Virus record (IMG/VR): IMGVR_UViG_3300032215_000092
Location: 1 to 55,778 of that record
Source of the DNA: a virus
Direction: 5' to 3' (one strand)
DNA length: 55,778 nt
Part shown: piece after piece, positions 1 to 55,778 of the stretch
Layout: every line of letters starts with the position of its first letter
Numbering within the stretch: position 1 is the first letter of the stretch
The notes under the pieces: generated by a model
The model's database searches: none
The model's input: only the letters and a program-made list of their open reading frames with translations
Told to the model about the DNA's origin: nothing
Position numbers and translations under genes: made by a program

Positions 1-95
1 CTGGCCGCTGGCTGGCCGCTGGCTGGCCGCTGGCTGGCCGCTGGCTGGCCGCTGGCTGGCCGCTGGCTGGCCGCTGGCTGGCCGCTGGCTGGCCG
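1..95. repeat. 11-bp tandem repeat array at left edge
   Basis: The unit CTGGCCGCTGG is repeated head to tail with no visible change: eight full copies plus a seven-base partial copy. The window begins inside the array, so the real copy number is unknown. It lies directly beside a perfect palindrome and about 200 bases upstream of the terminase genes. Tandem sites near terminase genes can serve as packaging recognition sites, but nothing here proves that. An assembly artefact at a contig end is an equally serious reading. Confidence 0.9.
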
Positions 96-108
96 TAAAA
101 GTTTTACG
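94..108. promoter_or_regulatory. Palindrome GTAAAA-G-TTTTAC, site 1
   Basis: The arms CGTAAAA and TTTTACG flank a central G, giving a perfect 7+1+7 inverted repeat. It directly follows the 11-bp tandem array. The same 13-base core recurs in early genes near 50154, 52980 and 55094, with near matches at 52276 and 54265. This is the only intergenic copy. Its role as a protein-binding site is inferred from the recurrence. Confidence 0.7.
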
Positions 109-206
109 GGGTTGGCGCACCCCACCATACCCGGGGAGGCCCGGATAAGTTCCCCGCGAGCGCGACTCTCCTACTATACTAATTCGCTCATCCAATTCCA
201 TTTTTC

Positions 207-236
207 TTGACACTGCCCACCCACCCCCTCTAATAT
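207..236 (+). promoter_or_regulatory. Sigma70-like promoter for the late operon
   Basis: A consensus -35 box TTGACA (207-212) is followed by an 18-base spacer and a -10 box TAATAT (231-236). Transcription would start near 243, about 50 bases before the first late gene. No comparably good promoter was noticed elsewhere on the plus strand, so this may drive the terminase and head genes using host RNA polymerase. Confidence 0.7.
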
Positions 237-267
237 AGAAAAGGCCCCCCTATCATTTCCCCCCATA

Positions 268-281
268 TACCCCGGGGGGTA
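268..281 (+). promoter_or_regulatory. GC-rich hairpin / purine run before the first late gene
   Basis: TACCCC and GGGGTA pair around a central GG. The G-run is also the only Shine-Dalgarno-like stretch before the TTG start at 293, so folding of this element could mask ribosome entry. A second small stem, CCGGG-GAGG-CCCGG, lies at 131-144. Regulatory function is inferred only. Confidence 0.35.
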
Positions 282-292
282 CATATAAAATT

Positions 293-772
293 TTGAACAA
301 CTTCAACGAGATCTTCGCAAACGCCAAGTTGGCTTGCAGCGACGCGCCGCAAGAGAGTCTGTTCGAGCCGGGGTTTACGGCTGCGCCAGCTCAAGTTCCC
401 CAAGCCATGCCCACGCACGTCAGCAGTGGGCCACTGGGCCAGATCAACAACCTGCTAAATGCATACGATAAGCGAGTAGTAGACGATCCTGCCCAGATCC
501 GGTACTACGCAACCAACCGACTGCTAGAACTGACGGACGACCCGGACGTGAAGATTCGGATCAAGGCGTTGGAGTTGCTGGGCAAGGTTGCCGATGTCGG
601 GCTGTTTGCCGACCGCACCGAGATCACTATTAAAGATAAAACGACCCGAGATCTTGAGAAAGAGCTTGAGGCGTACTTTAGTAAGTATGTGCAGGAAGTG
701 GAGCCGGTTGAAGAGATTGAGGACGCTGTAATTAGCGAGCCGGAAGAGGAGGACGCCTTTGATGAACCTTGA
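293..772 (+). CDS. Putative terminase small subunit
   Basis: This is a 159-residue acidic protein directly before, and overlapping, the terminase large-subunit gene, where phages usually place the small subunit that recognises DNA for packaging. The middle (about residues 55-110) is helix-rich and includes 'KIRIKALELLGKVADVGLF', followed by 'ITIKDKTTRDLEKELEAYF'. The tail is very acidic (EEIEDAVISEPEEED). No clear N-terminal helix-turn-helix was recognised, so the assignment rests on position and size. The start is a TTG with only a G-run 11 bases upstream. ATG codon 39 (nt 407) is a possible alternative start. Confidence 0.6.
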   Translation: MNNFNEIFANAKLACSDAPQESLFEPGFTAAPAQVPQAMPTHVSSGPLGQINNLLNAYDKRVVDDPAQIRYYATNRLLELTDDPDVKIRIKALELLGKVADVGLFADRTEITIKDKTTRDLEKELEAYFSKYVQEVEPVEEIEDAVISEPEEEDAFDEP

Positions 773-2276
773 CCCGGTTGCAATACAGGCAGCACTCACT
801 GCCATGCCGCCGGAGATTCGGGAGAAGGCAGCTTCCCTACTGCAAGAATTAAACCGTCGCCGCAAGGTAGAGGGTTGCAAGTCGGATTTTTTGTTGTTTG
901 TGGAAGAGATGTGGCCGGGGTTTATCCACGGCAAGCATCACAGGATCATGGCTGATGCGTTTGAGAAGGTAGCCGATGGCGAGATCAAACGCGTTATTAT
1001 CAACATGCCGCCACGGCACACAAAATCCGAATTTGCTTCCTTCCTATTACCCGCATGGTTTCTTGGTCGCTTCCCACAGAAAAAAGTCATTCAGACTTCC
1101 CATACATCGGAGCTAGCCACCGGCTTTGGCCGGAAGGTGCGAAACCTTGTTGACTCTGACTCTTACAAAACAATTTTCCCAGAAGTCTCCCTCCAAGCAG
1201 ACTCCAAGGCTGCTGGACGCTGGAGCACCAACAAGGGAGGCGACTACTTCGCTATCGGTGTGGGCGGTGCCGTCACCGGTAAGGGTGCCGACCTGCTTAT
1301 TATTGATGACCCCCATTCCGAGCAAGAAGCTGCCCTAGGTGAAACAAACCGTGAGGTCTACGACAGGGTGTACGAGTGGTACACGTCCGGGCCGCGCCAG
1401 CGTCTGCAACCGGGGGGCTCTATTATTATAGTGATGACGCGCTGGTCTAAGCGCGACCTCACGGCGCAAGTCATCAAGAGTTCGCTCACCCGTGGTGGTG
1501 AGGAGTGGGAGGTGATCGAGCTACCTGCCATCATGCCCTCGGGTAAACCCTTATGGCCTCAGTTCTGGTCTCTAAAAGAACTTCAGGCCCTTAAAGACGA
1601 GTTGCCGGTTCACAAGTGGGACGCGCAGTACATGCAGCAGCCCTCCGGTGCTGGTGGCTCTATTATTAAGAGGGAGTGGTGGCGAGAGTGGGAGAAAGAA
1701 GACCCACCAGATGTTGACTATATTATACAGTCGTGGGACTGCGCATTCTCAGCCAAGGAGCGAGCGGACTACTCCGCCTGCACCACGTGGGGCGTGTTTA
1801 ATAAAGAGAATGAGCACGGCGACAGGATGCCAAACCTCATCCTGCTGGACTCGTTCAAAGCGCGGATGGATTTCCCCGACCTGAAGAAAAAAGCGCTTGA
1901 GCTATATAAAGAGTACAACCCGGACACCTGCATCATCGAGGCAAAAGCCTCAGGCACTCCGTTAATTCAGGAGTTGCGCAGCATGGGCGTCATGCTTTCA
2001 GAGTATACTCCGTCAAGAGGTAATGATAAGATTTCGAGGGTGAACTCGGTAGCAGATTTATTTGCAAGTGGCGTAGTATGGGCACCGCAAACCCGGTTTG
2101 CTGAAGAAGTTATTGAGGAATTCGCATCTTTCCCCGCCGGAGAGAACGACGACTTGGTAGACTCCTGCACGCAAGCCCTGATGCGGTTCCGCCAAGGCGG
2201 ATTTATTCAATTACCGAGCGACGAGAAAGATGCTGAAGAGTATTTCAAGTCTCGCCGCCGCCTAGCGTACTACTAA
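762..2276 (+). CDS. terL: Terminase large subunit
   Basis: This is the ATP-driven DNA packaging motor and nuclease that fills the prohead. The N-terminal ATPase has the Walker A-like 'MPPRHTKSE' at residues 82-90, of the Terminase_6 type, and a Walker B 'LLIIDDPHS' with Asp182-Asp183. The C-terminal RNase H-like nuclease begins at 'IIQSWDCAFS' (Asp326), continues through 'CIIEAKASG' and ends with the acidic 'NDDLVDS'. The length of 504 residues is normal for the family. ATG at 762 has AGGAGG at 747-752, 9 bases upstream. An in-frame TTG at 759 sits closer. The gene overlaps the end of the small-subunit gene by 11 bases. Confidence 0.95.
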   Translation: MNLDPVAIQAALTAMPPEIREKAASLLQELNRRRKVEGCKSDFLLFVEEMWPGFIHGKHHRIMADAFEKVADGEIKRVIINMPPRHTKSEFASFLLPAWFLGRFPQKKVIQTSHTSELATGFGRKVRNLVDSDSYKTIFPEVSLQADSKAAGRWSTNKGGDYFAIGVGGAVTGKGADLLIIDDPHSEQEAALGETNREVYDRVYEWYTSGPRQRLQPGGSIIIVMTRWSKRDLTAQVIKSSLTRGGEEWEVIELPAIMPSGKPLWPQFWSLKELQALKDELPVHKWDAQYMQQPSGAGGSIIKREWWREWEKEDPPDVDYIIQSWDCAFSAKERADYSACTTWGVFNKENEHGDRMPNLILLDSFKARMDFPDLKKKALELYKEYNPDTCIIEAKASGTPLIQELRSMGVMLSEYTPSRGNDKISRVNSVADLFASGVVWAPQTRFAEEVIEEFASFPAGENDDLVDSCTQALMRFRQGGFIQLPSDEKDAEEYFKSRRRLAYY

Positions 2277-2285
2277 AGGCTCAAA

Positions 2286-4664
2286 ATGGCTACAAATATT
2301 GAGAATACGACTGGTTTGGGGGCTGGACTAGCTGGAATTCAGGATGAAATGGGGGTAGATAACCTCGATTCTGTCGATTTTGAGCTGGAGTTGCCCGATT
2401 TGGCGGACGAAACCGACGCCGATGTCGAAATTTTGCTGGGCGAAGGCGAAATTGACACCGAAAACGAGGATTTTGACGCCAATTTGGCCGAAACCATGTC
2501 GGAAAGCGAGCTTACAGGTATCGCAGATGACATTGACGAACTAGTAACGGCAGACATTAATAGTCGCAAAGACTGGGCGGACACCTACGTGCGCGGTCTA
2601 GAAGTGCTGGGGCTTAAATATGAGCAGCGCACCGAGCCGTGGGATGGCGCTTGTGGCGTGTTCTCCACCGTGCTCACGGAAGCGGCTATTAGATTCCAAG
2701 CCGAGACGATCATGGAGACTTTTCCGGCTCAAGGGCCGGTAAAAACCCAGATTATTGGCGAGTTGGACGACATTAAGGAAGAAGCGGCGGATCGTGTCAG
2801 AGATGACATGAACTACCAACTGACCGAGAAAATGACGGAATATCGCTCAGAGCATGAGCGGATGCTGTTTAGCCTCGGGCTTGCCGGTGCTGCATTCAAG
2901 AAAGTTTATTTCGACCCGTCACTAGACCGCCAAGTATCGCTATACGTCTCGGCTGAAGATTTGATTATGCCGTATGGAGCGTCAAACCTCCAGACATCCG
3001 AGCGTGTTACGCACATGATGCGTAAAACCAAAAACGATATTCGCAAGCTGCAAGTCGCTGGGTTTTATCGGGATATTGAGCTTGGTGAACCTGTCAGCAT
3101 TGCAACTGATATTGAGAAAAAGAAAGCCGACGAGCAGGGCTATTCTATTACCGACGACGACCGGTATCAAACATGCGAAGTTCATATCGACTACGATCTG
3201 CCGGGATATGAGGATGAGGATGGGATCGCCCTGCCTTATATCATCACCTACGAGCGTGGGACTCAAAAAATCCTAGCTATTCGTCGCAACTGGAACCCAG
3301 ACGATGAAAAACGACTCAAGCGACAGCACTTCGTGCAGTACAACTACATTCCGGGGTTCGGAGTGTATGGCATGGGCCTTATTCATATTATTGGTGGATA
3401 TGCTCGTGCCGGTACTTCTCTTATTCGTCAGCTTGTCGACGCTGGTACTCTCGCTAATCTGCCGGGTGGTCTAAAGACCCGAGGACTGCGGATCAAAGGC
3501 GACGACACGCCCATCTCCCCCGGAGAGTTTAGGGACGTGGACATTCCTAGCGGAGCGTTGAAAGACAACGTGATGCCGCTGCCATACAAAGAACCTAGCC
3601 AAGTTTTGTCTGGTCTGCTGGACAAGATCACGGAGGAAGGTCGCAGGCTTGGTGCGATATCAGATATGAACATATCTGATATGAGCGCAAATGCGCCTGT
3701 CGGAACCACGCTGGCTCTGCTTGAGCGCACGCTTAAAACCATGTCTGCGGTGCAGGCACGGGTGCATTTCTCGATGAAGGAGGAGTTCAAGCTCCTCAAG
3801 AACATCATCCGGGACTATACGCCCCCGGAGTATAGCTACACGCCAGACTTCACGACGGATCGCAAGGTCAAGCAGTCTGACTATGACATGGTGGAGGTCA
3901 TACCGGTCAGCGACCCCAACAGCAGTACGATGGCACAGCGCATCATGCAGTATCAGGCGGTCATACAACTCGCCTCCCAAGCCCCGCAAATATATAACCT
4001 GCCAAACCTGCACCGGCAGATGATCGAGATCCTCGGTATTAAGAATGGTGAGGACTTGGTTCCGGTCGAGGACGACGAGAAACCTCGTGATCCGATCAGC
4101 GAGAATATGTCCGTGCTCAAGGGTAAGCCCGTGAAGGCGTTTATCTATCAGGATCACGACGCCCATATTGCAACGCACAATGCGTTCATGAACGACCCGA
4201 TGATCATGCAGCAGATGGGCCAGAACCCTCAGGCTCAGATGTTGATGGCATCCATGCAAGCACACATCGCTGAACACCTAGGGTTTGCGTACCGCAAACA
4301 GATCGAGGATCGGATGGGCGTGCATATGCCAGCGCCAGATGCCGAGATGCCCCCAGAAGTTGAGGTTCAGTTGTCACGCATGGTCGCTCAGGCCAGCCAG
4401 CAGCTACTTCAGATTCATCAAGGTCAGGCGGCTCAACAGCAAGCACAGCAGACAGCTCAAGATCCTCTGGTTCAGTTGCAGCAGCAAGAGTTGCAAATCA
4501 AGCAGCAAGACGTGCAACGCAAGATGCAGAAGGATCAGACTGACGCTCAAATTGCCACGGCTAAATTGCAGCTTGAGAAAGATCGGATTGGGGTCGATGC
4601 ACACATCCGAGCCGCGCAAGTTCAAGCACAGACTAACCGGCCACAACGGCCACAGGGGAGATAA
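2286..4664 (+). CDS. Portal protein
   Basis: The 792-residue product follows terL and has the composition and layout of a large podovirus portal, the dodecameric ring through which DNA enters and leaves the head. An acidic N-terminus (about residues 1-85) precedes the core, which contains 'YEQRTEPWDGACGVFSTVL' and, near the crown, 'RLGAISDMNISDMSANAPVG'. The last 110 residues are a Gln-rich helix (LQQQELQIKQQDVQRKMQKD), typical of the barrel or C-terminal coiled coil of long portals. The gene starts 9 bases after terL with a weak ribosome site (AAAGG). Portal assignment is by overall pattern and position. Confidence 0.88.
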   Translation: MATNIENTTGLGAGLAGIQDEMGVDNLDSVDFELELPDLADETDADVEILLGEGEIDTENEDFDANLAETMSESELTGIADDIDELVTADINSRKDWADTYVRGLEVLGLKYEQRTEPWDGACGVFSTVLTEAAIRFQAETIMETFPAQGPVKTQIIGELDDIKEEAADRVRDDMNYQLTEKMTEYRSEHERMLFSLGLAGAAFKKVYFDPSLDRQVSLYVSAEDLIMPYGASNLQTSERVTHMMRKTKNDIRKLQVAGFYRDIELGEPVSIATDIEKKKADEQGYSITDDDRYQTCEVHIDYDLPGYEDEDGIALPYIITYERGTQKILAIRRNWNPDDEKRLKRQHFVQYNYIPGFGVYGMGLIHIIGGYARAGTSLIRQLVDAGTLANLPGGLKTRGLRIKGDDTPISPGEFRDVDIPSGALKDNVMPLPYKEPSQVLSGLLDKITEEGRRLGAISDMNISDMSANAPVGTTLALLERTLKTMSAVQARVHFSMKEEFKLLKNIIRDYTPPEYSYTPDFTTDRKVKQSDYDMVEVIPVSDPNSSTMAQRIMQYQAVIQLASQAPQIYNLPNLHRQMIEILGIKNGEDLVPVEDDEKPRDPISENMSVLKGKPVKAFIYQDHDAHIATHNAFMNDPMIMQQMGQNPQAQMLMASMQAHIAEHLGFAYRKQIEDRMGVHMPAPDAEMPPEVEVQLSRMVAQASQQLLQIHQGQAAQQQAQQTAQDPLVQLQQQELQIKQQDVQRKMQKDQTDAQIATAKLQLEKDRIGVDAHIRAAQVQAQTNRPQRPQGR

Positions 4665-4862
4665 ATGGACGAACGAATGTTCCGTTACTTACAAGAACGC
4701 AACCAGAACAGGAGGGAGGCTATTACGGACTTCCTGACTTCTGGTGGCGCTAAAGACGCCGCAGAGTACCGCGAAGCGGTTGGAGTCATCAAAGGTCTAC
4801 TCCAAGCAAATCAAGACCTTGAGGAACTTTTTGATCGTATGAAGGAATTTGAGAATGAATGA
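4665..4862 (+). CDS. Small hypothetical protein (65 aa)
   Basis: This 65-residue helical protein starts at the base after the portal stop codon and overlaps the next gene by 8 bases, so it is part of a tightly coupled head operon. It is rich in charged residues (RYLQERNQNRREAI, LLQANQDLEELFDRMKEF) and probably forms a short coiled coil. I do not recognise the family. Position between portal and co-chaperonin suggests a head-assembly role, but that is inference. Confidence 0.75.
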   Translation: MDERMFRYLQERNQNRREAITDFLTSGGAKDAAEYREAVGVIKGLLQANQDLEELFDRMKEFENE

Positions 4863-5244
4863 CGCCGTGGATCTCTCGCTGCTGCTAAATAAGACCGAAC
4901 AAGAGAAAGCTACCCAGCTACCAAAGCCCAAAGGCTATAGGATCCTTGTAACACTGCCTGACATTGACGAGGAATTTGAGAGCGGAATCATCAAACCCTC
5001 TCAGGTCGTGTATCACGAACAACTCCTCTCCAACGTGCTGTTTGTAGTTGAGCTAGGCGACATGGCGTACTCCGACACCGTTCGGTTTCCTACCGGCCCA
5101 TGGTGCAAGAAAGGCGACTTCATCATGTGCCGCGCCAACACGGGCACGCGGTTCAAGATCCATGGCCGTGAGTTCCGTCTAATTAATGACGACTCAATTG
5201 AGGCGGTTGTTGAAGATCCCCGTGGCATTGGCCGCGTGAACTAA
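4855..5244 (+). CDS. GroES-like co-chaperonin
   Basis: The 129-residue product aligns by eye with GroES/Cpn10. 'GYRILVTLP' matches the first strand, 'EFESGIIKPSQV' lies where the GroES mobile loop (SAGGIV) contacts GroEL, 'CKKGDFIMC' matches 'VGDIVIF', and 'LINDDSIEAVVED' matches the C-terminal 'SESDILAIVE'. Phage co-chaperonins such as T4 gp31 replace or adapt host GroES to fold the major capsid protein, which fits its place in the head module. ATG at 4855 is chosen because AAGGA lies 8 bases upstream. An in-frame TTG at 4849 is less likely. Confidence 0.75.
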   Translation: MNDAVDLSLLLNKTEQEKATQLPKPKGYRILVTLPDIDEEFESGIIKPSQVVYHEQLLSNVLFVVELGDMAYSDTVRFPTGPWCKKGDFIMCRANTGTRFKIHGREFRLINDDSIEAVVEDPRGIGRVN

Positions 5245-5254
5245 GGAGATATCC

Positions 5255-6220
5255 ATGGCTGATATGGAAAAAGACGACTTTAAGTTCCCCGATGAGGTGG
5301 AAGTTAACGCGAAAGACGGGAAAGAAGATAAGGTCGAATTTGAGATTGAAGATGACGAGCCGGTAAAACTGGAAGTTGTCGACGACACTCCCGTCGAGGA
5401 CCGTGGGCGCAAGCCGATGGAAGACGAGCCGGATGAAGTCACCGATGAAGAGCTATCCCGGTACAAAGACACGCGCTTGCGTGACCGCCTGTCTCATCTG
5501 AGCAAAGCCCGTCATGAGGAGCGGCGTCAGAAAGAGTCCGCGATGCGTGAGCGGGAAGAGGCTATTAATATAGCGCAGCGGATTCTGGCTGAAAACGAGC
5601 AGCTAAAGAACTCCATGGGGAATAACCACAAGGTTATTCTGGATCAGGCAAAGACGGTTGCAGAGCAGGAATTCGCGCAAGCAAAGGCGCAATTTAAATC
5701 TGCATACGAGTCCGGTGATGCGGATGCGCTAGTTGCTGCGCAAGAGGCATTCACTAATGCAAAGCTTAAATCCGACCGTATTGAAGCGGCAAGGCAAAAG
5801 TCTTTGCAAGAACGCGAAAATGTGGTACAAAGGGAACCACAGCCTCCAAGTCCTGCGAGGGAGGTGCCGGTAGATGATAAGGCTTTGCGGTGGAAAGATC
5901 GCAATAGCTGGTTCAACAAAGACCGGGAAATGACTGGCTTCGCTCTCGCAGTGCATGAGAGGCTGGTTGAAGAGGAAGGGGTTAATCCTCAGTCTGACGC
6001 ATATTACGAGCGTATCGACGCCCGGATGCGTGAGAAATTCCCCGAGAAGTTTAGTAGTCAGCCCAGACGGTCGAACGTAGTGGCCCCGGCAACACGCAGC
6101 ACCGCGCCAAAGAAAATCGTGCTGAAGTCGAGTCAGGTCAACTTGGCGAAGCGTCTCGGAATCCCCCTAGAACTTTACGCAAAGCAAGTTGCTTTGGAAA
6201 TGCGGAAGGAACGCGCCTAA
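5255..6220 (+). CDS. Putative scaffolding protein
   Basis: The 321-residue, highly charged protein has a very acidic first 70 residues and a long coiled-coil centre (about 80-195; 'HEERRQKESAMREREEAIN', 'AIAQRILAENEQ'-like heptads). A compact basic C-terminus follows, with 'NSWFNKDREMTGFALAVHE' and 'SQVNLAKRLGIPLELYAKQ'. This layout, directly upstream of the capsid genes, is typical of scaffolds that template prohead assembly and bind the shell through their C-terminus. A strong AAGGAG site precedes the ATG. No protease domain was noticed. Confidence 0.75.
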   Translation: MADMEKDDFKFPDEVEVNAKDGKEDKVEFEIEDDEPVKLEVVDDTPVEDRGRKPMEDEPDEVTDEELSRYKDTRLRDRLSHLSKARHEERRQKESAMREREEAINIAQRILAENEQLKNSMGNNHKVILDQAKTVAEQEFAQAKAQFKSAYESGDADALVAAQEAFTNAKLKSDRIEAARQKSLQERENVVQREPQPPSPAREVPVDDKALRWKDRNSWFNKDREMTGFALAVHERLVEEEGVNPQSDAYYERIDARMREKFPEKFSSQPRRSNVVAPATRSTAPKKIVLKSSQVNLAKRLGIPLELYAKQVALEMRKERA

Positions 6221-6679
6221 ATGAAAGTAACCCAACAGAACCGTGAAGATCGTGACACTGAATCCCGCGTAATGGCGGAGCGTCCAACTCAGTGGGCACC
6301 GCCTACACTGCTTCCTGACCCAAAGCCGCAAGACGGCTGGGCCTATCGTTGGATTCGTATTTCAACCCTTGGGCAAAACGATCCGACCAACATTTCCGCA
6401 AAGCTACGCGAAGGCTGGGAGCCGGTGCGAGCAGAAGATCATCCCGAAGTTCACGTCTATGGTGACGACACAGGTCGCTATAAAGACAACATTGTGATTG
6501 GCGGGTTGATGCTCTGTAAGACACCTTCTGAGTTTGTTAAACAGCGGGATGCTTACTACCAGAAGCAGACCGATGGGCAGATGAATTCGATTGATAGTAA
6601 TTTCATGCGCGAGAACAATCCAAAGATGCCTCTTTTTAAAGAACGGCGGTCTGAGGTGACTTTTGGCAAAAGTAACTAA
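6221..6679 (+). CDS. Hypothetical head-module protein (152 aa)
   Basis: The ATG directly follows the scaffold stop codon, with GGAAGGA about 10 bases upstream inside the scaffold gene. The protein is soluble and mixed alpha/beta, with 'GWAYRWIRISTLGQNDPTN', 'KLREGWEPVRAEDHPEVHV' and a final basic 'FKERRSEVTFGKSN'. I recall similar proteins between scaffold and capsid genes of other aquatic phages, but no function is known to me. A minor head component or assembly factor is a guess from position. Confidence 0.7.
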   Translation: MKVTQQNREDRDTESRVMAERPTQWAPPTLLPDPKPQDGWAYRWIRISTLGQNDPTNISAKLREGWEPVRAEDHPEVHVYGDDTGRYKDNIVIGGLMLCKTPSEFVKQRDAYYQKQTDGQMNSIDSNFMRENNPKMPLFKERRSEVTFGKSN

Positions 6680-6695
6680 TTTTTTGGAGCTTTAA

Positions 6696-7586
6696 ATGGC
6701 TTATCCTACGGTTGACGCCCCCTACGGGCTAAAGCCAATCAATTTGATTGGTGGTCAGGTGTTTGCGGGTTCTACTCGCAATCTCCCGATCCAGTATAGC
6801 TACGCGACGAACATTTTCTACGGTGACATCGTAGGTATCGTCCGTGGTTTTGCAACGCGCTTGGCTGTGACTGACGGCTCGACGAACCCATTGGGTGCGC
6901 CGGGTGCGGGCATGGTTGGTGTATTCCTTGGCTGTTCGTTCACTAACCCAGTGACCAAGCAGAAGACCTTCTCGCAATATTGGCCCGCAAACACGCTGGC
7001 TGGTGATGCAGTAGCAATCGTCTGTGATGACCCTGACACTATCTTCAAGGCTGTTGTTTGTTCCAGCGGAACCACGGTTGCTTCTGGAAGCTTTGCGATG
7101 GTTGGTAACAACTACGCAGCTATTAACAACGCCGGAAGCGCCAACACGGGTAACTCCGCTGTTGCACTGCAATACTCGTCCACAATTAGTGGTTCGAGCG
7201 CTGCCGCTTATCCGTTCCGTGTTGTTGGTGTGAACCCTGACACCGCAGTTCAACTTGGAACGGCAGTCTGGTCTTCTGGTACTACGACTCTAACGACCAC
7301 GGCTAACGTCGGTTTTGCAGTTCCTCAAGGTACTGACATCTCCTTCATCGCCGCAAACGGTCAGGTTATCCAATCTGGTTCGTTTGTTACTACAGCTATT
7401 GCAGCAAACGCTACGACTTCGGTTGTTTTGAATGCTCAGTACGGTGTGGTTGGGGCGGGCGGTACGGCTGCTACGGGAACTGCTGTTCCTGCTAACAGCA
7501 CCATCGTCTTTACTCAATACCCAGAAATGCTCGTCAAGCTGAACTTCAGCTCGCATGAGTATTACTACGCTCAGCCGAACTTCTAA
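6696..7586 (+). CDS. Virion structural protein, possible head decoration
   Basis: The 296-residue protein is rich in Gly, Ala, Thr, Ser and Val with predicted beta structure throughout, has few charges, and lies just upstream of the capsid gene. It begins 'MAYPTVDAPYGLKPINLIGG', a pattern I associate with phage structural proteins, and ends with an aromatic 'EMLVKLNFSSHEYYYAQPNF'. Position suggests a decoration or stabilisation protein of the head. An alternative is a second capsid-lattice protein. A GGAG site precedes the ATG. Confidence 0.65.
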   Translation: MAYPTVDAPYGLKPINLIGGQVFAGSTRNLPIQYSYATNIFYGDIVGIVRGFATRLAVTDGSTNPLGAPGAGMVGVFLGCSFTNPVTKQKTFSQYWPANTLAGDAVAIVCDDPDTIFKAVVCSSGTTVASGSFAMVGNNYAAINNAGSANTGNSAVALQYSSTISGSSAAAYPFRVVGVNPDTAVQLGTAVWSSGTTTLTTTANVGFAVPQGTDISFIAANGQVIQSGSFVTTAIAANATTSVVLNAQYGVVGAGGTAATGTAVPANSTIVFTQYPEMLVKLNFSSHEYYYAQPNF

Positions 7587-7599
7587 GGAGTAACTTAAC

Positions 7600-8511
7600 A
7601 TGGCAATTTCACGTGCCCAACTACTGAAGGAACTCCTTCCCGGGTTGAACGCTCTGTTTGGTCTTGAGTACGCTCGCTACGGCGAAGAGCACAAAGAGAT
7701 CTACGAGACCGAAACCTCTGAGCGTTCCTTCGAAGAAGAGACCAAGCTCTCTGGCTTCAGCGCAGCCCCCGTCAAAAACGAGGGTCAGGCAATTGCGTAC
7801 GACAATGCGCAAGAAGCATGGACGGCTCGCTACAACCACGAGACCATTGCGATGGGCTTCGCGGTGACGGAAGAGGCAATGGAGGACAACCTCTATGACT
7901 CCCTGTCTTCGCGTTATACCAAAGGTCTGGCCCGTGGTATGGCTTACACCAAACAGGTGAAAGGTGCGGCGATTCTGAACAACGGATTCTCGTCTAGCGT
8001 TACATACGGTGACGGTGTTTCCCTGTTTAGCACTGCACACCCACTGGTTTCGGGTGGTACTAACAGCAACCGTCCTTCGACGGGTGTTGACCTGAACGAG
8101 ACCTCGTTGGAAAGCGCTGTGATTCAGATCGCTGCGTGGACTGATGAACGTAGCCTGTTGATCGCCGCTAAGCCGCGCAAGCTGATCATTCCGCCTGCTC
8201 TGATGTTCGTTGCTACCCGTCTGTTGGAAACCAGCCTCCGTGTTGGTACTACTGACAACGATATCAACGCGCTGAAGAACAACGGTTCGATCCCTGAGGG
8301 TTACACCGTTAACCACTTCTTGACCGACACGAACGCATGGTTCCTGACCACGGATGTTCCAAACGGTCTGAAGCACTTCGTGCGTGTTCCATTGTCTACC
8401 TCGATGGACGGTGACTTCGACACGGGTAACGTGCGCTACAAAGCGCGTGAGCGTTATTCGTTCGGTGTGTCCGATCCGCTGGGTATCTTTGGATCGCCCG
8501 GTTCGACCTAA
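7600..8511 (+). CDS. Major capsid protein (Mu gpT-like)
   Basis: The 303-residue product resembles the Mu gpT/HK97-fold capsid family. It begins 'MAISRAQLLKELLPGLNALF', the N-terminal helix has 'EYARYGEEHKEIYE', and the core has 'GFAVTEEAMEDNLYDSLSS', 'LFSTAHPLVSGGTNSNRPST' and 'RKLIIPPALMFVATRLLET', ending with 'RYKARERYSFGVSDPLGIFG'. These are hallmarks I know from Mu-like head subunits. An AAGGAG site precedes the ATG and a strong terminator follows 24 bases after the stop codon, consistent with a highly expressed gene. Confidence 0.88.
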   Translation: MAISRAQLLKELLPGLNALFGLEYARYGEEHKEIYETETSERSFEEETKLSGFSAAPVKNEGQAIAYDNAQEAWTARYNHETIAMGFAVTEEAMEDNLYDSLSSRYTKGLARGMAYTKQVKGAAILNNGFSSSVTYGDGVSLFSTAHPLVSGGTNSNRPSTGVDLNETSLESAVIQIAAWTDERSLLIAAKPRKLIIPPALMFVATRLLETSLRVGTTDNDINALKNNGSIPEGYTVNHFLTDTNAWFLTTDVPNGLKHFVRVPLSTSMDGDFDTGNVRYKARERYSFGVSDPLGIFGSPGST

Positions 8512-8535
8512 TCAATCTGGCCTCTGGCCGATTGG

Positions 8536-8558
8536 GGGCCCCTTCGGGGGCCCTTTTT
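8536..8558 (+). terminator. UUCG-tetraloop intrinsic terminator after capsid gene
   Basis: GGGCCCC (8536-8542), loop TTCG (8543-8546) and GGGGCCC (8547-8553) form a perfect 7-bp GC stem closed by the stable UUCG loop and followed by TTTTT. This is a textbook rho-independent terminator on the plus strand. It may limit read-through from the head genes into the tail genes. Confidence 0.9.
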
Positions 8559-8559
8559 A

Positions 8560-8588
8560 TTGCGCGTCTACAAAAACAGTGATATAAA
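8560..8588 (+). promoter_or_regulatory. Possible weak promoter after the terminator
   Basis: TTGCGC (8560-8565), a 17-base spacer and TATAAA (8583-8588) form an imperfect sigma70-like pair right after the capsid terminator. The -35 box keeps only TTG. The stretch 8589-8673 holds no gene or other signal I can see, apart from the GAGG ribosome site before the next ATG. Confidence 0.3.
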
Positions 8589-8673
8589 GGTTCATACCTA
8601 GACCACCCGACTTGCTGACTGACTAGGCAGACTTCCCTCAAGAGACAGCAAGTTTTGATTTGAGGACTTTATT

Positions 8674-9186
8674 ATGGGTTTCGCTACTCACCTAGGCCCA
8701 TGGCTGCTTGGAACGGTCAAAGAGACCACCGGCACCACGGCAGGTACAATTCGCAATCTTGGCGCAACGATTGTTGCCCAGACTGTTACCGTCGCAATGT
8801 CTGGTAATGCGCTGACTTCTTCTCCAGTTGCTCAGTCGTTGTTTACCCTCCCGGCTGGCGCTAAAATTCTTAGCTTTCAGATTGAGAAGCTGGCAACGAT
8901 TTCCGGTAACTCGGTATCGGCTGTCAACACCACTATTGGTAATTCTGGCACTGCAAATGCGTACATGACCACAATTGACATTGGTCTAACGACGGCGCAG
9001 ACGGCCCCAACGACGATTGCCGCTGCTCTGGTTTCGTCAGCTACCAATAACATTGGTACGGTTGATATTCCGGTGTTTGCCACTTTCACAGCGGCTACGG
9101 GTAACCCAACGGCTGGCTCTGTGGTTATTACTTGTCAGTACCTTGTTCGTGGTACAGACGGCGTAATGTTCCCAGCATCTGTGTAA
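8674..9186 (+). CDS. Virion structural protein (170 aa, beta-rich)
   Basis: The 170-residue protein is rich in Thr, Ala, Ser and Val and almost free of charged residues after residue 20. It starts 'MGFATHLGPWLLGTVKETTG' and has an alternating beta pattern through 'AGAKILSFQIEKLATIS' to 'GSVVITCQYLVRG'. It stands alone between the capsid terminator and the next hairpin, so its expression may be set separately. I do not recognise the family. A small head or neck surface protein is inferred from composition. Confidence 0.65.
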   Translation: MGFATHLGPWLLGTVKETTGTTAGTIRNLGATIVAQTVTVAMSGNALTSSPVAQSLFTLPAGAKILSFQIEKLATISGNSVSAVNTTIGNSGTANAYMTTIDIGLTTAQTAPTTIAAALVSSATNNIGTVDIPVFATFTAATGNPTAGSVVITCQYLVRGTDGVMFPASV

Positions 9187-9193
9187 ATTTGAC

Positions 9194-9209
9194 GGGGGCT
9201 TCGGCCCCC
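9194..9209 (+). promoter_or_regulatory. UUCG hairpin between structural genes
   Basis: GGGGGC-TTCG-GCCCCC forms a perfect 6-bp stem with a UUCG loop. No T-run follows. Instead AAGGAG and the next ATG come within 15 bases, so it is more likely an mRNA stabiliser or processing barrier than a terminator. Confidence 0.6.
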
Positions 9210-9223
9210 AGTAAGGAGTCACC

Positions 9224-12094
9224 ATGTCTGGTGGATGGACCGCTGTAGACAGCATCACTAACAAGTCGATGCCAATTCAAGGCACCACTAACTCTGGTGC
9301 CACTTCTCCATATCAAACCCCTGCACCGGGGACGATGGACCCCGTTAACAAGTTCCGAGTCTCGACGCCGCAAGCGTTGATTGATACAGACTTTGAATAC
9401 GGAACTCAGCCCACCAAGTGGGAATCAATTGGACTGCAAAACAACCGGCAATCTGTTTACTACATTGCCCAGCAGCCCCTCATAGCCAATTCTATTCTTG
9501 GAACGGCAACGGCAGACCAAGTAACGCTTGGTTTTGGTTCTTCGGTAGCCATTGCCAATAACACGCCTATTTATATTCAGAACTCTACTAACTCAACCAT
9601 CAATGGTTGGGGTTATATTGCTACTGGTGGTACGGCAAGTTCATTTACTGTTTTACTGGCACCGGGTTCGTCAACCACGACTAATAATGCCCAATATTTT
9701 AGCGCAGCCACAACCGCTGTTTATTTGGGGTATTTTTATACTAACTGCGGTATTGCAATAGCCAAAAACAGCACCACTGCAATTGTTGTTACCAGTGCAA
9801 CCGTAATCACAGTTACCACACAGTTTTCTCATGGTTTAAACAAAGGCAGCTACGTTTACATCACTGGTACAACTGGTGGTACAAACGTCAATGGCGCTTA
9901 TATTGTTGCTACTGTTCCAACGCAAAACACGTTTACGGTTACTGCCGCCGCCGCATCTGGGACGGTTACTACATCTAACCCATCTACAACGTACACTAAC
10001 ACCAACCTATATGCTCGTCCTTCGGGTTATGTTGAGCCTCGTACATTTGACGGCGGCGTGGCTTTCTCTGCCGGTGGCGCAGTTCCAAACCAACAGTTGA
10101 TTCGTCAGACCCGTCGGTACTTCAGATATCAGTCTGGTAAAGGCATTCAGTTTTCGACTGGTACTTCGCTTAAACCAGCACTTTTCTTGTCGTCAATTAC
10201 CTCGTCTGGAACAACGGTAACGGTTACAACCCGGTATCAGCATAACCTTGGAACAGGCGCAAAAGTTCAAGTTGCTGGTTGTGACCAAGGTTCATATAAC
10301 GGTATCTTTACTATTACTGTTACGGGACCAACAACGTTTACTTACACTGCGCTAAGTGCCCCCGGAACCAGTCCAGCAACGGGGGCTATTCAAAGGGTTT
10401 CTCCGTACTCTTGGTATGGCGCAGCAAACCGAATTGGGATGTTTGACCAACAGAACGGCATGTTCTTTGAATATGACGGTCAGACGCTATGGGCGGTTTT
10501 GCGTAATAGCACAAATCAAATTAACGGCACGGCAGCAGTTGTAGCAGGTAGTGGCGACGTTACTGGGACCGCAACTCAGTTTTCGACTCAACTTCAGCCC
10601 GGAGATTTTATTGTTATTCGCGGGATGTCGTATCGTGTAATCACAATTACAAGCGATACTGCATTACAAATCTCTCCTGAGTATCGAGGTACTTCCGATA
10701 TTTCAGGTGTTTTGATTTCAAAGACAATTGATTTTAAAACCCCGCAACGGCTATGGACTGACCCCTGCGACGGCACCGGACCTTCAGGTTATAACCTTGA
10801 CTTGACCCGGATGCAGATGTGGTTTATTGATTATTCTTGGTACGGCGCTGGTGTTATTCGTTATGGTATCCGTACCACTAAAGGAAACATCAACTACGTT
10901 TATCAGATTCAAAACAACAACATTCAGTTTGAAGCATACATGCGGTCAGGTAACATGGCCGCGCACTATGAGTCAAATGGTGTTGGGCCGGTTACAGTGT
11001 TGTCGGCCAATGTGGGCAACACTACAGCTAGCATTAATAGTGCAATTTCATCAACGCAAACAACAATAAGTTCTAACTCTAACATATCTAGTTATTATAA
11101 TCCAACCGGAGTTATTCAAATTGACTCCGAATTAATTTATTATAGCGGTATTACTGGTACTTCACCTTCTTCATTTTTAAATTGTATTCGTGGTTTTGGT
11201 GGAACGGCTGCGGCAAGTCATGTTTCAGGTTCAAATATGTTGATGTCTTCAATTGACATTGCAGATTGCAGTCGTTTCCCAAATTCTGGCACAATCAAAG
11301 TAAGTACTGCTGGAGCTTCTGGCGCAATTGAATACATTAACTACACCGGAAACGACGGTAGTCTTCTGTACGGCTTAACTCGCCAAGTAGCAGGTGGAAA
11401 TCCCTCTTCACAGTCATTTACTTATTCCGCTACCGCCCCCGTTGCTGTTGAGTATGTTAGCCCAGATACGGTGCCTTCACTGGCACACTGGGGTTCGTCA
11501 GTCATCATGGACGGTCAGTTCAACGATGACAAATCGCTTATCTTTAACTACGGAACCACAGCGCAGCTTGCTGTCCCTGCGGGAGCAACTGTTCCAGTTA
11601 TTGCAATTCGGATTGCACCGTCGGTAGATAACGGGCAGATCGGGTTAATTGGTAACAAGGAAATTATCAACCGTATGCAGTTACAGTTGGTTGAGCTTGG
11701 GGTTGTTACGTCAGGAACATTCTTAATCAACTTGATTCTAAATGGGTATTGCACAAGCTTTAGCGGTGCGTGGAATGGCCCAGCAATTGGTAACGCTTAT
11801 ACCTCTTCATTGGCGCAAGTCGCGGCTAATACGACCACTACTGCCACGATTACGGGGGGTGAGTCAGTCGCTGCGGCGTTTACCAACTCTAGCGGTCAAA
11901 CCACGTTGGACTTGAGTCAGGTTCGGGACTTAGGTAACTCCATCCTTGGCGGTGGAAACACCTTTGCGGTTCCGACTGGACAAGCAGGTCAATACCCAGA
12001 CGGTCCTGATATCTTGTATGTTGTAGCTACTAACACTGCTGGTAGTCCTACAAACATTCTGGCACGGTTGTCTTGGAAAGAGGCGCAGGCGTAA
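9224..12094 (+). CDS. Large virion structural protein (956 aa)
   Basis: The N-terminal block 'DPVNKFRVSTPQALIDTDFE' followed by 'YGTQPTKWESIGLQNNRQS' (residues about 35-75) matches a motif I know from virion structural proteins of marine T4-like and other aquatic phages. The remainder is beta-rich and Thr/Gly/Ser-rich with two similar stretches of the type 'ITSSGTTVTVTTRYQHNLGT' and 'SATVITVTTQFSHGLNKGS', probably repeated small beta domains. The C-terminus is less repetitive (MQLQLVELGVVTSGTFLINL). A role in the tail or head exterior is likely. The specific part is unknown. AAGGAG precedes the ATG. Confidence 0.75.
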   Translation: MSGGWTAVDSITNKSMPIQGTTNSGATSPYQTPAPGTMDPVNKFRVSTPQALIDTDFEYGTQPTKWESIGLQNNRQSVYYIAQQPLIANSILGTATADQVTLGFGSSVAIANNTPIYIQNSTNSTINGWGYIATGGTASSFTVLLAPGSSTTTNNAQYFSAATTAVYLGYFYTNCGIAIAKNSTTAIVVTSATVITVTTQFSHGLNKGSYVYITGTTGGTNVNGAYIVATVPTQNTFTVTAAAASGTVTTSNPSTTYTNTNLYARPSGYVEPRTFDGGVAFSAGGAVPNQQLIRQTRRYFRYQSGKGIQFSTGTSLKPALFLSSITSSGTTVTVTTRYQHNLGTGAKVQVAGCDQGSYNGIFTITVTGPTTFTYTALSAPGTSPATGAIQRVSPYSWYGAANRIGMFDQQNGMFFEYDGQTLWAVLRNSTNQINGTAAVVAGSGDVTGTATQFSTQLQPGDFIVIRGMSYRVITITSDTALQISPEYRGTSDISGVLISKTIDFKTPQRLWTDPCDGTGPSGYNLDLTRMQMWFIDYSWYGAGVIRYGIRTTKGNINYVYQIQNNNIQFEAYMRSGNMAAHYESNGVGPVTVLSANVGNTTASINSAISSTQTTISSNSNISSYYNPTGVIQIDSELIYYSGITGTSPSSFLNCIRGFGGTAAASHVSGSNMLMSSIDIADCSRFPNSGTIKVSTAGASGAIEYINYTGNDGSLLYGLTRQVAGGNPSSQSFTYSATAPVAVEYVSPDTVPSLAHWGSSVIMDGQFNDDKSLIFNYGTTAQLAVPAGATVPVIAIRIAPSVDNGQIGLIGNKEIINRMQLQLVELGVVTSGTFLINLILNGYCTSFSGAWNGPAIGNAYTSSLAQVAANTTTTATITGGESVAAAFTNSSGQTTLDLSQVRDLGNSILGGGNTFAVPTGQAGQYPDGPDILYVVATNTAGSPTNILARLSWKEAQA

Positions 12095-12096
12095 TC

Positions 12097-12354
12097 ATGG
12101 GAACTCCAGCTTGGCAAAAAGCAGAAGGCAAGAACCCCAAGGGGGGCCTGAACGCGAAGGGACGCGCATCCGCGAAATCACAAGGGATGAACTTAAAGCC
12201 CCCCGCCCCGAAACCAAAAACGAAAGAAGACGCAGGGAGAAAGAAGAGCTTTTGTGCCAGAATGAGCGGCATGAAATCGAAACTTACTTCAGCAAAAACA
12301 GCCAACGACCCCGACTCCCGGATTAACAAAAGCCTTCGGGCGTGGAAGTGTTGA
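12097..12354 (+). CDS. Small basic conserved phage protein (85 aa)
   Basis: The 85-residue Lys/Arg-rich protein begins 'MGTPAWQKAEGKNPKGGLNA' and ends with 'KTANDPDSRINKSLRAWKC' after a 'SFCARMSGM' stretch. I recall the 'KGGLNAKGR' and 'SRINKSLRAWKC' blocks from many cyanophage and marine phage proteins of unknown function. The start is ATG 12097, two bases after the stop of the large structural gene. A longer reading from 12073 would overlap that gene. Two Cys residues near the end are notable in such a small protein. Confidence 0.75.
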   Translation: MGTPAWQKAEGKNPKGGLNAKGRASAKSQGMNLKPPAPKPKTKEDAGRKKSFCARMSGMKSKLTSAKTANDPDSRINKSLRAWKC

Positions 12355-12361
12355 GGTGGAT

Positions 12362-12598
12362 ATGGAACACACGATCTGGAACGCTGTACTTTCGGTAAGT
12401 GTCAGCGTTGTTGGGTTCGTCCTCAAGAGCGTCTTCGACGAGTTAAAGCGTCTTCAAGTGCTGATCAATAAGACACGCGAAGAAGTGGCTAAAGATTACG
12501 TAACCAAGACACAATTGGATTCGGATATCAACCGCATCTTTGATCGCCTTGATCGTCTTGAAAGTAAGATTGATCGGCTTATGGAGCAGCACAAATGA
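12362..12598 (+). CDS. Small membrane-anchored coiled-coil protein (78 aa)
   Basis: One hydrophobic segment (about residues 5-22, 'IWNAVLSVSVSVVGFVLKSV') is followed by a charged coiled coil ending 'RIFDRLDRLESKIDRLMEQH'. The layout resembles pinholin-, spanin- or anchor-type phage membrane proteins, but none can be assigned. ATG at 12362 is preferred over GTG at 12356 because GAGG lies just upstream of it. It overlaps the next gene by four bases (ATGA). Similar TM-plus-coil proteins are encoded at 24229 and 25304. Confidence 0.75.
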   Translation: MEHTIWNAVLSVSVSVVGFVLKSVFDELKRLQVLINKTREEVAKDYVTKTQLDSDINRIFDRLDRLESKIDRLMEQHK

Positions 12599-14061
12599 GA
12601 AAGCTCAAAAAATTTAAGCGCTTTAGCCAAGGTGGCCTCGGCAGCAGCGAGGGTGAAGGCGATCCTTTTGCCAAAAAGACAGAATTTGCGCCGGGTCAGG
12701 GCGAACGAAATTTGGAGGGTATTAAAGACTTCTTTATGGGTCGCCGCTCTAGAGGTGAAGCGTCTGCTCCGATTGAAGAGCGTGATACTTCCCGCAAAAC
12801 TCCGGAGCCCGTAAAAGCTGAACCTGAAAAAGCAGAACCCGCAAAGGCCGGAACTGAGCGAGTTCAAAAACCTGCTGTTACAACGACCGATACAACTCCT
12901 AAAGATCGCGGCGAAACAGATTTTAATTACGAACCTCAGCGGCCATATAACCAAGCTCTTGAAGATGCTAAAGAGCAAGGGCGTCGCGCACGGGATGCGT
13001 TCAAACCTGCTAAACCTGCCGCTGATAAGCCCATTAACATTAGTACTGGAGCATCTGGGTTTAAGTTTCCTAAAGAAAAAACTTCAGAGCCTTCTTCTAA
13101 ACCTAGCTATGTAGGAGCGGGTGATAGCGACGATAGCGTCGAAACCAAGAATAAGAATGAGGTAGAACGACTAAAGCGGGTTGGTAGCGGGGCTGTTGAA
13201 CAGACCATGATGGGTCCGGTTGAGACCATTGCTCTTGGGGCTTCAAAGCTCCCATCTATGGCCCGTGCTGGTTTTGGTGCGGCTAGAAAAGCGTACGACG
13301 AATTTACTACCCCCTCAGTAGGAAAAGGGACTGGTAAATTCCCCGAAGCTAAGCCAGAAATTCAAGTTTCTAACAAGCCCGCTGTTGAGCGGGTTAAAGA
13401 TGCAAAGATTGAAGGGCCTCCTAAACCCCCACGGCAGGAAACTTCCGCAGACAAAATGGGCGTGCGTGAGACTTCCGCGATGGAGAAGACCCGCAAAGCA
13501 AATGAGGAAGGCCCTCCCGATGTAGGTGCACGCGCACGCCGGGTTGCTGAAGACACGGCTAAAGCAGATAAGCAAGCCGAGACCACCATGGCCGCTGCTG
13601 GGCGTCGCGCTCAGCAAACCCGTGCGGATGAGAAGCAAGCAGCCGATGCCATGGCTGCCGCAAGCAAGCGGGCTAAAGAAAATCGTGCTGCTGAAAAGCA
13701 AGCCGCCGACTCGATGGCGTCAGCAGGTGCACGCGCTAAAGAAACCCGCGCTTCTGAAAAGCAAGCTTCCGATGCCATGGCTGCGGCAAACAAGCGGACT
13801 AAAGAAGCCCGTGCGCAGAACCGCATCAAGGACATTAAGGAAGAGCACCGTAAACCCGGCTTTATGCAAGAGTATATTGCTGGCCGTGCACAGAATCGTA
13901 ACCGCATCAAAGATCTTCCAAACGACGGATTGGCCGCGCGATACGAGAACAAGAAGGGTGGCAAGATCCCAGCCTTCAAGAAAGGCGGTTCGGTTAGCTC
14001 CGCTTCTTCTCGCGCGGACGGTTGCGCTACTAAGGGCAAAACTCGCGGACGGATGATGTAA
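12595..14061 (+). CDS. Lys-rich repeat protein with GG/ADG-KGKT tail (488 aa)
   Basis: A low-complexity, Lys/Glu/Ala/Pro-rich protein, mostly disordered to about residue 330. It then holds three full 21-residue repeats and one partial (residues 333-409) of the type 'AAxxRAKExRAxEKQAADxM', which should form a continuous coiled coil. The C-terminus 'KIPAFKKGGSV' followed by 'RADGCATKGKTRGRMM' is shared in spirit with the next gene (KGGFTRAADGVASRGKTK). The start is ATGA-coupled to the gene before. Function is unknown. Position in the neck-gene cluster suggests a virion or assembly protein. Confidence 0.75.
   Translation: MRKLKKFKRFSQGGLGSSEGEGDPFAKKTEFAPGQGERNLEGIKDFFMGRRSRGEASAPIEERDTSRKTPEPVKAEPEKAEPAKAGTERVQKPAVTTTDTTPKDRGETDFNYEPQRPYNQALEDAKEQGRRARDAFKPAKPAADKPINISTGASGFKFPKEKTSEPSSKPSYVGAGDSDDSVETKNKNEVERLKRVGSGAVEQTMMGPVETIALGASKLPSMARAGFGAARKAYDEFTTPSVGKGTGKFPEAKPEIQVSNKPAVERVKDAKIEGPPKPPRQETSADKMGVRETSAMEKTRKANEEGPPDVGARARRVAEDTAKADKQAETTMAAAGRRAQQTRADEKQAADAMAAASKRAKENRAAEKQAADSMASAGARAKETRASEKQASDAMAAANKRTKEARAQNRIKDIKEEHRKPGFMQEYIAGRAQNRNRIKDLPNDGLAARYENKKGGKIPAFKKGGSVSSASSRADGCATKGKTRGRMM
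13588..13821 (+). repeat. 63-bp in-frame coiled-coil repeats
   Basis: Three full units (13591-13653, 13654-13716, 13717-13779) and a partial one encode 21-residue repeats, exactly three heptads, with the common pattern RA-E-RA-EKQA-D-M. Each unit has diverged somewhat from the others, so this is an established duplication and not a recent slip. Confidence 0.85.
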
Positions 14062-14420
14062 TGCCTAGCACTTCCAAGAAGCAGCATAATTTCATGGAGG
14101 CGATTGCCCATTCGCCTTCGTTTGCGAAGAAAGCGGGAGTTCCTCAGTCAGTAGGCAAGGACTTCGCAGCGGCGGATAAGGGCAAAACTTTTAAATCGGG
14201 TGGTGACATGATGAACTCCAAAATGAAAATGTTTGAGAAATCAGGCAAAGACGTTGAGAAAAAAGGTATGGAGGAAGGTTCTAAAGCCGACATGGCGCTA
14301 GACAAAAAGCAAATGAAAGGCTACTCCAAAGGTGGGTTTACCCGCGCTGCGGACGGTGTTGCTAGTAGAGGCAAGACCAAAGCCAAGCAGATCAAGATGG
14401 CTGGCGGCGGGAAGTGCTGA
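14061..14420 (+). CDS. Basic hypothetical protein with ADG-RGKTK tail (119 aa)
   Basis: The start overlaps the previous stop by one base (TAATG). The N-terminus 'KKQHNFMEAIAHSPSFAKK' plus 'AGVPQSVGKDFAAADKG' is a block I recall from small unknown proteins of freshwater and marine phages. The C-terminus 'KGGFTRAADGVASRGKTK' repeats the tail of the upstream 488-residue protein. It is strongly basic and Lys/Met/Gly-rich. A structural or DNA-associated role in the particle is possible but not shown by any domain. Confidence 0.75.
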   Translation: MPSTSKKQHNFMEAIAHSPSFAKKAGVPQSVGKDFAAADKGKTFKSGGDMMNSKMKMFEKSGKDVEKKGMEEGSKADMALDKKQMKGYSKGGFTRAADGVASRGKTKAKQIKMAGGGKC

Positions 14421-14421
14421 G

Positions 14422-14673
14422 ATGATGGCAAGCCGTGGGATGGGTGCTATTGACCCATCCAAAATGCCGGGGAAGAAAAAGATTGTCCGTAAGGACGATC
14501 CGAACGATGTCGCCATGTACGCCGAAGGCGGGCATGTTGGTCTGTATGACAACATTAACGCTAAACGCAAACGTATAGCTCAAGGCTCTGGCGAGAAGAT
14601 GCGCAAGCCCGGAGCCAAGGGCGCTCCCTCCAAGCAAGACTTTATCGACTCTGCTAAGACGGCTAAAAAATGA
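14422..14673 (+). CDS. Basic hypothetical protein (83 aa)
   Basis: ATG at 14422 (or the next codon, 14425) follows the previous stop within two bases, with GGGAAG upstream. The product is basic and contains 'MYAEGGHVGLYDNINAKRKR' and 'IAQGSGEKMRKPGAKGAPSK', ending 'DFIDSAKTAKK'. The 'EGGHVGL' stretch echoes the Gly-Gly-hydrophobic signature of its neighbours. No known domain. Overlaps the following adaptor gene by four bases, so it is co-translated with neck proteins. Confidence 0.75.
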   Translation: MMASRGMGAIDPSKMPGKKKIVRKDDPNDVAMYAEGGHVGLYDNINAKRKRIAQGSGEKMRKPGAKGAPSKQDFIDSAKTAKK

Positions 14674-15380
14674 CAGTCTCCGGGGTCGCCAACTTTGACA
14701 TGAACTTCACGGAACTCGCTGAAGAAGCGTTTGAACGTGCAGGTCGTGAGATGCGCTCTGGTTACGATCTTCGGACGGCGCGGCGTAGTGCCAATATCAT
14801 GATGGCCGAGTGGGCTAATCGTGGTATTAATATGTGGACGATTGAGCAGGGGACCATCAACCTTGTTCAAGGTACGGCAACGTACAACCTACCGGCTGAC
14901 ACAGTTGATTTGTTAGAGCATGTGATCCGTACAAATTCGGGTAGCATCTCTAATCAATCTGACCTGACCATCACTCGGATCAGTGTCTCTACTTACGCGA
15001 CTATCCCAAACAAACTTAGCGAAGCGCGTCCTATTCAAGTTTGGATCCAGCGTAAACAAGACGTACCTACTATAACTGTCTGGCCCGTGCCGGACCAAGG
15101 TACAATCGCATCCCCATACTATGTTTTTGCTTATTGGCGATTACGTCGAATTGACAATATGGGGACTGGTGTCAACACGGCTGACGTGAACTTCCGGTTT
15201 CTCCCATGCCTTACCGCAGGGTTGGCTTACTATATAGCCATGAAGATTCCTGAGGGGGCGCAACGTCTTGACATGCTAAAGAATGAGTATGAGTATCAGT
15301 TCCAGATGGCGGCTACTGAAGACCGAGAGAAAGCGGCAGATCGGTTTGTACCTCGGCAGTATTTTATCGGTAGTAGTTAA
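14670..15380 (+). CDS. Putative head-tail adaptor protein (236 aa)
   Basis: The N-terminal helices 'ELAEEAFERAGREMRSGYDL' and 'RTARRSANIMMAEWANRGIN' are followed by a beta section 'GTINLVQGTATYNLPADTVD'. This layout is one I associate with podovirus adaptor or tail-tubular-A-like proteins that bind under the portal. The product ends 'ADRFVPRQYFIGSS'. Length fits T7 gp11/P22 gp4-type adaptors. Assignment is by pattern, and a generic neck protein is the fallback. It overlaps both neighbours by one to four bases. Confidence 0.65.
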   Translation: MTVSGVANFDMNFTELAEEAFERAGREMRSGYDLRTARRSANIMMAEWANRGINMWTIEQGTINLVQGTATYNLPADTVDLLEHVIRTNSGSISNQSDLTITRISVSTYATIPNKLSEARPIQVWIQRKQDVPTITVWPVPDQGTIASPYYVFAYWRLRRIDNMGTGVNTADVNFRFLPCLTAGLAYYIAMKIPEGAQRLDMLKNEYEYQFQMAATEDREKAADRFVPRQYFIGSS

Positions 15381-15769
15381 TGGGTAATCGGTTCGCCTCA
15401 GGCAAACGAGCTATTGCGGAGTGCGACCGGTGCGGATTCCGTTTTAAGCTAAAGGATCTTAAAAAGCTAGTAGTCAAGACAAAGCTAGTTAATATCAAGG
15501 TTTGTCCACAGTGTTGGACACCGGACCAACCCCAGTTACAGCTTGGGATGTACCCGGTTGAAGATCCTCAGGCACTTCGAGAACCTCGTAAAGATCTTAG
15601 CTACGAACAATCTGGGGTTAACGTAAACGGGTATCCGTCAGAAGGCAGTAGAATTTTTCAGTGGGGATGGGCACCGGTTGGGGGGGCTAGTGGATTTGAC
15701 GATCCTTTGACACCAAACTACTTGGTTGCTAGGACATACGTTGGTACAGTAACGGTTACGACGACATAG
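15380..15769 (+). CDS. Zinc-ribbon-bearing protein (129 aa)
   Basis: Two CxxC knuckles ('CDRCGFRFKLKDLKKL' at residues about 15-30 and 'VCPQCWTPDQPQLQLG' about 41-56) form a probable zinc ribbon in the first half. The second half is Gly/Thr/Pro-rich ('FQWGWAPVGGASGFDDPLTP') and ends in a beta stretch 'YVGTVTVTTT'. It lies between two adaptor genes, so a virion neck component stabilised by zinc is plausible. I recall the family only as uncharacterised phage protein. TAATG coupling with the preceding gene. Confidence 0.75.
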   Translation: MGNRFASGKRAIAECDRCGFRFKLKDLKKLVVKTKLVNIKVCPQCWTPDQPQLQLGMYPVEDPQALREPRKDLSYEQSGVNVNGYPSEGSRIFQWGWAPVGGASGFDDPLTPNYLVARTYVGTVTVTTT

Positions 15770-15775
15770 GAGTCC

Positions 15776-15967
15776 ATGATGGACAAAAAGGAAGTTAAAG
15801 GGATTGCTGACGTGGAAGCTGCCAAAGCAGTTAAAGGTCATGAGTCTCGTATGCACAAGGGAGCCAAAGGCATGAAAGCCGGTGGTCCGACTTCGGATGA
15901 CCGTATGAAATACGGTCGGAATATTGCTCGCGCTATGAATCAGCGCTCTGGCGCACGGGGGCGATAA
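15776..15967 (+). CDS. Small Lys/Arg-rich protein (63 aa)
   Basis: A 63-residue basic protein with AGGAG just upstream. It contains 'HKGAKGMKAGGPTSDDRMKY' and ends 'ARAMNQRSGARGR'. No recognised domain. Composition resembles a nucleic-acid-binding or condensing peptide. It ends one base into the ATG of the next small basic gene. ATG 15779 is an equally possible start. Confidence 0.65.
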   Translation: MMDKKEVKGIADVEAAKAVKGHESRMHKGAKGMKAGGPTSDDRMKYGRNIARAMNQRSGARGR

Positions 15968-16230
15968 TGGCTAAGTTCAGCATGAAACAAGGCGGCAAAG
16001 AAGTTGGCCCCGCATCAACGTACGCCAAACCGCATGACATGAAGGGCAAGGCGATGTCAATTGCCGAGAACCCCGGTAAGCCGTCTGATCTTGAAAGTCT
16101 TAGCACCATGCGTATGAGTGTTGGGATGTACAACAACGGGCCGGATAAAGGACCTAAAACCACAGGCATTAAAACCCGTGGTAACGGCGCGGCAACTAAA
16201 GGCACGATGGCTCGGGGCCCGATGGCATGA
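15967..16230 (+). CDS. Small basic protein with GNGAATKGTMARG tail (87 aa)
   Basis: A Lys/Gly/Met/Pro-rich 87-residue protein ending 'GNGAATKGTMARGPMA', which recalls the 'ATKGKTRG' tails of the proteins at 12595 and 14061. The body ('MKQGGKEVGPASTYAKPHDM') has no recognisable fold and may be disordered. It is coupled by overlaps to both neighbours. Function unknown. Confidence 0.65.
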   Translation: MAKFSMKQGGKEVGPASTYAKPHDMKGKAMSIAENPGKPSDLESLSTMRMSVGMYNNGPDKGPKTTGIKTRGNGAATKGTMARGPMA

Positions 16231-16877
16231 ACTACGCCGATCTGGTTACGAACATATCTGACATCACGGAAAATACTTTCCTGACGAGAGATGTAAATAT
16301 GTTTATCCAGCAGGCTGAGCAGAAGATCTATAACACGGTCCAACTGCCCAACCTGCGTAAAAACGTGACCGGCGTAGCAACTGCAACGAATAAATATTTA
16401 TCGTGCCCAGCAGATTTTTTATCTGTTTATTCATTAGCGGTTTTTTCTACGGGCGGAAGCTATACATACTTGCTGAATAAAGATGTGAACTTCATCCGTG
16501 AAGCGTATCCCAACCCTACGGATACTGGGCTTCCAGCGCACTATGCTATTTTTGGCCCACAAACTGGACTCCCAACGTCGCTATCATTTATTTTTGGGCC
16601 TACTCCCGACGCAGCATACAACATAGAGCTGCACTATTACTATTACCCAGAGTCAATTGTAACCGCCGGAAATACATGGCTGGGCGATAACTTTGATTCT
16701 GCGTTGCTTAATGGCGCGTTGGTTGAAGCGATTCGGTTCATGAAAGGTGAGCAGGAGTTGGTTGGGATTTACCAAGGAATGTACGACAACGCTCTAACCC
16801 TGCTTAAACAACTGGGCGACGGTAAAGATCGTCAGGATGCGTACCGCAGCGGTCAGACTCGCGTGCAGGTGGTCTGA
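16227..16877 (+). CDS. Head-tail adaptor / tail tubular A-like protein (216 aa)
   Basis: Begins 'MNYADLVTNISDITENTF', with 'VNMFIQQAEQKIYNTVQLPN', then 'YLSCPADFLSVYSLAVF' and 'HYYYYPESIV', and ends in an amphipathic helix with 'GIYQGMYDNALTLLKQLGDG'. This helical-beta-helical layout and size match phage adaptor proteins that extend the portal (T7 gp11-type). The helix-sheet order resembles that of the 236-residue protein at 14670, so the two may be distant paralogues. ATGA overlap with the upstream stop. Confidence 0.7.
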   Translation: MNYADLVTNISDITENTFLTRDVNMFIQQAEQKIYNTVQLPNLRKNVTGVATATNKYLSCPADFLSVYSLAVFSTGGSYTYLLNKDVNFIREAYPNPTDTGLPAHYAIFGPQTGLPTSLSFIFGPTPDAAYNIELHYYYYPESIVTAGNTWLGDNFDSALLNGALVEAIRFMKGEQELVGIYQGMYDNALTLLKQLGDGKDRQDAYRSGQTRVQVV

Positions 16878-17299
16878 TGGCTATCATTCAGACTCAGACG
16901 ACAAGTTTCAAATCTGAGTTGTATCAGGCAATTCACAACCTGCTGACGGACACGCTGAAGATCGCGCTATACACCGGAAATGCTACATTAAACGCGGATA
17001 CAACTGCATACACGGCTAGCAATGAAGTTGTGGGTACGGGCTACACGGCTGGTGGGGTTACTCTTACAGGTGTGACGGTAAACTCGTCTGGATATACAGC
17101 GTACGTCAGTTTTAACAATCCAGCGTGGACTTCCGCCACCTTTATTGCCCGCGCGGCTTTGATTTATAATGTTAGCAAAGCTAACCGGTCTATCGCTGTT
17201 CTTGATTTTGGGGCCGACAAAACGGTTTCCAATAGTACGTTTACTATTACGCTCCCAACAAATAGTGCAACAACCGCACTAATTCGGTCATCTAATTAG
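16877..17299 (+). CDS. Putative tail protein (140 aa)
   Basis: Contains 'FKSELYQAIHNLLTDTLKIA', 'ASNEVVGTGYTAGGVTLTGV' and 'ARAALIYNVSKANRSIAVLD' plus 'FGADKTVSNSTFTITLP'. I know this sequence pattern from small tail or fibre-associated proteins of many aquatic phages. Its biochemical role is not established to my knowledge. It is beta-rich, has no signal peptide, and shares one base with the preceding adaptor stop codon. Confidence 0.7.
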   Translation: MAIIQTQTTSFKSELYQAIHNLLTDTLKIALYTGNATLNADTTAYTASNEVVGTGYTAGGVTLTGVTVNSSGYTAYVSFNNPAWTSATFIARAALIYNVSKANRSIAVLDFGADKTVSNSTFTITLPTNSATTALIRSSN

Positions 17300-17307
17300 G
17301 ATTTATC

Positions 17308-17820
17308 ATGGAAAAAGTATTTGCTTCTGGACAATTTTATGTCCTTTGCTATGACGAAAATGGCGACCTTAAATGGGAAGAAAAGAACAACAACTTGGTA
17401 GTTAACGTCGGTATCCAGTACATGGCTGGTACCGCACTAACAAGTGTTACTCAGATCACAACGTGGTCTATTGGACTGTACGGCGCTGGCTCTACCAATA
17501 ACCCTGCCGCTGGCGATACTATGGTAAGCCATGCTGGTTGGACTGAGGTTACAAACTACAGTCAAAGTACTCGGGTGGCTGCTGTTTTTGCAACGGCTAC
17601 CACGGCTAACCCTTCGGTTGTTACTAACTCGGCTTCGGTCGCAGTGTTTTCAATCAACGGTAGTGGTACGGTTGGTGGCGCATTCCTGACTAGTAACAAC
17701 ACTAAGTCGGGTACAGCTGGTACGCTGTTTTCCGCATCCGACTTTACGGGCGGTGACCGCACGGTTGTGTCTGGTGATACGTTGAACGTAACTTATACGT
17801 TCAGCCTAACTGCAACTTAA
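17308..17820 (+). CDS. Putative tail/fibre-associated structural protein (170 aa)
   Basis: Starts 'MEKVFASGQFYVLCYDENGD' and includes 'LKWEEKNNNLVVNVGIQYMA', followed by a beta-rich Ser/Thr/Gly body ending 'SGDTLNVTYTFSLTAT'. I associate this N-terminus with phage tail fibre or tail-tip proteins. It lies directly upstream of the cupin-like gene and the long fibres. AGGA lies about 7 bases upstream of the ATG. Confidence 0.7.
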   Translation: MEKVFASGQFYVLCYDENGDLKWEEKNNNLVVNVGIQYMAGTALTSVTQITTWSIGLYGAGSTNNPAAGDTMVSHAGWTEVTNYSQSTRVAAVFATATTANPSVVTNSASVAVFSINGSGTVGGAFLTSNNTKSGTAGTLFSASDFTGGDRTVVSGDTLNVTYTFSLTAT

Positions 17821-17833
17821 TTGGGGGTGGGGT

Positions 17834-18115
17834 GTGGAAAGAATTACCCCTACCTATACCTTCTTGTACGACAAAGTAAGGTTCGCGGTGTATCACGCAA
17901 ACACGGGGGAGGGTCTCCCCCGTCATCAGCACACATTTGCTCATCTGACAATGTGCGTTGCTGGAAAGGCGGCAATTCGTAAAGAAAATCTTTACAAAGA
18001 AATGGACAAGGACACCACGCCAGTAATCCTAAAAGAAATTGAATGGCATGAAGTTGAGGCGCTAGTTGATGGGACTGTGTTCATCAATGTATTTCCGTCT
18101 AGCGAGGAAGAATAA
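17834..18115 (+). CDS. Small cupin-like protein (93 aa)
   Basis: The motif 'GLPRHQHTFAHLTMCVAGKA' (residues 27-46) matches cupin motif 1, with His31, His33 and, where most cupins have Glu, His37. 'WHEVEALVDGTVFINVF' (71-87) matches motif 2 with His72. A single beta barrel with a metal site is therefore likely. Such domains bind sugars or metals or act as small enzymes. The substrate cannot be told here. It uses a GTG start and is coupled (TAATG) to the next small gene, beside the fibre genes, so a receptor- or glycan-related role is possible. Confidence 0.65.
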   Translation: MERITPTYTFLYDKVRFAVYHANTGEGLPRHQHTFAHLTMCVAGKAAIRKENLYKEMDKDTTPVILKEIEWHEVEALVDGTVFINVFPSSEEE

Positions 18116-18297
18116 TGAACTGCGTTCTTCTTGATGATCAAGGCAATTATGTCAATACTATTGTTACGGATTCTTTAAGTTGGTATGACCCGACTTGGAC
18201 GCTTATTCCCGTTCCTGAAGGGTATGGTTGGAATGGAAAAGAGGTTGTTCCTAGTAGCTTATTCGTATCTAACGAAGTAACCCCCGAAGTAATTTAA
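18115..18297 (+). CDS. Small hypothetical protein before long fibre (60 aa)
   Basis: A 60-residue protein sharing one base with the stop codons on both sides (TAATG at each junction). It includes 'DDQGNYVNTIVTDSLSWYDP' and 'VPEGYGWNGKEVVPSSL', a pattern seen in small proteins next to phage fibres. Its coupling to the 1004-residue fibre suggests a fibre-linked role such as a connector or assembly helper, but no family is certain. Confidence 0.65.
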   Translation: MNCVLLDDQGNYVNTIVTDSLSWYDPTWTLIPVPEGYGWNGKEVVPSSLFVSNEVTPEVI

Positions 18298-21200
18298 TGC
18301 CCACCGTAAGAATTGCGATCACAACAACTGGAAATGGGCGTTGGCGAGTTCCAGTTGACGCTGGTTCGGGCACTATAACTGTTGAGTGTATAGGTGCAGG
18401 TGGTGTTGGTGGTGGGGCGTATTCAAAAACAACTTCTCTTTCTGTTACCCCACTTCAATTAGTTTATATTAACATTGGAGGTGGAGTAAGCGGAGGTTTT
18501 GTTCCCGGAGATACTTGGTTTAACACATCAGCGGGCGCACCCGCAGCTTCCTCCTCTCCGACAACCGGCTGTTTAGCAAAGGGGGCTGAAGCAGCTACCG
18601 ATACTGGTGGTAGAGCTTTTCTTGGCGGGCAGGCATCTGCCGGGGCTGGAAATACAAGATATTCGGGCGGTTCTGGCTATGCTGTATATAGTTCTAGTTG
18701 CGGGTGTTCAAATGGATGGTATAGCTTCGGAGGCGCTGCCGGTCCAAATGGAGACGGGGGGAGTGGGTATTTAGGTGGGACCATAGGTGGAGGTGGTGGC
18801 GCAAACGGGGGTTCGGCGGGAACGGCGGGGTCTGGGGGTAATAATCGCCTTGGTGCGGGTGGCGGAGCATCTGGAAGTTCGGGTACAAACGGAACTGCCG
18901 GTGGTGGCGGTGGCGGAGCAACTGGTTCTGCCAACCAAGGATTAGGATCTACGGATTTAGTTTGGACAGATTACGCGGGCACACAGTATGGTCCCGGCGG
19001 CGGAAATGGTGGTTGTGTAGGTTATATCGGACTTCCACGAACGACAAGTACTGGTTATGGTTGGGGTGGGCTTTCTAATTTTTACAACTCTGGCAGCGGG
19101 CTTATAATTGTTACCTATACGCCATCAGTAACTATTAGCAATTCATATACAGAAGTATTAAGTGAAACTGGATATCCCGGTACAACAGGAGTTCCGTATA
19201 GAATTCCGTATGGTGTTGATTCAATAACCATACACGGTATTGGAAATGGCGCTTCTGCCAATACAACATCAAGCCCATTTAAAGGTGGTGGCGGTGGAGC
19301 TTATGCTACATCAACAGTTACTGTAAGCTCTTTAAATAATACCAACGTCTATTATAATACCAGCGCAAGTAACGGGGATACTTGGTTTAATCTAGCGGCA
19401 AATATACAGCCAAGTGTTTCGAGTAACGGCATAAGAGCAGCAGGTGCCGTCGCAGATGCTGGTGGGGTAACAACTTCTTGTGTTGGTACTACTACTTTTG
19501 CTGGTGGTAATGGTGGTACCGGCGCTGGAACCACTGGTGGTATTAGAAAAGTGGGTGGAGGCGGCGGAGCCGCTGGCCCGTCTGGCGCTGGTAAAGCTGG
19601 CGGCGCTGCATCTAATACATCTGGGTCTGCATCATCTGGTGGGGGTGGTGGATCTAACGGAGGATCTTCAACTGCTGGTGCAGCCGCAAGTAGCGCCACC
19701 GTAGCTGGTGCTGGCGGTCAGGGAAATGCTGGTTCGGGAGGTGGGTCAGCCGCAACTGCATCAGCAAATGCTGGTGCGGGAAGTAACGGCGGCGGTGGCG
19801 GTGGAGGTAAAAATACAACCGGCACTTTCATGAACGGTGGCGCTGGTGGTATGCAGTCCATCTGGACCGATTCTGGTACAGGTACAGGTTGGGGTCCGGG
19901 CGGAGGCGGTGGCGGTTCTGCTGGTATTACTTCTGTTAACTTTGGAACTCCCGGCGGAGCGCCCGGTGGTGGTGGTAACGGTGCGGCTGCTTCCCCGTAT
20001 TTCAACGGCCTAGTTGTCCTTACTTACACGATATCTAAGGCGGTACCCTCTGATACTTCGTTTATTACCGAAGCGGCGTCCAGTGTAGATTCTATAAGTT
20101 CTGTTTTAACTAAAAGCGGAATTATTTCAGAAGGTGCTTCTGGAGTTGATTCAATCAGCTCTACGATAGCGTACGGTACAATTATTTCTGAAGCGGCGTC
20201 AGGCATTGATGCAATAACTGCCGGACTAGCATTTAGCAGTGCTATTTCTGAAACTGCTTCTGGCGCAGACGCTATAAATGCAGTTGCAATTTTTGCTTCA
20301 GCTTTGTCCGAAGCGGCAAGCGCAATAGATAGTCAAAGTGTTTCATTAAGTTTTAATTTAAGTGTTTCAGAGGCAACAAGCGGTCTAGATACAACAAAAA
20401 CTACCGTTACACTGTCTACGATAGTTTCGGAATCTGCCGCCGGTTTAGACGCCACAAGCAATACCGCAATACTAAATATAGCCGCAGTTGAATCTGCTAG
20501 TGCATTAGATCAATCAAACGCTACTTTTACTTTTACCGGGGTAATTGCAGAACTTGCCGCTGGTTTAGATTCTACAAACGCGGGATTTAATTATAATTAC
20601 GCTGTTTCCGAAGCTGCTAACGCAGCAGATGTAGCAGATACAATTGCTACGTTTATTACAAATGTATCCGAAACAGCGTCAGCCTTAGAAGTTTCGTTTG
20701 GAAGTATTGTAACTAACCTTACTATTGTTGAAACTGCTTCTGGAATTGATTCGGTAATTGCAGCAGTATTATTCTCGCTTAATATTTCAGAAACATCTGC
20801 TTTATTAGATAGCACTAATGCAAATTTAATATTAAACCCAGTTATTTCTGAATCTGCTACTGGGTCAGACCAAGTAAGTTCTCTTGCTCAATTTGTTGTA
20901 AACGCTGTTGAGGCTGCTTCCGCCGCAGACCTTGCTGTCGGTAACATTTTGTTTACGGCAGTAATATCAGAGTCGGCCTCCGGTGTAGACTCTAACGTAG
21001 GTTCGCTGGCTTATTTTGTAACAATCAGTGAAATTGCTGCCTGCCTAGAAAGCTTAGGGGTTTCTGGATCTTTTAAGATTGCAGTAGTTGAAAGTCTGTC
21101 CGCCCAAGATCAAAATATTGGTGGGCTATCGTTTGTAGCTAGTATCTCTGAAGCCGCAACCGGCGTAGAAGTGGCTGAAGTTAGATTCTTGTGGGAAATA

Positions 21201-21311
21201 ATTAATGACCAGCAAACCCCAAACTGGTCTACAATCAGCACAACGCAGAGTCCGGTTTGGACCGATGTAACCAACCCCCAAACTCCGGGGTGGACTAACA
21301 TACAAACATAG
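18297..21311 (+). CDS. Glycine-rich, repeat-built tail fibre/adhesin (1004 aa)
   Basis: Two Gly-rich domains (about residues 15-282 and 283-585) look like an internal duplication. Each starts with a short beta segment ('GTITVECIGAGGVGGGAYS', 'SITIHGIGNGA'), contains 'GDTWFN', and ends 'LIIVTYT' or 'LVVLTYT'. Polyglycine-rich domains of this kind form receptor-binding tips in some phage adhesins. Residues about 590-968 hold nineteen 20-residue repeats of the type 'ISEAASGxDxxxAxxxFxxA'. The end has three Trp-containing units (TPNWSTI, SPVWTDV, TPGWTNI). It probably extends from the tail and contacts the host. Confidence 0.75.
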   Translation: MPTVRIAITTTGNGRWRVPVDAGSGTITVECIGAGGVGGGAYSKTTSLSVTPLQLVYINIGGGVSGGFVPGDTWFNTSAGAPAASSSPTTGCLAKGAEAATDTGGRAFLGGQASAGAGNTRYSGGSGYAVYSSSCGCSNGWYSFGGAAGPNGDGGSGYLGGTIGGGGGANGGSAGTAGSGGNNRLGAGGGASGSSGTNGTAGGGGGGATGSANQGLGSTDLVWTDYAGTQYGPGGGNGGCVGYIGLPRTTSTGYGWGGLSNFYNSGSGLIIVTYTPSVTISNSYTEVLSETGYPGTTGVPYRIPYGVDSITIHGIGNGASANTTSSPFKGGGGGAYATSTVTVSSLNNTNVYYNTSASNGDTWFNLAANIQPSVSSNGIRAAGAVADAGGVTTSCVGTTTFAGGNGGTGAGTTGGIRKVGGGGGAAGPSGAGKAGGAASNTSGSASSGGGGGSNGGSSTAGAAASSATVAGAGGQGNAGSGGGSAATASANAGAGSNGGGGGGGKNTTGTFMNGGAGGMQSIWTDSGTGTGWGPGGGGGGSAGITSVNFGTPGGAPGGGGNGAAASPYFNGLVVLTYTISKAVPSDTSFITEAASSVDSISSVLTKSGIISEGASGVDSISSTIAYGTIISEAASGIDAITAGLAFSSAISETASGADAINAVAIFASALSEAASAIDSQSVSLSFNLSVSEATSGLDTTKTTVTLSTIVSESAAGLDATSNTAILNIAAVESASALDQSNATFTFTGVIAELAAGLDSTNAGFNYNYAVSEAANAADVADTIATFITNVSETASALEVSFGSIVTNLTIVETASGIDSVIAAVLFSLNISETSALLDSTNANLILNPVISESATGSDQVSSLAQFVVNAVEAASAADLAVGNILFTAVISESASGVDSNVGSLAYFVTISEIAACLESLGVSGSFKIAVVESLSAQDQNIGGLSFVASISEAATGVEVAEVRFLWEIINDQQTPNWSTISTTQSPVWTDVTNPQTPGWTNIQT
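20064..21203 (+). repeat. Nineteen in-frame 60-bp repeats in the fibre gene
   Basis: Units start every 60 bases from 20064 (Ile-Thr-Glu) to 21144 (Ile-Ser-Glu). Each encodes 20 residues with the pattern (I/V/L)(S/V/A)E-xA(S/A)(G/A)-x(D/E). No length change was seen between units, so the register is strictly kept even though the residues have diverged. Confidence 0.88.
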
Positions 21312-21323
21312 TAAAGGATTAAC

Positions 21324-23972
21324 ATGACCACCGCTAATTTTACTACCCGTCTAGGTCTTGCGCTTCCTACTCAGGGAGATCTATCCGGTACTTGGGGTAA
21401 CGAAGTAAATAACTTTATTTCGACTTACATCGACTACGCGGTTGCTGGGGCGTTGACGGTTAGCGGGGATGTTTCGCTATCTAGGACTACAGCTCCAAAC
21501 GCTATTGGAAGTACGTCAACGCAGTACGCGACTATTATTGCTTCGGGGCACACAACCAACATTACTATCACCGTTGCTTCTACAGCGGCAAAGCCTTATT
21601 TTGTTATTAACTCGTCCAGTACATATACAGTCAAGATCTGCGGAACCGGCCCAACAACTGGCGTCACTTTAGCTGTAAATGAAAAAGCTACTGTCGCTTG
21701 GAACGGATCTGATTTTGTAAAAATAGCAAGTTCTGTTGCTGGAACGGTAACAAGCGTTGGCTGGACCGGTGGGATTGTTAGCGTAGCGACTGGAACGACT
21801 ACTCCAGCGTTTACTATTGCTGGCACTAGCGGTGGAGTGCCTTACTTCTCAAACGGTACGACTTGGGCATCTTCGGCTGCATTAGCGGCTAATGCTCTTG
21901 TAGTTGGCGGCGGTGCTGGGGCTGCTCCTGCTACGGTTACAACTGGCACTGGGGTTGTGACTGCATTAGGTGTTAACACCGGAACTGCTGGTGCGTTTGT
22001 TGTAAACGGCGGTGCGCTAGGGACGCCAAGTTCGGGAGTACTGACTTATGCTACAGGACTTCCACTTTCTACCGGCGTAACCGGCAACCTACCAGTAACT
22101 AATCTTAATAGTGGTACTGGCGCAACTGCTACTACGTTTTGGTGCGGTAATGGTACTTGGGCTACTCCGGCTGGAAGTAGTGCTGGGGTTACGACTTTTA
22201 GTGGGGGCACTACCGGACTGACTCCAAGCACTGCAACGGCGGGTGTGATAACTCTTGCTGGAAAATTAGAGGTTGCTAACGGTGGCACGGGAGTAACAAC
22301 TTCCACAGGATCTGGCAACCTAGTTCTCTCAACCTCCCCGACTTTAGTTACTCCGGTACTTGGAACTCCAACATCTGGTGTTCTTACAAATTGCACAAGT
22401 ATCCCGGTTAATCAAGCTACCGGTAACCTTCCAGTAACTAACCTTAATAGTGGTACTAGCGCGTCTGCTGCTACATTCTGGCGCGGAGACGGTGCTTGGG
22501 CTACACCCACCGGTACTGGAGTTACTCAAGTTAACGGAACAGGGACCGTCAATGGCATCACGCTAACCGGAACGGTTACTAGTACTGGGAACCTAACTCT
22601 TGGCGGCGCACTTAGTGGAGTTAGCCTGACAACTCAGGTAAGCGGAAAATTAGAGGTTGCTAACGGTGGCACGGGAGTAACAACTTCTACAGGGTCTGGA
22701 AACGTAGTTCTTTCTACTAGCCCAACGCTAGTAACCCCATTTTTGGGCACTCCCCAATCCGGTGCTCTTACCAACTGTACGAACATCCCAGTTAACCAAG
22801 CTACAGGAAATCTTCCTGTAGCTAACCTTAATAGTGGTACTGGAGCGAGCGCAACTACGTTTTGGCGCGGCGATGGAAGTTGGGCTACACCTTCTGGTGG
22901 GGGCGGTGGGGTTTCAACTATTGCAATTGCAACTTCTAACGGATTTGCCGGATCTTCTTCGGGCGGAACGACCCCAACCCTGACACTTACAACGTCAGTC
23001 AACGGGATTGTAAAGGGTAATGGCTCTTCACTTAGCGCGGCTGTGGCCGGAACGGATTATCTAGCTCCGGGCGGAGTAGTTACTAGTGTTGGAGCAACTT
23101 CACCTGTTTCATCCAGTGGTGGTACAACACCAACAATCAGCCTCGCTTCTGCATACGGCGACACACAGGCTCCATTTGGCACTAAGACTGCTAATTACTT
23201 TTTGGCCGCTCCCAACGGGGCGGGTGGAGTCCCGTCTTTTAGAGCAATTGTCGTTGCCGATATCCCGACGCTTAACCAAAATACAACTGGCACTGCTTCA
23301 AACATTACCGGAAACTTATCGGTAAGTAATCTTAATAGCGGAACATCAGCTTCCTCCAGCACGTTCTGGAGAGGTGACGGAAGTTGGGCTGCACCTACTT
23401 TTGGTGGTAGCACTACGGGAACCGGGGCTTATGTATTACAAGGTAGCCCAACGATTACCACCCCCACAATTGCTGGTGGCAACCTGACATTCTCCGCCTC
23501 AAACGGGGGGATTGTATTTAATAAGTCAGGCGCACTAGTCAACTCCACGCTGAATGACTATGAAGAAGGTACTTGGACCCCTACTTTTACTAGATTTTCA
23601 TCTGCCCCAACCGTTTCTTATGCTCTTCAAACAGGAAAATACACAAAAGTAGGAAGGCTTGTTTATGTTGTATGTCAGCTTATTTTGACCTCACAGTCTG
23701 GTGGAAGTGGCGGGTATATAGTTGGCGGCCTTCCGTTTACAGTAGGTACATCTGATTCAAGTTCCGCTGCTGGCTCAATAGCATATATTGTTGGGGCCAC
23801 TCTTCCAACAAGCGGAGTTCAAGCAACTCAAATAAACCCATATTTTAGCGTTACTTATGGCGGCGTTATTTTTGCTGCTATTTATAACAATGGAAATCAA
23901 TCAGCAAACCCGATAGATACTGGATTTAGCAGTGGGTTTAATGTTTTTTTCTCTGGATGTTATTCAACTTAA
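21324..23972 (+). CDS. Tail fibre with repeated GGTG-STG modules (882 aa)
   Basis: The N-terminus '[20 protein letters not shown]' is a virion-attachment block common in phage fibres. The shaft holds several copies of a module with '[18 protein letters not shown]', '[10 protein letters not shown]', '[12 protein letters not shown]' and '[20 protein letters not shown]'. The last 170 residues ('[20 protein letters not shown]', then '[17 protein letters not shown]') match the receptor-binding end domain I know from many fibres. It sits next to the Gly-rich adhesin, so the phage may carry two different host-contact fibres. AAAGGA precedes the ATG. Confidence 0.82.
22261..22890 (+). repeat. Near-identical 384-bp-spaced module copies in tail fibre
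   Basis: The stretch beginning GAAAATTAGAGGTTGC at 22261 recurs at 22645, and both continue into similar [15 protein letters not shown] and FWRGDG coding blocks about 245 bases long. Nucleotide identity is high in the first 45 bases. Such direct repeats can recombine and change shaft length. Confidence 0.8.
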
Positions 23973-23984
23973 CTAGGATTACCA

Positions 23985-24227
23985 ATGACAATCACTAAAG
24001 AAACAATCGTAGATGAAATTATTATTAGCCTCAACGGGTCTATCGGCTATCGTGAAACCACCCAATGGGTTGAAGATGGCGTCGCCTCGGCTGCAACTTT
24101 CTTTAGAAATACTCTGTCCCCCGGTCAAGATTTGACAGGTATCCCAGAAAAAGTTGTGAGCGTTTGCAATTTCATTTGGACCCCAGAAGTTATTGCTGCG
24201 TATCAGGCAGCGGCACAGGCGGTATAA
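23985..24227 (+). CDS. Small protein after tail fibre (80 aa)
   Basis: An 80-residue protein 12 bases after the fibre stop, with AGGA before the ATG. It has 'IIISLNGSIGYRETTQWVED' and 'KVVSVCNFIWTPEVIAAYQA', a mostly helical profile. Position after a fibre gene suggests a fibre chaperone or an unrelated moron. No family is certain. The next gene starts one base after its stop codon. Confidence 0.65.
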   Translation: MTITKETIVDEIIISLNGSIGYRETTQWVEDGVASAATFFRNTLSPGQDLTGIPEKVVSVCNFIWTPEVIAAYQAAAQAV

Positions 24228-24228
24228 A

Positions 24229-24540
24229 ATGAGCGAGAAGCTGGAAGCCAAGTCGCAGTTGATTGAGAAGACCGCGTTTGCGGTGCTTCCAATTTTGTTT
24301 ACTTGTGTTGTCTATCTAATGTCGTCACTGGATAAACTCAGCCATGATGTGACGGTGCTCAATGCCAAGATCAGTTTGGTGGTCACGTCAGACAATAAGC
24401 AAGCCGCCAACTCTGGGGCTGAACTGGCGCGGGAAAAATTGCGGCAGGACATGGAAAAAGAAATTCAGCACAACCGCGACATGATCCACGAAAACCAAAA
24501 GCACATCAGCATCATTGAAGACCGCATGGCGAGGAAGTAA
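24229..24540 (+). CDS. Membrane-anchored coiled-coil protein, possible holin/spanin (103 aa)
   Basis: One membrane segment ('TAFAVLPILFTCVVYLMSSL', residues about 15-34) is followed by a long charged coiled coil ('ELAREKLRQDMEKEIQHNRD') ending 'HISIIEDRMARK'. This resembles inner-membrane spanins or class-III-like holins. It lies 1.2 kb before the muramidase in what looks like the lysis region. Start ATG 24229 directly follows the previous stop. A longer form from 24193 would overlap the previous gene and lacks support. Confidence 0.7.
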   Translation: MSEKLEAKSQLIEKTAFAVLPILFTCVVYLMSSLDKLSHDVTVLNAKISLVVTSDNKQAANSGAELAREKLRQDMEKEIQHNRDMIHENQKHISIIEDRMARK

Positions 24541-24548
24541 TTTTCCTG

Positions 24549-24567
24549 TCTTATACGAGTTATAAGA
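24549..24567. promoter_or_regulatory. Perfect 7-bp dyad in intergenic gap
   Basis: TCTTATA and TATAAGA flank the 5-base loop CGAGT. The dyad is AT-rich, lies in the 88-base gap before the gene at 24629, and its arms resemble -10 boxes. It could be an operator or a weak hairpin. No T-run follows. Confidence 0.4.
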
Positions 24568-24574
24568 TTCTGGA

Positions 24575-24604
24575 GGAAGCTGCCCGCCCGCTGGGGCCGC
24601 TTCC
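24575..24604 (+). terminator. Possible weak terminator hairpin
   Basis: GGAAGC pairs with GCTTCC, and after one mismatch GCCC pairs with GGGC around an 8-base loop. The following bases are only ACTTTACC, so termination would be partial at best. It may instead act as an mRNA barrier ahead of the gene at 24629. Confidence 0.4.
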
Positions 24605-24628
24605 ACTTTACCAATTAAGGAGTTTGTC

Positions 24629-24847
24629 ATGAAAGACCAAATTATTGAAGTTCTTGAAGGTTTGGAGCCGGTTGACGCGTTGCAGGCTTTGATCGCCGCT
24701 ACCTATGCCGTTGCAGATGCTAACGGTGTTAACCGCTTCACGCTCACCGAATTGTTCTCTTCCACTATTGATGCGCACTTTGACGTTGCTGATTCAGCCT
24801 CTGAAGACGAGGAAGATGAAGCCGAAGACGAACAGACCGATAACTAA
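24629..24847 (+). CDS. Small acidic protein (72 aa)
   Basis: A 72-residue protein with a helical first half ('ALQALIAATYAVADANGVNR') and a strongly acidic tail ('SASEDEEDEAEDEQTDN'). AAGGAG lies at proper spacing. It is flanked by hairpins on both sides, so it may be expressed as a separate unit. The acidic tail could mimic DNA or bind basic proteins, but no family is recognised. Confidence 0.7.
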   Translation: MKDQIIEVLEGLEPVDALQALIAATYAVADANGVNRFTLTELFSSTIDAHFDVADSASEDEEDEAEDEQTDN

Positions 24848-24854
24848 GGTCCGG

Positions 24855-24875
24855 CCCCGGTGCGACCCACCGGGG
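24855..24875 (+). terminator. GC hairpin between small acidic gene and endonuclease
   Basis: CCCCGGTG and CACCGGGG pair perfectly around CGACC. The following TATCTAT is not a clean U-run, so it is either a weak terminator or a structure that limits ribosome access to the ATG at 24883, only 7 bases downstream. Confidence 0.5.
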
Positions 24876-24882
24876 TATCTAT

Positions 24883-25317
24883 ATGTTGTTTTGCGCTGTC
24901 TGCCGTGGTGAGTTCCTAAGGGAAGACCTTATTGCCCACGGACGTAAGAACTATTTTCTTTGTAGTTCCTGCAAATCTGACGTAAACCGACTTGACCGGT
25001 TTGGGTTGTCACCGTCAGATTATGACTTCCTGTTGAAACTTCAGGGGTATAATTGTGCCATATGCGACAAACCTCTCCAGCTTAAACAGTACAAGTTTGC
25101 GGTCGATCATTGCCACGACTCGGATGACGTTCGTGGGATTTTGTGCAGTCGATGCAACTCGGCGCTAGGTATTTTTGAGGACAACCCGGATTTTTTAGTT
25201 CGCGCTGCTGAGTACCTAAATAACCCCCCTGCTGTTGGTAGAGTCAAGCGACACAACGGGCGCAAGAAAGTGACGTTTCTTAGGTCTGAATATTTGAGGC
25301 GGTATGGAACTAGTTGA
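24883..25317 (+). CDS. Recombination endonuclease VII-like (HNH/His-Me)
   Basis: Residues 58-92 match T4 endonuclease VII: zinc knuckle 'CAIC' (58-61), catalytic 'DHCHD' (Asp75, His76, His78), second knuckle 'CSRCN' (88-92) with the conserved Asn92. T4 endo VII resolves branched DNA before packaging, and a late-operon copy fits that. An additional N-terminal Cys set (4, 7, 27, 30) suggests a second zinc ribbon not present in T4. The C-terminus is basic. No strong Shine-Dalgarno site is visible, as a hairpin occupies the leader. Confidence 0.88.
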   Translation: MLFCAVCRGEFLREDLIAHGRKNYFLCSSCKSDVNRLDRFGLSPSDYDFLLKLQGYNCAICDKPLQLKQYKFAVDHCHDSDDVRGILCSRCNSALGIFEDNPDFLVRAAEYLNNPPAVGRVKRHNGRKKVTFLRSEYLRRYGTS

Positions 25318-25465
25318 ACTCTTCCTGAAAGCGTGGCCGGTACTGTTGGGTCTTGTGACGTTGATCATCGTATTGTCCAAACTTGACCTGCGCGTGGCGG
25401 TGCTGGAAGAGAAGGTCAAATCGGCGTTTGAGATCATCAACAAGATGAAGGACAAAAATGGCTGA
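25304..25465 (+). CDS. Small membrane protein in lysis cassette (53 aa)
   Basis: This short gene starts with an ATG inside the end of the endonuclease gene, preceded by GAGGCGG-like purines, and ends over the muramidase start by 8 bases. Its product begins 'MELVELFLKAWPVLLGLVTL', a single membrane segment (about residues 8-24), then a charged coil 'RVAVLEEKVKSAFEIINKMK'. Exact tiling between two real genes argues it is genuine. Size, topology and position fit a holin, pinholin or spanin partner. Which one cannot be told. Confidence 0.72.
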   Translation: MELVELFLKAWPVLLGLVTLIIVLSKLDLRVAVLEEKVKSAFEIINKMKDKNG

Positions 25466-25967
25466 CTTCAACCCCGCCTTTGAAAAAATGATCCACGATG
25501 AGGGTGGGTATCAACTAACCGACATTCCCGGTGACCGGGGAGGACAAACATATGCAGGTATCGCAAGAAAACCCAACCCAGACTGGGCGGGGTGGCAACA
25601 CATTGACCGTAAAGACTTTGGGTCAGCTACGCCTTTGGTCCGTGAATTCTATAAATCTAATTTTTGGGATCGTGTCCGAGGTGACGACATTAAGGACCAA
25701 GCTATCGCAGAAACCATCTTCAACTTCGGCGTCAACACCGGAATCGGCGTCGCAATCAAACTCGCCCAACTCATCGTCGGCGTCACCCCAGACGGCGCAA
25801 TCGGACCAAAAACCGTCGAACGGTTGAACATTTGTACGGCAGAAAAGTTCCTGCCAGCCTACGCCCTCGCCAAAATTAGCCGGTACGCGCAGATCTGCAA
25901 CAAGGACCGGGGGCAATCCAAGTTCTTACTCGGTTGGATCAACCGCACTCTTGCAGGACTCAAGTAA
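25458..25967 (+). CDS. Endolysin, GH108-type muramidase
   Basis: The 169-residue product has the GH108 signature 'HDEGGYQL' with catalytic Glu15, then 'DIPGDRGGQTYAGIARK' and 'ETIFNFGVNTGIGVA'. The C-terminal half ('LIVGVTPDGAIGPKTVERLN') matches the peptidoglycan-binding domain (PG_binding_3) normally fused to it. It cleaves the cell-wall glycan during lysis. There is no signal peptide, so it needs a holin, which is encoded directly downstream and sharing one base with its stop codon. Confidence 0.92.
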   Translation: MADFNPAFEKMIHDEGGYQLTDIPGDRGGQTYAGIARKPNPDWAGWQHIDRKDFGSATPLVREFYKSNFWDRVRGDDIKDQAIAETIFNFGVNTGIGVAIKLAQLIVGVTPDGAIGPKTVERLNICTAEKFLPAYALAKISRYAQICNKDRGQSKFLLGWINRTLAGLK

Positions 25968-26404
25968 TGGATCTGATTGGAATAGGGAGCATCATTGAAG
26001 GCGTGGGTAAGGTTGCCGGTGACCTCATTACCACCGATAAAGAGAAACTCCAGATGGCGCTTGAGGACCGCAAACTCGATCTGGAGGAAAAGAAAATTGA
26101 TCAGGCCACTGACCTCGCCCAAGTGGATATCAATAAAATCGAAGCGGCGTCTAGTAGCGTATTTGTCTCTGGCTGGCGTCCTGCTGTGGGTTGGGTTGGG
26201 GTTGCAGGTTTGGCTTACCAATTTCTTGGCTACCCCTTGATGCAGTGGGGTTGGGCTTTTGGTCAAAGTTATGACATAATCCCCAAGGGGTTGAACCCCC
26301 CGCCAGACCTAGATGTTGAGCAACTCATGACCCTTCTTGCTGGTCTCCTCGGTTTCGGCGGTATGAGGTCTTTTGAGAAGCACAAGGGTGTAGCGAGCAA
26401 GTAA
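25967..26404 (+). CDS. Holin, 3TM gene-transfer-agent type
   Basis: The product of 145 residues has 'FVSGWRPAVGWVGVAGLAYQ', the signature of the 3TM holin family known from gene transfer agents, with further hydrophobic segments near 'LGYPLMQWGWAF' and 'LMTLLAGLLGFGGMRSFEKH'. An amphipathic charged N-terminal helix (residues about 20-60) precedes the membrane part. It forms the lesion that releases the muramidase. ATG 25967 shares a base with the muramidase stop. An upstream ATG at 25934 would overlap and is rejected. Confidence 0.85.
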   Translation: MDLIGIGSIIEGVGKVAGDLITTDKEKLQMALEDRKLDLEEKKIDQATDLAQVDINKIEAASSSVFVSGWRPAVGWVGVAGLAYQFLGYPLMQWGWAFGQSYDIIPKGLNPPPDLDVEQLMTLLAGLLGFGGMRSFEKHKGVASK

Positions 26405-28536
26405 TGGCCCTCAAGAAACTCCAACTTCGTCCGGGCGTAAACAAGGAAAACACTAGTTACGCCAACGAGAACGGTTGGTATGATAGCGACAAAGTTCGCT
26501 TCCGACAGGGCACGCCCGAAAAAATTGGCGGGTGGCAACAGATATCTGGAAATACGTTTTTAGGTGTATGTCGGTCTCTGTGGAATTGGGTTACTCTCGC
26601 CCTTGAAAATTTGATCGGGGTAGGTACCAACTTAAAATTCTATATTTCTAATGGTGGTGCATACTATGACATCACCCCCATCCGGTCTACTGTTACGTTA
26701 GGCGCTGACCCGTTTACAGGCAACGGCACCACGACAGTTACAGTTACATCCGCCCTACACGGATGCCTTACTGGAGACTACGTTACGTTTAGCGGAGTCA
26801 CCGGAACATACGCCACACTGCTAAATGCTGAGTACAGCGTAACGTACGTAGACGCAAATTCCTACACAATTACAACCGCTTCTACTGTCGCGGTTGGCGC
26901 AACGGGCGGCGCTGCTGTTGTTGCTGCCTATCAAATAAACGTAGGTTCTTCGGTTCAGCTTCCGCCTAATGGGTGGGGTTCAGGCGCATGGGGTAGCGGC
27001 ACTTGGGGTAGTGGGTCAGCTACCGCCACCGATATTCGGCTATGGTCACAGGCAAATTACGGACAAAATTTAATTTTTGCTTATCGTCGAGGCCCAATAT
27101 ATTATTGGGACGCTGCTCTTGGAACTAGTACAAGAGGAGTTTTATTAAGTTCTTTGGGCGGAACGGTTACGTTTACAAGTGCTTCTCCCACAGTTGTTAC
27201 ACTAACTAGTTTGCTACCTAACGGCACGCCTGTACAGTTTGCATTTTCTTCTGGTGGAGCACTACCAACTGGTATAAGCGCAAATACAACATATTATTTA
27301 GAAAATGTTACTGGCGTAACTGCTAATCTTGCAACAGTTGCTGGAAGCACTGTATATATTAATACTACATCTACCGGGTCTAATGTGTATATTTCTAAAT
27401 TAGGAGATGTACCTACAATACAAAACTTTATCTACGTAACAGATAATCGGTTTGTATTTGCGTTTGGGTGTAACGATTATGGTTCGGCCACGCAAAATCC
27501 CATGCTTGTACGATGGTCCGACTACGAAAACCCAATAAGTTGGACAGTTGCTCAAGATAGTCAGGCTGGGTTCGTTACTCTTTCACATGGTTCTCAGATC
27601 GTAACCGCCGTTCAAGCGCGTCAGGAAACCATAGTTTTTACTGACTCGGCGCTCTATTCGTTCCAGTATATTGGCGTGCCGGGTATATGGAGCCAACAAA
27701 TTCTTGGCGATAACATATCAATTATTAGTCCTAACTCCGCTGTGATTGCCTCTGGAAAAGTGTACTGGATGGGCGTTGATAAGTTTTATGTGTACGACGG
27801 ACGCGTCAACACTCTTAACTGCGATCTCCGCAAGTACATTTACAGTGATATTAATCTAGGACAAAGCGATCAATTTTTTTGTGGGACCAACGAAGGGTTT
27901 AACGAAGTTTGGTGGTTTTACTGTTCGCTTACGGGACCAAACGGTACAAATAATGCCGCAAACCCAAACCTTATAATTGATCGGTATGTTGTTTACAATT
28001 ATATAGAACCCGACGGCAAGGGCGGGCAAGGAATTTGGTATCACGGCAAATTGGGCCGCACCGCTTGGTTAGATTCCGGTTTGATAGATTTTCCAATTGC
28101 CGCTACGTACAGTTATAACGTTGTTAACCATGAATCTGGGGTTGACGACCAAGAAACCTCTACGACCCTGCCTATCGTTGCGACCTTATACTCATCAGAA
28201 TTTGACATAGACGACGGCGACAAATTTGGGTTTGTCTATCGGATGCTACCAGACATGACATTTTCGGGGTCAACAGCGGCTAGTCCTTCCGCGACAATGA
28301 CTCTAATCCCAATGAAAAACTCCGGGTCAGGGTATAATGACCCACAATCTGTCGCTGGAAATAGTTACGCTGCGGTTACTCGCACTGCCGAAATACCTAT
28401 CGAGCAGTTTACAGGGCAGGTGTATATTCGGGTGCGTGGGCGACAGATGATTTTAAAAATTGAATCTACTGGTGCGGGTGTTGCTTGGCAGTTGGGGTAT
28501 CCGCGAATTGATATTCGGGTGGATGGAAGGAGGTAA
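26404..28536 (+). CDS. Virion structural protein, probable tail nozzle (710 aa)
   Basis: Begins 'LKKLQLRPGVNKENTSYANE' and 'NGWYDSDKVRFRQGTPEKIG', a block I know from large structural proteins of aquatic podoviruses, here followed by many beta stretches including 'YGQNLIFAYRRGPIYYWDAA', 'DNRFVFAFGCNDYG' and 'LVRWSDYENPISWTVAQDSQ'. The repeated beta pattern suggests a propeller-like nozzle (T7 gp12-type) below the adaptors. Position away from the adaptor genes is unusual, so the part is inferred. TAATG overlap with the holin stop. Confidence 0.72.
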   Translation: MALKKLQLRPGVNKENTSYANENGWYDSDKVRFRQGTPEKIGGWQQISGNTFLGVCRSLWNWVTLALENLIGVGTNLKFYISNGGAYYDITPIRSTVTLGADPFTGNGTTTVTVTSALHGCLTGDYVTFSGVTGTYATLLNAEYSVTYVDANSYTITTASTVAVGATGGAAVVAAYQINVGSSVQLPPNGWGSGAWGSGTWGSGSATATDIRLWSQANYGQNLIFAYRRGPIYYWDAALGTSTRGVLLSSLGGTVTFTSASPTVVTLTSLLPNGTPVQFAFSSGGALPTGISANTTYYLENVTGVTANLATVAGSTVYINTTSTGSNVYISKLGDVPTIQNFIYVTDNRFVFAFGCNDYGSATQNPMLVRWSDYENPISWTVAQDSQAGFVTLSHGSQIVTAVQARQETIVFTDSALYSFQYIGVPGIWSQQILGDNISIISPNSAVIASGKVYWMGVDKFYVYDGRVNTLNCDLRKYIYSDINLGQSDQFFCGTNEGFNEVWWFYCSLTGPNGTNNAANPNLIIDRYVVYNYIEPDGKGGQGIWYHGKLGRTAWLDSGLIDFPIAATYSYNVVNHESGVDDQETSTTLPIVATLYSSEFDIDDGDKFGFVYRMLPDMTFSGSTAASPSATMTLIPMKNSGSGYNDPQSVAGNSYAAVTRTAEIPIEQFTGQVYIRVRGRQMILKIESTGAGVAWQLGYPRIDIRVDGRR

Positions 28537-28538
28537 AC

Positions 28539-28868
28539 ATGACTTACCTTGTTACTGCTAACGATGTACTATCGCAAGCCGTTGCCCCTAACTTGCCTCT
28601 TGCCCCAAACGAGTATGACCGTCGGTACGGCGATCAACTTAATAATGTACTTCGTCTATACTTTAATCAACTTGACAATATTTTAAGTCAGCTAAAAGCT
28701 AACGTGCCGGTAACGGTAGCTAACCTACCCAGCGCAGCGACCGCAGGTGTTGGGTCTAGAGCGTTTGTAACGGACTCTTCCGTATCTACATTTGGTACCA
28801 CGGTAGCCGCTGGCGGGTCAACTAAAGTGCCCGTTTACTCTGACGGCACTAATTGGAAAGTGGGTTGA
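28539..28868 (+). CDS. Small structural/hypothetical protein (109 aa)
   Basis: Starts two bases after the nozzle-like gene with GGAGG before the ATG. The middle 'YDRRYGDQLNNVLRLYFNQL' is a conserved-looking helix. The C-terminal half ('AATAGVGSRAFVTDSSVSTF', ending 'VPVYSDGTNWKVG') resembles short beta modules found at the ends of tail proteins. A minor tail component is likely, but the function is unknown. Confidence 0.7.
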   Translation: MTYLVTANDVLSQAVAPNLPLAPNEYDRRYGDQLNNVLRLYFNQLDNILSQLKANVPVTVANLPSAATAGVGSRAFVTDSSVSTFGTTVAAGGSTKVPVYSDGTNWKVG

Positions 28869-28870
28869 GT

Positions 28871-31800
28871 ATGGGAAACTACGAAGACGAGTACAACCAA
28901 GCCCAAGAACAGACTGCGCTTGATCCGTCTATACCTGCCAAAGTTTATTCTGGGTTTAATCCCAACGCCGCAGCCGAAGCCGCGTCTTCTAACCTACCGC
29001 CCGGACCTGAATCTTGGCAAGCGGGGTACGACACCCTTCTCAAACAGATGGGTGCAATTCAAGGAACAACGGACGTTTACAAGCGTGGGTCGCCGCTTTC
29101 TGCCGATACGCACATGCAGAACATTGCCAAGTCTTTGGCAAAAGACTACGGCATTACGAATATTGGGGATATTGGCGTAAGGTACGAAACTCGTCCTGCT
29201 TATGTATCAGGAAGCGATGAATCGGCTGTTACAATTCCCGAAGAACAACTACCGGTATATTACAACAAAAATAACCCAAACATATTAATTCCCGGCTATA
29301 AATTTGCTTCTGAAAATAGAGGCGACGGGTATAGTGAATACAACCTCCAACCAGTGCCAGATGGTAAAGGCGGCACAATTGCCCTGCCGGTTCAGCAATA
29401 TAGTAAGTCTGGGTGGGGTGCATTTGCTCAAGACCTTGGGCCAATTATACCTATTATTAATTTGGCGTTGCTGGCTTCTGATATTCCACCTATCACGGTC
29501 GCGGCAGGTAACGTAGCATTCCAAGCTGGCGCTGGAAACATCAACAACATTGGAGACATATTAAAAACCGCAGCGCCCGTTTTAGTTGGCGACCCCGGAA
29601 TTCTAGGTGGGGCAGCTAAATTATATACAGCGTACCAAGCTTTTGATAAAGGCCAAGTCCTTAGTGGACTGGCTAGCCTCGCCAATGCTGCTGGAATGAA
29701 CGGGTTGGCTAATGATCTTAGATTTGCTAATGCTATAAAAACTGGAAACGTATCCGGAGCATTGCTATCCCTTAGCAACATGAAGGATCTTTTTGACAGT
29801 CCACTAAAAGATGATTTAGGGAATATACTTAAAAACGAAGATGGCGTAGTCCAGACAATAGGAAATATTAAGATTGGTGGGGAGGACGGAATTCTCCTAA
29901 AAGAAGTAGCCAAAGGTGCAGCAATTACTGCCAATCTATTGTCTGACAAACCCAATTATGGGTTGGCTCTTCAGATGGCCGGGGACCTTGCCGGTAGTAA
30001 AGACGCAATTACAGCGGGTAAAGCTTTAGGTTTAGTACAAGCAATTCAATCTAATAATCCCAGTGCCATTTATAATGCGGCTCTTAGCCTTGCTGGTCCG
30101 TTTAATAACAAAGCCCCCGGTTCAGTTCCTATTGAAAACAGAACTGCAAATGATGCTATTGCAGCGGCTGCACCTGATATTTCTGCTACGGCTAACCAAA
30201 CCTTAGCTAACACAGACCCAGTAACTAATCTCACTGCAACAGATCTTGTAGCCAGAAACGCAGGGAACCAACTCACACAAGAACAAATTGCGGAGTTAAA
30301 TGTTGCAAACGCCAATGGCCTTCTTGCATCAGACTTAGGTACGGGTGCTAAGCTAGATACCGTAAATGTTGCGGGGTCAAATCCTGCCGTAACATCAGAC
30401 CTAACAGATTTATCTACATCTCAAATCCCTGCCTCAACTTCAACAATAACTAACCTTACAGCCGCTCAAATTGCCGCGCTTACGTCTTCTCAAATCCCAG
30501 CTAGAACATTAGATACGGTAACTATTAACACATCTCAACTCCCTGCCGTAACATCAGACCTAACAGATTTATCCACATCTCAAATTCCCGCTTCAACTTC
30601 GACAGTAACTAACCTTACAGCCGCCCAGATTGCTGCGCTTACTTCTACTCAAATACCCGCTCGAACACTAGATACGGTAACTATTCGCACATCTCAAATT
30701 CCTGCGGTAACATCAGACTTAACAGATTTATCTACATCTCAAATCCCTGCCTCAACTTCAACAATAACTAACCTTACAGCCGCTCAAATTGCCGCGCTTA
30801 CGTCTTCTCAAATACCCGCTAGAACATTAGATACGGTAACTATTCGCACGTCTCAACTCCCTGCCGTAACATCAGACCTAACAGATTTATCCACATCTCA
30901 AATCCCTGCCTCAACTTCAACAATAACTAACCTTACGTCCGCTCAAATTGCTGCGCTTACGTCTAAAAAAGTATCTACGATTGCAACGCTGCCCCTAGTA
31001 ACAGTTAAAGCTACGTCAGATATTATTGGCGCAAACGACGACACACTAACATCTCAAATTGCAGCCATAACATCAGGATCGACCTCCCTTACATCTGCCC
31101 AGATCGCTGCGCTTACATCTACTCAAGTCCCCGCTGCTACATCAGGATCGACCACTCTTACATCGACTCAAATCCCTGCCGTCACAGCCGCTCCCCCCGC
31201 CTCAACAACTAGCAGCACCGTTCTAACATCCACACAAGTGGCGGCGCTTACTACAACTGACCCTCGGGGAATGATGGCCCTGCCGACATCGGATGCGCGG
31301 TATTGGCGTCAGACTGGAGCACAGGGAACTGGTGGCAAGGGTGGTGTTAGGTTCTTTGACTGGTACGACACGCCAGAAAATAGGACAATGGCCCCACCCG
31401 CCATGGCGTCAACCAGCATTCCGGCGATCACGTCTCAACAGGCTGGGGCTATTGCCCCACCCACGGCAAAACAATATTTCAATCAAGCAACAAATCGTTA
31501 TTACACAGACCCCACCGGAACATGGCAACCCCCTGCCGGTTGGACTCAAACAGGACTAAAAGGCGGTGGTGAAGTGAAGACAAAACATTTTGACGGAGGT
31601 GGTATGACTGAAGAAGAAGTCAATAACTACCTTATGTCTCTACCCAGTGACAACGCTAGCTATGGCAACGCTGATCTAAGCGGGTATCTAGCTGGGGACG
31701 TAAACCTTTTAGGAAACGACTCAAGCCAGTCTAGTTATGACGGGGGTGGGTACGGCTGGGGGTATGACGGTGGAGCTATGCCCGAGAGCGATGTTGAAAG

Positions 31801-32413
31801 TTATCTTCGCGGCCTACCCAGCGACAACGCCAGCTACGGTGGCGGTAAAGATCTTACAGAGCAATATCAGAAAGATATCAAAGATGCCGCAATCACCGGC
31901 TCTCCCAATAAATCTCTTTCTAACCCACTCAAAAGTTTAGCTGACGCAGCTAAAGCAAACCCCGATTTAACCAAAGCCTTGCTAGCCGCTGGGCTTGGCG
32001 GTCTTCTTGGCTATATAGGGCGTCCAAAAGGTTTCAATCCTAAGGGTATGCAGGGTAATAGCCTCGGCCTCACTCAAGCTCAAGTCCATGGCGCTCTCAA
32101 AGGTGTGCCGGTCAAACGTGCTGAAGGTGGTGGAATTGATGGTTATGCTGGGGGTGGTGGGCTGCACTATCTCAAGAGCGCTGAAGATGGTATGGCCGAC
32201 AAGATTCCTGCTACCATTGACAACAAGCAACCGGCGAAACTTAGCGGTGGTGAGTTTGTGATCCCTGCCGATGTGGTATCACACTTGGGCAACGGCAACT
32301 CTGAGGCCGGTGCCAAACAACTCTACGACATGATGGACCGCATCCGTCACGCCCGCACTGGTAATAAACAGCAGGGCAAACAGATCAACCCGGCTAAATT
32401 TACGCCGAAGTAA
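28871..32413 (+). CDS. Large internal/tail protein with LT-QIPA repeats (1180 aa)
   Basis: The N-terminal third holds hydrophobic helices ('LGPIIPIINLALLASDIPPI'). Residues about 508-720 contain four tandem 53-residue repeats of the type 'NLTAAQIAALTSSQIPARTL'. Later 'LPSDNASYG' occurs twice, and Gly-rich stretches (KGGGEVKTKHFDGGG, AEGGGIDGYAGGGG) follow. The C-terminus 'KLSGGEFVIPADVVSHLGNG' is a block I recall from phage virion proteins. It heads a run of four large genes that probably encode internal, ejected proteins. ATG 28871 was chosen over TTG 28853, which would overlap the gene before. Confidence 0.72.
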   Translation: MGNYEDEYNQAQEQTALDPSIPAKVYSGFNPNAAAEAASSNLPPGPESWQAGYDTLLKQMGAIQGTTDVYKRGSPLSADTHMQNIAKSLAKDYGITNIGDIGVRYETRPAYVSGSDESAVTIPEEQLPVYYNKNNPNILIPGYKFASENRGDGYSEYNLQPVPDGKGGTIALPVQQYSKSGWGAFAQDLGPIIPIINLALLASDIPPITVAAGNVAFQAGAGNINNIGDILKTAAPVLVGDPGILGGAAKLYTAYQAFDKGQVLSGLASLANAAGMNGLANDLRFANAIKTGNVSGALLSLSNMKDLFDSPLKDDLGNILKNEDGVVQTIGNIKIGGEDGILLKEVAKGAAITANLLSDKPNYGLALQMAGDLAGSKDAITAGKALGLVQAIQSNNPSAIYNAALSLAGPFNNKAPGSVPIENRTANDAIAAAAPDISATANQTLANTDPVTNLTATDLVARNAGNQLTQEQIAELNVANANGLLASDLGTGAKLDTVNVAGSNPAVTSDLTDLSTSQIPASTSTITNLTAAQIAALTSSQIPARTLDTVTINTSQLPAVTSDLTDLSTSQIPASTSTVTNLTAAQIAALTSTQIPARTLDTVTIRTSQIPAVTSDLTDLSTSQIPASTSTITNLTAAQIAALTSSQIPARTLDTVTIRTSQLPAVTSDLTDLSTSQIPASTSTITNLTSAQIAALTSKKVSTIATLPLVTVKATSDIIGANDDTLTSQIAAITSGSTSLTSAQIAALTSTQVPAATSGSTTLTSTQIPAVTAAPPASTTSSTVLTSTQVAALTTTDPRGMMALPTSDARYWRQTGAQGTGGKGGVRFFDWYDTPENRTMAPPAMASTSIPAITSQQAGAIAPPTAKQYFNQATNRYYTDPTGTWQPPAGWTQTGLKGGGEVKTKHFDGGGMTEEEVNNYLMSLPSDNASYGNADLSGYLAGDVNLLGNDSSQSSYDGGGYGWGYDGGAMPESDVESYLRGLPSDNASYGGGKDLTEQYQKDIKDAAITGSPNKSLSNPLKSLADAAKANPDLTKALLAAGLGGLLGYIGRPKGFNPKGMQGNSLGLTQAQVHGALKGVPVKRAEGGGIDGYAGGGGLHYLKSAEDGMADKIPATIDNKQPAKLSGGEFVIPADVVSHLGNGNSEAGAKQLYDMMDRIRHARTGNKQQGKQINPAKFTPK
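30392..31028 (+). repeat. Four tandem 159-bp in-frame repeats
   Basis: Copies start with ACATCAGAC at 30392, 30551, 30710 and 30869, exactly 159 bases apart, and encode 53 residues each. Copies 1, 3 and 4 are nearly identical in long stretches even at third codon positions, so the array expanded recently. Copy 4 decays after about 90 bases and is followed by shorter, degenerate QIAALTS-type units up to about 31250. Confidence 0.9.
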
Positions 32414-32422
32414 GGAAGCACC

Positions 32423-33433
32423 ATGCCAGATCCAGTAGCCACAGGCGTAAAAGAAAATACCGTATCAGACTGGGCTGCTCCCGTTGTCGGGGGCATTATC
32501 AACTCTGCGGTTGACTACGCTTCAAACCCGTATCAAGTTTACGGTGGAAAGACCGTTGCCGGTCCTTCGGCGCTTCAAAGCTCAGCGTTTTCGGGGATTC
32601 AAAATCTAACTGTGCCAAACATGGCGCAGACCAACGCTGGCACTAACATGCAGGACGTGTACAAGTCTGCGGCTACCCAGCCCGCGTACACGGGGACGAC
32701 GTTCACGTCCAATACGAAGGGGATCAACGATCAGTTTGGAGCAAACGATCTCACACACTACATGGACCCGTATCTGCAACAGATACTGAACCCCCAGCTT
32801 GCGGAAGCTAGGCGCAATGCGAATATTGAGCAGATGAAGAACAACGCGCAGTTGATCAAATCTGGCGCATTTGGTGGTAGCGGTCAAGCTCTAGCAAACG
32901 CGGAGACCAGTCGCAATCTGGGGACCAAACTTGCCGACATCACTGGCAAGGGATACGATAGCGCGTTTACCGCTGCTCAAAATCAATATAACGCGGACCA
33001 AGACCGGCTGCTTAAAGCACTGGGCGAGCAAGAAAAATCCAGTCAGTTTAAATCTAATCAAGGTCTTAACTACCTTAAACTCGCGGGCGATACGGCTCAG
33101 AACCAAGGACAGTTTGGTAACCAGCTTGCTGATCGACAGTTGGCGGCTAACCTGCGAGAAGCTGACCTTGGTAGTATCCAGCGTGATATTGAGCAGCAGG
33201 GTCTGACCTCTGACTACAACATGTTCAAAGAAGCGCGGGATTACCCTAAGAATCAGATCGACTGGCTTAATAGTGTCGTCAGCAAATATCCAATGACCAC
33301 CACTAACGAATATGGGCAGCCTACGTCTGCGGCTAACTCTATTCTTGGTGGTGCGCTGACTGGGATTGGCGCTCTTGGCAGTGCGGCTGACGCTGTTAAT
33401 AAGCTAAAGGGCGGCACTACGCCTCCGAAATAA
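32423..33433 (+). CDS. Putative internal virion protein (336 aa)
   Basis: A mainly helical, Asn/Gln/Ala-rich protein with 'LTHYMDPYLQQILNPQLAEA' and 'LIKSGAFGGSGQALANAETS', patterns I recall in virion proteins of aquatic podoviruses. The C-terminus has a small-residue hydrophobic stretch 'ANSILGGALTGIGALGSAAD' that could cross or insert into a membrane, as ejection proteins do. It lies between two other large putative internal proteins. AAGGAAG precedes the ATG. Confidence 0.68.
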   Translation: MPDPVATGVKENTVSDWAAPVVGGIINSAVDYASNPYQVYGGKTVAGPSALQSSAFSGIQNLTVPNMAQTNAGTNMQDVYKSAATQPAYTGTTFTSNTKGINDQFGANDLTHYMDPYLQQILNPQLAEARRNANIEQMKNNAQLIKSGAFGGSGQALANAETSRNLGTKLADITGKGYDSAFTAAQNQYNADQDRLLKALGEQEKSSQFKSNQGLNYLKLAGDTAQNQGQFGNQLADRQLAANLREADLGSIQRDIEQQGLTSDYNMFKEARDYPKNQIDWLNSVVSKYPMTTTNEYGQPTSAANSILGGALTGIGALGSAADAVNKLKGGTTPPK

Positions 33434-33442
33434 GGACTAGAT

Positions 33443-35281
33443 ATGGGACCGACACTTGAAGAAACCCGCCGTGACTTGCGGTACATGCCGACCCAGTATC
33501 TGACGCAAGTTGCTCAGAGTCCTAACGACCGGGTTATTGGCGACATTCCGCTAAAAACTTTAGCGGGGCTGGAGTTAAGCCGCCGTGCTCAGATGCAGAC
33601 TGAGATGGCTGCTATGAACGCGCCTAACGCGCAGATGCCCACGGTACTAGACTCGACCGTCCAGTCACTTAACCCACAACCCCAGCAGGGCATGCCGCCC
33701 CAACAACCGCAGCCTCAACAGGCCGCACCACAACCGCAGCCTCAACAACCGCAACCCCAGCAGCAACAGCAACCTCCTCAAGCTAAGCAACCTCCTATTA
33801 TGGGACTACCTTCCATGCAAGGGCCGAAGAAGATGGCCGGGGGCGGGATCATTGCGTTCGCTGAAGGGGACCCCGTACCACCTGCGGAAGAAGCTACTTC
33901 TCCTATTGGAGATATGCTCCGTGACCTTCTTAGAGGCCCAGAGAAAGACGGGAAAAATGCTAGGGAAATTGAGTGGGAAGCGGCGAAGACTAACCCCAAC
34001 ACTTGGTTTAATCTTACAACCGCGATGACTCCAAGCCAACGCAAGGCGGCTTCTGAAAAAGCTGCTGCTCTGCGTAAAGAAGCGGAAGGCATACGCGGTA
34101 CATCTGTGCCCCCTGCCGTTAACGAAGATGCTAAGAAAAAAGAAGGCAAACCTGATATTCAAAACGCACCCGACCCAACTAACGGCATATCCGCGCTTAT
34201 GCAGATGTTTGGTGGTGGGGGTGGGGGAGATAGCGGTATCTCTAGAGAAGAAAGCGCATTGCGTAGAAAACTTCTTGAAGGACTTGATAAGCAAGGACCT
34301 GCCCAAACAGAGTACATAGCAAACGCTAAAAGAGTGGCTAACGAGTTGGAGACCGCTCGTGCTCCTTCTTTATCGGATGCAGAACGCGATGCGTTAGAAG
34401 AAAAGCAATACGGCAAATACCAAGCTCGGTCTAAGCCTCACTTCGACATGATGCAGAAGATGATTGACGAAGAGCGGGAAGCCAACAACGCTGGTAAGGA
34501 AAGCGAAGTCTATAAGATGTTGGGCAAGATGGGCGGCGCGTTGATGTCCAGCCATGGCGCATTTGGCCCCGCGTTGGGCCGTGCCGTAGGTGAAGGTATT
34601 GACTATAGCGACAAAGCAGACGCTGCTCGTGCCGCTGCTGAACGTCTACGTCGCAGTGCTCAAATGGATCTTCTTAAAGCCCGCATGGCTGATGAAAAGA
34701 ACGATCAAAAATCGGCTCAAGATTATTTAAACGAACGCGACCGTAAACTAGAAGCCGCCTTTAAAATTAACCAAGACTTAAAGATTGGAGCCATGGGCCT
34801 CCGAGGCAAAATGGCTGATCTTGAAGCCGGAGATGAACGTAGTAGGGAACGAACTCTTGCTCAGTTGTCAGCATTAGATCAAAGACGTGAACTTAGTAAC
34901 GCACGGTCTGGTTTTGCCCGAGATTTAGCTTTGGCTAAGTACGGCGCTCAGTTGGACGCGGCTAGGCTAAAAGGACTCCCCAGCATAGCTGAACACTATA
35001 AAATGAAGGAAGAAGCTGACAGTCTGTTTGCTAATCCGTTCCAAGGCGAAGCCGCTGCATACCTTTCAAAAATAGGACCAGAAGGAGTAAATGCTATCCG
35101 AAAAGTGGAGATGATGGGGATGAAACCCCAAGAAGCTCTTAAAGACGCGGCAATTGCTTCTGCCGTTGAGAAAGCCAGAGCTGCTTACATAAATGACGTA
35201 TTAAAAAGCACTAATCGGGTCAACGCTAGTAGTTCTTCCGTGCGCGATGGTAACGAGTTGTTTGCAAACATCCCTAAATGA
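33443..35281 (+). CDS. Putative internal virion protein with Pro/Gln linker (612 aa)
   Basis: The first 60 residues ('TRRDLRYMPTQYLTQVAQSP') are followed by a Pro/Gln-rich linker (about 75-115), then 'KKMAGGGIIAFAEGDPVPP', a Gly-Gly-hydrophobic block seen in several proteins here. The rest is highly charged and helical ('AARAAAERLRRSAQMDLLKA'), with a hydrophobic 'MGGALMSSHGAFGPALGRAV'. The gene ends with an ATGA overlap with the giant gene that follows. An ejection-core role is inferred from composition and position. Confidence 0.68.
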   Translation: MGPTLEETRRDLRYMPTQYLTQVAQSPNDRVIGDIPLKTLAGLELSRRAQMQTEMAAMNAPNAQMPTVLDSTVQSLNPQPQQGMPPQQPQPQQAAPQPQPQQPQPQQQQQPPQAKQPPIMGLPSMQGPKKMAGGGIIAFAEGDPVPPAEEATSPIGDMLRDLLRGPEKDGKNAREIEWEAAKTNPNTWFNLTTAMTPSQRKAASEKAAALRKEAEGIRGTSVPPAVNEDAKKKEGKPDIQNAPDPTNGISALMQMFGGGGGGDSGISREESALRRKLLEGLDKQGPAQTEYIANAKRVANELETARAPSLSDAERDALEEKQYGKYQARSKPHFDMMQKMIDEEREANNAGKESEVYKMLGKMGGALMSSHGAFGPALGRAVGEGIDYSDKADAARAAAERLRRSAQMDLLKARMADEKNDQKSAQDYLNERDRKLEAAFKINQDLKIGAMGLRGKMADLEAGDERSRERTLAQLSALDQRRELSNARSGFARDLALAKYGAQLDAARLKGLPSIAEHYKMKEEADSLFANPFQGEAAAYLSKIGPEGVNAIRKVEMMGMKPQEALKDAAIASAVEKARAAYINDVLKSTNRVNASSSSVRDGNELFANIPK

Positions 35282-38200
35282 AAATAGTAAATGTCCCCGG
35301 CGCGGGTCCGTTATCTTTCCCAGATTCGGAATCTGATGATTCAATCTATGCAAAAATTGCAAAGATTCAGGAACATTTAAAACAAGTTGATCTAGCGACT
35401 CGCCCGGACCCACGGGATATTCCTTTTAGTAGGGTTGCAAGTAACGCCTTCAACCGTACCGGCAGGGGGCTGGGGATCACGGCTTTCAACGAGCTACCGG
35501 CTCTTGGCGCATCTTTATTTGGTGAAGATGAAACCGCTGCTAGGTTGTTAGACGAAGGCATAGCTAAACGCCGAGCCCTTGAAGAAAAGTACCCAACGTC
35601 CCAAGCATCTTTTGAAGGTATTCGTGGGCTATCTGATACGGGTAAGTTTTTACTTGAGTCTGGCGTAGAAGCCGTACCAACTGTAGCTGCTATTGCGGGA
35701 ACCGGCGGCATCGGTGCTCTTGCTGGACGTGGGGCTGCTAAGTATGGGGTTGAGGCGGCACTTGCTCGTGCTGCGGCACAACGGGGTGTAGGTGTAGAGG
35801 CGGCTGAAGCAGCCGCCGCCGCTGCTAGATCTAAAGCTACTCAGACTGGTCTTGATGTGGGCCTTGGCGCGGGTAGCTTTGGTCTCAACGCGCCTGAAAC
35901 TTTTGCTGGCGTTTACGAAGAGACTGGCAAACTTGCGCCCGGAACTGCCATAGGTATTGGTGCGCTCAAAGCCGCACTGGACGGCGTTCTTCCAGCCCGA
36001 TTGTTAAATCAATTAGGAGCGCGTGGTCAAGCTAAATTAGCGGAAGAGATCGCCTCGCGATCCACCATCGTGCCGGATAGTTTTAAGTTACGGCTTGCTA
36101 AAGAAATTGGTAAGACTGCCGCCACCGAAGGGGTCACTGAAGGCGTTCAAGAAGCGTTGGACATCTTTGCGGAACAACTTTCTGGCGCTCCGGGTGGATT
36201 TTCCGATCCTAAGAATGTAGACCGGATGTTGTTGGCTGCTGCTAAAGGCGCAATTGGCGGTACGACTATTGGTGCTCCGGGCGCTCTGGTGCAAACCATG
36301 CGGGAGACTCCTGCGAAGCAACCGGAATATAGCCTCGACGAAACCAAGAAAGCTGACTCTGTTGGCCCCGGCCCTGCTGAGAATCTTGCAGCGGCCATGG
36401 CTAAGCTCAAGAGCACGGAAGGTATTACCGAAGATGAGTTCAACCTGCTCGTTGAAAACAAGGTACTCACCCCTGAATCAAGAGCTTCGGTAAAATTTGC
36501 CGCCCCCAGAACTGACCCAGCTCTAGAAGAACAAACCAACCAAGCTACTCTTGAGGACGCCGCGCAGGCCGACCAAGTAGCCCAAGCCGCCGCAGCGCAA
36601 GCTAGCCTTCAACAACAGCAGCAACAGAACCAACAGGCTCAACAGCAGCAAGAGCAAGCTCAGCAGCAGCAACAGCAGAACCAACAGCAGCAAGCTCAAG
36701 AAGCCGCTGACCTTCAAGCCAAACAACAGGCTGCTTCTGAAGCCGCCATGGCTCAGCGGGAAGCCGAAGCCCAAGACCGAGCCGCAGCAACGCAACAGGC
36801 CCAACAAAATGTCCAGCCAAACGCCCAACCTAACGTCCAAGCCGACGCAACACCTGCTCCAACTGTCAATCCCCCAAGTGGAGCAAGCACTGCTGTATCT
36901 AGCGAACCCGGAGCAGGGGTACCCCCCGCAGGAGTTGCAACATCTCCACCCCCTAGAGTGGCACCTGCTGAACAACCTTCTCAACAAGTTGGAGTGGGAG
37001 AAACAGCGCAACCCCATCCAGTAGCCAAGCCAAACCAGCCGTTCTACGATAACAGAAGAATCATGGTTGTCGCGGATGTAAATGGTACACGCGTGCCATT
37101 TTATCTAAGCACTGGCAGGGGGAATAAACAGACCGTTCCTTCGGGTAAGTGGTATCCGTTTTTTGGCTACGGTAAAGATGGCTGGATCAACAAGGGCACT
37201 GAAGAAGACATCAACAACTTCTATGGTAGTCCCGCACTAAAGGCCAAAGCTGAAGAACTAAACTCCACGTTGGGAGACATTCGCCACCTTGATCCCGCGA
37301 AAGGCGACTTGCCATTTGCTTGGGATGGGGTATCTCCGATTGCAGATTGGAGAAAATCAAACTCGTTAGTAGTTAATCCTAATGAAGGTTTTACTCCAGT
37401 AAATTACGACGACGTACATGAGCAAGGCAACAAAAGATATTGGGACAACATACTAGGCACGATCTCTAAAGTTGAAAGGGTTCCGCTTGAGGAAGCCGTA
37501 AACAAAGTAGAAAGTAAACTTGAATCTAAGCCAGCCCAAGTAACCGAAGAAGGAGCTTACGAACCCGTCAACGATCAGTTCTCCATTCCTAGGGAGGAGT
37601 TTGCTCGCGCGTTAGGTATAAAATCCCACGGTAAAACGTGGATGGCTACGGAGCACAACGCTGAATTGGAAAGCGCCGTCATAAAAGGCGACATGCCCGC
37701 AGTGATAAAGGCCCTGCTGGGCAGCAAGCACCCCGTGGTCAGAGACATTGCTCGACGTGCTCAAGCGATGGAGCGGTTCATACCTTCAGAGCGGGTAAAA
37801 GTTAAGCTCGACGATGGAAGGCTTCGTGAGCAAGAAGATTTTAAAGGGTATCCCCCCGGCTCTATTGCCGGGATGTTTGACAGCGGGCCAAACACGGTTT
37901 TTGTCAACCCCGTCTATGCGGGAAGTGAGCATACGATTGCCCACGAAATTGTCCATGCCCTGACGGAAAGAATAATCAAGACCCCTATTCCCGGCAGACA
38001 GCTTGAGGCGGTTAACCGCCTGAAGAAGTTGTACAAGGACGTACTTGCTAAAGCTGAAGCGGTCTACAAAACCAAGAACATCAAGGAACTTCCCTACGGG
38101 TTAAAGTCTCCATCAGAGTTTTTGGCTGAAGGACTTAGCAACCCTGAGTTCCAGTACCTCCTCGCTGCGCTGCCTCATGAAAGCAAGACTTCGTTGTGGA

Positions 38201-41200
38201 CTCAGTTTGTCCAAGCTATTGCCGATATGTTGGGCCTTAGAGATACTAGCGCACTGACGGAATTGCTAGATATCTACAGCGCAATGTTGCAAGAGGGTCC
38301 GCCCTCGCCTACCAAGACTGCCGCTGAATCTACAAAATCTTTTTTGATTGGCGTTCCTCCTCAGAACAACAACTACCCCCTAGCCGCTGACGATCTACCT
38401 GACAACGCCAAGGTCCCCCCTACGGTATCGACACCACCAGCCGCTACCCCACAACGGGGCGTAGATCTAGCGATGCAAGGGCCAGCTAATTCGTACCTTA
38501 AAGCTGCCACAGATAGCGAGCTTTACATTAATGCCATGGATCAAGTGGGGCGTTCAGCCCTGTCTTTGCAACCACTATGGTATATCGCTGATACCGCACG
38601 GAAGCTAGGCTTTAAGCAGATTGGCGCAATTGAGAATGCTCTGCGTAAAGCTGGGGCAATGAAGAACACCATACTCAAGAGTAGCTCGGACTTCATGACC
38701 AAGGCGCTGGCAATTGCCAAGTCTGACCCTGTAGGTAAAAAGGCGATGGATGCCTTTGTGAACCGCGCGTCTGACCTTGCAATTGACGTGACCCTTAGCA
38801 AGGACCCGTCCCCAGAATTTATCCAAGCTCGTCCTGACTCGGTTGCTGACTACATCTCCCTGCGTGCCGAATACGACAAGCTACATCCTAAGTTTCAGAA
38901 GCTAGCGTCGGACCTTGTTGACCAATACCGACAGTTTCGTAATGAGTATTTTACGGCACTGAAGCGGTCTATACACGATCAGTATCAGTACGACCCCATG
39001 AGGGCAGAAAAAATTCTGTCTGGGTTGGAAGAGAAGTACAAACAGTTTAACGAAGCCTACACGCCATTCGTCCGCATAGGGGACTACTGGATTACGTACT
39101 TCAACCCCAACAACGGCAAGCCTGTCGCTGAGTCCTACACCAGTCTGGGTGCTCAGAAGACACGCCTCGATGAGTTGAAGAAGGCTGGCATCGTTCACGC
39201 CCAGTCATTCAAACAGACGGATTTCAGGAAATTTAGTTACAAGAGCGGTCCCGTCAATCAGTTCTTTGATGAGATCAAAGGCGATGTGGATAAGGCACTG
39301 CCTATCTATAAGGATGACCCTGCTGAAACAGTTGACCGCATCCGCGAAGCTCGTGAAGATATGAAGGAGCGTCTGTATCAGGCGTCCCTGCTGCTACACC
39401 CAGAGTCCTCTATGTTGCGGCAGTTCGGTCTCAAGCGTAAAGGTACGGCGGGTTACATCGAGGACACCCTCGCTGCGTTTGATCATAAGGCTCCGATCTA
39501 CGCCAGTCAGATCTCCCAAGTTGCGTACAAGGGTCAGATCGAGCATGAGATCGACAGCGCTCGCAAACAGAACGCCAGCAACCCCGACACAAAGATGAGT
39601 GACATCATCACGCACGTCGCCAAAATCGTCTATGGGGTAGACACAATCCGCGCAGATGATCCTCTGAATCAGATTGCCAACAACGTGAACCGGTTGGGCT
39701 TCACGTTCTACATGGGCTTCAACCCTGCATCGGCTCTCGTAAACTTATTGCAGACACCCACCGTTATGTTCCCGCTGCTGGCTGGCGAGTTTCACAAGCT
39801 GGGTCAAAGCAAGATCATGAACACTTTGTTTGGTTCCCTGACCAAAGTCATAGGTGGTTCGGTAGGTGAGCAGACGTACGGCGAGAAGTTGGTTGAGTCT
39901 GCGGAAGCTAAGATTGACGCCGCTGTTGCCAAGGGTAAGACTCGTGCGGAAGCTATTGCGGCCCTACCCGAGATGGAGCGCGTGTTCCTCTCGTTCCGTG
40001 ATCAAGGCATCCTCAATGCCGGTGACCCCAGCCATGACTTCGGTTCTGTAACTAAGCATGGATCGGGTGAAACTTCCGCGTTTGGTAAAGGTACTCGTGC
40101 CTTCACTAAATACTCCGCGATCATGTTCCAGCGGGCTGAAGCCATCAACCGTGAAGCCGGTGCACTTGCAACCTACCAACTGATGAAGCAGCGGTTGAGC
40201 GGAAAGGGGGACATGAGCAGCCAAGAGAAGTACGCCGAAGCAATCCGCAAGGCTACTGATATGGTCACAAGAGCGCATGGAGACTACCAACATGGTCTGG
40301 CTCCTAAAATCTTTTTGAGCCCGACGATGCGCGTCATCTTAATGTTCAAGAAATTCCCCGCTCACATGGCTGCGCTTTATGTGCGTCTCTTTAAAGATAT
40401 GTTTAGCAAGGCGGACCCTGAAGTTCGCAAGGTAGCGCGTATCCAGTTCGCTGGTCTGATGGGAATGTCCGGTCTCTTTGCCGGGACCATGGGTATGCCG
40501 TTCTACTACATCATCAGGGACATGATGAACCTCATGCTTGATGATGAAGATGACCCGTACGACTTCGACTTCGCCTTCTACAACTATCTGTCTGATATGT
40601 GGGGCCAGCCCATGGCTAACCGAATCACTCGTGGTTGGCTGGGTGATCTTGGCGGGGATGTTGCTAGTAAGGTTGGGTACGCAAGTTCTCCCCTTTTGGG
40701 AGGCACCAAGCAACTGCCATTTATTGGCGGCCTCTTGGGGCTACGTGACGGTAAGAACACTGCGTCTGCTGAAGATGATTTGAAGAACTACGTTGCCGAG
40801 GCAGCGGGTGCTTCTGCTGGTATGGCCCTACAGATTGCACGGGGTGTAGACAAGCTGGCTCAAGGCGACGTGTATCGGTTCTTGGAAGGCGTTACCCCCA
40901 TGGCTGGGCTACGCAACATCACCAAGGCCATCCGACTGAGCAAAGAGGGTGCGCTGACAACTCGCGGCGAGCCGATCATCGAAGACGTGTCCTTAACAGA
41001 GACCGCGCTTCAGGCAGTGGGCTTTACCCCACAGCGTTTGGCTGGTCAGTACCAACTCAACGCTTGGCAAAAAGATATGGAGAAACAGATTCTTGATCGT
41101 AGACAAGGCTTGATCAATCAAAAATTCAACGCCCGCGCGAAACGGGACTACGACACGGAATCTGATATCAACGATGAGATCAGCAAGTTCAACATGTTGA

Positions 41201-41352
41201 ACCCCGAGAAGGGTTTGCGGATTACTTCTGAGACGCTTGCCGCCTCGGCCCGCACCCGTGCCAAGCAGAGCAAGGAAACCAAGGCCGGTATCTACCTCTC
41301 CAAGCCATTCCGTCAGCGTTTTGCCGAAGTGCCGGTATACGCAGAGGAATAA
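35278..41352 (+). CDS. Giant internal virion protein with zincin motif (2024 aa)
   Basis: The N-terminus 'VPGAGPLSFPDSESDDSIYA' resembles a short phage virion-protein tag. Then come small-residue hydrophobic helices (about 125-165), a Gln-rich linker (440-517), an unassigned domain from 585 ('NRRIMVVADVNGTRVPFYLS'), and 'HTIAHEIVHAL' with HEIVH at 889-893, a zinc-metalloprotease motif. 'PSEFLAEGLSN' downstream may supply the third ligand. From about 1467, 'LGFTFYMGFNPASALVNLLQ' recalls the LPD38 domain of giant phage polyvalent proteins, followed by membrane-like helices near 1723. It is probably ejected into the host and may cut wall or membrane proteins. Last gene of the late operon. Confidence 0.78.
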   Translation: MKIVNVPGAGPLSFPDSESDDSIYAKIAKIQEHLKQVDLATRPDPRDIPFSRVASNAFNRTGRGLGITAFNELPALGASLFGEDETAARLLDEGIAKRRALEEKYPTSQASFEGIRGLSDTGKFLLESGVEAVPTVAAIAGTGGIGALAGRGAAKYGVEAALARAAAQRGVGVEAAEAAAAAARSKATQTGLDVGLGAGSFGLNAPETFAGVYEETGKLAPGTAIGIGALKAALDGVLPARLLNQLGARGQAKLAEEIASRSTIVPDSFKLRLAKEIGKTAATEGVTEGVQEALDIFAEQLSGAPGGFSDPKNVDRMLLAAAKGAIGGTTIGAPGALVQTMRETPAKQPEYSLDETKKADSVGPGPAENLAAAMAKLKSTEGITEDEFNLLVENKVLTPESRASVKFAAPRTDPALEEQTNQATLEDAAQADQVAQAAAAQASLQQQQQQNQQAQQQQEQAQQQQQQNQQQQAQEAADLQAKQQAASEAAMAQREAEAQDRAAATQQAQQNVQPNAQPNVQADATPAPTVNPPSGASTAVSSEPGAGVPPAGVATSPPPRVAPAEQPSQQVGVGETAQPHPVAKPNQPFYDNRRIMVVADVNGTRVPFYLSTGRGNKQTVPSGKWYPFFGYGKDGWINKGTEEDINNFYGSPALKAKAEELNSTLGDIRHLDPAKGDLPFAWDGVSPIADWRKSNSLVVNPNEGFTPVNYDDVHEQGNKRYWDNILGTISKVERVPLEEAVNKVESKLESKPAQVTEEGAYEPVNDQFSIPREEFARALGIKSHGKTWMATEHNAELESAVIKGDMPAVIKALLGSKHPVVRDIARRAQAMERFIPSERVKVKLDDGRLREQEDFKGYPPGSIAGMFDSGPNTVFVNPVYAGSEHTIAHEIVHALTERIIKTPIPGRQLEAVNRLKKLYKDVLAKAEAVYKTKNIKELPYGLKSPSEFLAEGLSNPEFQYLLAALPHESKTSLWTQFVQAIADMLGLRDTSALTELLDIYSAMLQEGPPSPTKTAAESTKSFLIGVPPQNNNYPLAADDLPDNAKVPPTVSTPPAATPQRGVDLAMQGPANSYLKAATDSELYINAMDQVGRSALSLQPLWYIADTARKLGFKQIGAIENALRKAGAMKNTILKSSSDFMTKALAIAKSDPVGKKAMDAFVNRASDLAIDVTLSKDPSPEFIQARPDSVADYISLRAEYDKLHPKFQKLASDLVDQYRQFRNEYFTALKRSIHDQYQYDPMRAEKILSGLEEKYKQFNEAYTPFVRIGDYWITYFNPNNGKPVAESYTSLGAQKTRLDELKKAGIVHAQSFKQTDFRKFSYKSGPVNQFFDEIKGDVDKALPIYKDDPAETVDRIREAREDMKERLYQASLLLHPESSMLRQFGLKRKGTAGYIEDTLAAFDHKAPIYASQISQVAYKGQIEHEIDSARKQNASNPDTKMSDIITHVAKIVYGVDTIRADDPLNQIANNVNRLGFTFYMGFNPASALVNLLQTPTVMFPLLAGEFHKLGQSKIMNTLFGSLTKVIGGSVGEQTYGEKLVESAEAKIDAAVAKGKTRAEAIAALPEMERVFLSFRDQGILNAGDPSHDFGSVTKHGSGETSAFGKGTRAFTKYSAIMFQRAEAINREAGALATYQLMKQRLSGKGDMSSQEKYAEAIRKATDMVTRAHGDYQHGLAPKIFLSPTMRVILMFKKFPAHMAALYVRLFKDMFSKADPEVRKVARIQFAGLMGMSGLFAGTMGMPFYYIIRDMMNLMLDDEDDPYDFDFAFYNYLSDMWGQPMANRITRGWLGDLGGDVASKVGYASSPLLGGTKQLPFIGGLLGLRDGKNTASAEDDLKNYVAEAAGASAGMALQIARGVDKLAQGDVYRFLEGVTPMAGLRNITKAIRLSKEGALTTRGEPIIEDVSLTETALQAVGFTPQRLAGQYQLNAWQKDMEKQILDRRQGLINQKFNARAKRDYDTESDINDEISKFNMLNPEKGLRITSETLAASARTRAKQSKETKAGIYLSKPFRQRFAEVPVYAEE

Positions 41353-41386
41353 AAAAACCCCGATGCCGTCCTTGAACATCGGGGTT
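41351..41386 (-). terminator. Terminator of the leftward early operon
   Basis: AACCCCGATG (41356-41365) pairs with CATCGGGGTT (41377-41386) around an 11-base loop. Read leftward, the stem is followed by a run of seven T, a strong intrinsic terminator 32 bases past the primase gene. Read rightward only TT follows, so its action on the late operon, whose last stop codon overlaps it, should be weaker. Confidence 0.9.
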
Positions 41387-41418
41387 AACCCTTGGAGAAG
41401 GGAGAGGAGAGAGAGCAA

Positions 41419-44259
41419 TCAGCCCGCAGTATCCCCTAAATTTGGTACAGCATCAAGTACTAAAGGGTCCATACCGGCCTTGTCCATATCAATCTCTAGT
41501 GCCTCAACTGCCGTGGCAGTGATGTGCGTACCCTTGCTAAGCCTTTTCTTGACGTTGTTCAAGTAGATACCAGCGTCACCTAGCTCCTTCAACACTTCCT
41601 TGTACGTCAACTGCTGGCGCGTGCAGAAGTCACGCATTCCTCTGGCAGAGATGTACATGCGCTTGGTGTCTGGCTCGATGCGAACGATGAGGTCACTACG
41701 GGGTTCTCGGATTGCAGCCTCGGGTAATCCGGAACGTAACGAAGAATTCTCGTTAATAATCAGTATGTTAGCCATGTGCTCGTTGATAAATTCTCCTAGA
41801 GTTGATAACGCATCCCGACCCTTGACATTCATGGACGACTGCATCCGACTAAACTCATCCAAGGCCCACTCGTAGACCCTCTCCATGTTGTATTCCATCA
41901 GGCCCAAGTCACGCGCGATGTGCCCACCGGATAGGTTGGACGCTACTGTTGCAGACCAGAACCGCTCCCGACTCGTGTAATTCAGAGCCTTGTCCAGCTT
42001 CTCTTGAATACGCATACGTAGGGAGTTAGCCTTGTCCCTGTTGGCAACCACCCACTGCATGTAGGGAACTCCGGCGTGTCCGTAGTTCTCAGCCAGCTTG
42101 CTAAACAATCTATCAGCTTCTGCCTTATCTAGATTGCCAACCCGGTCGATCTTATATTCGATGATCCGCATGGACTCCCCGTCAGGGAACGCCTTCAGTT
42201 GTAGCAACTTGTCGTAGAGCGATGCGTTGGAGGTGCACAGCATGATCATCGACCAGCGAGTGTGGTTGACCCGCTCAGAGTTAGATTGACTCTGCATCCG
42301 GTTCTTACCCCGGCCATGGGTGACGGTATAGGAAGTATCTGAGATCAACTCAGACTTCATGTTCGTTATTTCGTCCAGCGTCCCGGCGACGTTAGACAAG
42401 ACCCCCATGCGATGTATCCGGGCGTTCTGCGTATCGTCTGCCAGCATCATCAGATCGGTAGGGTGTCCGAAGACTGAGTTGCACATCCCCAGAATCGTGG
42501 ACTTGCCGGTTCCTGACTCGTTGTTTAGCAGGTTGATGATCGACCCGCGATGGCCGGTGAATTTAAATAGTGGACTGCCAAACGCAGTACAGGCAGCGAA
42601 TGCGTGTGGCTCAAACCCCGGTCTGTTGTATATGTTAAAGACATCCTGCCAACCTTTGAGGGTGCCCTTGGGCTCAAACATGGGTGTGACGTTCTTGGTC
42701 TGTACGGATGGCGGGGTGTAGATCACACCCGTGGGCGTAATCTCTGACTCCCCAACTACGAACGACTCGTCGTTCTCGGTCCAGCCAAAATGCGTATGTG
42801 CTTTCAATGCTTTCTCTGACACTTGCAACTCCTTTAGTACTCTGGTTATGTAACTCATGATGTTGTCCATCTGCTTGCCGTAGGCGAAGACTCCGTTAGA
42901 AGCCAGCAGATCCCTGCACTTGTCTTTTGATAGCAGGTCGCCAACCGGGGTAGTAAATTGGCGCAGACCGTCGCGGGGTAGATGTAGCCGTAGCCACGCT
43001 ATCTCCCCAACCCCTTGCTCGTATAGCCGTTGTGTTACAAAAAAATCGTGTTCGTAAACGCATGTTTCTTTCTCGCTATCTCCATCCTTCTCCTTCCAAA
43101 TACCCCCTGCCTTACCACGAAAGTAGGGCCATGGTAGCGACGGGATCTGATACTGAACCGCAATTCCTGCGGAGTTAAACGCCGCAACGGTAGTCCCCGG
43201 TTCGGCTTTCTCAATGAGTACCCCTAGCTGGATCGGACTCGTGATCTTTCCGTAGTGGGGGCAACTCTGACATACCCCCGGTGCTAGGGTGTCAAAGGTT
43301 TTACAGACATACGGTCCCTTGGTCTTCTCTGCTTTCTGCCTAGTCTCATCTGCATCGTAGTTCGGGTGATCCTTCGACATCTTGTGGATGGAAGTCTCAG
43401 CGTCGTCGCAGTACCATGCAATCGACAGCCCCGCTCGCCACATCGGCTCAGCAACCGACGCTTGATCGGTGACTATGTGCTTGATGTGAGCACACCCCTC
43501 ATCTTGCAAACTACGTTTAGCAATCAGGGAAAACTTGGTTGCCTTATTATTAAGCAACGCCTTCGTGGCTTCATCTAACTGACGGCGCGGACCCAGCTTA
43601 CTATCGGGCTTCGATACTGCCAGCCCCTTCTCTTTCAGCGTCGTGACTTCGATGACGTTGAGCGGACGCACTGCCTGATGGATGATCCGCACGATGTTGC
43701 GGGAGGTGACGTGCGTAGTGCCCGGAACCCTGAGAATCCGTGATGCGTCCGTAGTACAGGCATTGTCGATGTCGAGCCCGTGCTGAGCCCCTAGTGCCGC
43801 TATACCCCGCGCGATGGGTTGCCACTCTTCCCTCGTGATCTCAGCTTCAAGCGGCCAGTACACATGCAAGCCACCGCCCGAGTCAACAACCCATGGATCA
43901 GGTAGTGCAGTGTCTGTAACAAATTTACGTAGTGCTACCGCAGCTTCTGAGCGGTCTTTGTAGACAGCCGTTTCCTTATGGGATGGTGTCTCTTGTGTGT
44001 CTATATCAAACCATACAGCCTTGGCATAGGCCGCGTTGTCAGTCTCCCGACTGTCACCGTTCGTGAACGAACTCAGTGCGAAGTAAGTGTTTAGCCCCCT
44101 GCTTTCAAAATCTAACGCCCCCTGCTCTAGCTCTGCAAAGTTGCTTGCGGCTCTATGCAGGACGACCGCTTTCTTCGGACCATTGGCTTTCTTGATTCCA
44201 ACGGCGAAGTAAATGCCATGCCCCGGCCCGGGCAGGACCGCCCTAAATAGCGACTGCAT
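41419..44259 (-). CDS. AEP-type primase fused to P-loop helicase (946 aa)
   Basis: The N-terminal third is an archaeo-eukaryotic primase: 'WFDIDTQE' with Asp85 and Asp87, 'DSGGGLHVYWPL' with His132, and 'TDASRILRVPGT' with Asp171. A Cys cluster near 'CQSCPHYGK' may bind zinc. The C-terminal half is a P-loop ATPase with 'ESGTGKST' (Lys586) and 'AGTLDEITNM' (Asp629-Glu630), of the DUF927/SF3-like group. The enzyme should unwind DNA and make primers for the phage polymerase. It starts one base after the HTH gene stop and is the last early gene. Confidence 0.88.
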   Translation of the reverse strand: MQSLFRAVLPGPGHGIYFAVGIKKANGPKKAVVLHRAASNFAELEQGALDFESRGLNTYFALSSFTNGDSRETDNAAYAKAVWFDIDTQETPSHKETAVYKDRSEAAVALRKFVTDTALPDPWVVDSGGGLHVYWPLEAEITREEWQPIARGIAALGAQHGLDIDNACTTDASRILRVPGTTHVTSRNIVRIIHQAVRPLNVIEVTTLKEKGLAVSKPDSKLGPRRQLDEATKALLNNKATKFSLIAKRSLQDEGCAHIKHIVTDQASVAEPMWRAGLSIAWYCDDAETSIHKMSKDHPNYDADETRQKAEKTKGPYVCKTFDTLAPGVCQSCPHYGKITSPIQLGVLIEKAEPGTTVAAFNSAGIAVQYQIPSLPWPYFRGKAGGIWKEKDGDSEKETCVYEHDFFVTQRLYEQGVGEIAWLRLHLPRDGLRQFTTPVGDLLSKDKCRDLLASNGVFAYGKQMDNIMSYITRVLKELQVSEKALKAHTHFGWTENDESFVVGESEITPTGVIYTPPSVQTKNVTPMFEPKGTLKGWQDVFNIYNRPGFEPHAFAACTAFGSPLFKFTGHRGSIINLLNNESGTGKSTILGMCNSVFGHPTDLMMLADDTQNARIHRMGVLSNVAGTLDEITNMKSELISDTSYTVTHGRGKNRMQSQSNSERVNHTRWSMIMLCTSNASLYDKLLQLKAFPDGESMRIIEYKIDRVGNLDKAEADRLFSKLAENYGHAGVPYMQWVVANRDKANSLRMRIQEKLDKALNYTSRERFWSATVASNLSGGHIARDLGLMEYNMERVYEWALDEFSRMQSSMNVKGRDALSTLGEFINEHMANILIINENSSLRSGLPEAAIREPRSDLIVRIEPDTKRMYISARGMRDFCTRQQLTYKEVLKELGDAGIYLNNVKKRLSKGTHITATAVEALEIDMDKAGMDPLVLDAVPNLGDTAG

Positions 44260-44260
44260 A

Positions 44261-44503
44261 TCACCACTCGATATTGTGGAAGTCTGATATTAGTTCTTGA
44301 ATCCTCGGTAAGTGAAGGTTCTTGTTAGGAAGCGTCCGTCCTGTAAACCACATATAGACAGTCATGCGGGACACTTTGAGATGACGGGCAACTTTAGCGG
44401 CGGGGATGTCACGATCAACACAGAGCAAGCCAAGTCTCACACCCAATTTTTCGGGGTCAGCTTTCTTGACTTGATCTACAAATTTTATGCTGTAGCCAAG
44501 CAT
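44261..44503 (-). CDS. Small helix-turn-helix protein (80 aa)
   Basis: The segment 'IPAAKVARHLKVSRMTVYMW' (about residues 34-53) is a helix-turn-helix of the XRE/Cro type, followed by 'FTGRTLPNKNLHLPRIQELI'. The small size fits a Cro-like regulator or a replication accessory protein. ATG at 44503 has AAGGA at good spacing. A longer form from 44533 would run into the palindrome. The 25-bp palindrome at 44521-44545 is just upstream, so autoregulation is plausible. It is coupled to the primase gene. Confidence 0.8.
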   Translation of the reverse strand: MLGYSIKFVDQVKKADPEKLGVRLGLLCVDRDIPAAKVARHLKVSRMTVYMWFTGRTLPNKNLHLPRIQELISDFHNIEW

Positions 44504-44520
44504 GATGGTCCTTGAAGGGG

Positions 44521-44545
44521 AGATGTAAAGCAATGCTTTACATCT
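44521..44545. promoter_or_regulatory. 25-bp perfect palindrome upstream of HTH gene
   Basis: Arms AGATGTAAAGCA and TGCTTTACATCT surround a single central A, 12+1+12 with no mismatch. It occupies the gap between the genes at 44555-44857 and 44261-44503. No T-run follows on either strand, so an operator is likelier than a terminator. The half site ATGTAAAGC resembles half of the recurring GTAAAA-N-TTTTAC element. Confidence 0.8.
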
Positions 44546-44554
44546 CCAGAGGTC

Positions 44555-44857
44555 TTAATGAGCGAGGCCGTTCGCCCCCACCCTGCGTGCGTCTGCTTTA
44601 GCTTTAGCCGCAACCGCGAGCCTGAGTCCCTGCTCCCGCATCTGAGCCCGACGCTCAGGAGAGATTAACATAGGCCGACGCTCTTTCTTCTCGGTAAAGT
44701 CCAACGCCTTTGGGGCCACCGTCCCGTTCTTGGCTTCGTAGGTCGAGGCCCAGTAAGCGAGTTGCTGATTAAACGTACGTATCTCGATTGCGGCGATCCC
44801 CGCAATCTTCTTGGCGATTTGCTCTTCAATGATCAATTTTACTTTTGGCTGTTTCAT
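44555..44857 (-). CDS. Hypothetical basic protein (100 aa)
   Basis: A 100-residue, helical, Lys/Arg/Ala-rich protein: 'VKLIIEEQIAKKIAGIAAIE', then 'RTFNQQLAYWASTYEAKNGT', and a basic C-terminus 'RRAQMREQGLRLAVAAKAKA'. No domain recognised. It lies between the probable ssDNA-binding protein and the HTH regulator, so a link with replication or DNA binding is possible. The ribosome site is weak (GAG). Confidence 0.68.
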   Translation of the reverse strand: MKQPKVKLIIEEQIAKKIAGIAAIEIRTFNQQLAYWASTYEAKNGTVAPKALDFTEKKERRPMLISPERRAQMREQGLRLAVAAKAKADARRVGANGLAH

Positions 44858-44879
44858 GATTACTCAAAGTTAAGGAAAT

Positions 44880-44901
44880 GCCGGGTAGGACCCAACCCGG
44901 C
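44880..44901 (-). terminator. Weak hairpin after ssDNA-binding gene
   Basis: GCCGGGT and ACCCGGC pair across an 8-base loop in the 58-base gap between 44858 and 44915. Leftward, the bases after the stem are ATTTCCTTAACTTT, T-rich but broken, so partial termination or attenuation ahead of the three final early genes is possible. Confidence 0.45.
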
Positions 44902-44915
44902 GTGGGTTCGGACTC

Positions 44916-45803
44916 TTATTCCTCGTCGTCCCAGCGGCTCATAACATCATCAGCCGTTTTGGGTTTCGGAGCTTCGGGCTTGGCGCGTTTGATAGGCGGT
45001 TTGATTGGAGGAGTAGCTTCCTCTTCCTCCTCTTCAACTTCAGGGGCGGGTGAGGCTTTCGGTTTCTCCTTCGGGGTTACGCCCGAAGTAGCGCCGTCAG
45101 TTTTGGCGGGGGTGAATGCAATTGCATTCTGTGCATCTTGCGTCTGCCCCTTGCCCTGCACGATCTCCCACTCCGACTCCTCCAAAGGACGCACTGCCTT
45201 GAAGAAAAGTTTAGGAGTAGCCGAGTCCGTATCGAACCGCATCTCGGTCACGACTGCGGTGATAGGAACCGAGTGTCCAGCCAGATAGCGCGTGTACGCT
45301 TCCAGCGGGAGCTTGCCACCTTCAGGCTTGCCGAACAGCGACGTGGCTGGGATAACAAGCTGATATACATCACCTTCGATATCGTTTGCCAACACCACTG
45401 CCAGACGGTGCGAGAACCGGCAAGCGCGTGACGTACCCTGCCCACTACCTGCGATATTCTGCGGACAGTTTGCACAGGTCTTTGCCTGAGGTTTTTCAGA
45501 CTCGGCGTCTGGCTTGACCCCATCGTTGCTGAAACATGCGGGAAGAACTTTCTCCCCTTCCTCATAGACCCCAGCGTAGAACGTGCGGCTATGTGAAGGC
45601 GCGGCGGCGGCAATCACCACCTGCATGAAGCGATCATCAGACTTGGCAATCTCTTGCCCACCAACGATCATACGAAACACCGACCCACGGATCGAAATCC
45701 GCTTAGCCTGTGAGCCACCCATGAGGGCTTTCGTGGTGCTATCCATCTGCATAGAACGCAGGTAGGATGGCAGGTTTCCCTTGAATAGAGCTAGTTCGCT
45801 CAT
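44916..45803 (-). CDS. Probable ssDNA-binding protein (295 aa)
   Basis: The core (residues 1-215) has beta stretches 'KRISIRGSVFRMIVGGQEIA' and 'RFMQVVIAAAAPSHSRTFYA', and a Cys set 'ACFSNDG...CANCPQN...SRACRF' that could bind zinc as in T4 gp32. A Pro/Lys/Glu-rich linker leads to a short acidic end 'DDVMSRWDDEE', the usual partner-binding tail of SSB proteins. I recall homologues next to polymerase and helicase genes in many aquatic phages. DNA binding is inferred, not established. ATGA overlap with the gene upstream. Confidence 0.68.
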   Translation of the reverse strand: MSELALFKGNLPSYLRSMQMDSTTKALMGGSQAKRISIRGSVFRMIVGGQEIAKSDDRFMQVVIAAAAPSHSRTFYAGVYEEGEKVLPACFSNDGVKPDAESEKPQAKTCANCPQNIAGSGQGTSRACRFSHRLAVVLANDIEGDVYQLVIPATSLFGKPEGGKLPLEAYTRYLAGHSVPITAVVTEMRFDTDSATPKLFFKAVRPLEESEWEIVQGKGQTQDAQNAIAFTPAKTDGATSGVTPKEKPKASPAPEVEEEEEEATPPIKPPIKRAKPEAPKPKTADDVMSRWDDEE

Positions 45804-46189
45804 TTTGATGCTCTCCTGACAGTAATGTCATAGCGGTTATCGACGTTCAGACCCTTGGGCATCAGATTGGGATTCTCTTGGAGAAACTCTTTCATGTTGC
45901 CCTGATGAATGCGCTTTTCCAGAAGGCCAAGCTCACCCGAATTTGCGACTAGCTCGTACATCGCGTCCCAGTCCGAAGTCCAGTAGCGAGTCCTAACCGT
46001 TCGCATCACCGTGCCGCCACTCGTTTTCAAAGTGTCTGCGCCGGTATCCTTGCAGATCTCTAGAAGCTGGTGGGAGATGACCTCCAACTGCTCCGCAAGC
46101 TCTGCGTCTTCCTCTTCAAATTTGCTCTTTAGAGCGTTACGGGCGTCGCGTATCTTGACGTACACCCTTGCTAACTTGTCTGCTGACAT
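45800..46189 (-). CDS. Conserved phage replication-cluster protein (129 aa)
   Basis: A helical N-terminal half ('KLARVYVKIRDARNALKSKF') is followed by 'MRTVRTRYWTSDWDAMYELV' and 'EKRIHQGNMKEFLQENPNLM', ending 'VDNRYDITVRR'. I have seen this family paired with the protein encoded next, and the four-base overlap here supports joint work, but its activity is unknown to me. AGGAG lies upstream of the ATG. The gap 46190-46226 before it holds no gene. Confidence 0.75.
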   Translation of the reverse strand: MSADKLARVYVKIRDARNALKSKFEEEDAELAEQLEVISHQLLEICKDTGADTLKTSGGTVMRTVRTRYWTSDWDAMYELVANSGELGLLEKRIHQGNMKEFLQENPNLMPKGLNVDNRYDITVRRASK

Positions 46190-46226
46190 TTGTTTTCTCC
46201 TCTAGTGAGTTGACACTGTACACCGA

Positions 46227-47789
46227 CTATTTGGCAGTGTCAAGCACTTCTTCACGATAGAGACCAACTATTTTTGCGTGTACGTCCTCGCGCTCACGGA
46301 GCATCTTGTAGATCTTGCGCTCGACCGAGCTTCCAACAATGTGGATGACGGTCACGGGGTGCTTCTGCCCAGCCCTATGCACCCGAGCGTTCGCTTGTAG
46401 GTATGTCTCTAAGGACATCGTGGGTCCGTACCACACCACCGTATCAGCGGCAGTAAGTGTTACCCCATGCGCGGCGGCTTGGGGTTGGATGATCAGAACC
46501 TTGGGGTCTGGCGTGGTCTGAAAGGTCTTAAATATGTCAGTCCTCTTCCCTGCCGACACCGCGCCTGATATAACTTCCGAGGTAAACCCGTCTTTGGAAA
46601 GGTGCTCTTGGACTAGCTCAATAGCGTTCTTGAAGGGGACGAACACCAACACCTTGTTGCTTGTCTCTGTAATAATTTCAGACAACACGTTCAGCCGCGA
46701 CGATGCGTCGAAGTTCACGCTTTCTCTTGAGTCTGTGTACACCGTGCCACACGCCATCTGGAGTAGCTTGTTCATAAGAACTGCGGCGTTGACTGCACTA
46801 ATCTCCTCGTCAGCAGCGGAGACCATGTTGTGGACCAGCATACTTTTGTAGTACGCCTGTTGTGTCTTGGTCATCGGTACGTCTCGGTCAACGTACGTCA
46901 TATCGGGCAGGTCTAGGCAGTCGGCTTTCAAGAATCGGATCGCTGGCTGCAACACCCTGTGCACAATATCTTTAGCGTTGTCCCTTGGCAGGTAGCGGTA
47001 CTGCGTCAGGCGGTACATCACCATATCGCGGAACACCCCTGCAAACTTAGGCACGTTGGTTGGGTTGACCAGACGGGCTAGACCGAATGCGTCCACGGGA
47101 GATTGCGCGGCGGGTGTGCCTGTGAGCATCCACAACCAGCGGTTCTGATTGACCAGCCGGTTCATAGCCTTCCAACGCTTGGTGGTTGCAGTCTTGTATG
47201 CGGACGCCTCGTCGATGACGATCAGATCAAACTCAGCCGCATCAATTTCTTTCTCGACGATCTCGATACCGTCGTAGTTGATGATGACGAACTCAGCGCC
47301 ACCGTCTATAATCTTCCTGCGTTTTTCTGGAGAGCCATGCGCCACGTCCACCGTGCGGTGCATAGCAAACTTAAAGAGGTCCGACTGCCATGCCGATTGC
47401 ATGATGGACAGGGGGCATACCACCAAGACCCTACGCAGGAAGCCTAGTGACATGAGGTAGTCAGCCGCCCAGATTACGCTACCCGTTTTGCCCGTGCCCT
47501 GCTCGTTGAAGCAGAAGGCACGCTTGTGCATGGTCAGGAACGCGGCGGTTTCTTTTTGGTGGGCGAAGGGCCTGTACACTCCCGGCCACTTGTAGTCCCG
47601 TTCGATGGGACTAGGTACGTTCTTTATCTTTAAGATCTTTAGCGCATGTATCTCAGGTATGCCCCACGGCACTAGCACCTGCGATATACCGTCTACTTCG
47701 TTTACTAGCTTACTTGTTTTTATTGCATCTAGAACTCTATCGGGCCTATTGAGATTAAGTAGTAGGCCCTTCCCCTCTAGTATTTCCAT
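46227..47789 (-). CDS. SNF2/SF2-type DNA helicase (520 aa)
   Basis: Helicase motifs in order: 'RPFAHQKE' (Q-like, near 73-80), Walker A 'NEQGTGKTGS' with Lys101, 'VLVVCPLSIMQSAW' (Ia), motif II 'IVIDEAS' with Asp193-Glu194, 'MLTGTPAAQSP' (III), 'NKVLVFVPFKNAIELV' (IV), and 'YLQANARVHRAGQ' (VI). The Q-R-A-H-R-x-G-Q ending is typical of SNF2-like and phage recombination helicases. It probably remodels replication forks or recombination intermediates together with the Cas4-like nuclease encoded upstream. Confidence 0.9.
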   Translation of the reverse strand: MEILEGKGLLLNLNRPDRVLDAIKTSKLVNEVDGISQVLVPWGIPEIHALKILKIKNVPSPIERDYKWPGVYRPFAHQKETAAFLTMHKRAFCFNEQGTGKTGSVIWAADYLMSLGFLRRVLVVCPLSIMQSAWQSDLFKFAMHRTVDVAHGSPEKRRKIIDGGAEFVIINYDGIEIVEKEIDAAEFDLIVIDEASAYKTATTKRWKAMNRLVNQNRWLWMLTGTPAAQSPVDAFGLARLVNPTNVPKFAGVFRDMVMYRLTQYRYLPRDNAKDIVHRVLQPAIRFLKADCLDLPDMTYVDRDVPMTKTQQAYYKSMLVHNMVSAADEEISAVNAAVLMNKLLQMACGTVYTDSRESVNFDASSRLNVLSEIITETSNKVLVFVPFKNAIELVQEHLSKDGFTSEVISGAVSAGKRTDIFKTFQTTPDPKVLIIQPQAAAHGVTLTAADTVVWYGPTMSLETYLQANARVHRAGQKHPVTVIHIVGSSVERKIYKMLREREDVHAKIVGLYREEVLDTAK

Positions 47790-47795
47790 GCTCTC

Positions 47796-48062
47796 TCACT
47801 TGTTCTTCTTGACCGTGTGGTCAGAATTTCTTTGGAAGGATCGGTTGTCGCTTGGGCTCACTAAGCGTAGGTTACCCTTTGCATTAGTCCCTCCTTTAGA
47901 GAGGGGCTTGACATGATCAATGTCTTTTCCGGTTCTGTCAACCCCTTCCGCATCCATTTCGCGCCGTGCCCTAGCACGGGCGGCACGTGGGGCTTTCTCG
48001 TCACGCTTCTGCTCCATCTCCCACTCGTGTTTGTAGGGACGGGGCTTCTTGGTGTAGGGCAT
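47796..48062 (-). CDS. HNH endonuclease (88 aa)
   Basis: The C-terminal motif 'KDIDHVKPLSKGGTNAKGN' followed by 'LRLVSPSDNRSF' is a compact HNH site: Asp-His (DH), Asn and a final Asn/Asp. The N-terminus is highly basic ('KKPRPYKHEWEMEQKRDEKA'). Small HNH proteins in phages can be packaging nucleases or selfish elements. Here it is inside the replication genes, which favours a DNA-processing or homing role. ATG 48062, one base after the upstream stop with GGAAG, is preferred over a start at 48143. Confidence 0.85.
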   Translation of the reverse strand: MPYTKKPRPYKHEWEMEQKRDEKAPRAARARARREMDAEGVDRTGKDIDHVKPLSKGGTNAKGNLRLVSPSDNRSFQRNSDHTVKKNK

Positions 48063-48063
48063 T

Positions 48064-48744
48064 TTAGTTTCTTCCGTTGTGTGGGCAGATCGCCACTGGG
48101 CAATATTTATGGCAGGTGAAGTTAGGCTTGGGGTTCCACACATCGTTAGCGTAGGCTTCCTTTAGTGGGACGTAGCTATCCCGAGTCTCCTGCATAAGCC
48201 GAGCCACGGAAGATTCTCTATGGTACTTGCGTTTCACCAACTCGTTGGCTACTACGAAGATCAGCGCGGCCTTGATGACCCTGACGCCGGGGAAGTGTGC
48301 GAACGTAGCTAGAGCAAGCAAGTCTAACTGTACGGTGTCCGCGTAGCGGGAAGTCTTTCCCGTCTTGTAGTCAATTACTCTGGAGAGTTCTCCGTTGACT
48401 ACGATCAAATCTGCTATGCCCCGCCACCACACTTCGGGGTCATGGAATGTGCAGGGCGTGCCGTCTTCACGCAACCCCATCTTATACTCTGCGTGCTTGT
48501 CACCCTCGTACGCATCAATATTGTTCATGTACCCCTCCATGTATTTATACTGGGGAGGGATAGGTTTTTTCTTAGTGATGTAGTCTTCGGCGGCTTTGTG
48601 TACGGCACTGCCGTATAGCAACGCTTCAGTCTCTTTGTCCTTGAAGTCCTTCTGAACCTTCAGGTGGTAATACTTTTTGGGGCACTGCTTGAATAGCGAC
48701 ATCCCGCTGTATGACCACGAGATGGGTTTCTCAAGAATCTGCAT
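48064..48744 (-). CDS. Cas4/RecB-like PD-(D/E)XK exonuclease
   Basis: The active-site set is complete: 'GSAVHKA' (His49), 'WRGIADLIV' (Asp112) and 'VIDYKTGKTS' (Asp125, Lys127), followed by 'TVQLDLLAL' (the QhxxY-type region). Cys21 plus Cys211, Cys215 and Cys220 (TCHKYCPVAICPH) match the four-Cys iron-sulfur pattern of Cas4, AddB and Dna2 nucleases. It likely acts as an exonuclease in recombination-dependent replication. No Cas1 or CRISPR array is present, so it is not an adaptation gene here. It overlaps the polymerase end by 14 bases. Confidence 0.88.
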   Translation of the reverse strand: MQILEKPISWSYSGMSLFKQCPKKYYHLKVQKDFKDKETEALLYGSAVHKAAEDYITKKKPIPPQYKYMEGYMNNIDAYEGDKHAEYKMGLREDGTPCTFHDPEVWWRGIADLIVVNGELSRVIDYKTGKTSRYADTVQLDLLALATFAHFPGVRVIKAALIFVVANELVKRKYHRESSVARLMQETRDSYVPLKEAYANDVWNPKPNFTCHKYCPVAICPHNGRN

Positions 48745-50566
48745 AAGTTGGGCCGCATCCTATTTCGCAATCTACGGGTAATCCATTAGCCCACTTAGGA
48801 ACCCAGCGCATACATTCCTGAACATACGCCATCGCCTCGATAGACTCCTGCTCTGGAACAATTATAGACACTGCATCATGTACTGTCAAGGCCGGACGGT
48901 ACTTCTTAGCGATCCTCAGCATTTGCTCACCCACAATGATCCGGGCAAGGGCTTGAACCACGTTCTCCACCAGCTTACCACCGTAGAGTTTCACGTTCTT
49001 CTCACGCAACGTGCTGTACATCCAGCCATCGTAAGGACTGGATCTGAGGTCGTCGTACTCAATCTTCATGGTGTTGGGCAGGATGACGTACTTGTTCCCT
49101 ACCTCCAGCAAGTCGCCCCTACCGAACGTCCAGCCCGTGGAGGTAGCCATATAATGTATGGCTCTGTCAGCAACTCTCCACAGATTCACAATCTTGGGAT
49201 TGACGCCCCGGTACACTTGAATAATGCGCTCGGCCTCGGCCATGGTGATCTTTGTCTCTTGTTTGAGAGACAACATGTGATGAAACTTGTCGTGCCCCAT
49301 GCCGTACCCGCACCCGAGGATCACGGTCTTACCAAAAAATCTTTGCTCCTTGGTGATTTTGGTGACCGGTGTTTGGTAGATCTTAGATGCCATGATCTTG
49401 TAGACATCCTCGCCGTTAGCGAAGGAGGTCACCAAGTCATTCTGATTAGCCAGCCACGCGAGGGTCCGCGCCTCGATCTGCGAGGAGTCGCACGAGATGA
49501 TGACGTGCCCTGCCGGTGCGCGGAGAGACTTCTTTAGGGCGGAAGCGTTACCCCTACTAGGTAGGTTCTGCATATTAAGTTTGTCAGACCCACCCCATCT
49601 GCCGGTGTGAGCTGCGTAGTATTTAAGAGGGACTGGCAGTAGGCCCCGCTTGCCTATGCCAATGAACCGCTCGGTGCGAGACTCCTCGATAGTCGTCTTG
49701 ACCCCAAGCCGCGCAGCCACCACCGCTTGCACCCGCAGGTCAGGATGCTCAAGAAGATCCTGCAAACCTTGGTCTGTCTTGGCAAAGGCGTAGGTCACCT
49801 TGCCGGTAGTGGGGGATATTTTGGTAGGCGGCACAATACCAAGTAGGCACAGTATCTGTGCAAACTTCGGGTTGCTCATCACGTCCTCAAGGTTTATGTC
49901 GGCGTCCTTGAGTAGCTTCGCCTTGTTCTCCCGCACTTTGATGAGGTGGTCTTCCAGCAACGGCACGTCCACCTCAAGAGTCGGCTCGGTAAACATACGG
50001 ATCGTGAGGTCGATCAGCTTGAGTTCTTTTAGAGGGAACTCCTCAAACGTAAAGTCCTCGTTGGCACGGAAGGTGTACATCCGTGTATATAACCCAGCGG
50101 TAAGATCCACATCGTTTCGGCAGTACGACATGTACCGCTCCATCTCCATATGTGTAAAACTTTTACGTGTTTTACCCAATGCGTTAATTACCTCGTCCCC
50201 TTTTGTACCTATCTTGAACCACGTGGCTAGGTGAGCTAGTCCGACCCTGCACCGCGTCCCCAATAACGCTTGAGCCATCGACATAGTGTCAGCCCAAGCC
50301 TTCGGGTAAATCTCAAAGTGCCACGCCATAATTGCCGCATCAAAAAGCGCATTGTGAGCACAGGCGAGGGAATTCCCCCAATCGAACTGTTGTAGCCAAT
50401 CCTTCGTCTCGGCACGCGTACCAGAGAAGCTCTGCGTTTCCTCATCGTCCACTTTAACCGCCACGCCGATGACTTCAAACCTTGGGTCACGTATGTACTC
50501 CTCAGTAGACATTTTGGAGAGACTGAAGTCTCGGTCGTAGTAGGTTTCAAAATCTATTGTTATCAA
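48731..50566 (-). CDS. DNA polymerase, family A with 3'-5' exonuclease
   Basis: The exonuclease has Asp5/Glu7 ('ITIDFETYYD'), Asp76 ('HNALFDAA') and 'YCRND' (Asp152). Polymerase motif A is 'CDSSQIEART' (Asp360), motif B 'RFFGKTVILGCGYGMG', and motif C 'LTVHDAVSII' with Asp564. Two residues stand out: Leu417 at the position of E. coli Pol I Phe762, and Ala565 in place of Glu in the HDE motif. The start is TTG 50566 (TTGA overlap with the upstream stop, AGGGAG before it). A longer ATG form would overlap the upstream gene by 67 bases. It is the replicative enzyme with the AEP primase-helicase. Confidence 0.93.
   Translation of the reverse strand: MITIDFETYYDRDFSLSKMSTEEYIRDPRFEVIGVAVKVDDEETQSFSGTRAETKDWLQQFDWGNSLACAHNALFDAAIMAWHFEIYPKAWADTMSMAQALLGTRCRVGLAHLATWFKIGTKGDEVINALGKTRKSFTHMEMERYMSYCRNDVDLTAGLYTRMYTFRANEDFTFEEFPLKELKLIDLTIRMFTEPTLEVDVPLLEDHLIKVRENKAKLLKDADINLEDVMSNPKFAQILCLLGIVPPTKISPTTGKVTYAFAKTDQGLQDLLEHPDLRVQAVVAARLGVKTTIEESRTERFIGIGKRGLLPVPLKYYAAHTGRWGGSDKLNMQNLPSRGNASALKKSLRAPAGHVIISCDSSQIEARTLAWLANQNDLVTSFANGEDVYKIMASKIYQTPVTKITKEQRFFGKTVILGCGYGMGHDKFHHMLSLKQETKITMAEAERIIQVYRGVNPKIVNLWRVADRAIHYMATSTGWTFGRGDLLEVGNKYVILPNTMKIEYDDLRSSPYDGWMYSTLREKNVKLYGGKLVENVVQALARIIVGEQMLRIAKKYRPALTVHDAVSIIVPEQESIEAMAYVQECMRWVPKWANGLPVDCEIGCGPTYADS
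50154..50166. promoter_or_regulatory. Palindrome GTAAAA-C-TTTTAC, site 2
   Basis: A perfect 6+1+6 copy of the recurring element inside the DNA polymerase exonuclease region, where it encodes Arg-Lys-Ser-Phe-Thr on the leftward strand. Function as a binding site is inferred from recurrence only. Confidence 0.6.
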
Positions 50567-50826
50567 GTGTTCTTCTCCCTGAGTTTGGCTTCGATTGCTT
50601 TGGCGTAATCCTCTTCCCATCCAACGCAACTATTAAATCCAATTACTTTGCTAGTAATTGCACTTAACTCCTCATCCGTCAGCCCGACCCACTCGCGTTT
50701 TTGTTCTTTTAACGCAATGTTTTTCTTCATCAACAAGTTAATTGTTTCAATCTGCGAATGCATTGATGCGTGGCACCTCTCCACTTCATATCGCAGGAAG
50801 TCAACTTCGTGTGTGTATTGGTTCAT
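50563..50826 (-). CDS. Small protein with WVGLT-EE and AKLREKNT modules (87 aa)
   Basis: A helical first half ('VDFLRYEVERCHASMHSQIE') leads to 'EWVGLTDEELSAITSKVIGF', 'CVGWEEDYAKAIEA' and a final 'KLREKNT'. The last half repeats the plan of the gene upstream (PWVGLTKEEAKEI, ALEARLKEKNT). I recall this WVGLT-EE and KLKEKN pairing in many small phage proteins. Function unknown. It ends over the TTG start of the polymerase, so it may influence polymerase translation. Confidence 0.75.
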   Translation of the reverse strand: MNQYTHEVDFLRYEVERCHASMHSQIETINLLMKKNIALKEQKREWVGLTDEELSAITSKVIGFNSCVGWEEDYAKAIEAKLREKNT

Positions 50827-51059
50827 GTGTTCTTCTCCTTCAGCCTCGCCTCAAGCGCGGCTATCATGTCTATGACATACGGTCGATTCGCAAGGCTGAT
50901 TTCTTTAGCCTCTTCTTTAGTTAGTCCAACCCACGGTTTCTTTACATGCGCGGCGACAAGGGCCGCAAAGCTATCAAGATATGGGTCAAACCAATTTAAG
51001 TCCCACGATCCGGGAATTTCCGCCTCCCGCGCCATGCGGATGATGTCTTCTTTGTTCAT
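50823..51059 (-). CDS. Small protein, paralogue of its neighbour (78 aa)
   Basis: Starts 'MNKEDIIRMAREAEIPGSWD', continues with 'FAALVAAHVKKPWVGLTKEE' and ends 'ALEARLKEKNT'. The start 'EDIIRMAREA' is another block seen in small unknown phage proteins. The C-terminal half is shared with the next gene, pointing to module shuffling or duplication. It is ATGA-coupled to both neighbours. No enzymatic motif seen. Confidence 0.75.
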   Translation of the reverse strand: MNKEDIIRMAREAEIPGSWDLNWFDPYLDSFAALVAAHVKKPWVGLTKEEAKEISLANRPYVIDMIAALEARLKEKNT

Positions 51060-51202
51060 ATTAGTGCGTCCGGTACGTTAGATATATCCAGCTTTGGTTT
51101 GCGCTGGCGTTTAATTTTCTCAACCACGTGCGGGTATGGCGGGGGATGCCATACCCACCGGATTACCTTGCCTTCATCGTCAAGGATTCCGTATCTCTTC
51201 AT
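51056..51202 (-). CDS. Short conserved-looking protein (48 aa)
   Basis: A 48-codon gene fills the gap between the genes at 51180 and 51059. It starts 22 bases inside the end of the upstream gene and ends with an ATGA overlap onto the next start. The product 'MKRYGILDDEGKVIRWVWHP' continues with a Pro-rich turn and a basic 'EKIKRQRKPKLDIS'. The alternation of charged and aromatic residues looks like a small folded beta unit. The ribosome site is weak, so coupling by re-initiation is likely. I recall similar short phage proteins, function unknown. Confidence 0.7.
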   Translation of the reverse strand: MKRYGILDDEGKVIRWVWHPPPYPHVVEKIKRQRKPKLDISNVPDALI

Positions 51203-51542
51203 TCGGATCTACCATAGCTTCAAAAAGCGCCGACTGCACGTTGTATGATAAATCTTCTAGCTGATCATGGCGTAGAACTTCAAACTCCACGTTGCCCCTA
51301 GTTCTTAGACACATTTCATTCTCAGCATCGGCCCATACTTTTTTCCAGCCTTCATTCCAATCGGTCATGTCGTACCAGCCAAGATAAGCCGACACTCCTT
51401 CATCCCTTCCAATCATGTAAAACCGAACCTTGCCGTTTTTGTTTGGTATTCCGTTCATGTGTTTTTCCCTTTCATCTAAACATTTCTGCCAAGTTTCGTT
51501 AACCCAATCCTTCATCTCAGCGCGAGATATTGGCTTGCTCAT
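51180..51542 (-). CDS. Hypothetical early protein (120 aa)
   Basis: Start ATG 51542 overlaps the upstream stop (ATGA). It begins 'MSKPISRAEMKDWVNETWQK' and contains 'VRFYMIGRDEGVSAYLGWYD' and 'MCLRTRGNVEFEVLRHDQLE'. Mixed alpha/beta, acidic. No known family. It belongs to the run of small early proteins that often take over host functions in phages, but nothing specific is visible. Confidence 0.7.
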   Translation of the reverse strand: MSKPISRAEMKDWVNETWQKCLDEREKHMNGIPNKNGKVRFYMIGRDEGVSAYLGWYDMTDWNEGWKKVWADAENEMCLRTRGNVEFEVLRHDQLEDLSYNVQSALFEAMVDPNEEIRNP

Positions 51543-51769
51543 GTGTCCACCCACGTTCCGTCAAGCCACTCATCAAGCATTGTGTGAAGCTTCGCTCGTT
51601 GCCGTTCTCCAACCGTCCGACCATCGTCGGTTACAAGGTCACTCGCAACAAATTGTTTAATGTCACCTTGCCCAGAGAATGCAATGTAATTGTCTGTTGT
51701 CTTAATGATAAGTGAACCAATGGGTTTTGATGCACCGTTCACCAATGCGACGCTTTTTTCTTTATTCAC
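51539..51769 (-). CDS. Hypothetical early protein (76 aa)
   Basis: GTG 51769 overlaps the previous stop as GTGA, the same coupling used by its neighbours. GTG 51772 is an alternative. The sequence has a beta-rich 'SLIIKTTDNYIAFSGQGDIK' and a helical end 'RAKLHTMLDEWLDGTW'. No domain recognised. Confidence 0.68.
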   Translation of the reverse strand: MNKEKSVALVNGASKPIGSLIIKTTDNYIAFSGQGDIKQFVASDLVTDDGRTVGERQRAKLHTMLDEWLDGTWVDT

Positions 51770-51993
51770 CACCCAGCCTCCTTCTGCACTTCTCTAAGTT
51801 TCTGCTTGTAGTGCAAGCATTTGCCCGCGTCGTTAGAATCTTTTAGTCCTTGACGCATGGCGTACTTAATGATGTTGCCTTTTAGGAACCCTATAAATTC
51901 CTCGGTACTCAGCACGGTTTCTATAACATCCCATGGCGGGATGCCCATCTCTTTGTAGTGATCACCATCAATTTGAAAATCATCTGCTTTCAT
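51766..51993 (-). CDS. DUF3310-family protein (75 aa)
   Basis: The product shows the family pattern nearly end to end: 'QIDGDHYKEMGIPPWDVIET', then 'GFLKGNIIKYAMRQGLKDSN' and 'DAGKCLHYKQKL'. DUF3310 proteins occur widely in phages, often near nucleotide or DNA metabolism genes, with no firmly known activity. ATG 51993 overlaps the upstream stop by four bases. Complete length for the family. Confidence 0.9.
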   Translation of the reverse strand: MKADDFQIDGDHYKEMGIPPWDVIETVLSTEEFIGFLKGNIIKYAMRQGLKDSNDAGKCLHYKQKLREVQKEAGW

Positions 51994-52235
51994 TTTTTAT
52001 CCCTAGACATCTGACCAGCCAAAAACGCTGCTTTGTATGCTCCGTCGTTGGTATTAGCCCGCAGCAATTGTTCTTTGAGGTACTTAATCTCAACCTGAGA
52101 TTGTCTATCTGCCGTATCCCACCCTGCCGTAAACGCATCATGCGCGTGTCCTTCCATCGGATGGTATCCACCCATCGGAATGTTCTGCCCGTGAGTTTCT
52201 GTCCACCATTTGCGCCACGCTTCACCTTTAGTCAC
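51990..52235 (-). CDS. Hypothetical early protein (81 aa)
   Basis: GTG start at 52235 with GAGGA upstream, overlapping the previous stop. It includes 'AWRKWWTETHGQNIPMGGYH', 'AHDAFTAGWDTADRQ' and a coil 'VEIKYLKEQLLRANTNDGAY'. The 'AFTAGW-A' pattern followed by a coiled coil is common among small uncharacterised phage proteins. Function unknown. Confidence 0.7.
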   Translation of the reverse strand: MTKGEAWRKWWTETHGQNIPMGGYHPMEGHAHDAFTAGWDTADRQSQVEIKYLKEQLLRANTNDGAYKAAFLAGQMSRDKK

Positions 52236-52513
52236 GATAATTTTCCTCGTATTAATTTAGTCCAAGACATTGCCCGTAAAGCTTTTACATCTTCAGCGGA
52301 TCGTCGCCCAACAAACTCACCCTGAACCGTTTTGAAAGTAGTTTGTGGGTAAGCGCACCTATTTTGCTCAGCCATCTTGTCCCTGTATTCAGGGGTACAG
52401 TCTTCGCAGTATGAGTGAGCCGGTGATGGGTGAGCCCCCCTCGCAGCTATGACCCATAATTTGAATTCTTTATAGTCGTTGAAACAGCGCGGCGTTTCAG
52501 GTTTTTCTTTCAT
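52232..52513 (-). CDS. Hypothetical Cys-containing early protein (93 aa)
   Basis: 'YCEDCTPEYRDKMAEQNRCA' contains a CxxC pair and a further Cys, a possible small zinc site. The N-terminal 'RCFNDYKEFKLWVIAARG' and C-terminal 'VKALRAMSWTKLIRG' are helical. The VKALR codons contain a near-perfect copy of the recurring palindrome. ATGA overlap with the gene upstream. No family known to me. Confidence 0.7.
   Translation of the reverse strand: MKEKPETPRCFNDYKEFKLWVIAARGAHPSPAHSYCEDCTPEYRDKMAEQNRCAYPQTTFKTVQGEFVGRRSAEDVKALRAMSWTKLIRGKLS
52276..52288. promoter_or_regulatory. Palindrome variant GTAAAG-C-TTTTAC, site 6
   Basis: One mismatch from the perfect element. On the leftward strand it reads GTAAAAGCTTTAC and encodes Val-Lys-Ala-Leu-Arg within the gene at 52232-52513. 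Confidence 0.5.
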
Positions 52514-52734
52514 GAGAACCTGATCTTGCTAATCCAATCATTGACGGGATTTTGCGGAGCAATCTTTTCATACTTCATCACTGCCCCAAGAGACTGCAAT
52601 TCTCCTAAAGTTTTATATTCACCGCCGTAAGTTGCCCAGCATTTATTAAACTTTACATGTGGTGTGTACATGGCATTACCCAAGTAAAAGCATGGTTGTA
52701 GGGTGCGTGCGTATAGGTCTTTTGGTTTGGTCAT
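52510..52734 (-). CDS. Hypothetical early protein (74 aa)
   Basis: A 74-residue protein with 'LQPCFYLGNAMYTPHVKFNK' and 'WATYGGEYKTLGELQSLGAV', aromatic and likely a small beta fold. Starts two bases after the upstream stop. It has no recognised domain. Its place in the coupled run of tiny early genes is the only context. Confidence 0.68.
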   Translation of the reverse strand: MTKPKDLYARTLQPCFYLGNAMYTPHVKFNKCWATYGGEYKTLGELQSLGAVMKYEKIAPQNPVNDWISKIRFS

Positions 52735-52736
52735 TT

Positions 52737-52958
52737 TTAGGCTCTCGGAACTGGCGATGTTTGGGCTTTGGCGCGAGCGTCCTCAATCCGAATCTCGTCC
52801 CACTGCGCGATCAGGATCGCGGCATGTAGATCAAGAAGTTCGGCAAGCATCTGCTTGACTAGCCCCTCGGCGTGGTAAATACGATTTTCATTGAGCGTAT
52901 CTTTTAGGGCAATCGCCATGTGCTCAATGTTAATCAGGGGTTCACTCCAATCCTTCAA
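52737..52958 (-). CDS. Hypothetical helical early protein (73 aa)
   Basis: Nearly all-helical: 'INIEHMAIALKDTLNENRIY' and 'LVKQMLAELLDLHAAILIAQ'. It overlaps the VRR-NUC gene by 17 bases. The pattern of long amphipathic helices suggests a dimer or a partner-binding protein. No family known to me. Confidence 0.68.
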   Translation of the reverse strand: MKDWSEPLINIEHMAIALKDTLNENRIYHAEGLVKQMLAELLDLHAAILIAQWDEIRIEDARAKAQTSPVPRA

Positions 52959-53235
52959 AGCTACTCTCCAGTTGTTCGCGTAAAACTTTTACGCTGTTCA
53001 CACAAAAAGAAAGGCCACCCGCAGAACGGATGGCCTTCAAGTTTTTCTCCTGTAGTGCGGTAGGCTGGTTGTTGCCAGCCTTGCACTCGATACCTACAAA
53101 GTTCCCATACACACACGCAACTATGTCAGGTACGCCCGAGCGACCGTAGCCGCCCGTGACGGGGAAGAAATAGTATGCGCCTAGTTCATCAAGGTAGGCT
53201 GTTACCTCCTTCTTTACTTTCCCTTCCGGTGTCAA
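52942..53235 (-). CDS. VRR-NUC nuclease (97 aa)
   Basis: A stand-alone VRR-NUC domain of the PD-(D/E)XK superfamily: 'RSGVPDIVACVYG' (Asp37), 'FVGIECKAG' (Glu50, Lys52) and 'QEKNLKAIRSAGG' (Gln62). Such phage nucleases resolve branched DNA or nick structured substrates. The start is TTG 53235 with AGGAG six bases upstream, inside the end of the preceding gene. The C-terminal codons carry the longest copy of the recurring palindrome. Confidence 0.92.
   Translation of the reverse strand: MTPEGKVKKEVTAYLDELGAYYFFPVTGGYGRSGVPDIVACVYGNFVGIECKAGNNQPTALQEKNLKAIRSAGGLSFCVNSVKVLREQLESSFEGLE
52978..52994. promoter_or_regulatory. Palindrome GCGTAAAA-C-TTTTACGC, site 3
   Basis: The longest copy of the recurring element, with 8-base arms around one central base (17 bp). 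It lies within the VRR-NUC gene, encoding Ser-Val-Lys-Val-Leu-Arg on the leftward strand, 20 bases before the start of the next gene. An operator role is inferred. Confidence 0.65.
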
Positions 53236-54175
53236 GCAATTCTCCTAAGTCTTCACCGATGAAGCCATAGCGCGTAAGCCAATCGCAATCAGCCTCGTGC
53301 CGAAACCCCACCATCTTTGCCTCATCCCCTGTGCCCAATTGCAACAGAGCGAGCTTACTTTGTACCACGTCAGGTAGCGCGTCGATACTAGGGAAATCCC
53401 TAATTGTGCGATCAACCTTGTCCGTGGTTCCGGTGCCCCCGGTGAACGTCCGATGGTGTGTGATCATGCGGTACAAGGATTCTCCGCCCGGCGGGAGTTC
53501 TTGAAGAGTTACCCAAAGATCTCTTAGAAGCGCTTGCTCCATGCGCTGATCCTGCACCTTGTCGTACGCGGCAAGGTACTTATGGATCTCTTGTTGATCC
53601 GCGCCCGTAGTCTCGCCGCGCATCATCCTAGACACCATATCGTAGCTACTGTTGTAGTAGAGCCCCTGCATAAACTCAGTCAGAACCAGATCCTCTATCG
53701 GCGCAGACTTGCTTACTATCCTGTTGAAATTAGATTCAGTCGCGTGGGCTTGCGCCTCGGCATACGCCTCAGGAGTTTTGTAGTCCAGAAGTTCTACCAG
53801 CTTTTCCGCCTTGGGCCTAGTGCTTGAGCGCTTAACATCTGAGGGAGACTTCTTGTTCCTGATCCTGCGACTCGACACCTCTGCCTGTAGCGTGTCGCGC
53901 ACCATGCCACTAGGTCTGAACACACCAAACGTACCAATGTGCATACCTGCTTGCATCACCGGAATTGTCTTGTTAGGGCGTACCTCAAAGTAGATCGCGG
54001 GGTCTGTGTACGTCACACGCATGGCGTCGATCAACCAGATCAACGGTTGATGGAAAACCCTGTCGTTCCAGATGTCAGCACCGGCCACCTCTTCGATAAT
54101 CTCTTGAGTCCCTACCTTGCGGAGCGTGGTAAGGGTGAAATAGTGGTGGCGTTTGCCTTTGTGAAGTATGGTCAT
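53189..54175 (-). CDS. Hypothetical early protein (328 aa)
   Basis: An uncharacterised protein with a beta-rich N-terminus ('HYFTLTTLRKVGTQEIIEEV', 'HIGTFGVFRPSGMVRD') and a helical C-terminal two thirds ('YDMVSRMMRGETTGADQQEI'), including a Gly-rich turn 'TFTGGTGTTD'. Strong AGGAG upstream of the ATG. It sits between the 294-residue protein and VRR-NUC. No family known to me. A role with the VWA protein is possible from context. Confidence 0.75.
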   Translation of the reverse strand: MTILHKGKRHHYFTLTTLRKVGTQEIIEEVAGADIWNDRVFHQPLIWLIDAMRVTYTDPAIYFEVRPNKTIPVMQAGMHIGTFGVFRPSGMVRDTLQAEVSSRRIRNKKSPSDVKRSSTRPKAEKLVELLDYKTPEAYAEAQAHATESNFNRIVSKSAPIEDLVLTEFMQGLYYNSSYDMVSRMMRGETTGADQQEIHKYLAAYDKVQDQRMEQALLRDLWVTLQELPPGGESLYRMITHHRTFTGGTGTTDKVDRTIRDFPSIDALPDVVQSKLALLQLGTGDEAKMVGFRHEADCDWLTRYGFIGEDLGELLDTGRESKEGGNSLP

Positions 54176-54193
54176 GATCTCTATCTCCTAAAA

Positions 54194-55078
54194 TTAAAAT
54201 GCAAACTTACTCAAGATGTCTTCGACTTGTGTACGTACATCGAAGCGTACTGCTTTCGAGTCCCGTAAATCTTTTACAGAAACACCGGCAAGGGCGGCGG
54301 CAAGACCAGCACGGGCTCCCTCCAACTTGGTGTCGTTGGTGATGTTCATACTGTCGAGCGTGTCGATCAACTCGTTAGCCTTCTCGATCATGGAGGCATG
54401 GAACACCTTGCGGTCACCCTCCTCCCCGTCAGTCAGTCGGTCAACCAGATGCTTGAGCACGTCATGCAGTCGTGACCATGCGTCACCCATAGCCGCGCCC
54501 ACCTGCTTGTCATATAGCTGACGGTAGTGCTCGTTGAGTTCGTCACGGATCTGCATCTCACAGTCAACACGAAAGTCGCCCGTCTCCGGCACGGGCCAGA
54601 AGCTGACCTCCATGTAAAACTTTCTCTCAATATGCTCAACCTCTGGGTACTCGTTGCGGTCAAACATACCGCCAAGTTGGAACGCGGCGGCAGACACCAT
54701 GGTTGGGTAGCAGACCACTAGCTCCTTCTTCAGATCGTTGTACTTGGCGATCCAAGAATCAGCCTCTGCCTTGTAGTCGAAGAACCGCTTCATGGGTAGC
54801 AAGCGTGGGCCGGTGTCTGCCCATGGCAGGGTGAGGTGGTAGTGCCGGTTGCGCGTGTTAGCTACAAACTTGTTGATCAGATCAAGCTGATGTGCACCTG
54901 CCAGTAAGTTCTTATGGTAGTTACCGGCACGTCCTTGCGTGTTGTTCTGCTTGTCTACGTCCTCGCTCACTTTGCGGTCTAGCTTGCGAGCGGTCCAGTT
55001 GCCTACGCTGAGGTTGACCAGCATGGCGCTGGATGCGATGGATGGACCGAAGGTTGGGGTCGTGATAGTTGAAGTCAT
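54194..55078 (-). CDS. Hypothetical protein next to VWA gene (294 aa)
   Basis: Mainly helical, with 'AMLVNLSVGNWTARKLDRKV' near the start, 'YHLTLPWADTGPRLLPMKRF' and a C-terminal region around 'HDVLKHLVDRLTDGEEGDRK'. This resembles the DUF3150-type proteins I recall beside MoxR-like ATPase and VWA genes in phages, but the match is from memory. If so, it would be a third member of an AAA/VWA module. ATGA overlap with the gene upstream. It contains palindrome variant site 5. Confidence 0.65.
   Translation of the reverse strand: MTSTITTPTFGPSIASSAMLVNLSVGNWTARKLDRKVSEDVDKQNNTQGRAGNYHKNLLAGAHQLDLINKFVANTRNRHYHLTLPWADTGPRLLPMKRFFDYKAEADSWIAKYNDLKKELVVCYPTMVSAAAFQLGGMFDRNEYPEVEHIERKFYMEVSFWPVPETGDFRVDCEMQIRDELNEHYRQLYDKQVGAAMGDAWSRLHDVLKHLVDRLTDGEEGDRKVFHASMIEKANELIDTLDSMNITNDTKLEGARAGLAAALAGVSVKDLRDSKAVRFDVRTQVEDILSKFAF
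54265..54277. promoter_or_regulatory. Palindrome variant GTAAAT-C-TTTTAC, site 5
   Basis: One mismatch from the perfect element. On the leftward strand it reads GTAAAAGATTTAC and encodes Val-Lys-Asp-Leu-Arg, in the same codon phase as sites 3 and 6. Confidence 0.5.
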
Positions 55079-55326
55079 GATGTGCTCTCGTCTGTAAAAG
55101 TTTTACGTAAGATTGATTTAAGTATTGCTGAGTTGCTGTCGTCGTGCCCCGTGACACGGAGCAGAGCCACCTCGTCGATGTACTCTGCCTCGATGCCAGA
55201 CAGGGCAAGTAGTGCCATAAGTTCTTCTCGTGTGTGCTCTCCTACATATTCACTGATTGACCGTACGGGGGCTTCCACCCCTTGTTCTGAGTCACTACCC
55301 AGAGTGTTGGCGCGAGACCTGTCCAT
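55075..55326 (-). CDS. Hypothetical early protein (83 aa)
   Basis: ATG 55326 has a good GAGGAAG site, which supports the gene despite an 85-base overlap with the end of the VWA gene. The product contains 'YVGEHTREELMALLALSGIE' and 'DSNSAILKSILRKTFTDE', acidic and mixed helix/strand. Unknown function. The last codons include palindrome site 4, and the stop overlaps the next ATG. Confidence 0.72.
   Translation of the reverse strand: MDRSRANTLGSDSEQGVEAPVRSISEYVGEHTREELMALLALSGIEAEYIDEVALLRVTGHDDSNSAILKSILRKTFTDESTS
55094..55106. promoter_or_regulatory. Palindrome GTAAAA-G-TTTTAC, site 4
   Basis: A perfect 6+1+6 copy near the end of the gene at 55075-55326, encoding Arg-Lys-Thr-Phe-Thr on the leftward strand, 16 bases before the start codon of the next gene. 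This is close enough to affect its transcription or translation. Confidence 0.6.
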
Positions 55327-55778
55327 AAATCTTCCTCACATCGTCCGATATACCCGTCGGTCAGGATGACCACGCACACGGGGTCCATGCGTTCCTTCTT
55401 AATATAGACGGGGATGCAGTCGGGGTCAGTCCCCCCGCCACCCTTGGGCTTGGTCGTGTTGACGATAGACCCGAGCATGTCCTGCGAGTACACCTCGTGC
55501 GAAGCGATCTTGGTATCCCAGTACAGAAGATCGACACACTCAGGCACGACATCCGTACAGATAGCGACAAGCTCAGAGAAGAACTCAGCAAGCTCTGCGC
55601 TACCGATGGACCCGGACGTATCAATACACACGACAATGCGACCAAGAGTGACGGACTCCATGCTAGGCATGATGATGTCGTTGTGTAAGAACCTACGGTT
55701 GGGCTTGCGCCACGTAGACCGATCACGCCCTGCCGCCACTGCCTTGCACCACTGACGGAACACCTCCTTCCAGTCAAC
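55242..55778 (-). CDS. VWA protein, DUF2201-like, cut by window edge
   Basis: The reading frame stays open to the right border ('VDWKEVFRQWCKAVAAGRDR'), so the 5' end is missing. The visible part is a VWA domain with a complete metal site: 'DTSGSIG', then Thr in 'GGGGTDPDC', then 'ILTDGYIG'. 'LLYWDTKI' and 'LWVVTQNKGWKPPYGQSV' match DUF2201, whose full-length members carry a metallopeptidase-like N-terminal domain and often neighbour a MoxR-type AAA ATPase. Both would lie beyond the window. The role is unclear, perhaps a chaperone-like remodelling system. Confidence 0.82.
   Translation of the reverse strand, partial: VDWKEVFRQWCKAVAAGRDRSTWRKPNRRFLHNDIIMPSMESVTLGRIVVCIDTSGSIGSAELAEFFSELVAICTDVVPECVDLLYWDTKIASHEVYSQDMLGSIVNTTKPKGGGGTDPDCIPVYIKKERMDPVCVVILTDGYIGRCEEDLWTGLAPTLWVVTQNKGWKPPYGQSVNM

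Follow-up and report, generated by a model that had tools for sequence, protein, structure and literature searches.

The palindrome GTAAAANTTTTAC, which is present in four perfect and two one-mismatch copies in the 55,778-bp virus record analysed here (the whole of which is called the window), is a real feature that is selected as DNA, and the record belongs to a large freshwater phage family in which at least 39 such palindrome codes exist. The arrangement of the sites in this family matches what stoperators need, in that the presumed repressor's own promoter stays unobstructed and a block lies downstream of the other early ones. That the sites are stoperator-like roadblocks bound by the product of the first early gene is considered probable, although by no means settled, as both the binding and the roadblock are inferred.

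The six copies listed in the original prediction were all found to be right on re-check, in coordinates as well as in sequence (Table 1). When up to two mismatches are allowed, the motif occurs 11 times in the window, against a mean of 2.8 and a largest value of 7 in shuffled sequences. The codon-aware shuffle that had been proposed as a possible refutation also left the motif standing: 2000 synonymous-codon shuffles of the early ORFs as modelled, in which three perfect and two one-mismatch copies are observed, gave a mean of 0.014 perfect copies and a maximum of 1. The copies at 52980 and 52276 are located at gene 3' ends, directly before the ribosome-binding site of the next gene. The statement that five copies are genic needs correction for the one at 55094, whose 83-aa ORF is doubtful and whose orthologous site in relatives is mostly intergenic, 16 nt ahead of the start of the 294-aa gene, a marker gene of the phage family.

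Table 1. Palindrome copies and related genes in the window.
Feature	Position	Strand	Remark
Perfect palindrome GTAAAAGTTTTAC	95..107	.	By blastn, orthologue of the leftmost early-region site
Perfect palindrome within the DNA polymerase gene	50154..50166	.	Minus-strand codons CGT AAA AGT TTT ACA
One-mismatch copy GTAAAAGCTTTAC (minus strand)	52276..52288	.	3' end of ORF 52232-52513
Perfect palindrome at the 3' end of the Hjc-like nuclease gene	52980..52992	.	About 20 nt before the next start
One-mismatch copy GTAAAAGATTTAC (minus strand)	54265..54277	.	Near the 3' end of the 294-aa gene
Perfect palindrome in a 5' leader	55094..55106	.	ATG of the 294-aa gene follows after 16 nt
DNA polymerase gene with internal site	48731..50596	-	
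Hjc-like nuclease gene with site at its 3' end	52942..53235	-	
Conserved early gene, 294 aa, function unknown, site in leader	54194..55078	-	
VWA (DUF2201) gene, 3' part, cut by the contig end	55242..55778	-	
HTH protein, binder suggested by the original prediction, judged unlikely	44261..44533	-	

An indication of selection on DNA, as had been predicted, comes from the polymerase gene, where the codons are invariant precisely along the palindrome and the usual Asp has been given up. In more detail, this place codes for R-x-D-F-[ST] or a peptide near it in more than 100 relatives, with mixed codons, whereas all members of the GTAAAA group carry CGT AAA AGT TTT ACA, with Ser instead of Asp and the palindrome retained. 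In this same group, the polymerase codons flanking the palindrome are variable on both sides. At this site the palindrome is kept where synonymous codons could break it. A conserved peptide as the cause is excluded by the Asp-to-Ser swap together with the invariant codons.

Close relatives, defined as contigs with an 80-93% identical polymerase or 294-aa protein, enable the window to be placed. The record stops at its right end inside the VWA gene, and its left end aligns with L086:2010-2324 (blastn, minus strand, 72% over about 320 bp), so that the copy at 95-107, which had been taken as an isolated left-end site, corresponds to the leftmost early-region site of this close relative. The contig therefore breaks at this point, and some 7 kb of the early region is absent between its two ends. 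In relatives, the leftmost site is situated just upstream of the promoter of the first early gene (minus-strand direction), the sites L086:2312, L087:81 and L088:3524 being followed by TTGACA-17-GATAAT; both the first early gene and its promoter fall outside the window. Where their early region is sufficiently covered, the close relatives hold 11-14 copies each, or about one per kb, of which 11-12 are perfect and all of these in the early region. In a 61,337-bp relative, all 12 copies are found at 44.1-57.9 kb and none in the remaining genome, and a general replication or packaging site, evoked earlier as a possibility, is not supported in view of this absence from the late region. The copy at 52980 and the one-mismatch copy GTAAAAGATTTAC at 54265, the latter identical, are kept in L085, L086, L087 and L088, the copy at 55094 is present in every relative covering that position, and the one-mismatch copy at 52276 is absent among the copies found in close relatives. 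The typical order in these relatives is GTAAAACTTTTAC-acagagaggaaatc-ATG, most copies preceding a ribosome-binding site, and a start codon follows 10-25 nt after the site for 71% of the copies versus 16% of random positions. A pooled test of the Shine-Dalgarno-to-site relation was strong for the GTAAAA group (80% versus 29%) and weak for other groups.

Other members of the family carry different repeated palindromes in comparable positions, among them TTCATACnGTATGAA, TTCGTACnGTACGAA, TTCCCACnGTGGGAA and CTAACAnTGTTAG, as well as TTCATATnATATGAA, TACTGTCnGACAGTA, TCGGGACnGTCCCGA, TCTAGACnnGTCTAGA, CTGTAAnnTTACAG and others. In total, 39 distinct palindromes were counted by inner arm and spacer class at loci with at least five copies, some of them being related variants; each is private to one phage group, with 5-21 sites per genome. 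The sites are inverted repeats with a centre of 1-2 nt, sometimes longer, and the centre base is free, all four bases being encountered. Five 60-65 kb genomes that carry five different palindromes keep them within 5-14 kb of early region. Degeneracy is near nil, with 94/94, 44/44 and 125/130 perfect sites in three groups, and orthologous sites of differently coded phages have identical flanks and different arms.

The relation of the sites to promoters emerged only once the promoters had been located first, strong sigma70-type promoters being identified on the early strand by consensus matches, blind to the sites. When each palindrome is represented by a single locus, a site is centred at +5 to +120 for 67 of 108 promoters, compared to 12.3 expected, while one promoter carries a site on its core and 17 have a site upstream. 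At least one promoter with a downstream site was detected in 32 of the 39 groups, and none in three TTCCGT-type groups. In the pooled promoter set, a downstream site accompanies 226 of 324 promoters (44.6 expected) with a peak at +30 to +60, and 10 of 82 opposite-strand promoters. The distance is typically 30-90 bp past the promoter start point, within a range of about +30 to +120; in L086, from the group of the window, two promoters matching the consensus at 12 of 12 positions have sites at +62 and +63. The parallel with stoperators that had been drawn from the window alone is thereby strengthened, the sites being downstream of promoters rather than on them, and in the early region only. Some sites, such as the polymerase copy, are not near any promoter. 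The pooled profile around the sites revealed no fixed promoter element, the one signal being A/T at -10/+10 that extends the palindrome.

The promoter of the first gene itself is the exception, since its site is upstream, at about -48 to -109 (-49 in L086, -51 in L087 and L088, -60 in L101, and -48 in L144). The recurrent unit consists of site, promoter, first gene and terminator. This terminator is strong and frequently has a second site associated with it, located immediately ahead of the terminator or, for the CTAACA group, within its hairpin.

The product of this first gene is small (150-320 aa), and at least six sequence families occupy the slot, between which profile comparison detected no homology. 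None of these proteins gave a Pfam match at cut-off or a convincing PHROG or structure match, and neither FAM180, the best-sampled family, nor the first gene of the GTAAAA group had a match in 50,697 phage records. The model of the 172-aa FAM180 protein is all-helical and contains an HTH-like helix pair, with a pLDDT of about 90 there; compared to the PDB with Foldseek, it had no match at E<=1e-3. The FAM180 profile is short of conserved stretches for an alignment scan. A tree of three backbone proteins implies at least eight palindrome switches, through which the HTH-like region of FAM180 tracks the palindrome: TTCCCAC goes with V/N/YLSL/DWG in 9/9 cases and TTCGTAC with V/T/YLPT in 9/9, and the independent pairs on well-supported branches are concordant in 6/6 cases, although the events are few (3+3). 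As the HTH-like residues were picked after seeing the alignment, this covariation is supportive and does not constitute a blind test. In a check that is less biased, identity in the HTH-like region predicts a shared palindrome better than whole-protein identity does for 26 of the 28 early families compared on the same phages, FAM180 itself included. In addition, L113 is a natural recombinant whose first gene and five left sites are of the TTCCCAC type, whereas, of its two downstream (right-hand) sites, one is TTCATAT, left over, and the other a decayed TTCATAC.

In the GTAAAA group, the first gene (L086:2405-3106 and orthologues) encodes a 233-aa helical protein in three relatives, with a poor model (pLDDT 61) and no detectable homology to the other first-gene families. 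Given this lack of homology, and since the contig stops short of the gene, the binder of the window's own palindrome is assigned by gene position only. The small protein of 80-90 residues with an HTH that was originally put forward for this role (44261-44533) is probably not the binder, judging from its sequence: its recognition helix, V[ST]R.T[IV]Y.WF, is near-constant across groups, being conserved among relatives whatever their palindrome and also where no palindrome was detected.

In the proposed mechanism, the phage-encoded first-gene protein would bind the palindromes as a dimer, and the bound dimer would act as a roadblock to RNA polymerase. As the protein accumulates, all early operons would be silenced except its own, whose promoter would be spared by having its site upstream. 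Among the points against this explanation is the degeneracy of the sites, which is far below that of typical operators. With regard to lifestyle, no Phage_integrase, Resolvase, ParA (AAA_31) or ParB_N domain was found in 29 records of 55-74 kb, and a scan of genome contigs for relatives returned three MAG contigs only, two of which are labelled betaproteobacterial, and no prophage in an isolate. These data suggest, without proving it, that the phages are non-lysogenic. Without detected lysogeny genes, such a repressor lacks its classical purpose; since no prophage state is evident, shut-off of early genes and, by inference, exclusion of co-infecting relatives are proposed instead. Changes of code might then be driven by escape from silencing by such relatives.

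It remains conceivable, if rather unlikely, that the first-gene protein does bind the sites but acts positively, either as a lambda-Q-like DNA-binding antiterminator, loading onto RNA polymerase close to the promoter, or as an activator, so that early genes would be turned on. The location of sites just downstream of promoters and adjoining terminators would fit such a role, as would the strong promoter of the first gene, expected of an activator, and the upstream site of this promoter at about -48 to -109. Nevertheless, the early promoters are already near consensus (up to 12 of 12), leaving little need for activation; the distance from promoter to site is not constant (about +30 to +120), some sites are intragenic and remote from promoters (50154), and a dimer bound to the template is expected to block polymerase rather than to load onto it. 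Still less probable is that the sites organise or mark the phage DNA, as a centromere-like partition system, an origin, or signals for packaging or genome entry. This could account for many perfect palindromes within 5-14 kb, some of them in genes, and for a near-perfect conservation unlike that of ordinary operators, but it fits poorly with the absence of ParA and ParB-N domains from 29 relatives, and with sites that keep to the early region and have a strong, specific position with respect to promoters and leaders.

That the palindromes would function as RNA hairpins in leaders, bound by a translational repressor or cleaved by an RNase, is very improbable. Most promoter-downstream sites do lie in 5' leaders, many just before ribosome-binding sites, and the site upstream of the first-gene promoter would be absent from that mRNA; however, the window site has no stable fold (0 kcal/mol alone, -0.9 with flanks), the CTAACA palindrome folds at only -1.1, wobble variants make up 5 of 96 one-mismatch sites (91 being non-wobble), the symmetry reaches the centre, which is unneeded for a loop, and the conserved copy GTAAAAGATTTAC carries an A-A mismatch. 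Capture by the phage of sites for a host transcription factor, another possibility raised at first, is hardly tenable: short palindromes with a 1-2 nt centre resemble ordinary bacterial operators, but around 39 specificities exist, and near-identical phages such as L113 and L118, with about 1% divergence of backbone proteins, have different palindromes. Finally, hairpin promoters of an N4-like virion RNA polymerase are the least credible reading. N4-like MoxR/VWA genes do occur in the family, and its 2024-aa virion protein matches the virion RNA polymerase family over a short stretch, but this match covers about 170 residues (profile positions 2081-2254) without a structure match to the N4 polymerase, the centre base is free, the site sequence tracks the first gene, and the sites are downstream of sigma70 promoters.

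In temperate phages, immunity groups that each have a private repressor-operator code are a textbook feature. Here, a private-code pattern that is more diverse and more regular, and that has a clear promoter logic, is found in an uncultivated family without detected lysogeny genes. We tentatively suggest, as a possibility for which the case is still incomplete, an immunity-like circuit without lysogeny, run by a fast-evolving first-gene protein, which would serve as a roadblock timer within the phage's own infection and in exclusion of co-infecting relatives, in which the gene and its dispersed sites would switch concertedly, and in which several unrelated families would have been recruited to the slot, giving dozens of mutually blind types. 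With this system it can be tested how the specificity of a regulator and that of about ten scattered sites change jointly. It also provides dozens of protein-site pairs that are candidates for orthogonality, and it leads to the prediction that transcriptional roadblocks are used by lytic phages to exclude their relatives.

Among known systems, phage P1 uses one repressor, C1, at many operators scattered over its genome. The P1 operators are asymmetric and overlap promoters, and P1 is temperate. The ParB/parS centromere depends on ParA and ParB partners that were not found in the 29 relatives, and the hairpin promoters of N4 on a virion RNA polymerase whose core was not found here. In SPbeta, the repeated intergenic element SPBRE is bound at many places by the master repressor MrpR/YopR (PMC10516654). 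The fold of MrpR is that of tyrosine recombinases, and its role is in a prophage; the first-gene proteins are smaller, and the well-modelled FAM180 has no fold match. Repeated inter-ORF motifs of the Nostoc cyanophages A-1 and N-1 were suggested by their authors to be stoperators (PMC4916379), but they are asymmetric, and neither their binder nor a relation to promoters was shown. The cluster A mycobacteriophages L5 and Bxb1 possess many short repressor sites across the genome, mostly off promoters, that stop elongation, each subgroup having its own site sequence and matching repressor (PMC6550527, PMC9283540), and these stoperators keep the prophage silent (PMC6550527). The sites reported here are like them in the many copies of one short sequence, mostly off promoter cores, and in the covariation of the FAM180 HTH-like region with the site, such data being lacking for the window's own group. 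The L5-type phages are temperate and their 13-bp sites are asymmetric, mostly in one orientation and variable within a genome, whereas the present phages have no detected integrase or partition genes and their sites are near-invariant inverted repeats. They further differ from the L5 type by their approximately 39 codes, by first-gene proteins of unknown families, and by sites typically positioned at +30 to +90.

The left contig end of the window is occupied by a tandem repeat with an 11-bp unit (ctggctggccg), located at the exact place where the relatives carry the promoter of their first early-region gene, proposed to encode the palindrome binder, and this repeat may be an assembly artefact. 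Close to the palindrome at 95-107, a strong promoter-like sequence lies upstream of the terminase genes, in the opposite direction. Towards the other end, a terminator-like element was observed within the Hjc-like nuclease gene, immediately preceding the palindrome at 52980.

Downstream of the first gene, three relatives' loci contain non-coding direct repeats accompanied by palindromes, for example acctgtatccttgacgcgtgcca and accagtgactt...cagcg. The 14.7-kb contig L113 is a natural recombinant of two palindrome types, with non-cognate sites left over. In the TTCCGT-type group (L196, L202, and L205), the palindromes are longer and gapped, the product of the first gene is 317 aa long and rich in alanine in its middle, and no sites were found near strong promoters.

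Positions of the features in the window and in relatives' loci
Sequence	Position	Strand	Feature
Window	1-94		tandem repeat
Window	207-236		TTGACA-18-TAATAT
Window	35278-41352		2024-aa virion protein
Window	44261-44533		small HTH protein
Window	53010-53038	minus	13-bp stem + T-run
L104	6530-6800		direct repeats
L144	8280-8460		direct repeats
L150	4510-4650		direct repeats

The small HTH protein is kept in more than 40 relatives, among which its recognition helix is almost invariant. Finally, the large virion protein matches LPD39 and DarB-like proteins, with an additional match of about 170 aa to the virion RNA polymerase family.
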